DNA of 64,000 nt from Protonemura montana (Eukaryota > Arthropoda > Insecta > Plecoptera > Nemouridae): NCBI GenBank assembly GCA_947568835.1, contig OX387609.1, positions 16,761,208 through 16,825,207 of the forward strand, given 5' to 3'. This document shows, piece after piece, positions 1 through 64,000 of this stretch. A program made the position numbers and the translations under genes. How positions within the stretch are numbered: position 1 is the stretch's first letter; each line of letters starts with the position of its first letter. The notes under the pieces are model-generated. The model had not been told where the DNA came from, made no database searches, and was given only the letters and a program-made list of their open reading frames with translations.

Positions 1-1010
1 TGCGCGCGAACATGCGCGCCAACCCAGGCGAAGTAGAGTTCGTCGAGTGGCTCTTGCGTGTCGGAAACGGCGAGATTTTGAATGACTGCCACCTCCCGGA
101 TGACACCATCGCATTACCTGTCCAATGCGTCGTGGACTGCGTCATTGACGCCGTCTTCGGCACGAGCATTAGTGCTGCCGAGATGACCGTGATGCAAGAC
201 CATGCCATCCTCTGCCCGAAGAACGTGGAGTCTTTGAACATCAATGACAACGTTCTTGAGCGCCTCGAAGGTGACGTGTTCGAATACTGCAGCGCCGACA
301 CTGTCGATGTCAGTGAAGGCGAAGATGGCGACGTTTTGGCTACCGATTATCCCGTAGAATATCTAAATTCATTAACGCCATCCGGGATGCCACCGCACAA
401 GCTTCGTCTGAAAGTTCATGCAATCGTGATGCTCATGAGGAACGTCAACGTGAGAGCCGGCCTATGCAATGGGACTCGACTAAGCGTTGTAGCACTCCAC
501 GAGCACGTGATCGACTGCAGGATCATCGGAGGGCGCTGTGCGGGACGACGCACTTTCCTATGTAGAGTCAATTTAACTCCCTCGGACATTGGCATGCCCT
601 TTACGATGACAAGGCGCCAGTTTCCGATCCGTCTGGCATTCGCCATGACCATCAATAAAGCCCAGGGGCAATCTTTAAAGAGGGTGGGAATTCATTTAGA
701 AAAACCAGTATTCGGACACGGTCAGCTATACGTGGCGCTTTCTCGGGCTCGCTCTTTGGACTCGATCTTCGTGGCAGTCGCCGGTAACGAGGCGCAGGGC
801 AAGTTGATCGTTTTGAGCAACACCACCTTCACCAAGAACATCGTGTACCAGGAGGTGCTCGAGATTCATGCGCCGGACCACCAGGCAGCGGATCCTTCCT
901 CGCGTAGTGGCTATCAAGAGGCTGACCAGCAGGCCCTTGAGCAGTCGCTTAGTCAACTCGCTGTATCGGATGCGAATGAAGAAGTTCCAATGGACGCCTC
1001 CTCCTCCTAA
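1..1010 (+). CDS. Helitron Pif1-like helicase, C-terminal part (5' end outside window)
   Basis: The reading frame is already open at base 1 and ends at a TAA at 1008-1010. The protein is the C-terminal third of a Pif1-type superfamily 1 DNA helicase of the kind fused to the Rep domain in Helitron transposons. Visible signatures are an N-terminal FVEWLLRVGNG segment typical of Helitron helicases, the LNSLTPSGMPPHKLRLK block, a LMRNVN...GLCNGTRL segment, and the conserved end FAMTINKAQGQSL (motif V) followed by GQLYVALSRARS (motif VI). The Walker A motif and the Rep/HUH nuclease must lie upstream of the window. About 70 low-complexity residues follow motif VI. There is no frameshift in the visible part, so the element may be fairly young. 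Family assignment is confident; autonomy cannot be judged. Confidence 0.9.
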   Translation, partial: RANMRANPGEVEFVEWLLRVGNGEILNDCHLPDDTIALPVQCVVDCVIDAVFGTSISAAEMTVMQDHAILCPKNVESLNINDNVLERLEGDVFEYCSADTVDVSEGEDGDVLATDYPVEYLNSLTPSGMPPHKLRLKVHAIVMLMRNVNVRAGLCNGTRLSVVALHEHVIDCRIIGGRCAGRRTFLCRVNLTPSDIGMPFTMTRRQFPIRLAFAMTINKAQGQSLKRVGIHLEKPVFGHGQLYVALSRARSLDSIFVAVAGNEAQGKLIVLSNTTFTKNIVYQEVLEIHAPDHQAADPSSRSGYQEADQQALEQSLSQLAVSDANEEVPMDASSS

Positions 1011-1314
1011 ATCCTATCATTGTACTATCCCTTACATTTGCAATAGCGGTAACATTTCCTAGATAAATTTAAATTCAGTAAGGCTAGGTAGGGCAGACCA
1101 GGAACCGTGACTAGCACGGCAGGTAGCAACCCAATTCCCATATATTTCACCATGCTGACACGCTTTTCTGCTGCAGGTATAAAGCACCGGACGCCGCATA
1201 GCCCTTTAACTTCACGACCATTGCGCTCGCATGTGGACACTCTAACGGAACTGCTCCTCCCAGAGCTAGACAATTATGCATGTAAATTAATTGATAGATT
1301 ATATTGTACATACA

Positions 1315-1919
1315 TTTAGTAAAGTAGTTACTTCTAACTAATAGTATTAGAAATGCAGCCTGCTGTTTTCCATCTGCATGTCATGCATGTTCCAAAAAAA
1401 TAAATAAATAAATAAAAAAACATATCGTACATTTAGTAAAGTAGTTACTAAGTAGTAAGTAGTAGTAGTTGGTAAGCAAGTAGTTGATAGTTATGCAACC
1501 TGCTGTTTTCCATCTGCATGTCATGCATGTTCAAAAAAACAAAAAAAAAAATATCATAGATTTAGTAAAGTAGTTACTAAGTAGTAAGTAGTAGTAGTTG
1601 GTAAGCAAGTAGTTAATAGTTATGCAACCTGCTGTTTTCCATCTGCATGTCATGCATGTTCAAAAAAACAAAAAAAACAAAAAAAAATCATAGATTTAGT
1701 AAAGTAGTTACTAAGTAGTAAGTAGTAGTAGTTGGTTAGTAAGTAGTTAATAGTTATGCAACCTGCTGTTTTCTATCTGCATGTCATGCATGTTCAAAAA
1801 AACAAAAAAACAAAAAAAAAATCATAGATTTAGTAAAGTAGTTACTAAGTAGTAAGTAGTAGTAGTTGGTAAGTAAGTAGTTAATAGTTATGCAACCTGC
1901 TGTTTTCTATCTGCATGTT
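1315..1919. repeat. Five-copy tandem repeat inside the Helitron 3' region
   Basis: About five copies of a 115-135 bp unit. Each starts with TTTAGTAAAGTAGTTACT, carries TAGTAAGTAG runs and CTGCTGTTTTC, and ends in an A-rich tract of variable length. Copy length differs mainly in the A-rich tract. No coding potential. Confidence 0.9.
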
Positions 1920-1983
1920 TGCAATTTTTTTAAGGTCACAATCTTACTTTCGTGTCGGTCTTTTTACTGCATGTTTCTCTTTT

Positions 1984-2240
1984 CTTGATTCCATCTTGGA
2001 ATGCCAAACCAACTAACAACCAAGCATGATAGCATTGCATCAGTCTAAAAACTGAACAATGCATCCTACCTATCCGACACAGTTGATCCTTGCATGAATC
2101 CTTGCATCTCTCTTCTTGATTCTATCTTGGAATGCCAAACCAACTAACCACCAAGCATGATAGCATTGCACCAGTCTAAAAACTGAACAATGCATCCTAC
2201 CTATCCGACACAGTTGATCCTTGCATGAATCCTTGCATGT
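1984..2240. repeat. Direct duplication of about 130 bp
   Basis: The segment from CTTGATTCCATCTTGG (1984) is repeated from CTTGATTCTATCTTGG (2114) with few differences, offset 130 bp. It lies in the non-coding 3' part of the Helitron. The rest of 2241-3190 shows no gene. Confidence 0.85.
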
Positions 2241-3218
2241 CCGCACATCAGAGATTCCTGTTGCTTGCAACGGGCTGCACAATCTTTGATAGTGTAAGGC
2301 AGAGGCGATGTAGTGTGCGACGATCGCCATGCTGCCGGGGCGGGATGGGGGCCCCGGCATAACAATTATTTTTAAAATTCTCTCAATTAACAGCTTGAAT
2401 ACATTTAGAAACTTTTTATTTCTCCAAGAATGGTGCCTCTCTCTTGCCGTCTTTTTTTATTTTGTTTTAGACAGCCCCTCCCCCTGCCAATCGCGGAGAA
2501 GGAACTTCTTCATGGCACCATTGCGGAGATTACTTTCAATTACGGATGAACAGTGGCGATACTGCGACATGGCTGGTCTGAATTTACTGTTGCTTTCAAA
2601 TGGTCAAAGTTTTCAACGCAAATCGTCGTAAACATGTGAATATTTCTTATATTTGTAAGAATGATCATAATATTGGCAAATAAAAATTACAATAATTAAT
2701 AGGTACATTTTTTTTTGTTTAATCTTCAAAAAAAAACCTTCGTCACTGAAACCAAACCAAAAATATTTGTAATGATTCCTTTCTGTCCAAAAAGCACACC
2801 AAATGGTTGTGTCCTTATAAGCAATGCTGCTGGTTAGCCATCATCGTTGAAGGTACTGGCGGAAATCAGGCATAGTATGGTATATCAAGTCGTAAGGGCA
2901 CAATACTTTGTTTTCTCGCCATTTTTTCAGTACTTTATTTTGTTGTCCCATAAAAGTTTTTTAAATGTATGCGTAGAGGCTACATTAAGTGTTAAGTCTC
3001 AGTTCGGTCCCAGGGCTTAGGGACTAAATTTTGGCCTAGGCCCATATATTTTTGTCATGATCTATCCTATCGGCATATGCCCTATGGGCATAGGGTACTA
3101 GAAAAACAGTAGTGAGCTATTTGTAATTGTTAATCCAAGTTCAAAGACAATACTAATACTAAAATAAAACCACTCGGGATAAGAACAACAGGTGCCGTTA
3201 GGCATCGGGTACTGCTAG

Positions 3219-4137
3219 TTAACCTTATATAAAAGCCTTATTTTAGCGATGTTCAACTTTTTAGTTTGTGTCTGGGCGTCTGGGATGTATGTGACATTGA
3301 GCTGAAATGTTGATAGAAATTGCGAAATTTTGTCAAAAACGTGTGAAATTGGGTTATATTTGTTCGTAATTCTGCTCTCCATTGCTGGATGACATTTTGA
3401 CGGCGATTTGAGAGCGTTTTCATTGTGAAAAGTTGCTAAATATGACGGCAAGATATCTCAGAGCCAGGCGATGCAGCTCGATTTTATAATTCTTTTAATA
3501 CTCGAGTTTTTCTTGCTTGGAGCTCAACGGTGATTTTTCATGCATTCGTATTAAAGTTGTTGATGTAATTGAGCGAAAACACATTCAATTGCGATCGTTT
3601 TACGTGAAAAAGAATTAATTTTGCTAATAAACTGACAGCTTTGATCAATTGTTTGCTTTTTTGTCACCAAGGCAAGGTGTACGAAATCGTGAAAGTATCT
3701 TCTCAGCAGTGCATTCAGGAAATTCAAACGTCAATGTCAATGTCAACGTCAATGTCAAATTCTTTTCAAAATCTCTAGAACTGAAGGGAAATAATTGACA
3801 AAACTGAAATATTGTTGGTGTCTTGGCTAGCAAGATTGGCTAGCCCAGATTGTAAAAGGTATTTCACAAGTTTCACTCTTTAAGAAATATTTCAAGAAAT
3901 CATACACGGAAATCTTTTGACAGCCAACGTCGTTTGTTTTCGAAATTGTCATCGTGGTCACTTTGGAATACCACAGAGTTTCCACAATGCAGTGACCCCG
4001 AGTGACATAAGCGGCAAATTTCAAATTCAATTCATGGGGGTACTTTTGGTTGTGGTCCCATTAAAGGCTTTACAATTGAAACCAAAATGCCCACTCCCTC
4101 AAAATAGAAAGCGGCCGTAGGCAGCGGGTTCTGCTAG
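3219..4137 (+). mobile_element. Probable non-autonomous Helitron adjoining the first
   Basis: This segment ends with a second Helitron-type terminus: GCC 4114-4116 and GGC 4120-4122 form a hairpin with outer GC pairs, followed by AGCGGGTTCTG and CTAG at 4134-4137, then T. Its 5' side starts directly at the end of the first Helitron with TTATATAAAAG, which resembles common Helitron 5' ends although the expected TC dinucleotide is not clear. No helicase or Rep coding is present. Short TGTCAATG-type repeats occur at 3731-3762. Tandem Helitron insertions at a previous 3' end are known; this instance is inferred. Confidence 0.5.
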
Positions 4138-4820
4138 TTGTTAATATTGTATTAAATTTATTCCTTAAACTCGGCAACCTTTTATAGTTGTCACATACGT
4201 TGTAAATTACCATAGCCATACATTATTCCATTTACATAAATAATTTTCATATTCAAAGGGCAATAGCTACAATAAATACAAATCTGTTTCATTTAATTTA
4301 TAGTGGAATAGAGTAATAACCTTGTTCTAGGCCAATACTTTGCGCATCACCGTCACTACAATATTTTAACATTCTAATAATCTTTGTTGCACCTAATAAT
4401 TACGCATGTTTTTTCTCGGAATCATAATCACATGAACTTTGTAATACGCGTAACACGACACTTCTCACAATATATACTGAATTAAAACTTAGAAGGGATA
4501 CTTTGAAAAGGATTTGATTCTTTGACGATGATTATTTGCCGACCTTTAACCCAACTTAGTCTATTTACAGGGTCCAGTCGACTCAGAAAGCGAAAGTCCC
4601 GGTTGTTATTCCAATTCACAGCTTTGGATCGCATTGCTAGATAGCGAATACCAATTTTACGCGAGATTTCCATTTCTCGCAATTGGACTCCCATTGCCGG
4701 GCATTGGCGACAAGAAAAGTTAGTGAATAAGTGTCCAGTAGTTGACAAATGAACATTGTTATTATTACGATTGATTTTAGACTCAGGTCTACTTCACCTA
4801 AGTTTGAGCACTAGTTTTGA
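4138..4820. other. Intergenic, AT-rich, nothing recognised
   Basis: About 680 bp of unique, AT-rich sequence between the Helitron end and the MITE. I see no exon with both splice sites, no RNA gene and no repeat structure. Confidence 0.6.
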
Positions 4821-5168
4821 GAAAAACTATTTGAACTAGGTTTTGAAACTGGGGATGAAGAACAACTTAATTTCCCAACGTTTCGTAACTTGTACTTGTT
4901 ACTTTCTTAAGGCCAAGGGTAAAAGCAGTCCTGCCAATTTTCTGATAACAGAAAGACCACAAGAATTATAACAATTACCTAGTTTGAGCTTCCTAAATGC
5001 ATCTAAATAAAATAATCAGGGTCAATAAAAAATTAACGTATTTTGTACTTTCTGAAATAAAATCCCGAATAAATTGGCGTTTTTACTAACCAATTATTTG
5101 TATGGAAAACGTTGGGAACTGAAGTTGTTCTTCACTTAGCATTCAAAACCTAGTTGAAATAGTTTTTG
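4821..5168. mobile_element. MITE with about 55-bp terminal inverted repeats
   Basis: The left end reads AAAAACTATTTGAACTAGG and continues through a GAAGAACAACTT block to CCCAACGTTT. The right end (5108-5168) is its reverse complement with few mismatches. The element is about 348 bp, has no coding capacity and an AT-rich centre. A truncated copy with the same left half lies at 29233-29445 on the + strand, so this is an interspersed family. The superfamily cannot be decided because the target-site duplication is not clear. Confidence 0.8.
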
Positions 5169-5676
5169 TCAATTGTTATTATTGCTTCGTGTTTGGTTGT
5201 AAAAATCGAACCAGCAGAATTGGTTGAGGTTATGTTGTTGTGGGCTAGATTGAATTCCAACAAGAATTGCAGTGGTTTGTTTGGGTGTATATTTTTGAAC
5301 TGGCAAGATCCTGTTATAATTCAATGTAAGCTAATTAGCATTCACACTAGAACAACTAGAGATGAACAGCTCGATCCAACTTGTTCTGTCTTCTAAGATT
5401 CAGTAAGATCATTCATGTGACAGAAGCTAAGAGACAGAAGATTCACTTTCCCACACTCAGCTGGAGATCGCACGCAGCGGATCGTGTTGGTTCCTGGAAG
5501 GTTACAACCCATGGTACAGACATGCAGCAAAGATTGCCTAACTTCAAGGCGCGCTGAAACCAAAAAACATTGTATTTGACAGTTTTCTCCGCACTTTAGA
5601 TGATTGCAATTTGCACAACTAAGTTAATTTAATGACGCCAGACTTCAAACCATTTGGAACATCCACCAAGACTGTA
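5169..5676. other. Intergenic, nothing recognised
   Basis: About 500 bp of unique sequence between the MITE and the first 5S-like array. No gene or repeat was recognised. Confidence 0.55.
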
Positions 5677-6369
5677 TGGTGGTCACCCATCCAATACCTG
5701 ACTCAGCGCAGTGTTGCTTAACTTCGGTGATCTCACGAGGGCCGGTGTTTCCAACACGCCAAACCGTTCGGTGGTCACCCATCCAATACCTGACTCAGCG
5801 CAATGTTGCTTAACTTCGGTGATCTCACGAGGGCCGGTGTTTCCAACACGCCAAACCGTTCGGTGGTCACCCATCCAATACCTGACTCAGCGCAATGTTG
5901 CTTAACTTCGGTGATCTCACGAGGGCCGGTGTTTCCAACACGCCAAACCGTTCGGTGGTCACCCATCCAATACCTGACTCAGCGCTGTGTTGCTTAACTT
6001 CGGTGATCTCACGAGGGCCGGTGTTTCTAAAACTCCAATCCGTTCGGTGGTCACCCATCCACTACCTGACCCAGCGCAGTGTTACTTAACTTTCATCCCT
6101 CCAACCTTTCTCCCGAATAGAACTGGTCATGTGTATGATGGTCACCCATCCAATACCTGACCCAGCGCAGTGTTGCTTAACTTTCATCCCTCCAACCTCT
6201 CTCCCGAACAGATCTGGTCATGTGTATGATGGTCACCCATCCAATACCAGACCCAGCGCAGTGTTGCTTAACTTTCATCCCTCCAACCTCTCTCCCGAAC
6301 AGAACTGTCCATGTGTATGATGGTCACCCATCTAATACCCGACCCAGCGCAGTGTTGCTTAACTTCGAG
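5677..6369 (-). repeat. 5S rRNA-derived tandem repeat, 91-92 bp units, about 8 copies
   Basis: Read on the - strand, the first four or five units (92 bp) match much of a 5S rRNA gene: GAAACACCGG, CTCGTGAGATCACCGAAG, TTAAGCAACACTGCGCTG and TATTGGATGGGTGACC. From about 6090 the units (91 bp) keep only the internal control region half (GTTAAGCAACACTGCGC to GGATGGGTGACC). The 5' half is replaced by an unrelated sequence containing GAGAGAGGTTGGAGGG. No unit has the complete roughly 120-nt 5S with complementary ends, so these are 5S-derived satellite units and not functional rRNA genes. Confidence 0.85.
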
Positions 6370-6537
6370 TATTCAGCTAAAACTAATAATCTCGCCTAAA
6401 TGTGCCGAAAATGTAACATGTGGCTGGTTCAACAATAGAAGAGTTGTTGAGTGATAAGAGTTGCTATCTCTGTCTACATGACCCTTGCCCCGATCCACGC
6501 CACTGTGCGGTCAGTTATAAGTGGACCGCCAAACAAG

Positions 6538-6645
6538 ATGGTTGACTTTACTAGAAGACAGTGGCTCACACTGGTAGTGTTCGGCATTGCAGACTTCTGC
6601 AACGCGATCTGCGTCTCACTACAAGCACCTTTCTACCCCCAAGAG
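6538..6645 (+). CDS. SLC18B1: Gene 1 coding exon 1
   Basis: 36 codons from ATG to PFYPQE, donor GAG|GTAAAC, phase 0. It contains the first membrane helix ([12 protein letters not shown] to CVSLQAPF). Confidence 0.9.
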
Positions 6646-9600
6646 GTAAACACGTTCGTTACTATCATAACAGGGGCTCCAATCCTCGACCTAAACACTA
6701 ATTGAATCACTCTTTCATGTTGGAGCGATTGCTTCAATAATCTTCCTGGACCCACGCTAGGTGTGCGATTGCTTCAATAATCTTCCTGGACCCACGCTAG
6801 GTGTGCGATTGCTTCAATAATCTTCCTGGACCCACGCTAGGTGTGCGATTGCTTCAATAATCTTCCTGGACCCACGCTAGGTGTGCGATTGCTTCAATAA
6901 TCTTCCTGGACCCACGCTAGGTGTGCGATTGCTTCAATAATCTTCCTGGACCCACGCTAGGTGTGCGATTTTATATATTTTCCGTTAATCGTAGATCGGA
7001 TGTGATAGCCAATATTTTTCCAATTTAAACAACGAAATAAATCATTTAATTTCTGTGGAAAAACTTCACACAATCGCACGCTCGATCTGGAAATTAAGAC
7101 AAATTACAAATCAAAACTTTCCAAGTAGTAGTAAGTATTAGTAAGTATTATTATTGAGAAATGCAAGTAAATAACTGACTTTAGAAGCTAACACTAGTTA
7201 TATACGAGTCTTGTTGGTTTCATACGAGTGACAATAAAGGTCACGACTGTCACACGCGTTTCAAGAGTTAGTCTTCCCTTTTTGTGACAGTTTTTTAAAA
7301 TAATGCAGAAAACATTAGACTAACGATTGACGGGTTTTCCTTTGGGATAGAACAGCACTTGCGAAGACAGGAGACGAGCGATATTTCATCGGGATGGAAG
7401 TCAAATAAATGGGGAATAAATGAACGATGCTGAAGTCTGGAAGACATAACATAGACAGGCTGACATTCCTACGTTAAACCCGATCAGTTTTCTTGGGATT
7501 AATATCAGATCTGTGTATGTATTTAGTGAAGTGAATTGCAAATCAAGCGACTTTCAAGGAGACCGGGAAACGATCGCCGTATAACGGCGACTCTACGTCG
7601 CATTGCAATAAGGCCGAGTGCACGGGTCAACGGAGAGATGGCGTTAAATTAGCGAGGTCGTAGTTCGTCGATCTGAACGAACTGATAACAGCAGCCGAGT
7701 GGTAGTGGACCCTGACTCAGCGCCTTCTAGATTCAACCCCGAACAACTTGCCGTCGCCACATTCCGCAACTCACATATTCACATCGCATTCGCCTTGTTT
7801 TCATTGATCTCTGGTGTTGAACGACAAACTGTTTAACGACGCACTGTCTTGACAACGGGCCATGTGGTACTAGTCTAATGGCAACGATAAATGACTAAAT
7901 GATGATGATAAGGATGAAACCTTAACTAACCTAGCCTACTCCTGTCAAAGAGCACCAAGGGGACCACCGGCTTAACGTCCCTTCCGAAGGACGGTACAAC
8001 TAGAACAACAGGATTCCTCCACAAATCCATGCTGTCGAGAGGTTGATAAGCAAGGCGAGTGAAGTTGCTGTACTAACTTTCATCCCACCAACCTCTCTCC
8101 CGAACAGAACTGGTCATGTGTATGATGGTCAACCATCCAATACCTGACCCAGCGCAGTTTTGCTTAACTTTCATCCCTCCAACCTCTCTCCCAAACAGAA
8201 CTGGTCATGTGTATGATGGTCACCCATCCAATACCTGACCCAGCGCAGTGTTGCTTAACTTGCATCCCTCCAACCTCTCTCCCGAACAGAACTGGTCATG
8301 TGTATGATGGCCACCCATCCAATACCTGACCCAGCGCAGTGTTGCTTAACTTGCATCCCTCCAACCTCTCTCCCGAACAGAACTGGTCATGTGTATGATG
8401 GCCACCCATCCAATACCTGACCCAGCGCAGTGTTGCTTAACTTTCATCCCTCCAACCTCTCCCGAACAGAACTGGTCATGTGTATGATGGTCACCCATCC
8501 AATACCTGACCCAGCGCAGTGTTGCTTAACTTTCATCCCTCCAACCTCTCTCCCAAACAGAACTGGTCATGTGTATGATGGTCACCCATCCAATACCTGA
8601 CCCAGCGCAGTGTTGCTTAACTTTCATCCCTCCAACCTCTCTCCCGAACAGAACTGGTCATGTGTATGATGGCCACCCATCCAATACCTGACCCAGTGCA
8701 GTGTTGCTTAACTTTCATCCCTCCAACCTCTCTCCCAAACAGAACTGGTCATGTGTATGATGGTCACCCATCCAATACCTGACCCAGCGCAGTGTTGCTT
8801 AACTTTCATCCCTCCAACCTCTCTCCCGAACAGAACTGGTCATGTGTATGATGGTCACCCATCCAATACCTGACTCAGCACAGTGTTGCTAAACTTTCAT
8901 CCCTCCAAACTCTCTCCCAAAAAAAACTGGTCATGTGTATGATGGTCAGCCATCCAATACCTGACCCAGCGCAGTGTTGCTTAACTTTCATCCCTCCAAC
9001 CTCTCTCCCGAACAGAACTGGTCATGTGTATAATGGTCACCCACCCCAAACCTGACCCAGCGCAGTGTTGCTTAACTTTCATCCCTCCAACCTCTCTCCC
9101 GAACAGAACTGGTCATGTGTATGATGGTCACCCATCCAATACCTGACCCAGCGCAGTGTTGCTTAACTTTCATCCCTAAAATCTCTCTCCCAAAAAAAAA
9201 CTGGTCATGTGTATGGTGGTCACCCATCCAATACCTGACCCAGCGCAGTATTGCTTAACTTTCATCCCTCCAACCTCTCTCCCGAACAGAACTGGTCATG
9301 TGTATGATGGTCACCCACCCCAAACCTGACCCAGCGCAGTTTTGCTTAACTTTCATCCCTCCAATCTCTCTCCCAAAAAAAAACTGGTCATGTGTATGGT
9401 GGTCACCCATCCAATACCTGACCCAGCGCAGTATTGCTTAACTTTCATCCCTCCAACCTCTCTCCCGAACAGAACTGGTCATGTGTACGATGGTCACCCA
9501 TCCAATACCTGACCCAGCACAGTGTTGCTTAACTTCGGTGTTTCCAAAAAATTACTCTGGCTGAAGAACCGAAGCGATAAGGGAAAGATCACAACGAGAT

Positions 9601-12600
9601 ACTGAAAAACACGCACGAACACAAAATGCTTTTTTAAACTCGACAGCATGGACCAGTACCAGTACCAGTACCAGTACCAGTACCAGTACCAGTACAAGTA
9701 CCAGTACCAGTACCAGTACCAGTACCAGTACCAGTACAAGTAACAGTACCAGTACCAGTACCAGTACCAGTGCCAGTACCAGTACCAGTACCAGTACTAG
9801 TACTAGTACCAGTACCAGTACCAGTACCAGTACAAGTACCAGTACCAGTACCAGTACCAGTACCAGTACCAGTACCAGTACCAGTACTAGTACCAGTACC
9901 GATACCAGTACCAGTACCAGTACCAGTACCAGTACCTGTACAAGTACCAGTACCAGTACCAGTACCAGTTCCAGTACCAGTACCAGTACCAGTACCAGTA
10001 TCAGTACCAGTATCAGTACCAGTACCAGTACCAGTACCAGTACCAGTACCAGTACCAGTACCAGTACCAGTATCAGTACCAGTACCAGTACCAGTACCAG
10101 TACCAGTACCAGTACCAGTACCAGTACCAGTACCAGTACCAGTACCAGTACCAGTACCAGTATCAGTACCAGTACCAGTACCAGTACCAGTACCAGTACC
10201 AGTACCAGTACCAGTACCAGAACCAGTACCAGTACCAGTACCAGTACCAGTACCAGTACCAGTACCAGTACCAGTACCAGTACCAGTACCAGTACCAGTA
10301 CCAGTACCAGTACCAGTACAAGTACCAGTACCAGTACCAGTACCAGTACCAGTACCAGTACCAGTACCAGTACCAGTACCAGTATCAGTACCAGTACCAG
10401 TACCAGTACCAGTACCAGTACCAGTACCAGTACCAGTACCAGTACCAGTACCAGTACCAGTACCAGTACCAGTACCAGTACAAGTACCAGTACCAGTACC
10501 AGTACCAGTACCAGTACCAGTACCAGTACCAGTACCAGTATCAGTACCAGTACCAGTACCAGTACCAGTACCAGTACCAGTACCAGTACCAGTACCAGTA
10601 CCAGTACCAGTACCAGTACCAGTACCAGTACCAGTACCAGTACCAGTACCAGTACCAGTACCAGTACCAGTACCAGTACCAGTACCAGTACCAGTACCAG
10701 TACCAGTACCAGTACCAGTACCAGTACCAGTACCAGTACCAGTACCAGTACCAGTACCAGTACCAGTACCAGTACCAGTACCAGTACCAGTACCAGTACC
10801 AGTACCAGTACCAGTACCAGAACAAAATGAAGCAATGTACCACTGACCGACTCGGCCATCTTTTTTCTCGCACAGGCCGAGCGGAAAGGGGCGACTGCCA
10901 CGGAGTACGGCCTCGTGTTCGGCGTCTTCGAGCTCGTTGTGTTCGTTGTCAGTCCATTCTACGGTCAACACGTGAGTCTCGAACCCAGGTGCTCTGAGTG
11001 CACAACTTGTCATGTTCTTGCTTGATTACATTTAAAACAATTTGTAACAAATCTTTCTTGAATTTGTTGAAAGAAATTCTTTGCTGTAATCTCGTCTGCA
11101 GCAGTCGTCACGTTAAATAGTTTCCACGATGGCAGCAAAAACTCTTGCGCTAATAGTTGAAGTCTAATGAGGTTTGAGGCAGACATAAATAGTGTCGAGC
11201 TGAATTTTGTAGAACATGTTTCTTACATGTCGCCAAACTTAGGCTAGAAAGTTGATCAAAATAAAACCATGTCTTCATTGTTTTCCAGTTCTATTTAGGG
11301 GCGGTGTTGATGAAATACGCCATTATTAGCGAAGATAAGGGAGGTATCAAAACAGATTCAATAACAATGTTGTAGCTTATTGAATTACAAATCGAACAGT
11401 ATCAATCACATTGCAAATCAATTCAGGGGTGACCAAAATAATGCAGTTGAAAGACGACGCATTTTATTGCATTTGCTTTATCTGGGCTATCACTTGGGTT
11501 CTGATGTCAGTTCGACAAAACTTTTGTTGTCTTTTGACCGCAGCTCAATCGTATTGGACCAAAGTTCCTCTTCAACTCCGGCATCTTCACGACGGGGTCA
11601 TGCGCCATCTTGTTTGGGTGAGTCTTTGAACTAACTAATGCAAGAGTTGGCAACAATGCTTGATATATCAAGTAACAAATCGCTTAATCAGTTGCTCTTT
11701 GCAATCCAACAGCAAAATATTAGAATATATTTCAAGGCAAGCAAACAACCTCGAGGCAGTGGGTGTGTTGTTCAACTTTTCTTTGCTTGTTTCTAATTTT
11801 CACACATTTTTTGATCAGAATTCAATGAAAAAGTACTTAGATTAGAAGTCGTATTTGACTCCGTAACAGTTAAAATATTTGATGTGAATTCAACTTGAAA
11901 CAATGTTTTCCAAACCTATCAATTTTTTAGTTGCACGCCGCTAGCAACCCCTGACCTTGAGCTGCAACCCCTGACCTTGAGCTGCAACCCCTGACCTTGA
12001 GCTGCAACCCCTGACCTTGAGCTGCAACCCCTGACCTTGAGCTGCAACCCTGACCTTGAGCTGCAACCCCTGACCTTGAGCTGCAACCCTGACCTTGAGC
12101 TGCAACCCCTGACCTTGAGCTGCAACCCCTGACTCTTATCTCCTGACCTCGGCAGGATGCTGGACAAGGTCGAAGGTCACGCCCCGTTCATCTCACTCTC
12201 GTTCATCATCCGTATCATCGAGGCAATGGGCAACGCGGCGTTCCTCACCGCCTCCTTCGCCATCATAGCCAAGGAGTTCCCGGACAACGTCGCCATCACG
12301 TTCGTAAGTCCTTGGTGCTGTTGGACGGGAGTAGCCAACAAAGTGTGTCAAAGTGACAAGGCTAAGCGGTGGCCGGTACTTGGTGCTGTTGAACAGGAGC
12401 AGCCAACACAGTGTGTCAAAGTGACAAGGCTAAGCGGTGGCCGGTCCTTGGTGCTGTTGGACAGGAGCAGCCAACACAGTGTGTCAAAGTGACAAGGCTA
12501 AGCGGTGGCCGGTCCTTGGTGCTGTTGAACAGGAGCAGCCAACACAGTGTGTCAAAGTGACAAGGCTAAGCGGTGGCCGGTTCTTGGTGCTGTTGGTCAG

Positions 12601-15600
12601 GAGCAGCCAACACAGTGTGTCAAAGTGACAAGGCTATAGCGGTGGCTGGTACTTGGTGCTGTTGGACAGGAGCAGCCAACACAGTGTGTCAAAGTGACAA
12701 GGCTATAGCGGTGGCTGGTACTTGGTGCTGTTGGACAGGAGCAGCCAACACAGTGTGTCAAAGTGACAAGGCTAAGCGGTGGCCGGTCCTTGGTGCTGTT
12801 GGACAGGAGCAGCCAACACAGTGTGTCAAAGTGACAAGGCTAAGCGGTGGTCGGTCCTTGGTACTGTTGGACAGGAGCAGCCAACACAGTGTGTCAAAGT
12901 GACAAGGCTAAGCGGTGGCCGGTCCTTGGTGCTGTTGGACAGGAGCAGCCAACACAGTGTGTCAAAGTGACAAGGCTAAGCGGTGGTCGGTCCTTGGTGC
13001 TGTTGGACAGGAGCAGCCAACACAGTGTGTCAAAGTGACAAGGCTAAGCGGTGGCCGGTCCTTGGTGCTGTTGGACAGGAGCAGCCAACACAGTGTGTCA
13101 AAGTGACAAGGCTAAGCGGTGGCCGGTGCTTGGTGCTGTTACACAGGAGCAGCCAACACAGTGTGTCAAAGTGACAAGGCTAAGCGGTGGCCGGTCCTTG
13201 GTGCTGTTGGACAGGAGCAGCCAACACAGTGTGTCAAAGTGACAAGGCTAAGCGGTGGCCGGTCCTTGGTGCTGTTGGACAGGAGCAGCCAACACAGTGT
13301 GTCAAAGTGACAAGGCTAAGCGGTGGCCGGTGCTTGGTGCTGTTACCCAGGAGCAGCCAACACAGTGTGCCAAAGTGATAAGGCTAAGCGGTGGCTGGTC
13401 CTTGGTGCTGTTGGACAGGAGCAGCCAACACAGTGTGTCAAAGTGACAAGGCTAAGCGGTGGCTGGTCCTTGGTGCTGTTGGACAGGAGCAGCCAACACA
13501 GTGTGTCAAAGTGACAAGGCTAAGCGGTGGCCGGTCCTTGGTGCTGTTGTACAGGAGCAGCCAACACAGTGTGTCAAAGTGACAAGGCTAAGTGGTGGCT
13601 GGTCCTTGGTACTGTTGGACAGGAGCAGCCAACACAGTGTGTCAAAGTGATAAGGCTAAGCGGTGGCTGGTCCTTGGTGCTGTTGGACAGGAGCAGCCAA
13701 CACAGTGTGTCAAAGTGACAAGGCTAAGCGGTGGCCGGTCCTTGGTGCTGTTGGACAGTAGCAGCCAACACAGTGTGTCAAAGTGACAAGGCTAAGCGGT
13801 GGCCGGTCCTTGGTGCTGTTGGACAGGAGCAGCCAACACAGTGTGTCAAAGGGACAAGGCTAAGCGGTGGCCGGTCCTTGGTGCTGTTGGACAGGAGCAG
13901 CCAACACAATGTGTCAATGGGACAAGGCTAAGCTAATGTGTTCCCTGTTTGACAGGCATCTTTGGAGACTTTCTTCGGGCTAGGCCTAATTGTTGGGCCT
14001 ACGGTTGGAGGGGCGCTCTTCGAGGCCGGGGGATACACGACTCCATTCGCCGTGATGGGCAGCTTGTTGTTTTTATCGGCCGTCATGACTGCGTTCGTGC
14101 TGCCTGCTCATGCACAGCCTGACGCAGACAGTAAAGAAGGCGGTGAGATTCTGGGACTCGCTATGTCTGTTTTATCCAATGACTGTATGGGTTTCAACGT
14201 CTCCCTCCCCTTACCTCACTTACCAAGATAATGCAATGTCATAAAGGAAATACATTGAATTTAAACGAGGGCTGCAATGAAAAAGAACTGGTTTTGAAAT
14301 AAGGTTAATGGAAAAATGACAAAAAACTCATATTTAATAATGGAGTTTATTTGTATGAGCCAAAGAAACAATGTAAAAGTTTCCGAAAAGTTGGGCAAAC
14401 AATTCAACTGTCTACTTTCTAGCCCCGAATTCTGTCTCATTTAGCGCTAAGTGGTTGGTCATAAGGCACTGACCTTACACCTGTTGTGTTGGATATTCAA
14501 TCAACAGGTAGTTTGCTTCAAGTGCTGCGAATCCCCGGCGTTCTATTGGCTGCAGCCAGCATCATCGTCACGTCACTAAGCATTGGGTTCCTTCAAGCGA
14601 CGCTAGAGCCGCATCTTCGTCAGGTTGGTTAAACTGAACCAGTGACGTCACAGTTTAAATCTCACGTCACGACTCAACTGTCTTTATAGCAGCGAGTTCA
14701 TGACGGGATATAGCGTCACTAGAATCAGAGTGACTGTGAGTATTCACAGCCTCTTGGTTCTACTCCTTGGGGATCCGTCATTCTCATCAAATACTCTTAA
14801 ATCATCTCAAGATGCCTGTGTCCAAGTAGCTCAATTGGTTAGAGCAACACTCGTGACAGGTGGAGATCGGGGTTCAAGTAGCTCAATTAGTTAGAGCAAC
14901 ACCCGTGACAGGTGGAGATCGGGGTCCAAGTAGCTCAATTGGTTAGAGCAACACTCGTGACAGGTGGAGATCGGGGTTCAAGTAGCTCAATTAGTTAGAG
15001 CAACACCCGTGACAGGTGGAGATCGGGGTCCAAGTAGCTCAATTGGTTAGAGCAACACCCGTGACAGGTGGAGATCGGGGTCCAAGTAGCTCAATTGGTT
15101 AGAGCAACACCCGTGACAGGTGGAGATCGGGGTCCAAGTAGCTCAATTGGTTAGAGCAACACCCGCGACAGGTGGAGATCGGGGTCCAAGTAGCTCAATT
15201 GGTTAGAGCAACACCCGCGACAGGTGGAGATCGGGGTCAATGTAGCTCAATTGGTTAGAGCAACACCCGCGACAGGTGGAGATCGGGGTCCAAGTAGCTC
15301 AATTGGTTAGAGCAACTCCCGCGACAGGTGGAGATCGGGGCCCAAGTAGCTCAATTGGTTAGAGCAACACCCGCGACAGGTGGAGATCGGGGTCTAAGTA
15401 GCTCAATTGGTTAGAGCAACACCCGGGACAGGTGGAGATCGGGGTCCAAGTAGCTCAATTGTTTAGAGCAACACCCACGATAGGTGGAGATCGGGGTTCA
15501 AGTAGCTCAATTGGTTAGAGCAACACCCGCGACAGGTGGAGATCGGGGTCCAAGTAGCTCAATTGGTTAGAGCAACACCCGCGACAGGTGGAGATCGGGG

Positions 15601-18600
15601 TTCGAGTCCACGTTAAGCATATACTTTTAGGATGTTCCCAGTAGTAAAATACTTTTTGCATTGCAAGCATTTGCAATTTAAATCAGATTTCAGGAAATCA
15701 AAGTCCGTTGCCACAAGAATTCTAGTTACTGAATGAGGGCGTTAGTATCGTATTCTTGCTATGTGTTCTAAGCCTGTCTAACGCCCCACCTCTGTCCCTA
15801 GTTCCACCAATGAGGCGCTAGTATCGTCTTGCTATGTGTTCCAAGCCTGTCTAACGCCCCCACCTCTGTCCCTAGTTCCACCTCTCGCCCATGGTGCTCG
15901 GCCTCATGTTCGTCATCAACGGTGGGACTTATGCACTGACTGCGCCTGCGTGGGGCTGGTTGTGCGACTCCAAGATTCACCCCAAGGTGGCGACGGTTGT
16001 AGGATGTGGTCTCATAATAGTGGGCTTCAGCCTCGTCGGTCCCGCCCCTTTCATACCCGGCGAAACGTGAGTAGAGCTTTAGATGGCCGTGACATTGTGA
16101 TCGGCATGTCTTCCAATGACAGCACAGTCCAACTCGACAGCAACTCTGACCCATCTAGTGGTACTAACTTACAAACAACAAAACATCTTCTCATTTCTTG
16201 TTGCCTTCTTGAGCTGATAGGTTCTTAGCAACCGATAAATAGATTCACTTGTCCCCGGGATCCAATATGCAGTGACTTTCACGGCAAAGCGGATCCGTTG
16301 CCCGATTAAACTTGTTGAAGATAATAAAACAGCAAGCAACTCGCTGACGTCACACAAGTCTCCTGGGTTAACACCAATCTCTGTCTGTTACCATGGTGAT
16401 CCTCGAGTACAGCATGCTCTGGCTCAGCATCGTGGGACTCGTGTGCCACGGGTTGGGAATCGCTGCGCAGCTCGTAGCATCCTTTACTGACGCACTGCGC
16501 ACATCAGTGTAAGTACCAACCTAACGTGGACCCAGCATTGGTACCAACCCAACCTGTCCCATCACGCCCTGCCTTGCCTGGACCCTACCCCCAAGTCCCA
16601 TGTCCTAGCCTTGCCTGGACCCAGCATTGGTACCAACCTAACCTGTCCCATCTCGCCCTGCCTCGCCTGGACCCTACCCCCAAGTCCCATGTCCTAGCCT
16701 TGCCTGGACCCAGCATTGGTACCAACCCAAACTGTCCCATCTCGCCCTGCCAAGCCTGGACCCAGCATTGGTAGGTACCAACCCAACCTGTCCCATCTCG
16801 CCCTGCCTTGCCTGGACCCAGCATTAGTACCAACCCAACCTGTCCCATCTCGCCCTGCCTTGCCTGGACCCTGCATTGGTACCAACCCAACCTGTCCCAT
16901 CACGCCCTGCCTTGCCTGGACCCTACCCCCTAGTCCCATGTCCCAGCCTTGCCTGGACCCTGCCCCCATGTCCCATGTCTCATGTCCCAGCCTTGCCTGG
17001 ACCCTGCCCTCATGTCCCATGTCCCAGCCTTGCCTGGACCCTGCCCCCAAGTCCCATGTCTCGTGTTCCAGCCTTGCCTGGACCCTGCCCCCAAGTCCCA
17101 TGTCCCATGTCCCAGTCTTGCCTAGACCCTGCCCCCATGTCCCATGTCTCGTGACCCAGTCTTGCCTGGACCCTGCCCCCAAGTCCCATGTCTCGTGTTC
17201 CAGCCTTGCCTGGACCCTGCCCCCATGTCCCATGTCTCGTGACCCAGTCTTGCCTGGACCCTGCCCCCAAGTCCCATGTCTCGTGTTCCAGCCTTGCCTG
17301 GACCCTGCCCCCATGTCCCATGTCTCGTGACCCAGTCTTGCCTGGACCCTGCCCCCATGTCCCATGTCTCGTGACCCAGTCTTGCCTGGACCCTGCCCCC
17401 ATGTCCCATGTCTCGTGACCCAGTCTTGCCTGGACCCCGCCCCCATGTCCCATGTCTCGTGACCCAGTCTTGCCTGGACCCTGCCCCCATGTCCCATGTC
17501 TCGTGACCCAGTCTTGCCTGGACCCTGCCCCCATGTCCCATGTCTCGTGACCCAGTCTTGCCTGGACCCTGCCCCCATGTCCCATGTCTCGTGACCCAGT
17601 CTTGCCTGGACCCTGCCCCCAAGTCCCATGTCTCGTGTTCCAGCCTTGCCTGGACCCTGCCCCCATGTCCCATGTCTCGTGACCCAGTCTTGCCTGGACC
17701 CTGCCCCCATGTCCCATGTCCCAGCCTTGCCTGGACCCTGCCCCCAAGTCCCATGTCTCGTGTTCCAGCCTTGCCTGGACCCTGCCCCCATGTCCCATGT
17801 CTCGTGACCCAGCCTTGCCTGGACCCTGCCCCCATGTCCCATGTCTCGTGACCCAGTCTTGCCTGGACCCTGCCCCCATGTCCCATGTCTCGTGACCCAG
17901 CCTTGCCTGGACCCTGCCCCCATGTCCCATGTCTCGTGACCCAGTCTTGCCTGGACCCTGCCCCCATGTCCCATGTCCCAGCCTTGCCTGGACCCTGCCC
18001 CCAAGTCCCATGTCTCGTGTTCCAGCCTTGCCTGGACCCTGCCCCCATGTCCCATGTCTCGTGACCCAGCCTTGCCTGGACCCTGCCCCCATGTCCCATG
18101 TCTCGTGACCCAGTCTTGCCTGGACCCTGCCCCCATGTCCCATGTCTCGTGTTCTAGCCTTGCCTGGACCCTGCCCCCATGTCCCATGTCTCGTGACCCA
18201 GTCTTGCCTGGACCCTGCCCCCAAGTCCCATGTCTCGTGTTCCAGCCTTGCCTGGACCCTGCCCCCATGTCCCATGTCTCGTGACCCAGTCTTGCCTGGA
18301 CCCTGCCCCCATGTCCCATGTCTCGTGACCCAGTCTTGCCTGGAACATGATGTGGGATATGAACCACACCATGGCTGTGCTTTTAGTGCCTACGGATTTC
18401 CCAATAACCTCGAGACGTACGGACTGATCTCGGGGCTATGGACTTCAACGTTCGCTCTCGGGGCTTTCGTCGGCCCCAGCGTCGCGGGCATCCTCTACGA
18501 TTCCATCGGCTTCCGTCACTCGACTATGTTCGTTGTTGTCCTTAACGCGATAGTGGTAAGTTGGAACCAACGGTGGCCATCCTATCACGAGGACAGCGCC

Positions 18601-20104
18601 AACACAGTATGTTAAAGTGACAAGGCTAAGCGGTGGCCGGTCCTTGGTGCTGTTAGACAGGAGCAGCCAACACAGTGTGTCAAAGTGACAAGGCTAAGCG
18701 GTGGCCGGTCCTTGGTGCTGTTGGACAGGAGCAGCCAACACAGTGTGTCAAAGTGACAAGGCTAAGCGGTGGCCGGTCCTTGGTGCTGTTGGACAGGAGC
18801 AGCCAACACAGTGTGTCAAAGTGACAAGGCTAAGCGGTGGCCGGTCCTTGGTGCTGTTGGACAGGAGCAGCAAACACAGTGTGTCAAAGTGACAAGGCTA
18901 AGCGGTGGCCGGTCCTTGGTGCTGTTGGACATGAGCAGCCAACACAGTGTGTCAAAGTGACAAGGCTAAGCGGTGGCCAGTCCTTGGTGCTGTTGGACAG
19001 GAGCAGCCAACACAGTGTGTCAAAGTGACAAGGCTAAGCGGTGGCCGGTCCTTGGTGCTGTTGGACAGGAGCAGCCAACACAGTGTGTCAAAGTGACAAG
19101 GCTAAGCGGTGGCCGGTCCTTGGTGCTGTTGGACAGGAGCAGCTAACACAGTGTGTCAAAGTGACAAGGCTAAGCGGTGGCCGGTCCTTGGTGCTGTTGG
19201 ACAGGAGCAGCCAACACAGTGTGTCAAATGACAAGGCTAAGCGGTGGCCGGTCCTTGGTGCTGTTGGACAGGAGCAGCCAACACAGTGTGTCAAAGTGAC
19301 AAGGCTAAGCGGTGGCCAGTCCTTGGTGCTGTTGGACAGGAGCAGCTAACACAGTGTGTCAAAGTGACAAGGCTAAGCGGTGGCCTGTCCTTGGTGCTGT
19401 TGGACAGGAGCAGCCAACACAGTGTGTCAAAGTGACAAGGCTAAGCGGTGGCCGGTCCTTGGTGCTGTTGGACAGCAGCAGCTAACTCAGTGTGTCAAAG
19501 AGTTTGTTCTCGGTGCTGTTTATGATGCTGTTTACGCTTGTTCCTGACAGGGTTTCGTCGTGTTGTTGTTCATCTGCTGTGGACAGCGCGCGCCAAGTTT
19601 CAAGGCCGCCCCGGGTGGCGACGATAGAGTGCCGATGGTTGGCGAGGAGGGTCGTCGTGCAGGCACCGTCTCCCCCTCTACATCCGGCATCTCGATAGAA
19701 CGCCCTCCTGGCATGTCCGGTATTATTGCCACCAACAGCTACAAGAATCGCCTTGGCACGTGGCACCGGAAAGAAGGCGGCAAGGCGATTGCAGGTGCGA
19801 TTTAATGGTTGACATTTCTCAACTCAAATATACTGTGAAACTGACTAGATTCAGTGGTAACCTTGGAGTTCCCTGACAATCTTGCCAAGCTGTGCGGTCC
19901 TAACAGTGGTACTCATTAAACAAGTGAACCATTTGCTAACCCACCAGTGTTCAAAACATACTTGATACTGACATCAATCAGGTGTCAATGAAGCATTAAC
20001 CTAGAAATGACTCAAGTGACTTGTTTATACTTGTTTGCGCAGGTCCGTACAGTGCGAGCTACGGGAGCTTGGAGACGCGTGGATTCCTGGAGAGCGTTAC
20101 CTAG
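6538..20104 (+). CDS. SLC18B1: SLC18B1-like MFS transporter, gene 1 (11 coding exons, 496 aa)
   Basis: This is a predicted 12-helix major facilitator of the SLC18B1 branch, which in vertebrates is described as a vesicular polyamine exchanger; substrate here is inferred. Exons: 6538-6645, 10876-10971, 11544-11617, 12156-12303, 13956-14142, 14508-14623, 15876-16066, 16413-16508, 18387-18555, 19551-19794, 20043-20104. All introns are GT-AG and phases join without a stop. Landmarks are [10 protein letters not shown] (29-38 region), [10 protein letters not shown] (about 46-55), MFS motif A (SPFYGQ then NRIGPK, residues 62-75), [20 protein letters not shown] (exon 9) and a polar tail of about 100 residues. 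The start at 6538 has a strong context (AAGATGG) and aligns with gene 2. An in-frame ATG at 6478 would add 20 residues. Introns 1, 3, 4, 6, 8 and 9 are inflated by tandem repeats. The paralogue on the - strand lies 3' to 3'. Confidence 0.9.
6725..6966. repeat. 40-bp tandem repeat, 6 near-identical copies
   Basis: The unit starts GCGATTGCTTCAATAATC and ends CCACGCTAGGTGT. Copies begin at 6725, 6765, 6805, 6845, 6885 and 6925 with almost no divergence, so it is recent. It lies in gene 1 intron 1. Confidence 0.95.
6967..8072. other. Gene 1 intron 1, unique part
   Basis: About 1.1 kb without a recognised gene, RNA or repeat apart from short AGTAGTAAGTATTA runs near 7130. Confidence 0.55.
8073..9540 (-). 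repeat. 5S rRNA-like 91-bp tandem array, about 16 copies
   Basis: On the - strand each unit carries the 5S internal control region (GTTAAGCAACACTGCGC, then GGATGGGTGACC) joined to the sequence containing CATGACCAGTTCTG. The last unit (9520-9545) again shows the CGAAGTTAAGC form. Units vary by point changes and A-runs at the junction. The array lies in gene 1 intron 1, antisense to the gene. Confidence 0.88.
9654..10827. repeat. ACCAGT hexanucleotide microsatellite of about 1.17 kb
   Basis: About 195 copies of ACCAGT with scattered single-base variants (ACAAGT, ATCAGT, ACTAGT), denser near the left end. The right 280 bp are nearly perfect. It ends 48 bp before exon 2 of gene 1. The long open frames across it are a consequence of the 6-bp period. 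Confidence 0.98.
10876..10971 (+). CDS. SLC18B1: Gene 1 coding exon 2
   Basis: Acceptor TCGCACAG, 32 codons, donor CAC|GTGAGT, phase 0. It encodes [12 protein letters not shown] and helix 2, ending in the SPFYG half of MFS motif A. Confidence 0.92.
10972..11543. other. Gene 1 intron 2
   Basis: 572 bp of unique sequence. An acceptor-like TTTTCCAG at 11282-11289 is followed by an open stretch, but no family residues are expected between exons 2 and 3, so I do not call an exon. Confidence 0.6.
11544..11617 (+). CDS. SLC18B1: Gene 1 coding exon 3
   Basis: Acceptor TTGACCGCAG, 74 nt, donor TTTGG|GTGAGT, ends in phase 2. It encodes the rest of motif A (NRIGPK) and helix 3 ([11 protein letters not shown]). 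Confidence 0.92.
11618..11936. other. Gene 1 intron 3, unique part
   Basis: About 320 bp of AT-rich intron without recognised features, upstream of the 20-bp array. Confidence 0.6.
11937..12134. repeat. 20-bp tandem repeat next to the exon 4 acceptor
   Basis: About ten copies of CCCCTGACCTTGAGCTGCAA, two of them 19 bp long. It ends about 20 nt before the exon 4 acceptor of gene 1, so it covers the likely branch-point region. Confidence 0.95.
12156..12303 (+). CDS. SLC18B1: Gene 1 coding exon 4
   Basis: Acceptor CTCGGCAG, 148 nt, donor TTC|GTAAGT, phase 0. It encodes helix 4 and the loop ending FPDNVAITF. The acceptor directly follows a 20-bp array and the donor is followed within 4 nt by the 68-bp array. 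Confidence 0.92.
12308..13936 (+). repeat. 68-bp tandem array A, about 24 copies (gene 1 intron 4)
   Basis: Units contain GGTCCTTGGTGCTGTTGG, CAGGAGCAGCCAACACAG and CAAAGTGACAAGGCTAAGCG. The array starts at donor position +5 and ends about 20 nt before the exon 5 acceptor, so it makes up nearly the whole intron. The same family fills intron 9. Confidence 0.96.
13956..14142 (+). CDS. SLC18B1: Gene 1 coding exon 5
   Basis: Acceptor TTTGACAG, 187 nt, donor GCG|GTGAGA, ends in phase 1. It encodes [19 protein letters not shown], helices 5-6 and the start of the central cytoplasmic loop. In gene 2 this exon is split in two. Confidence 0.92.
14143..14507. other. Gene 1 intron 5
   Basis: 365 bp, unique, no feature recognised beyond its splice sites. 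Confidence 0.6.
14508..14623 (+). CDS. SLC18B1: Gene 1 coding exon 6
   Basis: Acceptor ATCAACAG, 116 nt, donor CAG|GTTGGT, phase 0. It encodes helix 7 and ends with ATLEPHLRQ, shared with gene 2. Confidence 0.9.
14820..15612 (+). repeat. tRNA-like 52-bp tandem array, about 15 copies (gene 1 intron 6)
   Basis: Each unit has a perfect tRNA A box (TAGCTCAATTGG), a D-arm continuation GTTAGAGCA, an anticodon-arm-like CACC...GGTG stem, and a B-box-like GGTCCAAGT or GGTTCAAGT fused to the next unit. Only the last unit (15598-15608) has a perfect B box, GGTTCGAGTCC. Acceptor stems are absent and the anticodon loop lacks U33, so these are not functional tRNA genes. They are tandem tRNA-derived units as in SINE heads. 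Confidence 0.85.
15613..15875. repeat. Gene 1 intron 6 end with duplicated 3' splice site
   Basis: A segment of about 74 bp including TCTTGCTATGTGTTC, CTAACGCCCC and CTGTCCCTAG is present twice. The first copy ends in an acceptor at 15801, the second in the true acceptor at 15875. Use of the first would read F-H-Q-stop. Confidence 0.8.
15876..16066 (+). CDS. SLC18B1: Gene 1 coding exon 7
   Basis: Acceptor CTGTCCCTAG, 191 nt, donor AAAC|GTGAGT, ends in phase 2. It encodes helices 8-9 ([17 protein letters not shown]). A duplicated decoy acceptor lies 74 nt upstream. Confidence 0.9.
16067..16412. other. Gene 1 intron 7
   Basis: 346 bp, unique, nothing recognised. Confidence 0.6.
16413..16508 (+). 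CDS. SLC18B1: Gene 1 coding exon 8
   Basis: Acceptor CGAGTACAG, 96 nt, donor CAGT|GTAAGT, ends in phase 2. It encodes helix 10 ([14 protein letters not shown]) and FTDALRTSV. The length matches gene 2 exactly. Confidence 0.88.
16525..18345 (+). repeat. Composite minisatellite of gene 1 intron 8
   Basis: 16525-16920 holds units with CAGCATTGGTACCAACC and TGTCCCATCACGCCC. 16925-18345 holds about 32 units of 42-44 bp built on GCCTTGCCTGGACCCTGCC and CCATGTCCCATGTCTCGTG. The array starts within 20 nt of the exon 8 donor, and its first units echo the donor context GTACCAACC. A related family sits in gene 2 intron 1 (44165-45235). Confidence 0.93.
18387..18555 (+). CDS. SLC18B1: Gene 1 coding exon 9
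   Basis: Acceptor GTGCTTTTAG, 169 nt, donor GTG|GTAAGT, phase 0. It encodes the highly conserved [19 protein letters not shown] and [10 protein letters not shown] segments around helices 11-12. Confidence 0.92.
18600..19500 (+). repeat. 68-bp tandem array B, about 13 copies (gene 1 intron 9)
   Basis: Same unit as the intron 4 array (GGTCCTTGGTGCTGTTGG, CAAAGTGACAAGGCTAAGCG), same orientation. It starts about 40 nt after the exon 9 donor and ends about 50 nt before the exon 10 acceptor. Confidence 0.96.
19551..19794 (+). CDS. SLC18B1: Gene 1 coding exon 10
   Basis: Acceptor TTCCTGACAG, 244 nt, donor GCAG|GTGCGA, ends in phase 1. It completes the last helix ([10 protein letters not shown]) and encodes a polar Ser/Gly/Arg-rich cytoplasmic tail with no recognised domain. 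Confidence 0.85.
20043..20104 (+). CDS. SLC18B1: Gene 1 coding exon 11, with stop
   Basis: Acceptor TTTGCGCAG, then 19 further codons ([10 protein letters not shown] to LESVT) and TAG at 20102-20104. A polyadenylation signal follows 56 nt after the stop. Confidence 0.85.
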
Positions 20105-20159
20105 CGACGGGCTTTAAACAACAAGCGTCATTTCACATTCGTTTTGTACATAGCCGTTC

Positions 20160-20165
20160 AATAAA
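20160..20165 (+). terminator. Polyadenylation signal of gene 1
   Basis: AATAAA, 56 nt after the gene 1 stop codon, in CCGTTCAATAAAGC. Confidence 0.75.
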
Positions 20166-20734
20166 GCAACCTGAGTTCTAGCCAATGCTGTAATTACTTT
20201 CTACCCGAGTTACCATGACAACTTCAATTGTTACCTCCTTTCATAGGACAGAACAGACAGGACCCACTCCTAAGAATTGCCATTTATTTTGTGAATTTTC
20301 AAATGAAGTGTCCATGTTTTTGAATTTGGGCCCAACGGGTAAAATCCAGCGTTGGTCTAAAGAAAGATAACAAGAACTTGGACGATGTTGTAAAGGGAAC
20401 AACAGAACGGGGATACGAACCCTGGATCTTTAGCTCCCAATATTGAATGTGGCAGGAATGCTATACTTAAAGCGCACGCGCAGCAAACAAATTGCAGTTT
20501 ATTTTTGTTGATAGCAGAAAGTTTAGCTAAGAGTGACATTAGTAACATTCAAACGCTTGGCTCATCCGACCATCAAATAATCTTGCTGTCAAAGTGAACT
20601 CTTAGAGTTGGTAACATGCAACGGATTCCACCATGCGGGCATGCGCAGTACAAGATTCTTCATTCAAAGGCAGCGAACTTCAGAACTTCTTAACTTTGGG
20701 TGCCGAAAGCTGATCAAAAAGTTGGTGGCACCCG
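20166..20734. other. Intergenic, with a possible tRNA-SINE fragment
   Basis: No gene was seen. On the - strand, 20405-20475 contains GGGTTCGTATCCCCG, a B-box-like T-arm, preceded by GGGAGCTAAAGATCC. This could be the 3' part of a tRNA-derived SINE head. The A box is not convincing, so this is only a hint. Confidence 0.25.
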
Positions 20735-21110
20735 ACTTTGTTGTCATAGCAACAAATGGAAGGACTTTGTTGTCATAGCAACAAATGGAAGGACTTTGTT
20801 GTCATAGCAACAAATGGAAGGACTTTGTTGTCATGGCAACAAATGGAAGGACTTTGTTGTCATGGCAACAAATGGAAGGACTTTGTTGTCATGGCAACAA
20901 ATGGAAGGACTTTGTTGTCATAGCAACAAATGGAAGGACTTTGTTGTCATAGCAACAAATGGAAGGACTTTGTTGTCATGGCAACAAATGGAAGGACTTT
21001 GTTGTCATAGCAACAAATGGAAGGACTTTGTTGTCATGGCAACAAATGGAAGGACTTTGTTGTCATGGCAACAAATGGAAGGACTTTGTTGTCATAGCAA
21101 CAAATGAAAG
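20735..21110 (+). repeat. 29-bp tandem array with X-box-like core, about 13 copies
   Basis: Each unit contains TTTGTTGTCATGGCAACAAA (or CATAGC), an imperfect palindrome one base from the RFX X-box GTTGCCATGGCAAC, followed by TGGAAGGAC. A perfect X-box-type site, GTAACCATGGCAAC, lies at 21480-21493. The array sits between the 3' ends of the two transporter genes. Confidence 0.9.
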
Positions 21111-21986
21111 GGTTGAAAATAATCTTCTTGTTGAAAGATTGATTAACAAAGAATTTATTAATAAAAGACACACACAAAGATAGAAACAATTGACGCAGCT
21201 TGACACAAAGATTCATCGAACATTTCAGTTTACTTATAAAATGGCAATTGTTTTCTCCTTTCAAGAACAAAAGTATATCACTCTTTAAATACACTATAAG
21301 CGACCTTCTTTTGTCGCAGAACGTTCGATAGTTTTCTTGTTCAACAATAAAACACAACACTTTGTTCCCCGGAATGAGCTTTATTCGATGCTCGTTGTCC
21401 GAAGATTCAGTCGATAGTTGAATGTTTCGAAAAACACCGCCACTTGGCACGCAGCACTGCACTGGAGTAGAACCACTCTGTAACCATGGCAACCCAGGAT
21501 TGCAGGGACAACACTTTTTAGCGGAGATGAAAGTAAGTTTGCAAGAATATTTCACCATTAGACAACGAGAGTCAAATAAATCCCAGCCACATCAGTTCGT
21601 CACTCATCTACTATACACTTCCGCCACAGAAACCCTTGACTTCCGGCACAGAAACCCTTGACTTCCGGCAACCCTCAGCAGAGCCACCTACAGCAGACGT
21701 TGGCGGCTTCTTCCGTCTCTTGCTTCGTAAAGTAATGTCTCGCCAGCTAGCATTCATCTGTGTTTATCTAATTAAAATTCATCTGTGTTTATATAATTAG
21801 CATTCATCTGTGTTTATCTAATTAGACATCAACCACCGAACATTTAGTGATGCTTCCAACACTTCACTGAATTTCCACCGGGGCAGTGAGCGATGTCCTG
21901 TCTCTAAGCCTACTTGAATACAACCAGGTTATACCGGGGCAGTGAGCGATGTCCTGTCTCTAAGCCTACTTTTATACGAGTAGGTT
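21111..21986. other. Intergenic with small duplications
   Basis: Contains a duplicated CCCTTGACTTCCGGC motif (21620-21670), three copies of a segment with CATTCATCTGTGTTTAT (21750-21825) and two copies of a block with CAGTGAGCGATGTCCTG (21880-21975). TTTATT at 21380-21385 could be a - strand AATAAA for gene 2, about 1.3 kb past its stop; this is weak. Confidence 0.45.
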
Positions 21987-22682
21987 ATGCCGGGTGATGG
22001 GCAGGTTATGCCGGGTTATAGGCAAGTTATGCCGGGTGATGGGCAGGTTATGCCGGGTGATGGGTAGGTTATGCCGGGTGATGGGCAGGTTATGCCGGGT
22101 GATGGGTAGGTTATGCCGGGTTATAGGCAAGTTATGCCGGGTTATAGGCAAGTTATGCCGGGTTATGGGCAGGTTATGCCGGGTTATAGGCAAGTTATGC
22201 CGGGTTATGGGCAGGTTATGCCGGGTTATAGGCAAGTTATGCCGGGTTATAGGCAAGTTATGCCGGGTTATAGGCAGGTTATGCCGGGTTATGGACAGGT
22301 TATGCCGGGTTATAGGCAAGTTATGCCGGGTTATGGGCAGGTTATGCCGGGTTATAGGCAAGTTATGCCGGGTGATGGGTAGGTTATGCCGGGTGATGGG
22401 TAGGTTATGCCGGGTGATGGGTAGGTTATGCCGGGTGATGGGCAGGTTATGCCGGGTGATGGGCAGGTTATGCCGGGTTATAGGCAAGTTATGCCGGGTT
22501 ATAGGCAAGTTATGCCGGGTTATAGGCAGGTTACGCCGGGTGATGGGTAGGTTATGCCGGGTGATGGGCAGGTTATGCCGGGTTATAGGCAAGTTATGCC
22601 GGGTTATAGGCAAGTTATGCCGGGTTATAGGCAGGTTATGCCGGGTTATGGACAGGTTAAGCCGGGTTATGGACAGGTTAAG
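21987..22682 (-). repeat. 21-bp tandem array overlapping the gene 2 stop codon, about 33 copies
   Basis: The + strand unit is TATGCCGGGTTATAGGCAGG plus one base, with GTGATGGG and GTTATGGG variants. On the - strand the gene 2 stop TAA (22680-22678) is formed by the last array unit, and each 21-nt (7-codon) unit brings another TAA in the same frame. Confidence 0.93.
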
Positions 22683-22827
22683 CAGGCGCAGGGAGGGAAC
22701 CGTAGCGACCGTTGCTATTGTTTAGATCTTCGTGGACCCACATGTGAAGCACCGTGGTAGTCTTGTCGGTTACTGAAAGTGGCACTGGACGGCGGGCTAC
22801 GCAGATGTAAGTCGTCATCAGCACCAT
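22678..22827 (-). CDS. SLC18B1: Gene 2 coding exon 10, with stop
   Basis: Acceptor CTTTGCAG, 49 codons and TAA. It encodes the end of the last helix (MVLMTTYICVARR) and a short polar tail ending GRYGSLPAPA. The frame and phase fit exon 9. It has no similarity to the gene 1 tail except a Y-G-S-L string, which also occurs in gene 1 exon 11. Confidence 0.8.
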   Translation of the reverse strand: MVLMTTYICVARRPVPLSVTDKTTTVLHMWVHEDLNNSNGRYGSLPAPA

Positions 22828-25800
22828 CTGCAAAGTAGTGTTCAAGACTTGAAGAGAAGGATGGAATATCAGCTGTGCAAGCTTTATCTGTGGTAGTCAT
22901 TGCCTCATAAGGATGGAATATCTGTGCAAGCTTTATCTGTGCTAGTCTTTGCTTATTAAGGATGTAATATCTGTGCAAGCTTTATCTGTGCTAGTCTTTG
23001 CCTCATAAGGATGGAATATCTGTGCAAGCTTTATCTGTGCTAGTCTTTGCCTCATAAGGATGGAATATCTGTGCAAGCTTTATCTGCGCTAGTCTTTGCC
23101 TCATAAGGATGGAATATCTGTGCAAGCTTTATCTGTGCTAGTCTTTGCCTCATAAGGATGGAATATCTGTGCAAGCTTTATCTGTGCTAGTCTTTGCCTC
23201 ATAAGGATGGAATATCTGTGCAAGCTTTATCTGTGCTAGTCTTTGCCTCATAAGGATGGAATATCTGTGCAAGCTTAATCTGTGCTAGTCTTTGCTTCAT
23301 AAGGATGGAATATCTGTGCAAGCTTTATCTGTGCTAGTCTTTGCCTCATAAGGATGGAATATCTGTGCAAGCTTTATCTGTGCTAGTCTTTGCTTCATAA
23401 GGATGGAATATCTGTGCAAGCTTTATCTGTGGTAGTCTTTGCTTCATAAGGATGGAATATCTGTGCAAGCTTTATCTGTGCTAGTCTTTGCTTCATAAGG
23501 ATGGAATATCTGTGCAAGCTTTATCTGTGGTAGTCTTTGCTTCATAAGGATGGAATATCTGTGCAAGCTTTATCTGTGCTTGTCTTTGCCTCATAGGGAT
23601 GGAATATCTGTGCAAGCTTTATCTGTGCTAGTCTTTGCCTCATAAGGATGTAATATCTGTGCAAGCTTTATCTGTGGTAGTCTTTGCTTCATAAGGATGG
23701 AATATCTGTGCAAGCTTTATCTGTGCTAGTCTTTGCTTCATAAGGATGGAATATCTGTGCAAGCTTTATCTGTGGTAGTCTTTGCTTCATAAGGATGGAA
23801 TATCTGTGCAAGCTTTATCTGTGCTAGTCTTTGCTTCATAAGGATGGAATATCTGTGCAAGCTTTATCTGTGGTAGTCTTTGCTTCATAAGGATGGAATA
23901 TCTGTGCAAGCTTTATCTGTGGTAGTCTTTGCCTCATAAGGATGGAATATCTGTGCAAGCTTTATCTGTGCTAGTCTTTGCCTCATAAGGATGTAATATC
24001 TGTGCAAGCTTTATCTGTGGTAGTCTTTGCTTCATAAGGATGGAATATCTGTGCAAGCTTTATCTGTGATAGTCTTTGCTTCATAAGGATGGAATATCTG
24101 TGCAAGTTTTATCTGTGCTAGTCTTTGCCTCATAAGGATGGAATATCTGTGCAAGCTTTATCTGTGTTAGTCTTTGCCTCATAAGGATGGAATATCTGAG
24201 AAAGCTTTATCTGTGCTAGTCTTTGCCTTATAAGGATGTAATATCTGTGCAAGCTTTAGTTTGGGTATGGAATGAGGTGTTTGGGGATGGAATGAGGTGT
24301 TTGGGTATGGAATGAGGTGTTTGGGTATGGAATGAGGTGTTTGGGAATGGAATGAGGTGTTTGGGAATGGAATGAGGTGTTGGGGGATAGAATGAGGTGT
24401 TTGGGTATGGAATGAGGTGTTTGGGGATGGAATGAGGTGTTTGGGTATGGAATGAGGTGTTTGGGTATGGAATGAGGTTTTTGGGAATGGAATGAGGTGT
24501 TGGGGAATGGAATGAGGTGTTTGGGGATGGAATGAGGTGTTTGGGTGTGGAATGAGGTGTTTGGGGATGCAATGAGGTGTTTGGGAATGGAATGAGGTGT
24601 TGGGGAATGGAATGAGGTGCTTGGGAATGGAATGAGGTGTTGGGGAATGGAATGAGGTGTTTGGGTGTAGAATGAGGTGTTGGGGGATGGAATGAGGTGT
24701 TTGGGTATGGAATGAGGTGTTTGGGGATGGAATGAGGTGTTTGGGTGTGGAATGAGGTGTTTGGGTATGCAATGAGGTGCTTGGTGATGGAATGAGGTGT
24801 TTGGGTGTGGAATGAGGTGTTGGGGAATGGAATGAGGTGTTTGGGGATGGAATGAGGTGTTTGGGTGTGGAATGAGGTGTTTGGGTATGCAATGAGGTGC
24901 TTGGTGATGGAATGAGGTGTTTGGGTGTGGAATGAGGTGTTGGGGGATGGAATGAGGTGTTTGGGTATGGAATGAGGTGTTGGGGGATGGAATGAGGTGT
25001 TTGGGTATGGAATGAGGTGTTTGGGTGTGGAATGAGGTGTTGGGGGATGGAATGAGGTGTTTGGGTATGGAATGAGGTGTTTGAGTGTGGAATGAGGTGT
25101 TGGGGAATGGAATGAGGTGTTTGGAAATGGAATGAGGTGTTTGGATGTGGAATGAGGTGTTGGGGGATGGAATGAGGTGTTTGGGTATGGAATGAGGTGT
25201 TTGGGTGTGGAATGAGGTGTTGGGGAATGGAATGAGGTGTTTGGAAATGGAATGAGGTGTTTGGGGATGGAATGAGGTGTTTGGGAATGGAATGAGGTGT
25301 TGGGGAATGGAATGAGGTGTTTGGGTGTGGAATGAGGTGTTGGGGAATGGAATGAGGTGTTTGGGTGTGGAATGAGGTGTTGGGGGATGGAATGAGGTGT
25401 TTGGGTGTGGAATGAGGTGTTGGGGAATGGAATGAGGTGTTTGGGTGTGGAATGAGGTGTTGGGGAATGGAATGAGGTGTTTGGGTGTGGAATGAGGTGT
25501 TGGGGGATGGAATGAGGTGTTTGGGTGTGGAATGAGGTGTTGGGGAATGGAATGAGGTGTTTGGGTGTGGAATGAGGTGTTGGGGGATGGAATGAGGTGT
25601 TGGGGGATGGAATGAGGTGTTGGGTGATGGAATGAGGTGTTTGGGTGTGGAATGAGGTTTTGGGGGATGGAATGAGGTGTTTGGGTGTGGAATGAGGTGT
25701 TGGGGGATGGAATGAGGTGTTTGGGTATGGAATGAGGTGTTTGGGTGTGGAATGAGGTGTTGGGGGATGGAATGAGGTGTTTGGGTGTGGAATGAGGTGT

Positions 25801-28800
25801 TTGGGTATGGAATGAGGTGTTTGGGTGTGGAATGAGGTGTTGGGGGATGGAATGAGGTGTTTGGGTGTGGAATGAGGTGTTGGGGGATGGAATGAGGTGT
25901 TTGGGTATGGAATGAGGTGTTTGGGTATGGAATGAGGTGTTTGGGTGTGGAATGAGGTGTTGGGGGATGGAATGAGGTGTTTGGGTGTGGAATGAGGTGT
26001 TGGGGGATGGAATGAGGTGTTTGGGTATGGAATGAGGTGTTTGGGTGTGGAATGAGGTGTTGGGGGATGGAATGAGGTGTTGGGGGATGGAATGAGGTGT
26101 TGGGTGATGGAATGAGGTGTTTGGGTGTGGAATGAGGTGTTGGGGGATGGAATGAGGTGTTGGGGAATGCAATGAGGTGTTGGGGGATGGAATGAGGTGT
26201 TTGGGTGTGGAATGAGGTGTTGGGGGATGCAATGAGGTGTTTGGGTGTGGAATGAGGTGTTTGGGGATGGAATGAGGTGTTTGGGTGTGGAATGAGGTGT
26301 TTGGGTGTATATGTAGGGACTAACCAGCAGCAGATGAGTGGCGATCACGAATAATGTGCCGACTCTGAAGCCGACGAGGTCATACAGGATGCCGGCGACG
26401 CTCGGTCCGATGAAAGCGCCGAGCGCAAGAAACGACGCCCACAGACCCGAGATGACGCCGTACGTGGTGATGTCGTCGGGAAGACCGCATTCACTGTCGC
26501 CATGGCAACCGGTTACAAATACACAAACAAGCTTGTGAAATAATCTCGCTAGAGAACAGAGTTAGCCGAGCACAATTGTTTGTAAGTGAAACAAATGTGA
26601 TCGATGTTTGCTTGAACAAGTCAAATCCATGCACAACTGCAGAATGAATTCATGGGTGGGCATGAACTTTCTGCAGTGGGTTCGAAAAAAAGATTTTAAA
26701 TTGGATTTATATTGGAACTTAAAGACGACCGTTTTTTTTTTCATGTTTTGTCAAAAAAGTCCGATTGCCTGACATTTTTTAACACAATAATTGATAAATT
26801 AACCGCAAAACGTACCTAATTAAATGTAAAATCCAATAACCGAGGTAAAATATATTTGTTTTTTCAATTATTATCTACCAAATAAATTGAGAATCTAAAA
26901 CTTATTATAAAACCTAAAGATACGTTTTACCTGGACGTACGATCGATGAGATTAATAAACCAAACTTCCCAAACCTGAAATAACCTAACCTAACCTAACC
27001 TAACCTAACCTAGCCTAACCTAACCTAACCTAACCTAACCTAGCCTAACCTAACCTAACCTAACCTAGCCTAACCTAACCTAACCTAACCTAACCTAGCC
27101 TAACCTAACCTAACCTAACCTAACCTAACCTAACCTAACCTAACCTAACCTAACCTAACCTAACCTAACCTAACCTAACCTAACCTAACCTAACTTGACC
27201 TAACCTAACCTAACCTAGCATGACCTAACCTGAACTAACCTAACCTAACCTAACCTGACATAACCTAACCTAACCTAACCTGACCTAACCTTACCTAACC
27301 TAACCTAACCTAACCTAACCTAACCTAACCTGACCTAACCTGACCCAACCTAACCTAACCCTACCTAACCTAACCTAGCCTAACCTATCATAACCTAGCC
27401 TGACCTAACCCGACCTAACCTAACCTAACCTGACCTAACCTAACCTAACCTAACCTAACATATCATGACCTACCCTAACCCAACCTAACCTTACCCTACC
27501 TAACCTAACCTAGCCTAACCTATCATAACCTAGCCTAACCTAACCTCACCTAACCTAACCTTACCTAACCTAACCTAACCTGAGCTAACCTGACCTAACG
27601 TACCATAACCCAACCTAACCTAACATAACCTAACCTAACCTAACCTGACCTAACCTGACCTAACCTACCCTAACCCAACCTAACCTAACCTGACCTAACC
27701 TCGCGTGTGTTGCTCTAACCAATTAAGCTACTCGAACCCCTATCTCCACCTGTCGCGGGTATTGCTCTAACCAATTGAGCTACTTGGACCCCAATCTCCA
27801 CCTGTCGCGGGTATTGCTCTAACCAATTGAGCTACTTGGACCCCGATCTCCACCTGTCGTGGGTGTTGCTCTAACCAATTGAGCTATTTGGACCCCGATC
27901 TCCACCTTTCGCGGGTGTTGCTCTAACCAATTGAGCTATTTGGACCCCGATCTCCACCTGTCGCGGGTGTTGCTCTAACCAATTGAGCTACTTGGACCCC
28001 GATCTCCACCTGTCATGGGTGTTGCTCTAACCAATTGAGCTATTTGGACCCCGATCTCCACCTTTCGCGGGTGTTGCTCTAACCAATTGAGCTACTTGGA
28101 TCCCGATCTCCACCTGTCGCGGGTGTTGCTCTAACCAATTGAGCTACTTGGACACAGATCTCCACCTGTCGCGGGTGTTGCTCTAACCAATTGAGCTACT
28201 TGGATCCCGATCTCCACCTGTCGCGGGTGTTTCTCTAACCAATTGAGCTACTTGGACACAGATCTCCACCTGTCGCGGGTGTTGCTCTAACCAATTTAGC
28301 TACTTGGACCCCGATCTCCACCTGTCGCGGGTGTTGCTCTAACCAATTGAGCTACTTGGACCCCGATCTCCACCTGTCGCGGGTGTTGCTCTAACCAATT
28401 GAGCTACTTGGACCCCGATCTCCACCTGTCGCGGGTGTTGCTCTAACCAATTGAGCTACTTGGACACAGATCTCCACCTGTCGCGGGTGTTGCTCTCACC
28501 AATTTAGCTACTTGGACCCCGATCTCCACCTGTCGCGGGTGTTGCTCTAACCAATTGAGCTATTTGGACCCCGATCTCCACCTGTCGCGGGTGTTGCTCT
28601 AACCAATTGAGCTACTTGACCCCGATCTCCACCTGTCGCGGGTGTTGCTCTAACCAATTGAGCTACTTGGACACTGGCTCTTGAGACGATTCTGGTGTAT
28701 TTGATGAGAATGACGTTTACAGTGTTCATAACCATGTGTATGATGGTCACCCATCCAATACCTGACTCAGCGCAGTGTTGTTTAACTTTCATCCTTCCAA

Positions 28801-31800
28801 CCTCTCTCCCGAACAGAACTGGTCATGTGTATGATGGTCACCCATCCAATACCTGACCCAGCGCAGTGTTGCTTAACTTCGGTAAACAAGGTTACGACTT
28901 ACACGGCCGTGCGGATTCCGTCAATGAAAGCTGGCACCAAAAGACACGCGTTGCTGAGTCCTTGAATCACAAGACCAACACAGCACATCCAGAGCGTCCT
29001 GAAAACAGAAGATAAGAGCTCTGATAAGCAGTGATAATAAATGATAAGCCGTGATAAGCGCGATGAGCAGTGATAAATCGTGATAAGCCGTGATGAGCAA
29101 TGACAAGCCGTGATAAGCCGTGATAAGCCGTGATAAGCCGTGATAAGCCGTGATAAGCCGTGATAAGCCGTGATAAGCCGTGATAAGCCGTGACCAGGGA
29201 CCAATGAATTTATGACATAAGTTTGTGGCGAGTAAAAACTATTTCAACTGGGTTTTCAATGCTAAGTAAATAACAACAAAATTTCCCAACGTTTCGTAAC
29301 TTGTACCTGTTACTTTATCAAGGGTAAAAGCAGTCCTGACAATTTTCCAATAACAAAAGAACCACACAAAATTATAACAATTACCAAGTTCAAGCTTCCT
29401 AAATACATCTAAACAAAATAATCAGGGTCAATAACTTATTTCGTAACTACTTATTAAATCATTATCATTTATTTCTTAATCCACCTTCCAAATATTTTCT
29501 TCTGGATTCTTTGAGCTGATTTCTCCTCACTGAAATTCACTATTACATTATTCTGTAGTAAAATTGTTCCCCAAGCTCTATCAAGTTAAATACTATCATC
29601 TCTATTCAAGTTATTGGCTTCTTTAAGGTCAATATAAGGCGGGTTGCTGTCTCACGATGGAAGGTTGGTGTAAGGCGGGTTGCTGACTTACGATGGAAGG
29701 TTGGTGTAAGGCGGGTTGCTGTCTCACGATGGAAGGTTGGTGCAAGGCGGGTTGCTGTCTCACGATGGAAGGTTGGTGTAAGGCGGGTTGCTGTCTCACG
29801 ATGGAAGGTTGGTGTAAGGCGGGTTGCTGTCTTACGATGGAAGGTTGGTGTAAGGCGGGTTGCTGTCTCACGATGGAAGGTTGGTGTAAGGCGGGTTGCT
29901 GTCTCACGATGGAAGGTTGGTGTAAGGCGGGTTGCTGTCTCACGATGGAAGGTTGGTGTAAGGCGGATTGCTGTCTCACGATGGAAGGTTGGTGTAAGGC
30001 GGGTTGCTGTCTCACGATGGAAGGTTGGTGTAAGGCGGGTTGCTGTCTTACGATGGAAGGTTGGTGTAAGGCGGGTTGCTGACTTACGATGGAAGGTTGG
30101 TGTAAGGCGGGTTGCTGTCTCACGATGGAAGGTTGGTGTAAGGCGGGTTGCTTACTTACGATGGAAGGTTGGTGTAAGGCAGCGGCCCGACGAGAGTAAA
30201 ACTCATCACGGACAAGATGGCGCCCACTACGATGACTTTGCGTGGAGAGACCCACGTGTCACACATTTTGCCCACCAGGGGCGCTGTCATTGCGTACGTT
30301 CCTCCGCTGATAATGAACATTGCGCCCGTCTCCAAGGTCGTCAGATCAAACTAAACAGCCACAAAATCAAAAAAAATTTAAAGTTTTATTAGAGTGGGAG
30401 CTTACTCAGGTCTATTGGAGTGGGAGCTTACTCAGGTCTATTGGAGTGGGTGCTTACTCAGGTCTATAGGAGTGGAAGTTTACTCAGGTCTATTGGAGTG
30501 GGAGCTTACTAAGGTCTATTGGAGTGGGAGCTTACTCAGGTCTTTTGGAGTGGGAGCTTACTCAGGTCTATTGGAGTGGAAGTTTACTCAGGTCTATTGG
30601 AGTGGGAGCTTACTCAGGTCTATTGGAGTGGGAGCTTACTCAGGTCTATTGGAGTGGGAGCTTACTCAGGTCTATTGGAGTGGGAGCTTACTCAGGTCTA
30701 TTGGAGTGGGAGCTTACTCAGGTCTATAGGAGTGGGAGCTTACTCAGGTCTATTGGAGTGGGAGGTTACTCAGGTCTATTGAAGTGGAAGCTTACTCAGG
30801 TCTATTGGAGTGGGTGCTTACTCAGGTCTATTGGAGTGGGTGCTTACTCAGGTCTATTGGAGTGGGAGCTTACTCAGGTCTATTGGAGTGGGTGCTTACT
30901 CAGGTCTATTGGAGTGGGAGCTTACTCAGGTATATTGGAGTGGGAGCTTACTCAGGTCTATTGGAGTGGGAGCTTACTCAGGTCTATTGGAGTGGGAGCT
31001 TACTCAGGTCTATTGGAGTGGAAGCTTACTCAGGTCTATTGGAGTGGGAGCTTACTCAGGTCTATTGGAGTGGGTGCTTACTCAGGTCTATTGGAGTGGG
31101 TGCTTACTCAGGTCTATTGGAGTGGGAGCTTACTCAGGTCTATTGGAGTGGGAGCTTACTCAGGTCTATAGGAGTGGGAGCTTACTCAGGTCTATAGGAG
31201 TGGGAGCTTACTCAGGTCTATTGGAGTGGAAGCTTACTCAGGTCTATTGGAGTGGAAGCTTACTCAGGTCTATTGGAGTGGAAGTTTACTCAGGTCTATT
31301 GGAGTGGGAGCTTACTCAGGTCTATTGGAGTGGGAGCTTACTCAGGTCTATTGGAGTGGGAGCTTACTCAGGTCTATTGGAGTGGGAGCTTACTCAGGTC
31401 TATTAGAGTGGGAGCTTACTCAGGTCTATTGGAGTGGGAGCTTACTCAGGTCTATTGGAGTAGGAGCTTACTCAGGTCTATAGGAGTGGGAGCTTACTCA
31501 GGTCTATTGGAGTGGGAGCTTACTCAGGTCTATTGGAGTGGGAGCTTACTCAGGTCTATTGAAGCGGGAGCTTACTCAGTTCTATTGAAGTGGGAGCTTA
31601 CTCAGGTCTATTGGAGTGGGAGCTTACTCAGGTCTATTGGAGTGGGAGCTTACTTAGGTCTATTGGAGTGGGAGCTTACTCAGGACTATTGGAGTGGGAG
31701 CTTACTCAGGTCTATTGGAGTGGGAGCTTACTTAGGTCTATAGGAGTGGGAGCTTACTTAGGTCTATAGGAGTGGGAGCTTACTTAGGTCTATTGGAGTG

Positions 31801-34800
31801 GGAGCTCACTCAGGTCTATTGGAGTGGGAGCTTACTCAGGGCTATTGGAGTGGGAGCTTACTCAAGTCTATTGGAGCGGGAGCTTACTCAGGTCTATTGG
31901 AGTGGGAGCTTACTCAGGTCTATTGGAGTGGGAGCTTACTCAGGTCTATTGGAGTGGGAGCTTACTCAGGTCTATTGGAGTGGGAGCTTACTCAGGTATA
32001 TTAGAGTGGGAGCTTACTCAGGTATATTAGAGTGGGAGCTTACTCAGGTCTATAGGAGTGGGAGCTTACTCAGGTATATTGGAGTGGGAGCTTACTCAGG
32101 TCTATAGGAGTGGGAGCTTACTCAGGTATATTGGAGTGGGAGCTTACTCAGGTCTATTGGAGTGGGAGCTTACTCAGGTATATTAGAGTGGGAGCTTACT
32201 CAGGTATATTAGAGTGGGAGCTTACTCAGGTCTATAGGAGTGGGAGCTTACTCAGGTATATTGGAGTGGGAGCTTACTCAGGTCTATAGGAGTTGGAGCT
32301 TACTCAGGTATATTAGAGTGGGAGCGTACTCAGGTCTATTGGAGCGGGAGCTTACTCAGGTCTATTGGAGTGGGAGCTTACTCAGGTCTATTGGAGTGGG
32401 AGCTTACTCAGGTCTATTGGAGTGGAAGCTTACTCAGGTCTATTGGAGTGGGAGCTTACTCAGGTCTATTGGAGTGGAAGCTTACTCAGGTCTATTGGAG
32501 TGGAAGCTTACTCAGGTCTATTGAAGTGGGAGCTTACTCAGGTCTTTTGGAGTGGGAGGTTACTCAGGTCTATTGGAGTGGGAGCTTACTCAGGTCTATT
32601 GGAGTGGGAGCTTACTCAGGTCTATTGGAGTGGGAGCTTACTCAGGTCTTTTGGAGTGGGAGCTTACTCAGGTCTTTTGGAGTGGGAGCTTACTCAGGTC
32701 TATTGGAGTGGGAGCTTACTCAGGTCTATTGGAGTGGGAGCTTACTCAGGTCTATTGGAGTGGGAGCTTACTCAGGTCTTTTGGAGTGGGAGCTTACTCA
32801 GGTCTATTGGAGTGGGAGCTTACTCAGGTCTATTGGAGTGGGAGCTTACTCAGGTCTATTGGAGTGGGAGCTTACTCAGGTCTATTGGAGTGGGAGCTTA
32901 CTCAGGTCTATTGGAGTGGGAGCTTACTCAGGTCTATTGGAGTAGGAGCTTACACGTATATTGGAGTGGGAGCTTACTCAGGTCTATTGGAGTGGCAGCT
33001 TACTCAGGTCTATTGGAGTGGGAGCTTACTCAGGTCTATTGGAGCGGGAGCTTACTCAGGTCTATTGAAGTGGGAGCTTACTCAGGTCTATTGAAGTGGG
33101 AGCTTACTCAGGTCTATTGGAGTAGGAGCTTACACGTATATTGGAGTGGGAGCTTACTCAGGTCTATTGGAGTGGCAGCTTACTCAGGTCTATTGGAGTG
33201 GGAGCTTACTCAGGTCTATTGGAGTGGAAGCTTACTCAGGTCTATTGGAGTGGGAGCTTACTCAGGTATATTAGAGTGGGAGCTTACTCAGGTATATTAG
33301 AGTGGGAGCTTACTCAGGTCTATAGGAGTGGGAGCTTACTCAGGTATATTGGAGTGGGAGCTTACTCAGGTCTATAGGAGTGGGAGCTTACTCAGGTATA
33401 TTGGAGTGGGAGCTTACTCAGGTCTATTGGAGTGGGAGCTTACTCAGGTATATTAGAGTGGGAGCTTACTCAGGTATATTAGAGTGGGAGCTTACTCAGG
33501 TCTATAGGAGTGGGAGCTTACTCAGGTATATTGGAGTGGGAGCTTACTCAGGTCTATAGGAGTTGGAGCTTACTCAGGTATATTAGAGTGGGAGCGTACT
33601 CAGGTCTATTGGAGCGGGAGCTTACTCAGGTCTATTGGAGTGGGAGCTTACTCAGGTCTATTGGAGTGGGAGCTTACTCAGGTCTATTGGAGTGGAAGCT
33701 TACTCAGGTCTATTGGAGTGGAAGCTTACTCAGGTCTATTGAAGTGGGAGCTTACTCAGGTCTTTTGGAGTGGGAGCTTACTCAGGTCTATTGGAGTGGG
33801 AGCTTACTCAGGTCTATTGGAGTGGGAGCTTACTCAGGTCTATTGGAGTGGGAGCTTACTCAGGTCTATTGGAGTGGGAGCTTACTCAGTTCTTTTGGAG
33901 TGGGAGCTTACTCAGGTCTATTGGAGTGGGAGCTTACTCAGGTCTATTGGAGTGGGAGCTTACTCAGGTCTATTGGAGTGGGAGCTTACTCAGGTCTATT
34001 GGAGTGGGAGCTTACTCAGGTCTATTGGAGTGGGAGCTTACTCAGGTCTATTGGAGTAGGAGCTTACTCAGGTCTATTGGAGTGGCAGCTTACTCAGGTC
34101 TATTGGAGTGGGAGCTTACTCAGGTCTATTGGAGTGGCAGCTTACTCAGGTCTATTGGAGTGGGAGCTTACTCAGGTCTATTGGAGCGGGAGCTTACTCA
34201 GGTCTATTGAAGTGGGAGCTTACTCAGGTCTATTGAAGTGGGAGCTTACTCAGGTCTATTGGAGTAGGAGCTTACACGTATATTGGAGTGGGAGCTTACT
34301 CAGGTTTATTGGAGTGGCATCTTACTCAGGTCTATTGGAGTGGGAGCTTACTCAGGTCTATTGGAGTGGGAGCTTACTCAGGTATATTTCTAAGTCTACT
34401 GGATACAGCTTATTGCCCAAACCAATTGTGTGATTGCGACAAAATAAAAACATGGCTTCTCATCACACAATTGCCATGAGATTGACTTTTTTTGGAATCG
34501 GTAATATTATATCCTCTCATGGTTACAAGCGTTGTGGTTTATTAGATTGTCTAGAGGTTGTTGTAATTGTTGAGTTTGTTTTCTTGCCTGTCTGAGATGA
34601 GGCTCAAGTGTAGCTGCGTAGAAGCCGGTCCCAATAGCTGCTGATGCTACGCTCAGAGAATCCAGCAACACCGGGGTTAGACGCAGGAACGACCACAGCT
34701 GAGCTGAAACACGAAGGTTAAGTCACGTTTAGAAGAGAGTTAAGCAACACTGCGCTGGGTCAGGTATTGGATGGGTGACCATCATACACATGACCAGTTC

Positions 34801-37800
34801 TGTTCGGGAGAGAGGTTGGAGGGATGAAAGTTAAGCAACACTGCGCTGGGTCAGGTATTGGATGGGTGACCATCATACACATGACCAGATCTGTTTGGGA
34901 GTGAGGTTGGAGGGATGAAAGTTAAGCAACACTGCGCTGGGTCAGGTATTGGATGGGTGACCATCATACACATGACCAGTTCTGTTCGGGAGAGAGGTTG
35001 GAGGGATGAAAGTTAAGCTTCGCTGCTCTGGGTCAGGTATTGGATGGGTGGCCATCATACACATGACCAGTTTTGTTCGGGAGAGAGGTTGGAGGGATGA
35101 AAGTTAAGCAACACTGCGCTGGGTCAGGTATTTTATTTTTATTTTATTTTTTATTTAAGTCAAAAAGTTCTCATACTGTAGGCATACCTATGCAGCAGAA
35201 CGCACAGACTATTTTTAAGAATTAAAACTAAGTACTATACTAAAACACAATGACATACAATGTTGACATTCTTATGAACTAATAATAATAATAATAAAGA
35301 TAGTAATAATAATAATACTACTGATATAATAATGATAAAAATAAAAACGAGAATAATGATAGAAATAACAACACTTTTTTACAACTTTATATTTGGACAT
35401 CTAATTGCTGATTTGAATTCGTCCACAGTATAAAACACATTTTTTACGAGGAAATTTTTTAATCTAGATTTGAACTTATTTACAGCTAATTGTTTAATAT
35501 CTTTAGGTAATAGATTAAATAAAAGAAGGCCTGTCGGTTTCACTTGTTTTTTTAATACAGTTAATTTTTCTCGAGGTAGTTTGAAGTTGTTTTTATTTCT
35601 AGTCCTATGGTTATGGTCATGTGCAGAAAAATGGTCCTGATTATTTTTTATAAAGGTTAGAAGTTGATAAATGAAAAGATTAGGCATTGTCATTATCTGT
35701 AGTAATTCCAAATATTTGCTACAGGATTTTTTAGGTTTTAAAATTAGCATAGTACGGATTACTTTTTTTTGGAGTGTGAATATTTTTTTGTGATTTTGAG
35801 AATTACCCCAGAACATTATACCATATCTCATATGGGACTCAAATAGGCCATGGTAAGTCATTTTAAGGGTTTGTTTAGGAACTATTTTTTTGAGTATTCG
35901 GATTGCATAAATTTGTTTAGAGAGTTTATTTTGAAGTGATTCTATTTGGTGTTTGCAGTTTAGTTGCTCATCTATTTCTATTCCTAAAAATGGTGCCCGG
36001 TCAGTTATTTCAATATTTTCCCCATTTGCCGTTACCACAGGTAAAGGTTGGGATAGGGAAATATTACCTTTTATTTTGAATTTTATAGTCTGAGTTTTTT
36101 TTAGAGTTTAGGGTTAATTGATTATATTTAAGCCACTCGCAGAGTTCCTCCATTGCTTTAGTAGCTTTATCCTCCGTATTTTTTAATAGCTGATCGGCAA
36201 CTAAAAGACTAGTGTCGTCAGCAAACATTGTTAATTTAGCGTTAGTTAAATTTATAGGTAAATCATTAATATAAATAAGGAACAATAGGGGGCCCAGAGT
36301 ACTCCCTTGGGGGATTCCTTGAACAATAGTTAATTCGTTAGAGTAAAAGTTTTTGATTGTATTATTAGAGTCTACACCATTTATAATTACTGACTGTTTT
36401 CTGTTACTTAGATAAGATTTAAACCAATTGTTAGCTGTTCCTCTAATTCCATAATGGTATAGTTTTAATAATAATAATTCGTGGTTGACACAGTCAAAAG
36501 CTTTACTTAAGTCACATAGAATCCCAATTACTTGATTTTTTTCACTTAATGCCATAGTCACGTCTTCCATAAAATTAAAAATTGCTGTTTCAGTAGACTT
36601 ATTTTTTAAAAATCCATGCTGTTCATTAGTAAGTATATTAAATTTTGTTATGAATCCTATAAGACGTTTAAACATTAGTTTTTCTAGTATTTTTGAAAAC
36701 GGATTTAGTAGTGAGATCGGCCTGTAGTTACCAATAACGTTTTTCGCTCCTTTTTTATGCAGCGGGAGGACTTTGGCAATTTTAAATAAATCAGGGAACG
36801 TTCCAGTCGCAAATGACTCATTACAAATTTGAAGTATTGGTTCTAAAAGGTATGGAGAGAAATTTTTTATTATTTTAGATGGTAGATCATTAAGTCCCGA
36901 TGTATTTTTTTGTTCATTTATAATTTGTCTTACCTCCGTATACGTAGCAGGAAACAAGAACATTGATTGTTTATTTGCGGGATACTTCTGAACTTTAATA
37001 ATCGCTTGTTTTGGATCAAATTTAGGTATGCTGCTATCAAGTTTCGCACAGGTTGATAAAATATTCATTAAATTCATTTGCAATTTCTGTTGGTGTATTT
37101 AGTATTTTTCCATTGATTGTTATTTCTGTAATCCTACTATTAGTTCTAGTTGTTCTACCTATTTCTTTATTTACTAAATTCCAAGAGGTTTTCATGATAT
37201 TTTTAGATTGTTTCAATTCCTTGTGAATGTGTTGTCTCTTGGCTGTTTTAATTGTTTTCCTTAGGACGCATGAGTATGTTTTAACATGACGACTCCAGAC
37301 CGAGCTATTGACTTCTTTTCCTATAATTATTAGGCTTCGTTTGTGTTTGCAAGAATTTCTGATACCTTTTGTGATCCATGCGTTTCTTCTACGTATATTA
37401 GGATGAAGTCTCCTGAGTGGATAAGCTTTATTGAAGCTAGAATTAAGGACATTTGAAAAATGATAAGTTTTATTGTTCACATTATCCCGTTGAGTCACTG
37501 TATCCCAACTTTCGTTCATCATAAGTGCTGCCATCTTTTTATCATTAAAAGCAAGGTAAAACCGTTTCTCAATGTAATTAATAGGCTCCCTAAAAACGTC
37601 ATTGTTATCATTTGAATTTAAAACGTCCAGTGAAAGAATAATTGCTTTATGGTCAGACAGTCCATTTTCTTTAACTTTGAGTTCTAAATTTGTTAGTTCC
37701 AGGTTCGTTAAAATATTGTCTATACAGGTAGCCGAAGAATACGTGACTCTAGTTGGTTGATTAATAGTTAGTTTGATATTAAAAGAGTTTAAAAGTGAGC

Positions 37801-40800
37801 GTAACTTATGTTTGTTTTGACAGTTTCCAAGCATATTCAGATAGATATCTGTACTGATTAGAATTTTTCTTGTTTTATTCTCCTGCGTTATCATGGTTAA
37901 TAACACTTCAAGTTTATTTATAAATTTTTTAAAGCAAGCACTAGGTGATCGGTAGATGCATAGAATAACTGTATTCAGTTTCTCGAGCTCGATTGCTGAA
38001 CACTCAAAGACTTTTCTTCGCTCAATCTTACAATATCCAGTCTAGTTGAAAATTCAATCTTATCTCTAACAAAAATACAAGTTCCTCCATGAGAGTAAAT
38101 TTCTCGTGAGAATATTGATGCAAGTTTAAAGTTTGGTAAGACAATGCAATCTGCTTCATTCTTTTTTAGCCAAATGCTCTGTCAAAGTGATAATATTTAC
38201 ATCTAAGTTTAAATCATTGATTGCTTTATCTAATTCATTAATTTTAGAACGAATCGAACGGATATTTTGATAAAATATTGTGATACGGGATTTGGTTTTG
38301 CTTACATTACTATTTGATGGAAAATCGCTATTTGTGTCGTCGTAGTTTGTCCACTGTGTACCTGCTAGCGTACCTTTTCCACCAGGCCGGCGCTCAATTG
38401 TTATGGATTCACTCACACCTGTACATACGTCTTTGATGAGCGCGCTATTTCAGCTGGAGATGTCCTAGCGTGGTACCTGCTGCTGCGAGATAACGGTTGT
38501 CTGCAGCGAGCTGTCAGTCGTCTTCGCCTCTCTGATTCTTTGACTTTGTCTTGTCAGGTTATTGATACAGGAAACTGGGCCCAGCTGGGGTGGCTTGGGT
38601 TGGTAGGCTGGCCTGATCTTGGTTTCGCGGCTACTACGTTCACAGCTGCTATTGTAGCTGCTGCTGCTGATGATGGCTGCGTCTGCTGCTGATGTTGTCG
38701 GTAGCTGCTGTATCTGCTGCTGCTGATGATATTGATGAGGTGGCTGTTGATACTGCTGCAGGAGTTGCTGCTGCTGCGGCTGCGGCTGGTGATGTTGCTG
38801 CTGCGGTTGTTGCTGTTGCTGTTGGTGCTGAGGCTGCTGCGGTTGTTGCTGTTGCTGTTGGTGCTGAGGCTGCTGCGGTTGTTGCTGTTGCTATTGGTGC
38901 TGAGGCTGCTGCGGTTGTTGCTGTAGCTGTTGTGGTTGGTGCTGAGGCTGCTGCGGTTGGTGCTGTAGCTGTTGTGGTTGTTGCTGTAGCTGTTGTGGTT
39001 GGTGCTGAGGCTGCTGCGGTTGGTGCTGTAGCTGTTGTGGTTGTTGCTGTAGCTGTTGTGGTTGTTGCTGTAGCTGTTGTGGTTGGTGCTGAGGCTGCTG
39101 CGGTTGGTGCTGTAGCTGTTGTGGTTGTTGCTGTAGCTGTTGTGGTTGGTGCTGAGGCTGCTGCGGTTGGTGCTGTAGCTGTTGTGGTTGGTGCTGAGGC
39201 TGCTGCGGTTGTTGCTGTAGCTGTTGTGGTTGGTGCTGAGGCTGCTGCGGTTGGTGCTGTAGCTGTTGTGGTTGTTGCTGTAGCTGTTGTGGTTGGTGCT
39301 GAGGCTGCTGCGGTTGGTGCTGTAGCTGTTGTGGTTGTTGCTGTAGCTGTTGTGGTTGTTGCTGTAGCTGTTGTGGTTGGTGCTGAGGCTGCTGCGGTTG
39401 GTGCTGTAGCTGTTGTGGTTGTTGCTGTAGCTGTTGTGGTTGGTGCTGTAGCTGTTGTGGTTGGTGCTGAGGCTGCTGCGGTTGTTGCTGTAGCTGTTGT
39501 GGTTGGTGCTGAGGCTGCTGCGGTTGTTGCTGTAGCTGTTGTGGTTGGTGCTGAGGCTGCTGCGGTTGGTGCTGTAGCTGTTGTGGTTGTTGCTGTAGCT
39601 GTTGTGGTTGGTGCTGAGGCTGCTGCGGTTGGTGCTGTAGCTGTTGTGGTTGGTGCTGAGGCTGCTGCGGTTGTTGCTGTTGCTGTTGGTGTTGCTGTTG
39701 GTGCTGAGGCTGCTGCGGTTGGTGCTGTAGCTGTTGTGGTTGTTGCTGTAGCTGTTGTGGTTGGTGCTGAGGCTGCTGCGGTTGGTGCTGTAGCTGTTGC
39801 GGTTGTTGCTGTAGCTGTTGTGGTTGGTGCTGAGGCTGCTGCGGTTGTTGCTGTAGCTGTTGTGGTTGGTGCTGAGGCTGCTGCGGTTGGTGCTGTAGCT
39901 GTTGTGGTTGTTGCTGTAGCTGTTGCGGTTGGTGCTGTAGCTGTTGTGGTTGGTGCTGAGGCTGCTGCGGTTGGTGCTGTAGCTGTTGTGGTTGTTGCTG
40001 TAGCTGTTGTGGTTGTTGCTGTAGCTGTTGTGGTTGGTGCTGAGGCTGCTGCTGGTGATGTTGCTGCTGCGGTTGTAGCTGTTGTGGTTGGTGCTGAGGC
40101 TGCTGGTGATGTTGCTGCTGCGGTTGGTGCTGTAGATGTTGTGGTTGGTGCTGAGGCTGCTGCGGTTGTTGCTGTTGCTGTTGGTGCTGAGGCTGCTGCG
40201 GTTGTTGCTGTTGCTGTTGGTGCTGAGGCTGCTGCGGTTGGTGCTGTAGCTGTTGTGGTTGGTGCTGAGGCTGCTGCGGTTGTTGCTGTTGCTGTTGGTG
40301 TTGCTGTTGGTGCTGAGGCTGCTGCGGTTGGTGCTGTAGCTGTTGTGGTTGGTGCTGAGGCTGCTGCGGTTGGTGCTGTAGCTGTTGTGGTTGGTGCTGA
40401 GGCTGCTGCGGTTGTTGCTGTTGCTGTTGCTGTTGCTGTTAGTGCTGAGGCTGCTGCGGTTGGTGCTGTAGCTGTTGTGGTTGGTGCTGAGGCTGCTGCG
40501 GTTGGTGCTGTAGCTGTTGTGGTTGGTGCTGAGGCTGCTGCGGTTGTTGCTGTTGCTGTTGGTGCTGAGGCTGCTGCGGTTGGTGCTGTAGCTGTTGTAA
40601 TTGGTGCTGAGGCTGCTGCGGTTGTTGCTGTTGCTGTTGGTGCTGAGGCTGCTGCGGTTGTAGCTGTTGTGGTTGGTGCTGAGGCTGCTGCGGTTGGTGC
40701 TGTAGCTGTTGTAATTGGTGCTGAGGCTGCTGCGGTTGGTGCTGTAGATGTTGTGGTTGGTGCTGAGGCTGCTGCGGTTGTTGCTGTTGCTGTTGGTGCT

Positions 40801-43800
40801 GAGGCTGCTGCGGTTGTTGCTGTTGCTGTTGGTGCTGAGGCTGCTGCGGTTGGTGCTGTAGCTGTTGTGGTTGGTGCTGAGGCTGCTGCTGGTGATGTTG
40901 CTGCTGCGGTTGTTGCTGTAGCTGTTGTGGTTGGTGCTGAGGCTGCTGCTGCTGTTGAAGTCGACGGCTTCTGCTGTTGTTGGCTGCAATTGTTGTCATC
41001 TGCTGTTTCTTTGTGTCGTCGCGTTCTTGATAGGCTGGCACAATTTGTCTCGAGTCCGCATCCACACAAAAGACTTTCCCGTTTACTTTTAATTTGTCAA
41101 ATGTTACTACCGCATCATGGTTATCTGCGCGGGCGGCCACCATTTCAGTTATAAGGATCCTCCTGTCTTCTAACACTCGTTGAGAAAAGTCTTCATGGAT
41201 AAAAAATTCACTGCGTTTCAGAAGTTTTTTGCTTCTAAACACTTGATCACGTTTTTTAAAACTTCTAAACTTAACAACAATCGCTCGTGGATGGCTTGAT
41301 CTGTTTATTCGGTGGGATCTCTCGATATCGTCAGGCGATATTTCTACATTCAACATTTCCCAAGCAAAGTTAATTATCAAATTCTCACAGTCGATCCACG
41401 TTTCTTTTCCGTTTCCTTCGTTCAGTCCTCGAAACACAAGGTTATTCCTACGGCTTTGGTTCTCCAGATAATCCTCTTTTTTAGAGATCACTATTAGTTT
41501 ATTTGTTAAGTCAGAATTTTGCGACGTTAAAGATTGAATTGTGACTTCCATATCGTTTATCTTTGTTTCCAAAAAATTCACTTTCGATTCTACACTCGAC
41601 AGTTTAGAATGTATCTCCAGCACATTAACTTCAACTGAGTCCAATTTTTCCACAACTGAGTCCAATTTTTCTACTTTAGCCATTATGGCATCGAGCTTAT
41701 CGTCGGTAGTTGAAGTAGGACCCGGGTTTAATTCTACGCACCCGATTATTAATAATATCGCGATAACTGCTGCGCACAAAACACTATTCACTGTACACAC
41801 TGATTCTCCGTCGCTAGCTATCGTTGCCCGGCGAGACACACGCACTTTGCCGGCCTACGAGCCGATCCTAGCCCGCCAGCTTACGACGTCAATCATTGCT
41901 GGAATTTCAAAATAGCTCCTACCTGGACAACCACCCTCGATCGCTGGGCCATCATACACATGACCAGTTCTGTTCGGTAGAGGTTGGAGGGATGAAAGTT
42001 AAGCAACACTGCGCTGGGTCAGGTATTGGATGGGTGGCCATCATACACATGACCAGTTCTGTTCAGGAGAGAGGTTGGAGGGATGAAAGTTAAGCAACAC
42101 TGCGCTGGGTCAGGTATTGGATGGGTGACCATCATACACATGACCAGTTCTGTTCAGGAGAGAGGTTGGAGGGATGAAAGTTAAGCAACACTGCGCTGGG
42201 TCAGGTATTGGATGGGTGACCATCATACACATGACCAGTTCTGTTTGGGAGAGAGGTTGGAGGGATGAAAGTTAAGCAACACTGCACTGGGTCAGGTATT
42301 GGATGGGTGACCATCATACACATGACCAGTTCTGTTTGGGAGAGAGGTTGGAGGGATGAAAGTTAAGCAACACTGCACTGGGTCAGGTATTGGATGGGTG
42401 ACCATCATACACATGACCAGTTCTGTTCGGGAGAGAGGTTGGAGGGATGAAAGTTAAGCAACACTGCGCTGGGTCAGGTATTGGATGGGTGGCCATCATA
42501 CACATGACCAGTTCTGTTCGGGAGAGAGGTTGGAGGGATCTCGGAGCTACCAACCTTGCGGCCTGGGCTCGGCTAATCCATCTTCCAGCGTAGGCAGGAT
42601 GTAGCAGATGAGAGATCCAACCAGGATCAGGAAGACTCCTACCGTCATGAACGGGACCATGAATCCACCAAGCTGTGAGAAGAACAGTTGAGTTTCACTT
42701 GGAAGTTGAGGCAAGATTATTGATTATTGGTGATAAAGAAGGCCGTTTGATTTGACATGTTAAGAGCAAAAAACAAGAAAAACAGAGTAGAATCGTTGAC
42801 TACGTCACGCCAGTGACTGGATTGGCAACTGTCCTTCTGAAGGACAATTGAAGGCAGGTTAAAGAGGGCTGTGTTTGTGACTTACCGTGAAGAGCAGAGC
42901 CCCGACAGTTGGTCCGATGATGTAGCCGAGACCATAGAGGACTTCAAGAGTTGCCTTGAAACAACAACTTAAGTCATCAAACTTACCAATGTTCAACGCT
43001 GCAGCAGCGCGGAAACATTGAGGTTGTTAGTCAGGGAGATGGAAGGGCAAGACAGACAAAACTAAACTGCAAATACTGCCATCTATCAGAAGAAGTTATA
43101 AGTTTGTAAGCGAGTGTAGCCCAAGTGTTTCATCGTTGTGTGCAGGTTCTAGGTAGAGAAACAATGTCAATGTTACAGTCTCTGCGTGAAAGATGGCCGC
43201 CAAATGACTACCTTACCGACAAAAATGCAGAGTACCGGAACATCACGTTAAGTGGAGCCACTGTCGTGTGAAATTTTAATTTCGATATTTCTCGTAGGTT
43301 ACTCACTTTTTAATATCGTTACGTGTATATCAATTGTTGAGGTAAACATTGATGGAGATTTTCTAAGCATGAAAAGTTTCAAAAGTGAGTTAACCTACGA
43401 GAAATATCAAAATTTAAATTTCATACGACAGTGGCTCCACTTAACGTGATGTTCCGGTACTCTGCATTTTTGTCGGTAAGGCAGTCATTTGGCGGCCATC
43501 TTTCACGCAGAGACTGTAACATTGACGTTGAAACTCTACCTAGAACCTGCACTCAACGGTTTCACGTTGAAATATCTGTGAGAGTTTGATCTGTGACCCT
43601 GGGCTAAAGTTGACAAGCAATAAAATGATGCGCTATTGAATAAAGCAACTCCAGGTGTTGAACTGGGTGATGCAGACTTACAAAGGTTGTGGCCATGCGT
43701 CCCGGGAACTCGCTGGCGATGATAGAGAACGAAGCAGTGACCGCCGCAGAGGCACCGAGACTCTCGACAATTCGCACGGCAAACGAGAGTCCGATAAAAC

Positions 43801-46800
43801 CGGCGTGGGTGTCAATCAAATGCAGCAAACTGCCAGATAACGGAGATAATACAGGAACAGTTGACAAGCGTTCTGTGTTCACGTTTCATAACTTACCCGA
43901 ACAGAATAGAACTGACGCCAGTCACAAAAATACCCGTCCGAAGGAGGAACACAGCTCCCAGCGTGTCCATCTGCAAAGTTAAGCCAGTACTTTATTCACA
44001 TCTTCAGCGTAGCCACTGCAACCTGGCGGTAGAATTCTAAACTCACGTATTTCCCGAACACAGGGCTGCTGATGAACGCCACAATCTCGAAGATACCAAA
44101 CACAAGTCCATACTCCGTCGCCGTCGCCCCCTTGGACTCGGCCTGGTGAACACATATAAGATCAGAACCCTGCCACCATGTCCCATGTCCCAGCCTTGCC
44201 TGGACCCTGCCACCATGTCCCATGTCCAAGCCTTGTCTGGACCCTGCCCCCATGTCCCATGTCCCAGCCTTGCCTGGACCCTGCCCCCATGTCCCATGTC
44301 CCATGTCCAAGCCTTGTCTGGCCCCTGCCCCCATGTCCCATGTCCCAGCCTTGTCTGGACCTAGCCCCCATGTCCCATGTTCCAGCCTTGCCTGGACCCT
44401 GCCACCATGTCCCATGTCCAAGCCTTGTCTAGACCCTGCCCCCATGTCCCATGTCCCAGCCTTGCCTGGACCCTGCCCCCATGTCCCATGTCCCATGTCC
44501 AAGCCTTGTCTGGACCCTGCCCCCATGTCCCATGTCCCAGCCTTGCCTGGACCTAGCCCCCATGTCCCATGTTCCAGCCTTGCCTGGACCCTGCCACCAT
44601 GTCCCATGTCCCAGCCTTGCCTGGACCCTGCCCCCATGTCCCAAGTCCCAGCCTTGTCTAGACCCTGCCCCCATGTCCCATGTCCCAGCCTTGCCTGGAC
44701 CCTGCCCCCATGTCCCATGTCCCATGTCCAAGCCTTGTCTGGACCCTGCCCCCATGTCCCATGTCCCATGTTCCAGCCTTGCCTGGACCCTGCCAACATG
44801 TCCCATGTCCAAGCCTTGTCTAGACCCTACCCCCATGTCCCATGTCCCAGCCTTGCCTGGACCCTGCCACCATGTCCCATGTCCAAGCCTTGTCTGGACC
44901 CTGCCCCCATGTCCCATGTCCCAGCCTTGCCAGGACCCTGCCCCCATGTCCCATGTCCCATGTCCCAGCCTTGCCTGGACCTAGCCCCCATGTCCCATGT
45001 CCCATGTTCCAGCCTTGTCTGGACCCTGCCCCCATGTCCCCATGTCCCATGTCCCAGCCTTGCCTGGACCCTGCCCTCATGTCCCATGTCTAAGCCTTGC
45101 CTGGACCCTGCCCCCATGTCCCATGTCCCAGCCTTGCCTGGACCCTGCCCCCATGTCCCATGTCCCAGCCTTGCCTGGACCCTGCCCCCTGCCCCAATGT
45201 CCCATGTCCCATGTCCCATGTCCCAGCCTTGCCAGGAGGTCGTGGGGTTTGAACCACATCATGGCTGTGTTTACATAATAAATGGACCGGATTACAGCAG
45301 CACATGAAGTCGAGTCAACTGAAACTTGATCTTTGTTTTCATCTCAGATTGTTTGGTTGCTATGGAAACAAATGCGTCATACTTTTATATCCAATGCGGC
45401 ACAAGGTTCTTGCAGCACAGGGTTAAAGTCCCCGCCCCGCTCCGGGCATCGAACTATTATCCCCTATCATTCACAGATGATCTCCCCGAATATAAAAACA
45501 AAATGAGATTTTGATAACAGTTTTAAATGCTGTTTTCTTCTCTGCAGCGATTGATTAGCGCGGATGATTTGTTCACCATGAATTACTGCATCAAGTGCAT
45601 GGGTTCCTTGTGTCGCAACGCGGGAGTGTTTTAATCAAGCTTAGAAAGCAATTAGTTTCCCTCGCCAAACAGCTGACTATCAGAAGACTCGATGCGTTCA
45701 ACTGGCAGTGCACCAGAATCAGATGCATTTATTTGTCAAGGTAGACACGACGTGCATTCATTAGCCGCAGCGTGAAGCGCTGAAAGTATTGTAGGTGGCG
45801 CTGTTGAGGGACATAGAAGCCGTTTAAAGCAAGATCATCTGATACCATGTCCCATGAAATCCACACCCGCACAGGGGGCAGCACTGGGCCTTCCTATGGC
45901 TTACTGCGGGACATGGCAGGCAAAAATACCACACTAGAAGTTGGCGAGGGTAGGACGGACCGTCACCCTTTGACAGCTTAATGTCACCCCCGCCTCCTTG
46001 AGCAGCACGTTATTAGCTAGTCTTCTTAGCTCCGCCCCTAATTGCTTTTCTGTTTTTGACCCCCACAAATATTTCCACAAATAAACGAACACAATCTTTA
46101 GTCAAGGTCGGGAGAGTGAAAGTTCTTGGCTTCCATGAATTTATAAACAAAACGAGGTAAAGAATCGAGTGCTGTTGCTGTCTCCTAGCCAAGGAAACCA
46201 CTACAATATTAAGTTGCACGTTATAAAAGATAAACTCAATGTAGTACAAGAATGTTCCGCTTCGATCCCAAGTAACAAATGATTCAGCGTCCCTGCTGAA
46301 ATTACCACGACTTTATCACGATTAGTGAAAAGTGTTGTTAACTTTTGATAATAATTTCCCGCAGTCCTTGAAACCTGAGAACCTTGATGCAGCTTACTTT
46401 TTATAAATCATCCATTTTGTAATTAACTTGACATATCTTTATCAGAATTATTATCAATTTGACGTGTGACATTGCGTATCACAATTCAAACCAGTTCACC
46501 CCGCACTATCTTAAGTGATTGCAAATCTTGGATAAATGTATAACATAAAGAAATGTCTGTTATTTATGTTGGCAATATTCAAGATAATTAATACACATTT
46601 ATTGCACTTTGCTGCTAATATCAAAATGTACAACATTTCTCCTTGCAATTGCAGCAAGTGACAGTCGCTGTTTAAGACACCACCCACCAGAGGGTGCTAA
46701 GTTTATATCTTAGAAAGTACACAACCTAAATAATTAAGTCCACTTAATTTGATGAAATGAAACATATTATCTTTACACTTGCAAGCAAACTGAGTATTTT

Positions 46801-48267
46801 GTGTTATTATTTTAAATCGCACATCGCCTCGCCTTGTTTCAAAGACAAAACTTTAAATTTAAAAGTAGTTCCAATAGTAAAATATTACAATACAAACTAA
46901 ACTGGACATAATATCGTCATTCATAACATTGTGTGAACTGTCAAATCTTTTCATAACACTTTCCCAAATATTTGCACATCTCATTCCAAGCTTATAAACA
47001 ACATGACATCGAGCTCAAATCTTTTCATAACACTTTCCCAAATATTTGCACATCTCATTCCAAGCTTATAAACAACATGACATCGAGCTCAAATCTTTTC
47101 ATAACACTTTCCCAAATATTTGCACATCTCATTCCAAGCTTATAAACAACATGACATCGAGCTCAAATCTTTTCATAACACTTTCCCAAATATTTGCACA
47201 TCTCATTCCAAGCTTATAAACAACATGACATCGAGCTCAAATCTTTTCATAACACTTTCCCAAATATTTGCACATCTCATTCCAAGCTTATAAACAACAT
47301 GACATCGAGCTCAAATCTTTTCATAACACTTTCCCAAATATTTGCACATCTCATTCCAAGCTAATAAACAATATGACATCGAGCTCAAATCTTTTCATAA
47401 CACTTTCCCAAATATTTGCACATCTCATTCCAAGCTTATAAACAAGATGACATCGAGCTCAAATCTTTTCATAACACTTTCCCAAATATTTGCACATCTC
47501 ATTCCAAGCTTATAAACAACATGACATCGAGCTCAAATCTTTTCATAACACTTTCCCAAATATTTGCACATCTCATTCCAAGCTTATAAACAACATGACA
47601 TCGAGCTCAAATCTTTTCATAACACTTTCCCAAATATTTGCACATCTCATTCCAAGCTTATAAACAACATGACATCGAGCTCAAATCTTTTCATAACACT
47701 TTCCCAAATATTTGCACATCTCATTCCAAGCTTATAAACAACATGACATCGAGCTCAAATCTTTTCATAACACTTTCCCAAATATTTGCACATCTCATTC
47801 CAAGCTTATAAACAACATGACATCGAGCCGTCAGAACTATTTCTTCAAGTACACGGTTTGTCGACAAATAAGATTTTTTTTTCATGCGATTCATAAATAA
47901 AAAATCACCATCGTAAGGGTGACACGTGGGGGTAAAAAACAGAAAGCAAATAGGGGCGGAGCTAAGAAGCCAAGCTAATAACTTTATGCTCGAGGAGGCG
48001 GAGTTGACCTTGAACTGTCAAAAGTGACAGTCCATCATACCCTCGCCAACTACTCACAATAATAAATGACAACCAAGACTTTATCAGAAGTAGGTGGCTT
48101 TCTTATCAAGAAGGTCACCCATCCAGCCAGCACTGACCCAGAGTTGATGCTTAACTCACCTCTTGCGGGTAGAACGGTGCTTGCAATGACACGCAGATGG
48201 CCGTGGCAAGATTGACGGCGCCGATAGTGACCAACGTGCTCCATTCCCTTCTAGTGAAACGCCCCAT
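22678..48267 (-). CDS. SLC18B1: SLC18B1-like MFS transporter, gene 2 (11 coding exons, 444 aa)
   Basis: Paralogue of gene 1 on the opposite strand, close to the 456-residue length I recall for the vertebrate protein. Exons in order: 48267-48160, 44142-44047, 43970-43897, 43829-43682, 42954-42886, 42672-42555, 34703-34588, 30350-30160, 28998-28903, 26493-26325, 22827-22678. Lengths and phases equal those of gene 1 except that exon 5 is split (69+118 nt) and the tail is a single 150-nt exon ending in TAA. Landmarks are [43 protein letters not shown] and SGLWASFLALGAFIGPSVAG. The MFS motif A region reads GKY then MDTLGAV, so the basic residues present in gene 1 (NRIGPK) are lost. Intron 6 uses a GC donor. 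Introns 2 and 3 are only 76 and 67 bp; the others are inflated by repeats and transposons. Substrate unknown, possibly diverged from gene 1. Confidence 0.9.
22857..24254. repeat. 49-bp tandem array, about 28 copies (gene 2 intron 9)
   Basis: Units contain GGATGGAATATCTGTGCAAG and CTTTATCTGTGCTAGTC followed by TTTGCCTCATAA. Variants GGTAGTC/GCTAGTC and CCTC/CTTC alternate in blocks. It continues directly into the 20-bp array. Confidence 0.96.
24255..26310 (+). repeat. 20-bp G-rich tandem array, about 103 copies (gene 2 intron 9)
   Basis: The unit is TTGGGTGTGGAATGAGGTGT with the TTGGGTAT, TGGGGGAT and TTGGGAAT variants. The + strand has regular runs of three to five G, so quadruplex formation is conceivable. 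It ends about 15 nt from the exon 9 donor. The open frames over 650 codons on the - strand are repeat artefacts. Confidence 0.96.
26325..26493 (-). CDS. SLC18B1: Gene 2 coding exon 9
   Basis: Acceptor ATGGCGACAG, 169 nt, donor CTG|GTTAGT. It encodes ITTYGVISGLWASFLALG and GILYDLVGFR. The donor is followed within about 20 nt by a 2-kb 20-bp array. Confidence 0.92.
26494..26980. other. Gene 2 intron 8, unique part
   Basis: About 490 bp, AT-rich, no recognised element. GTCGCCATGGCAAC at 26496-26509, next to the exon 9 acceptor, resembles an X-box. Confidence 0.5.
26981..27698 (-). repeat. Interstitial TTAGG-type (CCTAA)n block, about 140 copies
   Basis: Pentamer CCTAA on the + strand. It is nearly perfect over 26981-27190 and then degenerates with TGACC, TAGCC and CATAACC variants. 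It matches the arthropod telomere repeat in sequence, but its position inside an intron and its decay mark it as interstitial. It abuts a tRNA-like array. Confidence 0.93.
27699..28677 (-). repeat. tRNA-like 52-bp tandem array, about 19 copies (gene 2 intron 8)
   Basis: Same unit as at 14820-15612, on the opposite strand and so in the sense of gene 2: A box TAGCTCAATTGG, GTTAGAGCAACACCCGCG, CAGGTGGAGATC, then a B-box-like sequence. Only the last unit (27730) has a GGTTCGAGT form. About 50 bp of leader upstream (28678-28720) also matches the leader of the gene 1 array. Confidence 0.85.
28735..28883 (-). repeat. Short 5S-like array (1.6 units) next to exon 8
   Basis: Two 5S internal-control-region copies on the - strand. 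The one nearest the exon has the full ACCGAAGTTAAGCAACACTG form and starts about 20 nt after the exon 8 donor. Confidence 0.85.
28903..28998 (-). CDS. SLC18B1: Gene 2 coding exon 8
   Basis: Acceptor CTGTTTTCAG, 96 nt, donor GCCGT|GTAAGT. It encodes TLWMCCVGLVIQGLS and FIDGIRTAV. A 5S-like unit starts about 20 nt after the donor. Confidence 0.9.
29035..29192. repeat. 10-bp tandem repeat
   Basis: TGATAAGCCG in about ten perfect copies after a degenerate lead, within gene 2 intron 7 shortly before the exon 8 acceptor. Confidence 0.93.
29233..29445 (+). mobile_element. Truncated copy of the 4821-5168 MITE
   Basis: Starts with AAAAACTATTTCAACTGGG and follows the first half of the other copy through CCCAACGTTTCGTAACTTG, CAATTACCAAGTTCAAGC and ATAATCAGGGTCAATAA. 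The second terminal repeat is missing. Confidence 0.8.
29632..30182 (-). repeat. 36-bp minisatellite containing the exon 7 end and its 5' splice site
   Basis: On the - strand each unit is 21 nt of exon sequence (GCCTTACACCAACCTTCCATC minus one base) followed by GTGAGACAGCAACCC or GTAAGTAAGCAACCC. That unit equals the last 21 nt of gene 2 exon 7 plus the first 15 nt of intron 7. There are about 15 copies, nearly identical. Every copy carries a consensus donor, GTAAGT or GTGAGA. Confidence 0.93.
30160..30350 (-). CDS. SLC18B1: Gene 2 coding exon 7
   Basis: Acceptor CTGTTTAG, 191 nt, donor CCATC|GTAAGT, ends in phase 2. It encodes FIISGGTYAMTAPLVG and SFTLVGPLPYTNLPS. The last 21 nt are the exon part of the adjacent 36-bp minisatellite unit. 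Confidence 0.9.
30390..34385. repeat. 26-bp tandem array, about 154 copies, 4 kb (gene 2 intron 6)
   Basis: The + strand unit is GGAGTGGGAGCTTACTCAGG plus TCTATT. On the - strand it reads CTGAGTAAGCTC, a donor-like motif. Longer blocks recur (32935-33300 shares TACACGTATATTGG variants, and 32000-32330 recurs at 33250-33600), so segmental amplification overlies unit amplification. Confidence 0.97.
34588..34703 (-). CDS. SLC18B1: Gene 2 coding exon 6 (GC donor)
   Basis: Acceptor GTTTCAG, 116 nt, ends with ATLEPHLRQ exactly as gene 1. The donor is CAG|GCAAGA, a GC-AG type intron end. Confidence 0.87.
34733..35130 (+). repeat. 5S-like 91-bp array, left part (about 4 units)
   Basis: Sense-strand 5S-like units (GTTAAGCAACACTGCGC, GGATGGGTGACC) in gene 2 intron 5b. 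The array is cut at GGGTCAGGTATT by the retrotransposon tail and resumes at about 41946. Confidence 0.88.
35379..37083 (-). pseudogene. Retrotransposon ORF2, reverse transcriptase domain (frameshifted)
   Basis: Clear RT motifs: KVLPLHKKG, NYRPISLLNPFSKILE, NEQHGFLKNKSTE, LCDLSKAFDCVNH, GIPQGSTLGPLLFLIYIND and the catalytic FADD (TMFADDTSLL). The frame ends at about 36064 after LNSKKNSD because of an A8-run slip and resumes at 36038 with APFLGIEID and the C-terminal LKMTYHGLFESHMRYGI segment. It also overlaps the endonuclease frame at about 37060 by a slip. Catalytic residues are intact, but the polyprotein is broken. Confidence 0.92.
37037..38416 (-). pseudogene. Retrotransposon ORF2, endonuclease domain (frameshifted)
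   Basis: From 38416: FYQNIRSIRSKINELD and DVNIITLTEH, the start of an exonuclease-endonuclease-phosphatase domain. The frame breaks in an A-run near 38165, continues with ADCIVLPNF and YSHGGTCIFVRD, breaks again near 38000, and resumes with NTVILCIYRSPS and the ISTDIYLNML segment, where an active enzyme would have GDFN. It ends with the GLSDHKAI motif and a linker. Not functional as it stands. Confidence 0.85.
38700..40960 (-). repeat. Expanded CAG/CAA-rich coding minisatellite inside ORF1
   Basis: About 2.2 kb of units built from GGTGCTGAGGCTGCTGCGG and TTGCTGTAGCTGTTGTGG (+ strand), encoding Gln-Gln-Pro-Gln-His on the - strand. The region after it (38640-38470) returns to non-repetitive ORF1-like coding (about SSYNSS to ISQQQVPR), so the array sits within the ORF1 3' end and is not a flanking repeat. 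Confidence 0.88.
40439..41845 (-). pseudogene. Retrotransposon ORF1: 2A-like motif, coiled coil, L1-ORF1p-like domain, Gln-rich tail
   Basis: The open frame begins near 41845 with GTG where an ATG would be expected; no in-frame ATG precedes the 2A-like motif in this copy. A hydrophobic stretch (AVIAILLII) leads to GCVELNPGP (41743-41717), a 2A-type motif with Cys in place of the usual Asp. A coiled coil of about 90 residues follows (KLDAIMAKVEKLDS onward), then an L1-ORF1p-like RNA-binding domain (RRNNLVFRGL, IERSHRINR, HPRAIVVKFRS), then a Gln/Pro/His tail encoded by the internal minisatellite. The frame stops at TAA (about 40438) where other units read CAA. Family knowledge: such ORF1 proteins bind element RNA. 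Confidence 0.85.
41946..42540 (+). repeat. 5S-like 91-bp array, right part (about 6.5 units)
   Basis: Continues the array interrupted at 35130. Units carry GTTAAGCAACACTGCGC, GGATGGGTGACC and CATGACCAGTTCTG. It ends about 15 nt from the gene 2 exon 5b donor. Confidence 0.88.
42555..42672 (-). CDS. SLC18B1: Gene 2 coding exon 5b
   Basis: Acceptor TTCTCACAG, 118 nt, donor CAAG|GTTGGT, ends in phase 1. It encodes LGGFMVPFMTVGVFL and the central loop. A 5S-like array begins about 20 nt after the donor. Confidence 0.88.
42886..42954 (-). CDS. SLC18B1: Gene 2 coding exon 5a
   Basis: Acceptor TTTCAAG, 69 nt, donor ACG|GTAAGT. It encodes ATLEVLYGLGYIIGPTVG and ALLFT. The following intron (42673-42885) is absent from gene 1. 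Confidence 0.88.
43134..43557. mobile_element. Foldback element with about 170-bp inverted arms (gene 2 intron 4)
   Basis: The left arm (TGCAGGTTCTAGGTAGAG, GAAAGATGGCCGCCAAATG, ATGCAGAGTACCGGAAC) is repeated inverted at 43384-43557 with few mismatches around a centre of about 70 bp. No coding capacity. A one-armed copy lies at 58434-58660. Confidence 0.88.
43682..43829 (-). CDS. SLC18B1: Gene 2 coding exon 4
   Basis: Acceptor TATCTGGCAG, 148 nt, donor TTT|GTAAGT. It encodes helix 4 and the loop ending FPGRMATTF. Confidence 0.92.
43897..43970 (-). CDS. SLC18B1: Gene 2 coding exon 3
   Basis: Acceptor CTTTGCAG, 74 nt, donor TTCGG|GTAAGT. It encodes MDTLGAVFLLRTGIF; motif A is degenerate. Confidence 0.9.
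44047..44142 (-). CDS. SLC18B1: Gene 2 coding exon 2
   Basis: Acceptor GTTCACCAG, 96 nt, donor TAC|GTGAGT. It encodes [16 protein letters not shown] through SSPVFGKY. Confidence 0.93.
44165..45235 (+). repeat. GCCTTGCCTGGACCCTGCC minisatellite (gene 2 intron 1), about 30 units
   Basis: Units of 32-42 bp alternate GCCTTGCCTGGACCCTGCC with one or two CATGTCCCATGTCC blocks. This is the family of gene 1 intron 8, here directly upstream of the exon 2 acceptor of gene 2. Confidence 0.93.
45236..45938. other. Gene 2 intron 1, unique part
   Basis: About 700 bp without a recognised element. 45236-45265 (GGGGTTTGAACCACATCATGG) resembles the tail that follows the related array in gene 1 (18355-18375, GAACCACACCATGG), so the two arrays share their flank. 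Confidence 0.55.
45939..48051. mobile_element. 2.1-kb TIR element of unknown superfamily (gene 2 intron 1)
   Basis: Both ends begin AGTTGGCGAGGGTA and share about 130 bp in inverted orientation, including TTTGACAG, CCGCCTCCT, GTTATTAGCT, TTCTTAGCTCCGCCCCTA and CCCCCAC (45939-46070 against 47925-48051). The interior has no recognised transposase but holds a 74-bp satellite. It sits 50-100 bp from coding exon 1. Confidence 0.8.
46941..47827 (+). repeat. 74-bp tandem array, 12 copies, inside the TIR element
   Basis: Units contain TCAAATCTTTTCATAACAC, CAAATATTTGCACATCTC and GCTTATAAACAACATGAC, nearly identical, spaced exactly 74 bp (46941, 47015, 47089 and onward). Confidence 0.97.
48105..48155 (-). 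repeat. Single degenerate 5S-like fragment overlapping the exon 1 donor
   Basis: On the - strand the gene 2 exon 1 donor GTGAGTTAAGCATC continues to GGGTCAGTGCTGG and CTGGATGGGTGACC. This matches the 5S internal control region (AAGTTAAGCAAC to GGATGGGTGACC) with some divergence. Confidence 0.65.
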
Positions 48268-48273
48268 CTTGTG
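48160..48273 (-). CDS. SLC18B1: Gene 2 coding exon 1 (ATG at 48267)
   Basis: Acceptor TGTGTTGCAG then CACAAG-ATGG, 36 codons, donor GAG|GTGAGT, phase 0. It encodes MGRFTRREWSTLV and helix 1. The acceptor just before the ATG implies a separate 5' UTR exon. The donor runs directly into a 5S-like fragment. Confidence 0.9.
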
Positions 48274-48660
48274 CTGCAACACAAAACCATGAGCTCAAGC
48301 CTAGCGGAGGTTACCATCATGTGCACAATGACGTTACAAAGTCAATGCTATGAAAGCCTTGTCAGGCCTGTTAACAATATTCCTAACAGCTGGAGGTTCA
48401 ATCCATGCACCGAACACTCAACAACAAAACTGTACCTTTACAAGTCTTGACAGTGATATTTTATTGTGGCGAACTTTGTGCAAATACAACCCAAAAAGTA
48501 CGTAAACAATTGGAGTCAACCCACATTTTTCTTATTTAAAATATATTTTTTCCTCGGTTGGTTGTGAATTTACTTACCGATCTTTACCGATTTCTGTGTT
48601 TCCACTCGCTAAACTTACAAAATAAACCTCGAGCCTCTCAACGCGTCTGTTGTCATGCCA
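48274..48660. other. Possible 5' UTR intron of gene 2, unique part
   Basis: About 390 bp between coding exon 1 and the pentanucleotide array. Nothing recognised. Confidence 0.5.
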
Positions 48661-48663
48661 AGA

Positions 48664-50330
48664 TGAACCTAACCCGAGCCGAGCCAAGCCAAGCCAAGCC
48701 AAGCCAAGCCAAGCCAAGCCAAGCCAAGCCAAGCCAAGCCATGCCATGCCAAGCCAGGCCAAGCCAAGCCAAGCCAAGCCAAGCCAAGCCAAGCCATGCC
48801 AAGCCAAGCCAAGCCAAGCCAAGCCAAGCCATGCCATGCCAAGCCAGGCCAAGCCAAGCCAAGCCAAGCCAAGCCATGCCATGCCAAGCCAGGCCAAGCC
48901 AAGCCATTCCAAGCCAAGCCATGCCAAGCCAAGCCAAGCCAAGCCAAGCCAAGCCATGCCATGCCAAGCCAAGCCAAGCCAAGCCAAGCCAAGCCAAGCC
49001 AAGCCATGCCATGCCATGCCAAGCCAAGATGAACCTAACCCCGAGCCGAGCCAAGCCAAGCCAAGCCAAGCCAAGCCAAGCCAAGCCAAGCCAAGCCATG
49101 CCAAGCCAAGATGAACCTAACCCCGAGCCGAGCCAAGCCGAGCCAAGCCAAGCCAAGCCAAGCCAAGCCATGCCATGCCAAGCCAAGATGAACCTAACTC
49201 CGAGCCAAGCCAAGCCAAGCCAAGCCAAGCCAAGCCAAGCCAAGATGAACCTAACCCCGAGCCAAGCCAAGCCAAGCCAAGCCAAGCCAAGCCATGCCAT
49301 GCCATGCCATGCCCTGCCCTGCCATACCATGCCATGCCATGCCATGCCATGCCATGCCATGCCATGCCATGCCTTGCCAAGCCAAGCCAAGCCAAGCCAA
49401 GCCAAGCCATGCCATGCCATGCCATGCCCTGCCCTGCCATGCCTTGCCTTGCCATGCCATGCCATGCCATGCCATGCCATGCCATGCCATGCCATGCCAT
49501 GCCATGCCATGCCATGCCATGCCATGCTATGCCATGCCATGCTATGCCATGCCATGCCATGCCATGCCTTGCCATGCCATGCCATGCTATGCCATGCCAT
49601 GCTATGCCATGCCATGCTATGCCATGCCATGCTATGCCATGCCATGCCATCCCATGCCATGCCATGCCATGCCATGCCATGCCTTGCCATGCCTTGCCAT
49701 GCCATGCCATGCCATGCCTTGCCATGCCATGCCATGCCATGCCATGCCTTGCTTTGCCATGCCATGCCATGCCTTGCCATGCCATGCCTTGCCATGCCTT
49801 GCCATGCCATGCCTTGCCATGCCTTGCCATGCCATGCCTTGCCATGCCTTGCCATGCCTTGCCTTGCCATGCCATGCCATGCCTTGCCATGCCATGCCTT
49901 GCCTTGCCATGCCATGCCATGACATGCTATGCTGTGTCAAGCCTTGCCATGCCATGCCATGACATGCTATGCTGTGTCAAGCCATGCCATGCCATGCCAT
50001 GCCTTGCCATGCCTTGCCTTGCTTTGCCATGCCTTGCCATGCCTTGCCATGCCTTGCCTTGCCATGCCATGCCATGACATGCTATGCTGTGTCAAGCCAT
50101 GCCATGCCATGCCATGCCTTGCTTTGCCATGCCATGCCTTGCCATGCCATGCCTTGCCAAGCCTTGCCATGCCATGCCATGCCTTGCCATGCCATGCCTT
50201 GCCAAGCCTTGCCTTCCTTGCCTTGCCATGCCTTGCCATGCCTTGCCATGCCTTGCCTTGCCATGCCATGCCATGACATGCTATGCTGTGTCAAGCCATG
50301 CCTTGCCATGCCATGCCTTGCCAAGCCACT
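48664..50330. repeat. Pentanucleotide array, AAGCC then ATGCC/TTGCC blocks
   Basis: The left 700 bp is mainly CCAAG pentamers interrupted by a repeated AAGATGAACCTAACCCCGAG insert. From about 49290 the block becomes CCATG with CCTTG, and a GACATGCTATGCTGTGTCAA insert recurs four times near 49920-50290. All six frames stay open over long stretches because of the 5-bp period. Confidence 0.96.
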
Positions 50331-50997
50331 CTGAAGAGATGTTACATAACTCCAAGCCAAGCCATGCCAAGTTACATAACGGACAGGCATGTAAATCATT
50401 TGACTCTAATAAAAGATGTTAACAGGTTGTTGCTAGGGTCTGGTTGTCATGACAACGAGGGTACCTGCTATATACATGCATAACTCGCCGGTTAATTTTA
50501 AATAAACGCTTGCTGACCGCAATACTTGCACCACAGATCTTGCACTAGTAAATCCGTCACTCAGACGCTGGGCTAAAGGTCAAGTTTACCTTGCACAGTC
50601 TTGGGTGCGAGACCCGCGCATGCTCGACAAAATATCATAACACACTTTTATCACCTTATCACCTATCACCTTATCACCTTATCACCTTTTTAATTATAAG
50701 TTTATGGAAAAAAGAGATAGAAGAAAAACAAGATCCTGACAAAAACTATCCTCTGCCGAGACGACGGCGGGAAGATTACGGTCAGTTGGATGCACTGAAC
50801 TCGCTTGTTTTACTAGATTAAAGACTCGGTGTTGATTGGGAGACAACAACAGGACAAAAGCAAGCTCATTAATTGAAACGTACTCGTGTTTAAGACAGCT
50901 CAGATTGAACACACAATTTGACCAGAATAATTCGGCAACGTTGAGCTGGCAACTAAAGCCAGTAGCTGGCAAACCCAGTGTTTGTACTCACATAGAA

Positions 50998-51110
50998 CTT
51001 CACGTCAAACCGGTCGCTCAGGCAACCCTAAAACTAAACAAGCGATAGCAACCATCCTCGTCGCTCTCCCAAGAACTACTGAAGCTGGTTACCACGCGTT
51101 AACGCGGTAA
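50998..51110 (-). other. Possible 5' UTR exon and promoter region of gene 2
   Basis: On the - strand a good donor (CTAT|GTGAGT, G at 51001) follows a GC-richer stretch with no long frame. It could splice to the acceptor at 48274 just before the gene 2 ATG. Upstream lies a near-palindrome GGTTACC...GGTAACC (51088-51113). The transcription start is not visible; this is inferred from splice signals only. Confidence 0.35.
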
Positions 51111-51363
51111 CCACGGCCATGTGACTACATGTTGCTATGGTTATTCAATCAACGCAAGTCTATCAGCCACCAATCAGAAAGCAAATAAAGCCACTAGATA
51201 CGTGGTTTGCACTTTGACTTGTTGATCTGGAGGCAACAGGTAAACACAGTGCAGCAAATAATCTGACAAAACTATTGTTCTGGGTTTATTTCATAATCAC
51301 TTGCGATTTTCTTGATAAAATTCATTGATCCAGGAAGTTTATGTTATAATCTAGAGTTTAGCG

Positions 51364-51394
51364 CATTCTATCGACAAGACTTGTCGATAGAATG
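51364..51394. other. 15-bp inverted repeat with 1-nt loop
   Basis: CATTCTATCGACAAG, one A, then CTTGTCGATAGAATG. It is perfect over all 15 pairs. Function unknown. Confidence 0.95.
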
Positions 51395-51764
51395 AAATTA
51401 AGGAAAACCTGAGAGACAAATGTTGGCGAAAAGTGATTATTTCTGGAAGAGTGTGAATCTAAGAGACTGAGGATGAAAGAAGATTAAAAGTTGTCAGACG
51501 GCCGTGATACCAGAAATAAAAGATAAGTTTTCCAGCTCTATATCTGGATATATTCTCCAATGCCTATAAGTTTATGCAAATAACCATCATTATGTGTAAT
51601 TTGTACTTAATTATTTACTGAATCTCGATGTTTCGTGTATTTCATCAACTTTAGAATAAATTATTGTTATTATTGAGAAAATATCTCAACACAACAAAAT
51701 CTCATGCAACCCCGGCTCCATGACAAGCAAAAGTGCTCTGGCATTCCATGACAACCATCGGTAG

Positions 51765-54700
51765 CGGGGACCTAGGACCCAGGACCCAGGACCCAGGACC
51801 CAGGACCCAAGACCCAGGACCCAGGACCCAGGACCCAAGACCCAGGACCCAGGACCCAGGACCCAGGACCCAGGACTCAGGACCCAGAACCCAGGACCCA
51901 GGACCCAAGATCCTGGACCCAGGACCCAGAACCCAAGACCCAGGACCTAGGACCTAGGACCTAGGACCCAGGACCTATGACCCAGGACCTAGGACCCAGG
52001 ACCCAAGACCCAAGACCCAAAACCCAGGACCCAGGACCCAGGACCCCGGACCCAGGACTCAGGACTCAGGACCCAGGATCCAGGACCCGGGACCCAGGAC
52101 CCAGGACTCAGGACTCAGGATCCAGGATCCAGGACCCGGGACCCAGGACTCAGGACCCAGGGCCCAGGACCCGGGACCCGGGACCTATGACCCGGGACCT
52201 ATGACCCAGGACCTATGACCCGGAACCTATGACCAGGGACCTATGACCCGGGACCTATGACCCGGGACCTATGACCCGGGACCTATGACCCGGGACCTAT
52301 GACCAGGGACCTATGACCCGGGACCTATGACCCGGGAACTATGACCCAGGACCTATGACCCGGGACCTATGACCCAGGACCTATGACCCGGGACCTATGA
52401 CCCGGGACCTATGACCCGGGACCTATGACCCGGGACCTATGACCCGGGACCTATGACCCGGGACCTATGACCCGGGACCTATGACCAGGGACCTATGACC
52501 CGGGACCTATGACCCGGGACCTATGACCCAGGACCTATGACCCAGGACCTATAACCCAGGACACAGGACCCAGGACCCAGGACTTAGGACCCAGGACCTA
52601 TAACCCAGGACACAGGACACAGGACCCAGGACCTATGACCCGGGACCTATGACCCGGGACCTATGACCCAGGACCTATGACCCGGGACCTATGACCCGGG
52701 ACCTATGACCCGGGACCTATGACCAGGGACCTATGACCAGGGACCTATGACCCGGGACCTATGACCCGGGACCTATGACCCAGGACCTATGACCCAGGAC
52801 CTATAACACAGAACACAGGACCCAGGACCCAGGACTTAGGACCCAGGACCTATAACCCAGGACACAGGACACAGGACCCAGGACCTATGACCCGGGACCT
52901 ATGACCCGGGACCTATGACCCAGGACCTATGAACCGGGACCTATGACCCGGGACCTATGACCCAGGACCTATGACCCGGGACCTATGACCCGGGACCTAT
53001 GACCCGGGACCTATGACCTGGGACCTATGACCCGGGACCTATGACCCGGGACCTATGACCCGGGACCCAGGACCCGGGACCTATGACCCGGGACCCAGGA
53101 CCCAGGACACAGGACCCAGGACCCAGGACCCGGGACCTATGACCCGGGACCTATGACCCGGGACCTATGACCTGGGACCTATGACCCGGGACCTATGACC
53201 CGGGACCTATAACCCAGGACACAGGACCCAGGACCCAGGACCCAGGACCTATGACCCGGGACCTATGACCCGGGACCTATGACCCGGGACCTATGACCCG
53301 GGACCTATGACCCGGGACCTATGACCCGGGACCTATGACCCGGGACCTATGACCCGGGACCTATAACCCGGGACCTATGACCCAGGACCTATGACCTGGG
53401 ACCTATGACCGGGACCTATGACCCGGGACCTATGACCCGGGACCTATGACCCGGGACCTATGACCCGGGACCTATGACCCGGGACCTATGACCCGGGACC
53501 TATGACCCGGGACCTACGAACCGGGACCTATGACCAGGAACCTATGACCCGGGACCTATGACCTAGGACCCAGGACCCAGGACCCGGGACCTATGACCCG
53601 GGGCCTATGACCCGGGACCTATGACCCGGGACCTATGACCTGGGACCTATGACCAGGGACCTATGACCCGGGACCTATGACCCGGGACCTATGACCCGGG
53701 ACCTATGACCCGGGACCTATGACCCAGGACCTATGACCCGGGAACTATGACCCGGGACCTATGACCCGGGACCTATGACCCGGGACCTATGACCCGGGAC
53801 CTATGACCCGGGACCTTTGACCCGGGACCTATGACCCGGGACCTATGACCCGGGACCTATGACCCGGGACCTATGACCCGTGACCTATGACCCAGGACCC
53901 AGGACCCAGGACCCAGGACCCAGGACCCAGGACCCAGGACCCAGGACCCAGGACCTAGGACCCAGGACCCAGGACCCAGGACCCAGGACCCAGGACTTAG
54001 GACCCAGGACCCAGGACCCAGGACCCAGGACCCAGGACTTAGGACCCAGGACCCAGGACCTATGACCCGGGACCTATGACCCGGGACCTATGACCCGGGA
54101 CCTATGACCCGGGACCTATGACCCGGGACCTATGACCCGGGACCTATGACCCGGGACCTATGACCCGGGACCTATGACCCGGGACCTATGACCCGGGACC
54201 TATGACCAGGGACCTATGACCCGGGACCTATGACCCGGGACCTATGACCCAGGACCTATGACCCGGGACCTATGACCCGGGACCTATGACCCGGGACCTA
54301 TGACCCGGGACCTATGACCCGGGACCTATGACCCGGGACCTATGACCCGGGACCTATGACCAGGGACCTATGACCCGGGACCTATGACCCGGGACCTATG
54401 ACCCAGGACCTATGACCCAGGACCTATAACCCAGGACACAGGACCCAGGACCCAGGACTTAGAACCCAGGACCTATAACCCAGGACACAGGACACAGGAC
54501 CCAGGACCTATGACCCGGGACCTATGACCCGGGACCTATGACCCAGGACCTATGACCCGGGACCTATGACCCGGGACCTATGACCCGGGACCTATGACCA
54601 GGGACCTATGACCAGGGACCTATGACCCGGGACCTATGACCCGGGACCTATGACCCAGGACCTATGACCCAGGACCTATAACACAGAACACAGGACCCAG

Positions 54701-55935
54701 GACCCAGGACTTAGGACCCAGGACCTATAACCCAGGACACAGGACACAGGACCCAGGACCTATGACCCGGGACCTATGACCCGGGACCTATGACCCAGGA
54801 CCTATGAACCGGGACCTATGACCCGGGACCTATGACCCAGGACCTATGACCCGGGACCTATGACCCGGGACCTATGACCCGGGACCTATGACCTGGGACC
54901 TATGACCCGGGACCTATGACCCGGGACCTATGACCCGGGACCCAGGACCCGGGACCTATGACCCGGGACCCAGGACCCAGGACACAGGACCCAGGACCCA
55001 GGACCCGGGACCTATGACCCGGGACCTATGACCCGGGACCTATGACCTGGGACCTATGACCCGGGACCTATGACCCGGGACCTATAACCCAGGACACAGG
55101 ACCCAGGACCCAGGACCCAGGACCTATGACCCGGGACCTATGACCCGGGACCTATGACCCGGGACCTATGACCCGGGACCTATGACCCGGGACCTATGAC
55201 CCGGGACCTATAACCCGGGACCTATGACCCAGGACCTATGACCTGGGACCTATGACCGGGACCTATGACCCGGGACCTATGACCCGGGACCTATGACCCG
55301 GGACCTATGACCCGGGACCTATGACCCGGGACCTATGACCCGGGACCTATGACCCGGGACCTACGAACCGGGACCTATGACCCGGAACCTATGACCCGGG
55401 ACCTATGACCTAGGACCCAGGACCCAGGACCCGGGACCTATGACCCGGGGCCTATGACCCGGGACCTATGACCCGGGACCTATGACCTGGGACCTATGAC
55501 CAGGGACCTATGACCCGGGACCTATGACCCGGGACCTATGACCCGGGACCTATGACCCGGGACCTATGACCCAGGACCTATGACCCGGGAACTATGACCC
55601 GGGACCTATGACCCGGGACCTATGACCCGGGACCTATGACCCGGGACCTATGACCCGGGACCTTTGACCCGGGACCTATGACCCGGGACCTATGACCCGG
55701 GACCTATGACCCGGGACCTATGACCCGTGACCTATGACCCAGGACCCAGGACCCAGGACCCAGGACCCAGGACCCAGGACCCAGGACCCAGGACCCAGGA
55801 CCTAGGACCCAGGACCCAGGACCCAGGACCCAGGACCCAGGACTTAGGACCCAGGACCCAGGACCCAGGACCCAGGACCCAGGACTTAGGACCCAGGACC
55901 CAGGACCTATGACCCGGGACCTATGACCCGGGACC
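51765..55935. repeat. 7/14-bp array with internal 1.85-kb duplication
   Basis: The left 430 bp is GGACCCA heptamers. From 52190 a 14-bp unit GGACCTATGACCCG dominates, creating a CCCGGG site in most units. A large block recurs: the segment with ACACAGAACACAGG at 52805 recurs at 54680, and the GTGACCTATGACCC block at 53880 recurs at 55727 with near identity. Confidence 0.96.
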
Positions 55936-56205
55936 TATACCACATTGTTTCCTCTGGAGCTAAGTCTGACAAACGCCTACAAGGGTAGCAGGTTATTACG
56001 TCACATGACGCCATCTTGCAGCACGAGGTGAACGACTACAAGCTGCCCTGGGGCACAACAACCATTGCCATGGCAACCAGTGGAATATCGTAACACGAGC
56101 TGGGATCGGTGTAATGTAATCCCGGTACGGGACCGGTCGGTAGGTAGAAGCAAAGCAAGGCTTCCTAGAGGGAAATGTCAGCATGTTCTTGTTTCACAAA
56201 TATAT
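55936..56205. other. Short unique island between arrays
   Basis: About 270 bp with no convincing exon. It contains an X-box-like ATTGCCATGGCAAC (56064-56077) and a CATGACGCCATCTTG stretch. Confidence 0.5.
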
Positions 56206-56219
56206 TCTCCATGTAACAT

Positions 56220-56350
56220 ATATCAATAATATCGATTATATCGATGATATCGAGTACATCGATTATATCGATTATATCGACTATATCGATTATATCACTT
56301 ATATCAATTATATATATTATATTAATTACATCGATTATATCGATAATATA
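56220..56350. repeat. TATATCGAT 9-bp repeat
   Basis: About 14 degenerate copies of ATATCGATT, AT-rich, leading into the 13-bp array. Confidence 0.9.
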
Positions 56351-56354
56351 ACAC

Positions 56355-57920
56355 ACACAGCATCACTGTACAGCATCACTGTACAGCATCACTGTACAGG
56401 ATCACTGTACAGCATCACTGTACAGGATCACTGTACAGCATCACTGTACAGCATCACTGTACAGCATCACTGTACAGCATCACTGTACAGCATCACTGTA
56501 CAGCATCACTGCACAGCATCACTGCACAGCATCACTGTACAGCATCACTATACAGCATCACTGTACAGCATCACTCTACAGCATCACTGTACAGCATCAC
56601 TGTACAGCATCACTGTACAGCATCACTGTACAGCATCACTGTACAGCATCACTGCACAGCATCACTGTACAGCATCACTGTACAGCATCACTGTACAGCA
56701 TCACTCTACAGCATCACTGCACAGCATCACTGTACAGCATCACTGTACAGCATCACTGTACAGCATCACTGTACAGCATCACTGCACAGCATCACTGCAC
56801 AGCATCACTGCACAGCATCACTGTACAGCATCACTGTACAGCATCACTGTACAGCATCACTGTACAGCAGCACTGTACAGGATCACTGTACAGCATCACT
56901 GTACAGCATCACTGTACAGCAACACTGTACAACATCACTGTACAGCATCACTGTACAGCATCACTGTACAGCATCACTGTACAGGATCACTGTACAGCAT
57001 CACTGTACCGCATCACTGTACAGCATCACTGTACAGCATCACTGTACAGCATCACTGTACAGCATCACTGTACAGCATCACTGTACAGCATCACTGTACA
57101 GCATCACTGTACAGCATCACTGTACAGGATCACTGTACAGCATCACTGTACAACATCACTGTACAGCATCACTGTACAGCATCACTGTACAGCATCACTG
57201 TACAGCATCACTGTACAGCATCACTGTACAGCATCACTGTTCAGCATCACTGTACAGCATCACTGTACAGCATCACTGTACAGCATCACTGTACAGGATC
57301 ACTGTACAGCATCACTGTAGAACATCACTGTACAGCATCACTGTACAACATCACTGTACAGCATCACTGTACAGCATCACTGTACAGCATCACTGTACAG
57401 CATCAATGTACAGCATCACTGTACAGCATCACTGTACAGCATCACTGTACAGCATCACTGTACAGCATCACTGTACAGGATCACTGTACAGGATCACTGT
57501 ACAGCATCACTGTACAGCAACACTGTACAACATCACTGTACAGCATCACTGTACAGCATCACTGTACAGCATCACTGTACAGGATCACTGTACAGCATCA
57601 CTGTACAGCATCACTGTACAGAATCACTGTACAGGATCACTGTACAGCATCACTGTACAGCATCACTGTACAGCATCACTGTACAGCATCACTGTACAAC
57701 ATCACTGTACAGCATCACTGTACAGCATCACTGTACAGCATCAATGTACAGCATCACTGTACAGCATCACTGTACAGCATCACTGCACAGCATCACTGTA
57801 CAGCATCTCTGTACAGGATCACTGTACAGGATCACTGTACAGCATCACTGTACAGCATCACTGTACAGGATCACTGTACAGCATCACTGTACAGCATCAC
57901 TGTTCAGCATCACTGCTCAA
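56355..57920. repeat. 13-bp tandem array CATCACTGTACAG, about 120 copies
   Basis: Nearly perfect units with CTGCACAG, GGATCACTG and CAACATC variants in recurring combinations. The open frames of up to 600 codons are artefacts of a 39-nt period without stops. Confidence 0.97.
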
Positions 57921-58433
57921 TCCAAGTAAAACAAGATAACACAAGTTTTAATTTTAATATGAAAGGCGCCACTCGTGATTTCATTGGCTGAGAGCTGAGT
58001 TTAAAAAAATAGTTTTAACGGCAAACGCAATTCAATCGAGAGCTCAATTAAATCCTGGAAGCTTACTGCTACAGATACGGACCAATTATTACTTTATTAT
58101 GAGATAAATACTGGACTGATTCTAGTCTGATTTAATATTATTCACTATTATTATTATTATTATTATTAAATTCTACAATACTAGTAGCATATTTTTGTGA
58201 ACTTATTCTACAAAGCCGTTCAGCCCTGGTGATTTTACAAGCATTAATGGCCAAGTAATGGATCCTTCTATATTTCCACAATAACTCAAGCTATCAACTT
58301 CAAACCTCGCGTTCATAGTCCACCAAGCAATATATGACCCCTGTGAAGTAGGCAAGCCATGCTACACACGTGTAGTGCAAGAAGTCTAACCCCGCAGTTT
58401 AGAGAATGTGACCGTTAAGTCGTTGAGTGTGCA
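57921..58433. other. Intergenic, nothing recognised
   Basis: About 510 bp with a short TTA/ATT trinucleotide run at 58140-58170 and no gene. Confidence 0.5.
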
Positions 58434-58660
58434 GGTTCTAGGCAGAGAAACAACATCAATGTTACAGTCTCTGCGTGAAAGATGGCCGCCAAATGACTAC
58501 CTTACCGACAAAAATGCAGAGTACCGGAACATTACGTTAAGTGGAGCCACTGTCGTATGAAATTTAATTTCAGAATTTCTCGTATGTTATCTCACTTTTG
58601 AAACTTTTCATGCTCAAAAAATCTCCATCAATGTTAACCTCAACGATTGGTAAACACGTA
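58434..58660. mobile_element. One-armed copy of the foldback element
   Basis: Begins GTGTGCAGGTTCTAGGCAG, includes GAAAGATGGCCGCCAAATG and ATGCAGAGTACCGGAAC, and continues into the centre (CTCCATCAATGTTAACCTC) but lacks the second arm. Confidence 0.85.
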
Positions 58661-59170
58661 ACAAAATTACCAGTAGCTTATGCTGCCACCAGTATAGTAG
58701 TTAGAGTCCACCAGGTTGTGGCAAGGTAAGACTAACACAACTGTACCAGTATCTTATCCTGCCACCAGTATAGTAGTTAGAGTCCACCAGGTTGTGGCAA
58801 GGTAAGACTAACACAACTGTACCAGTATCTTATCCTGCCACCAGTATAGTAGTTAGAGTCCACCAGGTTGTGGCAAGGTAAGGCTAACACAACTGTACCA
58901 GTATCTTATCCTGCCACCAGTATAGTAGTTAGAGTCCACCAGGTTGTGGCAAGGTAAGACTAACACAACTGTACCAGTATCTTATCCTGCCACCAGTATA
59001 GTAGTTAGAGTCTACCAGGTTGTGGCAAGGTAAGGCTAACACAACTGTACCAGTACCTTATCCTGCCACCAGTATAGTAGTTAGAGTCCACCAGGTTGTG
59101 GCAAGGTAAGACTAACACAACTGTACCAGTACCTTATCCTGCCACCAGTATAGTAGTCAGAGTCCACCAG

Positions 59171-60156
59171 GGCCCGGATTCACAAAGGGTCATAACTCTT
59201 AGTATCGTATTAACTTAATTACGAATATCAAGGTAATGAAAGAATGGCCACTAGTCCCAATTCACTAAGAATATTAGAGTCGCTATTCGATCTTAAGTCT
59301 ACTACCAGTCCTGACTGGTAGTAGGGAAGTTAAGACTATCCCATTTAAATTTTAATGTCTTATTTTCTGCGAGATTTTTGTTAGTTCACAAATAACATTT
59401 GAAATAATGTATATTTCGGTGCAGCACAATGATCATTTCATTATATTCCCGCGAATTACGAAGAAATGTCAGACTTAACCTCTTTGAGACTTCGCTTTGA
59501 CGTCTCCTAAGGTGGGCGTGTTCGATTTCTTGTTCGCCGTAATTGTCAGTGTCATTAATTGAATTCAAGTGTAAGTTTAATGAAATGTTACCTGCCGCTG
59601 TTTAGTTTATTTTAAATGAAGAATAGATCCTTTAAATGTGCCCGACAACTTTTTGCTACGATGGTATCGCCTTCCCAGGAATGCCTTAGTAGAGCTCTGT
59701 CAAGAAATCGGTGACACTCTACAGAGAGATTCGTTCAGATCAAGGGGAATCCCTGTTCCTACCCAAGTACTCACGGCATTGCGGTTTTATTGAGTTATTA
59801 TTTATATGATTTATGAGTTTTATTTATATGAGTTATTTTATTGAGCTAGTTAGTTATGGTTTAATTGCCCAGGTTATTTGAGATCAGTGGTTCATGTTCG
59901 CTTGAATATAAAAACAGACGAACGTTATTTGAATAAATGCGCACCCTGCACTGATTGGTCGAAATTTCACTTGACGTGACGTCACGTCTGAATTAGTGAC
60001 GAAACTTAAAACTGCTCAGACCGCGCTAATATTTTGTTTGTGAATGAGGAATAGCACTAATATGGTAAAACGTTAATACGATATTAGCACAGTAATAGTA
60101 CTACAGTATTATCTCTAATATGTTAATAAAGTTAGGACTCTTTGTGAATCCGGGCC
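59171..60156 (+). mobile_element. Decayed PIF/Harbinger-type element, 986 bp, CAG target duplication
   Basis: The ends are GGCCCGGATTCACAAAG and its exact inverted complement (TIR of at least 17 bp), flanked by CAG on both sides. The empty site CCACCAGGTTGTGG is restored exactly from neighbouring 76-bp units. The interior keeps a transposase remnant (59653-59793). A perfect 12-bp palindrome (CTACTACCAGTC, 59299-59324) lies inside. Confidence 0.88.
59653..59793 (+). pseudogene. Remnant of a Harbinger transposase N-terminal region
   Basis: 46 codons reading LLRWYRLPRNALVELCQEI, then DTLQRDSFRSRGIPVPTQV and LTALRFY before TGA. This matches the pattern of HARBI1-type proteins (YRLSR...L...L...TRR..AISP..QVL.ALRF.ATG). 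The frame stops where the family continues, and no DDE catalytic part remains. Confidence 0.75.
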
Positions 60157-61205
60157 CAGGTTGTGGCAAGATAAGACTAACACAACTGTACCAGTATCTT
60201 TACCTGCCACCAGTATAGTAGTTAGAGTCCACCAGGCTGTGACAAGGTAAGACTAACACAACTGTACCAGTATCTTATCCTGCCACCAGTATAGTAGTCA
60301 GAGTCCACCAGGCTGTGACAAGGTAAGACTAACACAACTGTACCAGTATCTTTACCTGCCACCAGTATAGTAGTTAGAGTCCACCAGGTTGTGGCAAGGT
60401 AAGACTAACACAACTGTACCAGTATCTTATCCTGCCACCAGTATAGTAGTTAGAGTCCACCAGGTTGTGGCAAGATAAGACTAACACAACTGTACCAGTA
60501 TCTTATCCTGCCACCAGTATAGTAGTTAGAGTCCACCAGGCTGTGGCAAGGTAAGACTAACACAACTGTACCAGTATCTTATCCTGCCACCAGTATAGTA
60601 GTTAGAGTCCACCAGGTTGTGGCAAGGTAAGGCTAACACAACTGTACCAGTATCTTATCCTGCCACCAGTATAGTAGTCAGAGTCCACCAGGCTGTGGCA
60701 AGGTAAGACTAACACAACTGTACCAGTATCTTATCCTGCCACCAGTATAGAAGTCAGAGTCCACCAGGCTGTGGCAAGGTAAGACTAACACAACTGTACC
60801 AGTATCTTATCCTGCCACCAGTATAGAAGTTAGAGTCCACCAGGCTGTGGCAAGGTAAGACTAACACAACTGTACCAGTATCTTATCCTGCCACCAGTAT
60901 AGAAGTCAGAGTCCACCAGGCTGTGGCAAGGTAAGACTAACACAACTGTACCAGTATCTTATCCTGCCACCAGTATAGAAGTCAGAGTCCACCAGGCTGT
61001 GGCAAGGTAAGACTAACACAACTGTACCAGTATCTTATCCTGCCACCAGTATAGAAGTCAGAGTCCACCAGGCTGTGGCAAGGTAAGACTAACACAACTG
61101 TACCAGTATCTTATCCTGCCACCAGTATAGTAGTTAGAGTCCACCAGGCTGTGGCAAGGTAAGACTAACACAACTGTACCTGTATCTTATCCTGCCACCA
61201 GTATA

Positions 61206-64000
61206 CCTACCAGAGGCTACCTGCCCGCGCGGTCTGCCGCGTCTACCTTGCAGCCGGCGTCAGTCGCCTAGCAACCTCGGTCAGTGACGGACAGTGAAAT
61301 GTGCGTATGAAAGCAACGCGTGTGCACTAAACAAGTGACGCCGTCGTGTGGAGACAATTGGTTTTACGTGAATTGTTTGTTAGATTGCAGTCGCGACGGA
61401 TACCGACGCAAGGATTAGCCGTGGCTGCTGGGATCTGGGTAAGTTTGTGACGAGGATGTCGTAGAGAGGGTGGCGTTGAGAGGATGGTGTTGTGAGGATG
61501 GCGTTGAGAGAATGGTGTCGTGAGGATGGTGTATTGAGGATGGCGTTGAGAGGATGGCGTCGAGAGGGTGCCGTTGAGAGGGTGGAAGCTGGTCTGGCAG
61601 TTGTCTCCGGCTTGGTTCTGATTGAAAGACGTGACCGATTATGCGTGTCCGTGTTGTACAAGAATACATTGTTGTACACAATGAACCCTTCGCATCCTTC
61701 CGAGGAATGTCCTGGAGACGGTGCAATTTGGCGAGCGGCTGTTTCTTAGCTGCTAGAGAAAGCCTGACCCCTGGAGGGAACGCGACAGTAGCACGCCTAG
61801 AGCTCGCCGACATCGAGAGGTAGCAGTCGAGAGGGTGGTGAAGTCCACGAGGTGGCAGTCGAGAGGGTGGTGAAGTCCACGAGGTGGCAGTCGAGAGGGT
61901 GGCGATGTCCACGAGGTAGCAGTCGAGAGGGTGGTGAAGTCGGCGAGGTCTGACCGCGTCGACGATGAAAGTGAGAGTGTCTAGCGGCGATTGAAGGTGA
62001 ACTAGTTCCAGCATCTCGTTGCTGTGGCAACCGTACGGTGAGTCTTGCCTGCCTCTGACGTGGACCATCGATCTCGGAGACACATAGCGAGGGCGTTTCA
62101 CCGGCAAGGCAGAACGCGAGGCATTCCTGGCAAAGAGGTTCGTGGCAAGGACACGAGAAAGTTTTCGAACATATTCTAAAAATACTTGGAAGGTACTTAT
62201 TGTTATATTTTCAATATAATTTCTAGAAACTCATGCGCGTGCGTAGATTTCGTTGTAGTGTGGCCTCGATTTTGCGAGTCAGGGTGGTTATGTTACAAAG
62301 GGGAAGGGGGAGGCGACCCACTCTGTCAGAACAAGTTTTGCGAGAGAATGGACCGAGGGGGCGGTGCCAGTGGGTTCAGACCAAGATGGCCGCGTTGCAA
62401 ATGATCAACTGTCAGACTTAAGCATTGAAAGTCACTGCTTGCCATGTTAGTGGTACCTACGCTTGCTTGATGCCAAACAAGCCAAGAGAGAGACTTGAAC
62501 GCTGGGCTCGAACGATCCCGTCGATCTCAGAGCATCGCGACAACTCGAATCGCTTCTAAAATGTATTGTTGTCAACTAGTTTCTTGGTTATTGGTAGTTA
62601 GGGTTGCTTGGAGTCTGCATTTCGGCGAACACGCGAGCGATGGCAGTCAAGGAATGTCGAGTGCTCGGCAGACAAAGCCGTCGGACGTTGAATCTTCTCG
62701 ACCGTGACTAACCCAAGTCCGGCGAGGCACAAGGTCGCTGCCTTCGCGCGACCACCGCGTTCTGAGACTACTTTTTACCTCAGTTTTTGTGCGATTCTCA
62801 AGCGTAGGGATGATGATTTCCAATCAATTGCAAGCGACGCGAAAAAAGAGCGTCAAAGGTTTATCCAGCTGCGAAAGTTGAACGCGTTTTGTAAGTAAAG
62901 TAAATCGAGAGTCAGGAGATCTAATAACTTGATAAAAAGTATTCGTTTCCGAAACCCAGTCAGTAGCTCGGTAGATCGAATGACTATTAAACCACTTTAT
63001 TGCCATCTCTCTCTTACATCAGCCGGCCAACATTCTTCATCTCTCTCACCGACTTGCTTTTCTGCACGCACATGAGACGGGTGAAGTTGGCAGCGCTGGA
63101 CAGAGGCCGTCGCTCGCCCACTCGTTCATGGGGCGCCATTTGGGGCCAATACCTCGGGGTGCTGTGCGTAGGGCGCTACATTTATAACAAACATCAAGTC
63201 TTCTCATTGCCTTCAACTTTCCAAACCAGTCCCGTCTTTACGGAAGTCGCCATCGTAGCATAAAACATAGCATCTTCTTCTTGTTTGACCGCCGCGCGGG
63301 TGCAAGTAGTTATTATTTATGTAGTGAATAAAAGTAGGTTTTTCAAGTGGATACTTGATCAAGTACAGATTCCAAGAGATGACCCAGGCTCATGTTTTCA
63401 GGTACATTTGGGTACGTTACTAGATAAGCAAGATAAGCGTGTGCTTGTTTGTTCTCAATTATTGAGACAGCCGTCTGCAGCCTCTGGCTGGCTGCAGTCA
63501 TAAACCATTTTGCCTCGACGTTGTCTGGTTCACTTGATTTGTGCAGAAATAGAGCGCACCCCTTCGATTGAAATGACAGGACGGCGCCGATATTCTTCGG
63601 GAGCGGCCGCCAAAGTGGCTTGTCCCCGTCGACGTCGCACCCTGCCACAGCCACGTCTAGATTGACTGATGTGTTCAGTCTTGGACACTAAGAGCAGCTG
63701 TAAAGCACGATCGCACTAATAGCGAGTCTAGACGCACAGGGTATTGTCCACGGACAAAGGTAGCGCATTTAGAGGTCCCCGTCGAGAGGATGCCGTCGGG
63801 ACGTAGCCAAGAGTCTAGAAGTGGACGCTCGCCGTCGCCTCTATGCTAGACACTCATGACGCCAGCTACAATAGGTTTTTGTTATTGTTGTCTATAATTT
63901 TAGGTTATGGTGGACCAACAAAGATGTGTGAACTTTCATGACCAATGGTTTGTCAAGGGAGAGATTAGTTGCAAACATAGTTTGAGATGCGAATTCTTGG
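61206..64000. other. GC-richer terminal region, no gene recognised
   Basis: Contains degenerate GAGGATGGCGTTGAGA repeats (61455-61590) and a 33-bp repeat with GTCGAGAGGGTGGTGAAG (61825-61945, about four copies). Open frames on both strands (for example 61415-62107 -, 62495-62707 +, 63343-63654 -) show no recognised family and mostly follow the repeats. The CpG-richer base composition near 61.2-62.8 kb could mark a promoter or first exon of a neighbouring gene, but I cannot show one. Confidence 0.4.

Follow-up and report, generated by a model that had tools for sequence, protein, structure and literature searches.

What does it mean that exon 7 of an SLC18B1-like gene ends inside a tandem array built from its own end and its own 5' splice site? 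An earlier note on this locus offered three ideas, namely a splice-site decoy, a driver of nonsense-mediated decay (NMD) and an exon-intron boundary that seeded a satellite. The window, which is the whole 64,000-nucleotide stretch of DNA analysed here, lies on contig 12 at 16.76–16.83 Mb of 18.23 Mb in a genome of 258 Mb and 34 contigs. It contains two opposed paralogous genes, each with nine exons that could be matched to those of the other, and a third, more distant paralogue (gene 3) is located ~250 kb outside it. Exon ends in these genes were placed by homology and consensus alone, and the coordinates are collected in Table 1. Pfam MFS_1 (PF07690) matched both joined pieces of gene 2 over the curated cut-off, and SLC18B1 (PDB 9d7u) was at the top of eight matches of gene 2 with solved structures (E = 3.3e-54). 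By both of these sequence matches, the host gene is classed as an SLC18B1-like MFS transporter. Exon 7 of gene 2 matched that of gene 1 at 47% over 59 amino acids, and its split codon TC/G is completed by the first base of gene 2 exon 8. Two other features were seen in these genes. The exon 6 donor reads CAG/GCAAG in gene 2 (window 34587) and in gene 3, a likely GC-AG intron, and its gene 1 counterpart reads CAG/GTTGG. Intron 5 of gene 2 contains three long, reverse-transcriptase-like ORFs (window 38041..35379, minus strand), which looked LINE-like by eye from the translation.

Table 1. Coordinates of the genes, exons and repeats under discussion (window positions unless another stretch is named; a slash marks a splice junction).
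Feature	Position	Strand	Description and basis
Gene 1	6.5 to 18.6 kb	plus	9 exons matched to gene 2
Gene 2	48.3 to 26.3 kb	minus	SLC18B1-like; 9 exons matched to gene 1
Exon 7 of gene 2	30160..30350	minus	AG acceptor, GT donor, open frame, phase 2, homology
36-bp array	29635..30180 (546 bp)	minus	TRF: period 36, 15.2 copies, 96% match
Intron 7 of gene 2	28999..30159 (1161 bp)	minus	~60% tandem repeat; junctions from homology and consensus
10-bp array	29022..29193	minus	Acceptor end of intron 7, stops 23 bases before the acceptor; TRF
Exon 8 of gene 2	28903..28998	minus	Homology to gene 1 exon 8; acceptor TTTTCAG/GACG
Exon 7 of gene 1	15876..16066	plus	Paralogue of gene 2 exon 7; phase same
Gene 1 acceptor repeat	15732..15882	plus	2 copies of 73–74 bp across the exon 7 acceptor; TRF
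55-bp array at exon 9 acceptor of gene 3	L015 3964..4985 = C12 16504963-16505984	minus	Junction search, in-register reading

The junction between exon 7 and intron 7 of gene 2 reads CCTTCCATC on the exon side and GTAAGTAAGC on the intron side. The array unit comprises 21 exon-derived bases (the exonic part being 30180..30160) and 15 intron-derived bases. The in-register copy table held 15 full copies, that is the exon's own and 14 further ones, followed by a diverged partial copy. TRF, this copy table and the junction search all bore out the observation that the exon end and intron start are repeated about 15 times after exon 7. The copies shared a mean pairwise identity of 96.6% (minimum 88.9%) and varied in columns -16 (one copy), +3, +6, +7 and +13 (one copy), with one of the 21 exonic positions varying, in one copy. 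A GT donor-like site was present in all 14 full copies downstream of the authentic donor. The two forms described before were both found, GTGAGA in ten copies and GTAAGT in two, and the remaining two carry GTAAGA. The reading frame through the array confirmed a stop in every copy. The partial last copy starts with GCCTTA, as the unit does; it may be a copy that was truncated, or it may be the short direct repeat through which slippage first became possible. Tandem arrays are often mis-sized in assemblies, and an artefact here would mean a true array of different length or a spurious expansion. An aberrantly assembled repeat of the mirage type discussed below has been noted in the amphioxus draft (PMC3087553, in the part available), but at 546 bp the present array is a short one, and variants tell its copies apart; an artefact is extremely improbable.

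The strength of these donor-like sites was estimated with a model of U1 pairing, which used a fixed register against the U1 5' end. The authentic donor GTAAGT (30154..30159, minus strand, followed by AAGC) was predicted to pair at -7.3 kcal/mol and was the strongest of the 15 copies, ranking 14 of 27 assigned donors, whereas 12 of the 14 downstream copies reached -4.6 or -4.7 kcal/mol and the other two -5.7. The description of the array as about 15 equivalent donors does not hold for predicted U1 pairing. In the same model, only one of the 27 assigned donors scored weaker than the commonest array donor. Pairing was lost at +7 in all 14 copies and at +6 in 12 of them, and column +7 sets the authentic copy apart from all the others. 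The weakening is confined to these two columns, and the change at +3 was without clear effect in the U1 model. Because the authentic donor keeps seven U1-paired intronic bases and the copies have lost +7 and mostly +6, the authentic donor should win. Furthermore, none of the 47 other GT sites in intron 7 equalled it in this model; the nearest rival, at +853 and outside the array, was predicted at -7.1 kcal/mol. The weaker pairing of the copies could reflect selection against strong decoys, as far as the model goes, or it may result from drift spread by homogenisation or from the chance spread of one variant.

These values bear directly on the possibility of a regulatory decoy array, in which the repeated donors would compete for U1, or would sometimes be used, leading to a stop and to NMD that lowers the transcript. 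Every copy does offer a GT donor-like site with an in-frame stop on read-through, and the human IFI6 minisatellite, in an interferon-induced transcript, has been reported to carry multiple donor sites (as cited in the available parts of PMC3618361 and PMC2572611). Intron 7 contains 18 GT sites at -4.6 kcal/mol or below (15.5 per kb), about twice the density of such sites in the other 23 introns of the three genes pooled (7.48 per kb). The set of 24 introns excludes E5-E6 of gene 1, where the donor is unassigned, and includes E7-E9 of gene 3, which skips the unfound exon 8. This enrichment is genuine, but it places intron 7 third of the 24, behind gene 2 intron 8 (60.2 per kb) and gene 3 intron 3 (31.1 per kb). 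A splice decoy calls for copies no weaker than the authentic donor, and in the U1 model the copies stayed at -4.6 to -5.7 against -7.3 kcal/mol. The stop in each copy is also automatic, since in a phase-2 intron any GTRAG donor gives xxG TRA, which reads TAA or TGA, and it therefore does not point to a designed NMD switch. In addition, the paralogous introns have no array at their donor ends. With weaker copies, two denser introns and no GT site equal to the authentic donor, neither a decoy nor an NMD function found positive support, and we regard a regulatory role as quite improbable.

The paralogues were compared for the order in which junction and array arose. In gene 1 exon 7, the number of codons after the GP motif and the phase are those of gene 2; in gene 3 exon 7, there is one codon more after this motif and the phase is the same. 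No array was found anywhere in gene 1 intron 7 (346 bp). Downstream of exon 7 in gene 3, the first array appeared only 918 bases in, and exon 8 was not found there. As the paralogues share the phase and have no array at the donor end, the junction probably predates the array, which would have arisen in gene 2. When two units were used as DNA queries against the whole genome, seven matches came back, all seven in the gene 2 array; such counts are lower bounds, as simple repeats and very common words were skipped. The reverse order, in which the array came first and invaded the exon, overwriting its end, could appeal to the near-homogeneous array that takes in the exon end and to the poor conservation of the exon's last codons between paralogues. 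It would leave unexplained a donor position and phase that agree with gene 1 exactly and with gene 3 within one codon, and a unit that the genome search found nowhere else. We consider this order very improbable.

Whether other splice junctions in the family are spanned by repeats was examined in 52 junctions (27 donors and 25 acceptors) of the three paralogous genes. For each junction, copies of the central 30 bases were sought on the gene's own strand over 12 kb, or as far as the sequence extended, with a threshold of at least 24/30. Tandem copies spanned three junctions, which were the exon 7 donor of gene 2 (14 further copies), the exon 9 acceptor of gene 3 and the exon 7 acceptor of gene 1. 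The remaining 49 gave no copy of their central 30 bases under these settings. When the gene 2 donor junction was letter-shuffled 200 times, the best match within 20 kb was 22/30, against 27–29/30 for the four real copies listed. The gene 1 repeat extends seven bases into exon 7, and its extra copy at -74 matched at 24/30, exactly the threshold. The gene 3 array repeats the polypyrimidine tract, the AG and the first bases of exon 9. Read in register, it shows 17 copies upstream of the junction and part of an 18th, the eighth onward being shifted by one base; the junction search also counted 17, a number that includes the true junction itself. Copies -3 and -7 are identical to the authentic acceptor (30/30), and for the three upstream acceptors that were translated, the frame met a stop inside the unit. 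These upstream acceptors are not visibly weaker, so keeping the authentic site strongest is not a general rule in this family. The unit confined to its locus, the paralogues without the array and two other junctions with unrelated repeats together supported the idea of an exon-intron boundary as a satellite seed.

The array lies in surroundings rich in tandem repeats. These made up 56% of the window. One adjoining flank was 61% tandem repeat and the other 24%, and the two stretches that hold the third paralogue reached 45% and 32%; five 10-kb samples taken at 5 Mb of contigs 1–5 contained 0.4–3.2%. In 3-kb samples along contig 12, the share was 0% at 2 Mb and 2.8% at 8 Mb, rose to 41% at 13 Mb, was 14% at 15.5 Mb and reached 99.9% at 17.5 Mb. 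The array is ~1.4 Mb from the contig 12 end, which carries (GGTTA)n, i.e. TTAGG repeats of the kind typical of arthropods, and the C1 end carries (GGTTT)n, or TTTGG repeats. At their starts, contigs 1 and 4 were 100% tandem repeat, contig 5 was 29% and contig 3 was 0% over 3 kb, and contigs 2 and 12 began with sequence that was mostly or wholly N. In the human genome, minisatellite VNTRs show enrichment close to the ends of chromosomes, according to the part of PMC7608644 available. Within the three genes, 18 of the 24 introns contained arrays, and five of these introns were filled to 93–98%. Array edges were also scored for hugging splice sites (within 25 bases or beyond), with six at donors and six at acceptors against ~3.2 expected for each; at P ~0.05 each, this tendency was too weak and was set aside.

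Several other repeat families were observed in and around the window. A 91-bp array family that includes part of 5S rRNA occurs at window 5678..6365, 8074..9535, 34738..35132 and 41949..42539 and again in stretches L016, L021, L023 and L048; two window stretches scored as 5S rRNA in Rfam. A 52-bp array (GTCCAAGTAGCTCAATTGGTTAGAGC...) is present in both orientations (window 14820..15601 and 27701..28672) and also in L015 and L016; its tRNA likeness was judged by eye, and ARAGORN called no tRNA in the window. A 68-bp array was found at window 12308..13933, in gene 1 intron 4, where it runs from +5 past the donor to 22 bases short of the acceptor, at 18598..19500, just past gene 1 exon 9, and once more ~3.8 Mb away (L047 1071..1611). 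Internal TAACC repeats are located at window 26981..27701.

We hold it to be very probable that the array at gene 2 exon 7 is a mirage-type minisatellite, that is a junction-spanning tandem duplication which expanded and was tolerated as the exon-proximal donor stays the strongest. A segment across the exon 7/intron 7 boundary would have been duplicated in tandem, and the duplicate would have expanded to 15 copies through slippage or unequal exchange in this minisatellite-rich region. Since the added copies follow the original donor and are intronic while the first donor is used, the expansion would leave the protein unaltered. We infer how the duplication came about, that the first donor is used faithfully and that the array has no function. 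Among the three ideas raised earlier, the boundary-seeded satellite is the simplest and the best, ahead of the decoy and of NMD. A bolder proposal, which we think rather unlikely, is that in this genome the splice junctions of genes in a distal region rich in minisatellites seed such repeats again and again, at either end of the intron and perhaps outside cephalochordates, as at 3 of 52 junctions of this one family, and that selection weakens the duplicated donors, leaving the original donor to win. If it were true, introns would grow from their own borders, and stages from the duplication to the filled intron could be seen. As a natural test case, the locus bears both on the spliceosome's choice between tandem donors and on how introns may grow from a splice border.

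The closest known systems are the amphioxus "mirages", tandem repeats across exon-intron boundaries, which the available parts of PMC3087553 and PMC3902484 describe in Adh3 (units of 10–72 bp), in the globins BflGb6 and BflGb9 and in troponin C, with imperfect mirage-like repeats in PGBD5. According to the same parts, 5' and 3' boundaries are both duplicated in the globin mirages, the regular mRNA is left undisturbed in Adh3, globin and troponin C, and the clusters show length instability and may supply new introns (PMC3087553, PMC3902484). The gene 2 array has both anatomical marks of a mirage, as its units span the boundary and its copies contain splice signals; as far as those accounts go, units spanning the boundary and AG/GT signals in many copies are common to both, and the 36-bp unit falls within the Adh3 range, although the gene is a different one. 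In the partly available literature found, the name "mirage" is limited to lancelet genes, and if the present host is not a lancelet, the kind would extend to another animal group. A genome of 258 Mb and TTAGG repeats at a contig end are not what would be expected of Branchiostoma. The 12-bp unit minisatellite of human IFI6 (6-16), of Turri et al. 1995, reportedly has array donors that are used, whereas the gene 2 copies are predicted to be weaker than their authentic donor. In human paralogues, internal tandem repeats located at exon-intron boundaries have been reported to alter introns and transcripts (PMC2812944, in the part available). They share with the gene 2 array the position of a minisatellite at an exon-intron boundary of duplicated genes; on that partial account they differ in altering transcripts, whereas the gene 2 transcript would be unchanged if the first donor is used. 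Thus, the gene 2 array is a repeat of an already described kind and requires no new mechanism. It is a clean, high-copy, boundary-spanning minisatellite with array-free paralogous donor ends, and what it adds to the known cases is that its family also has counterparts at acceptors and that its copies are predicted to be weak.
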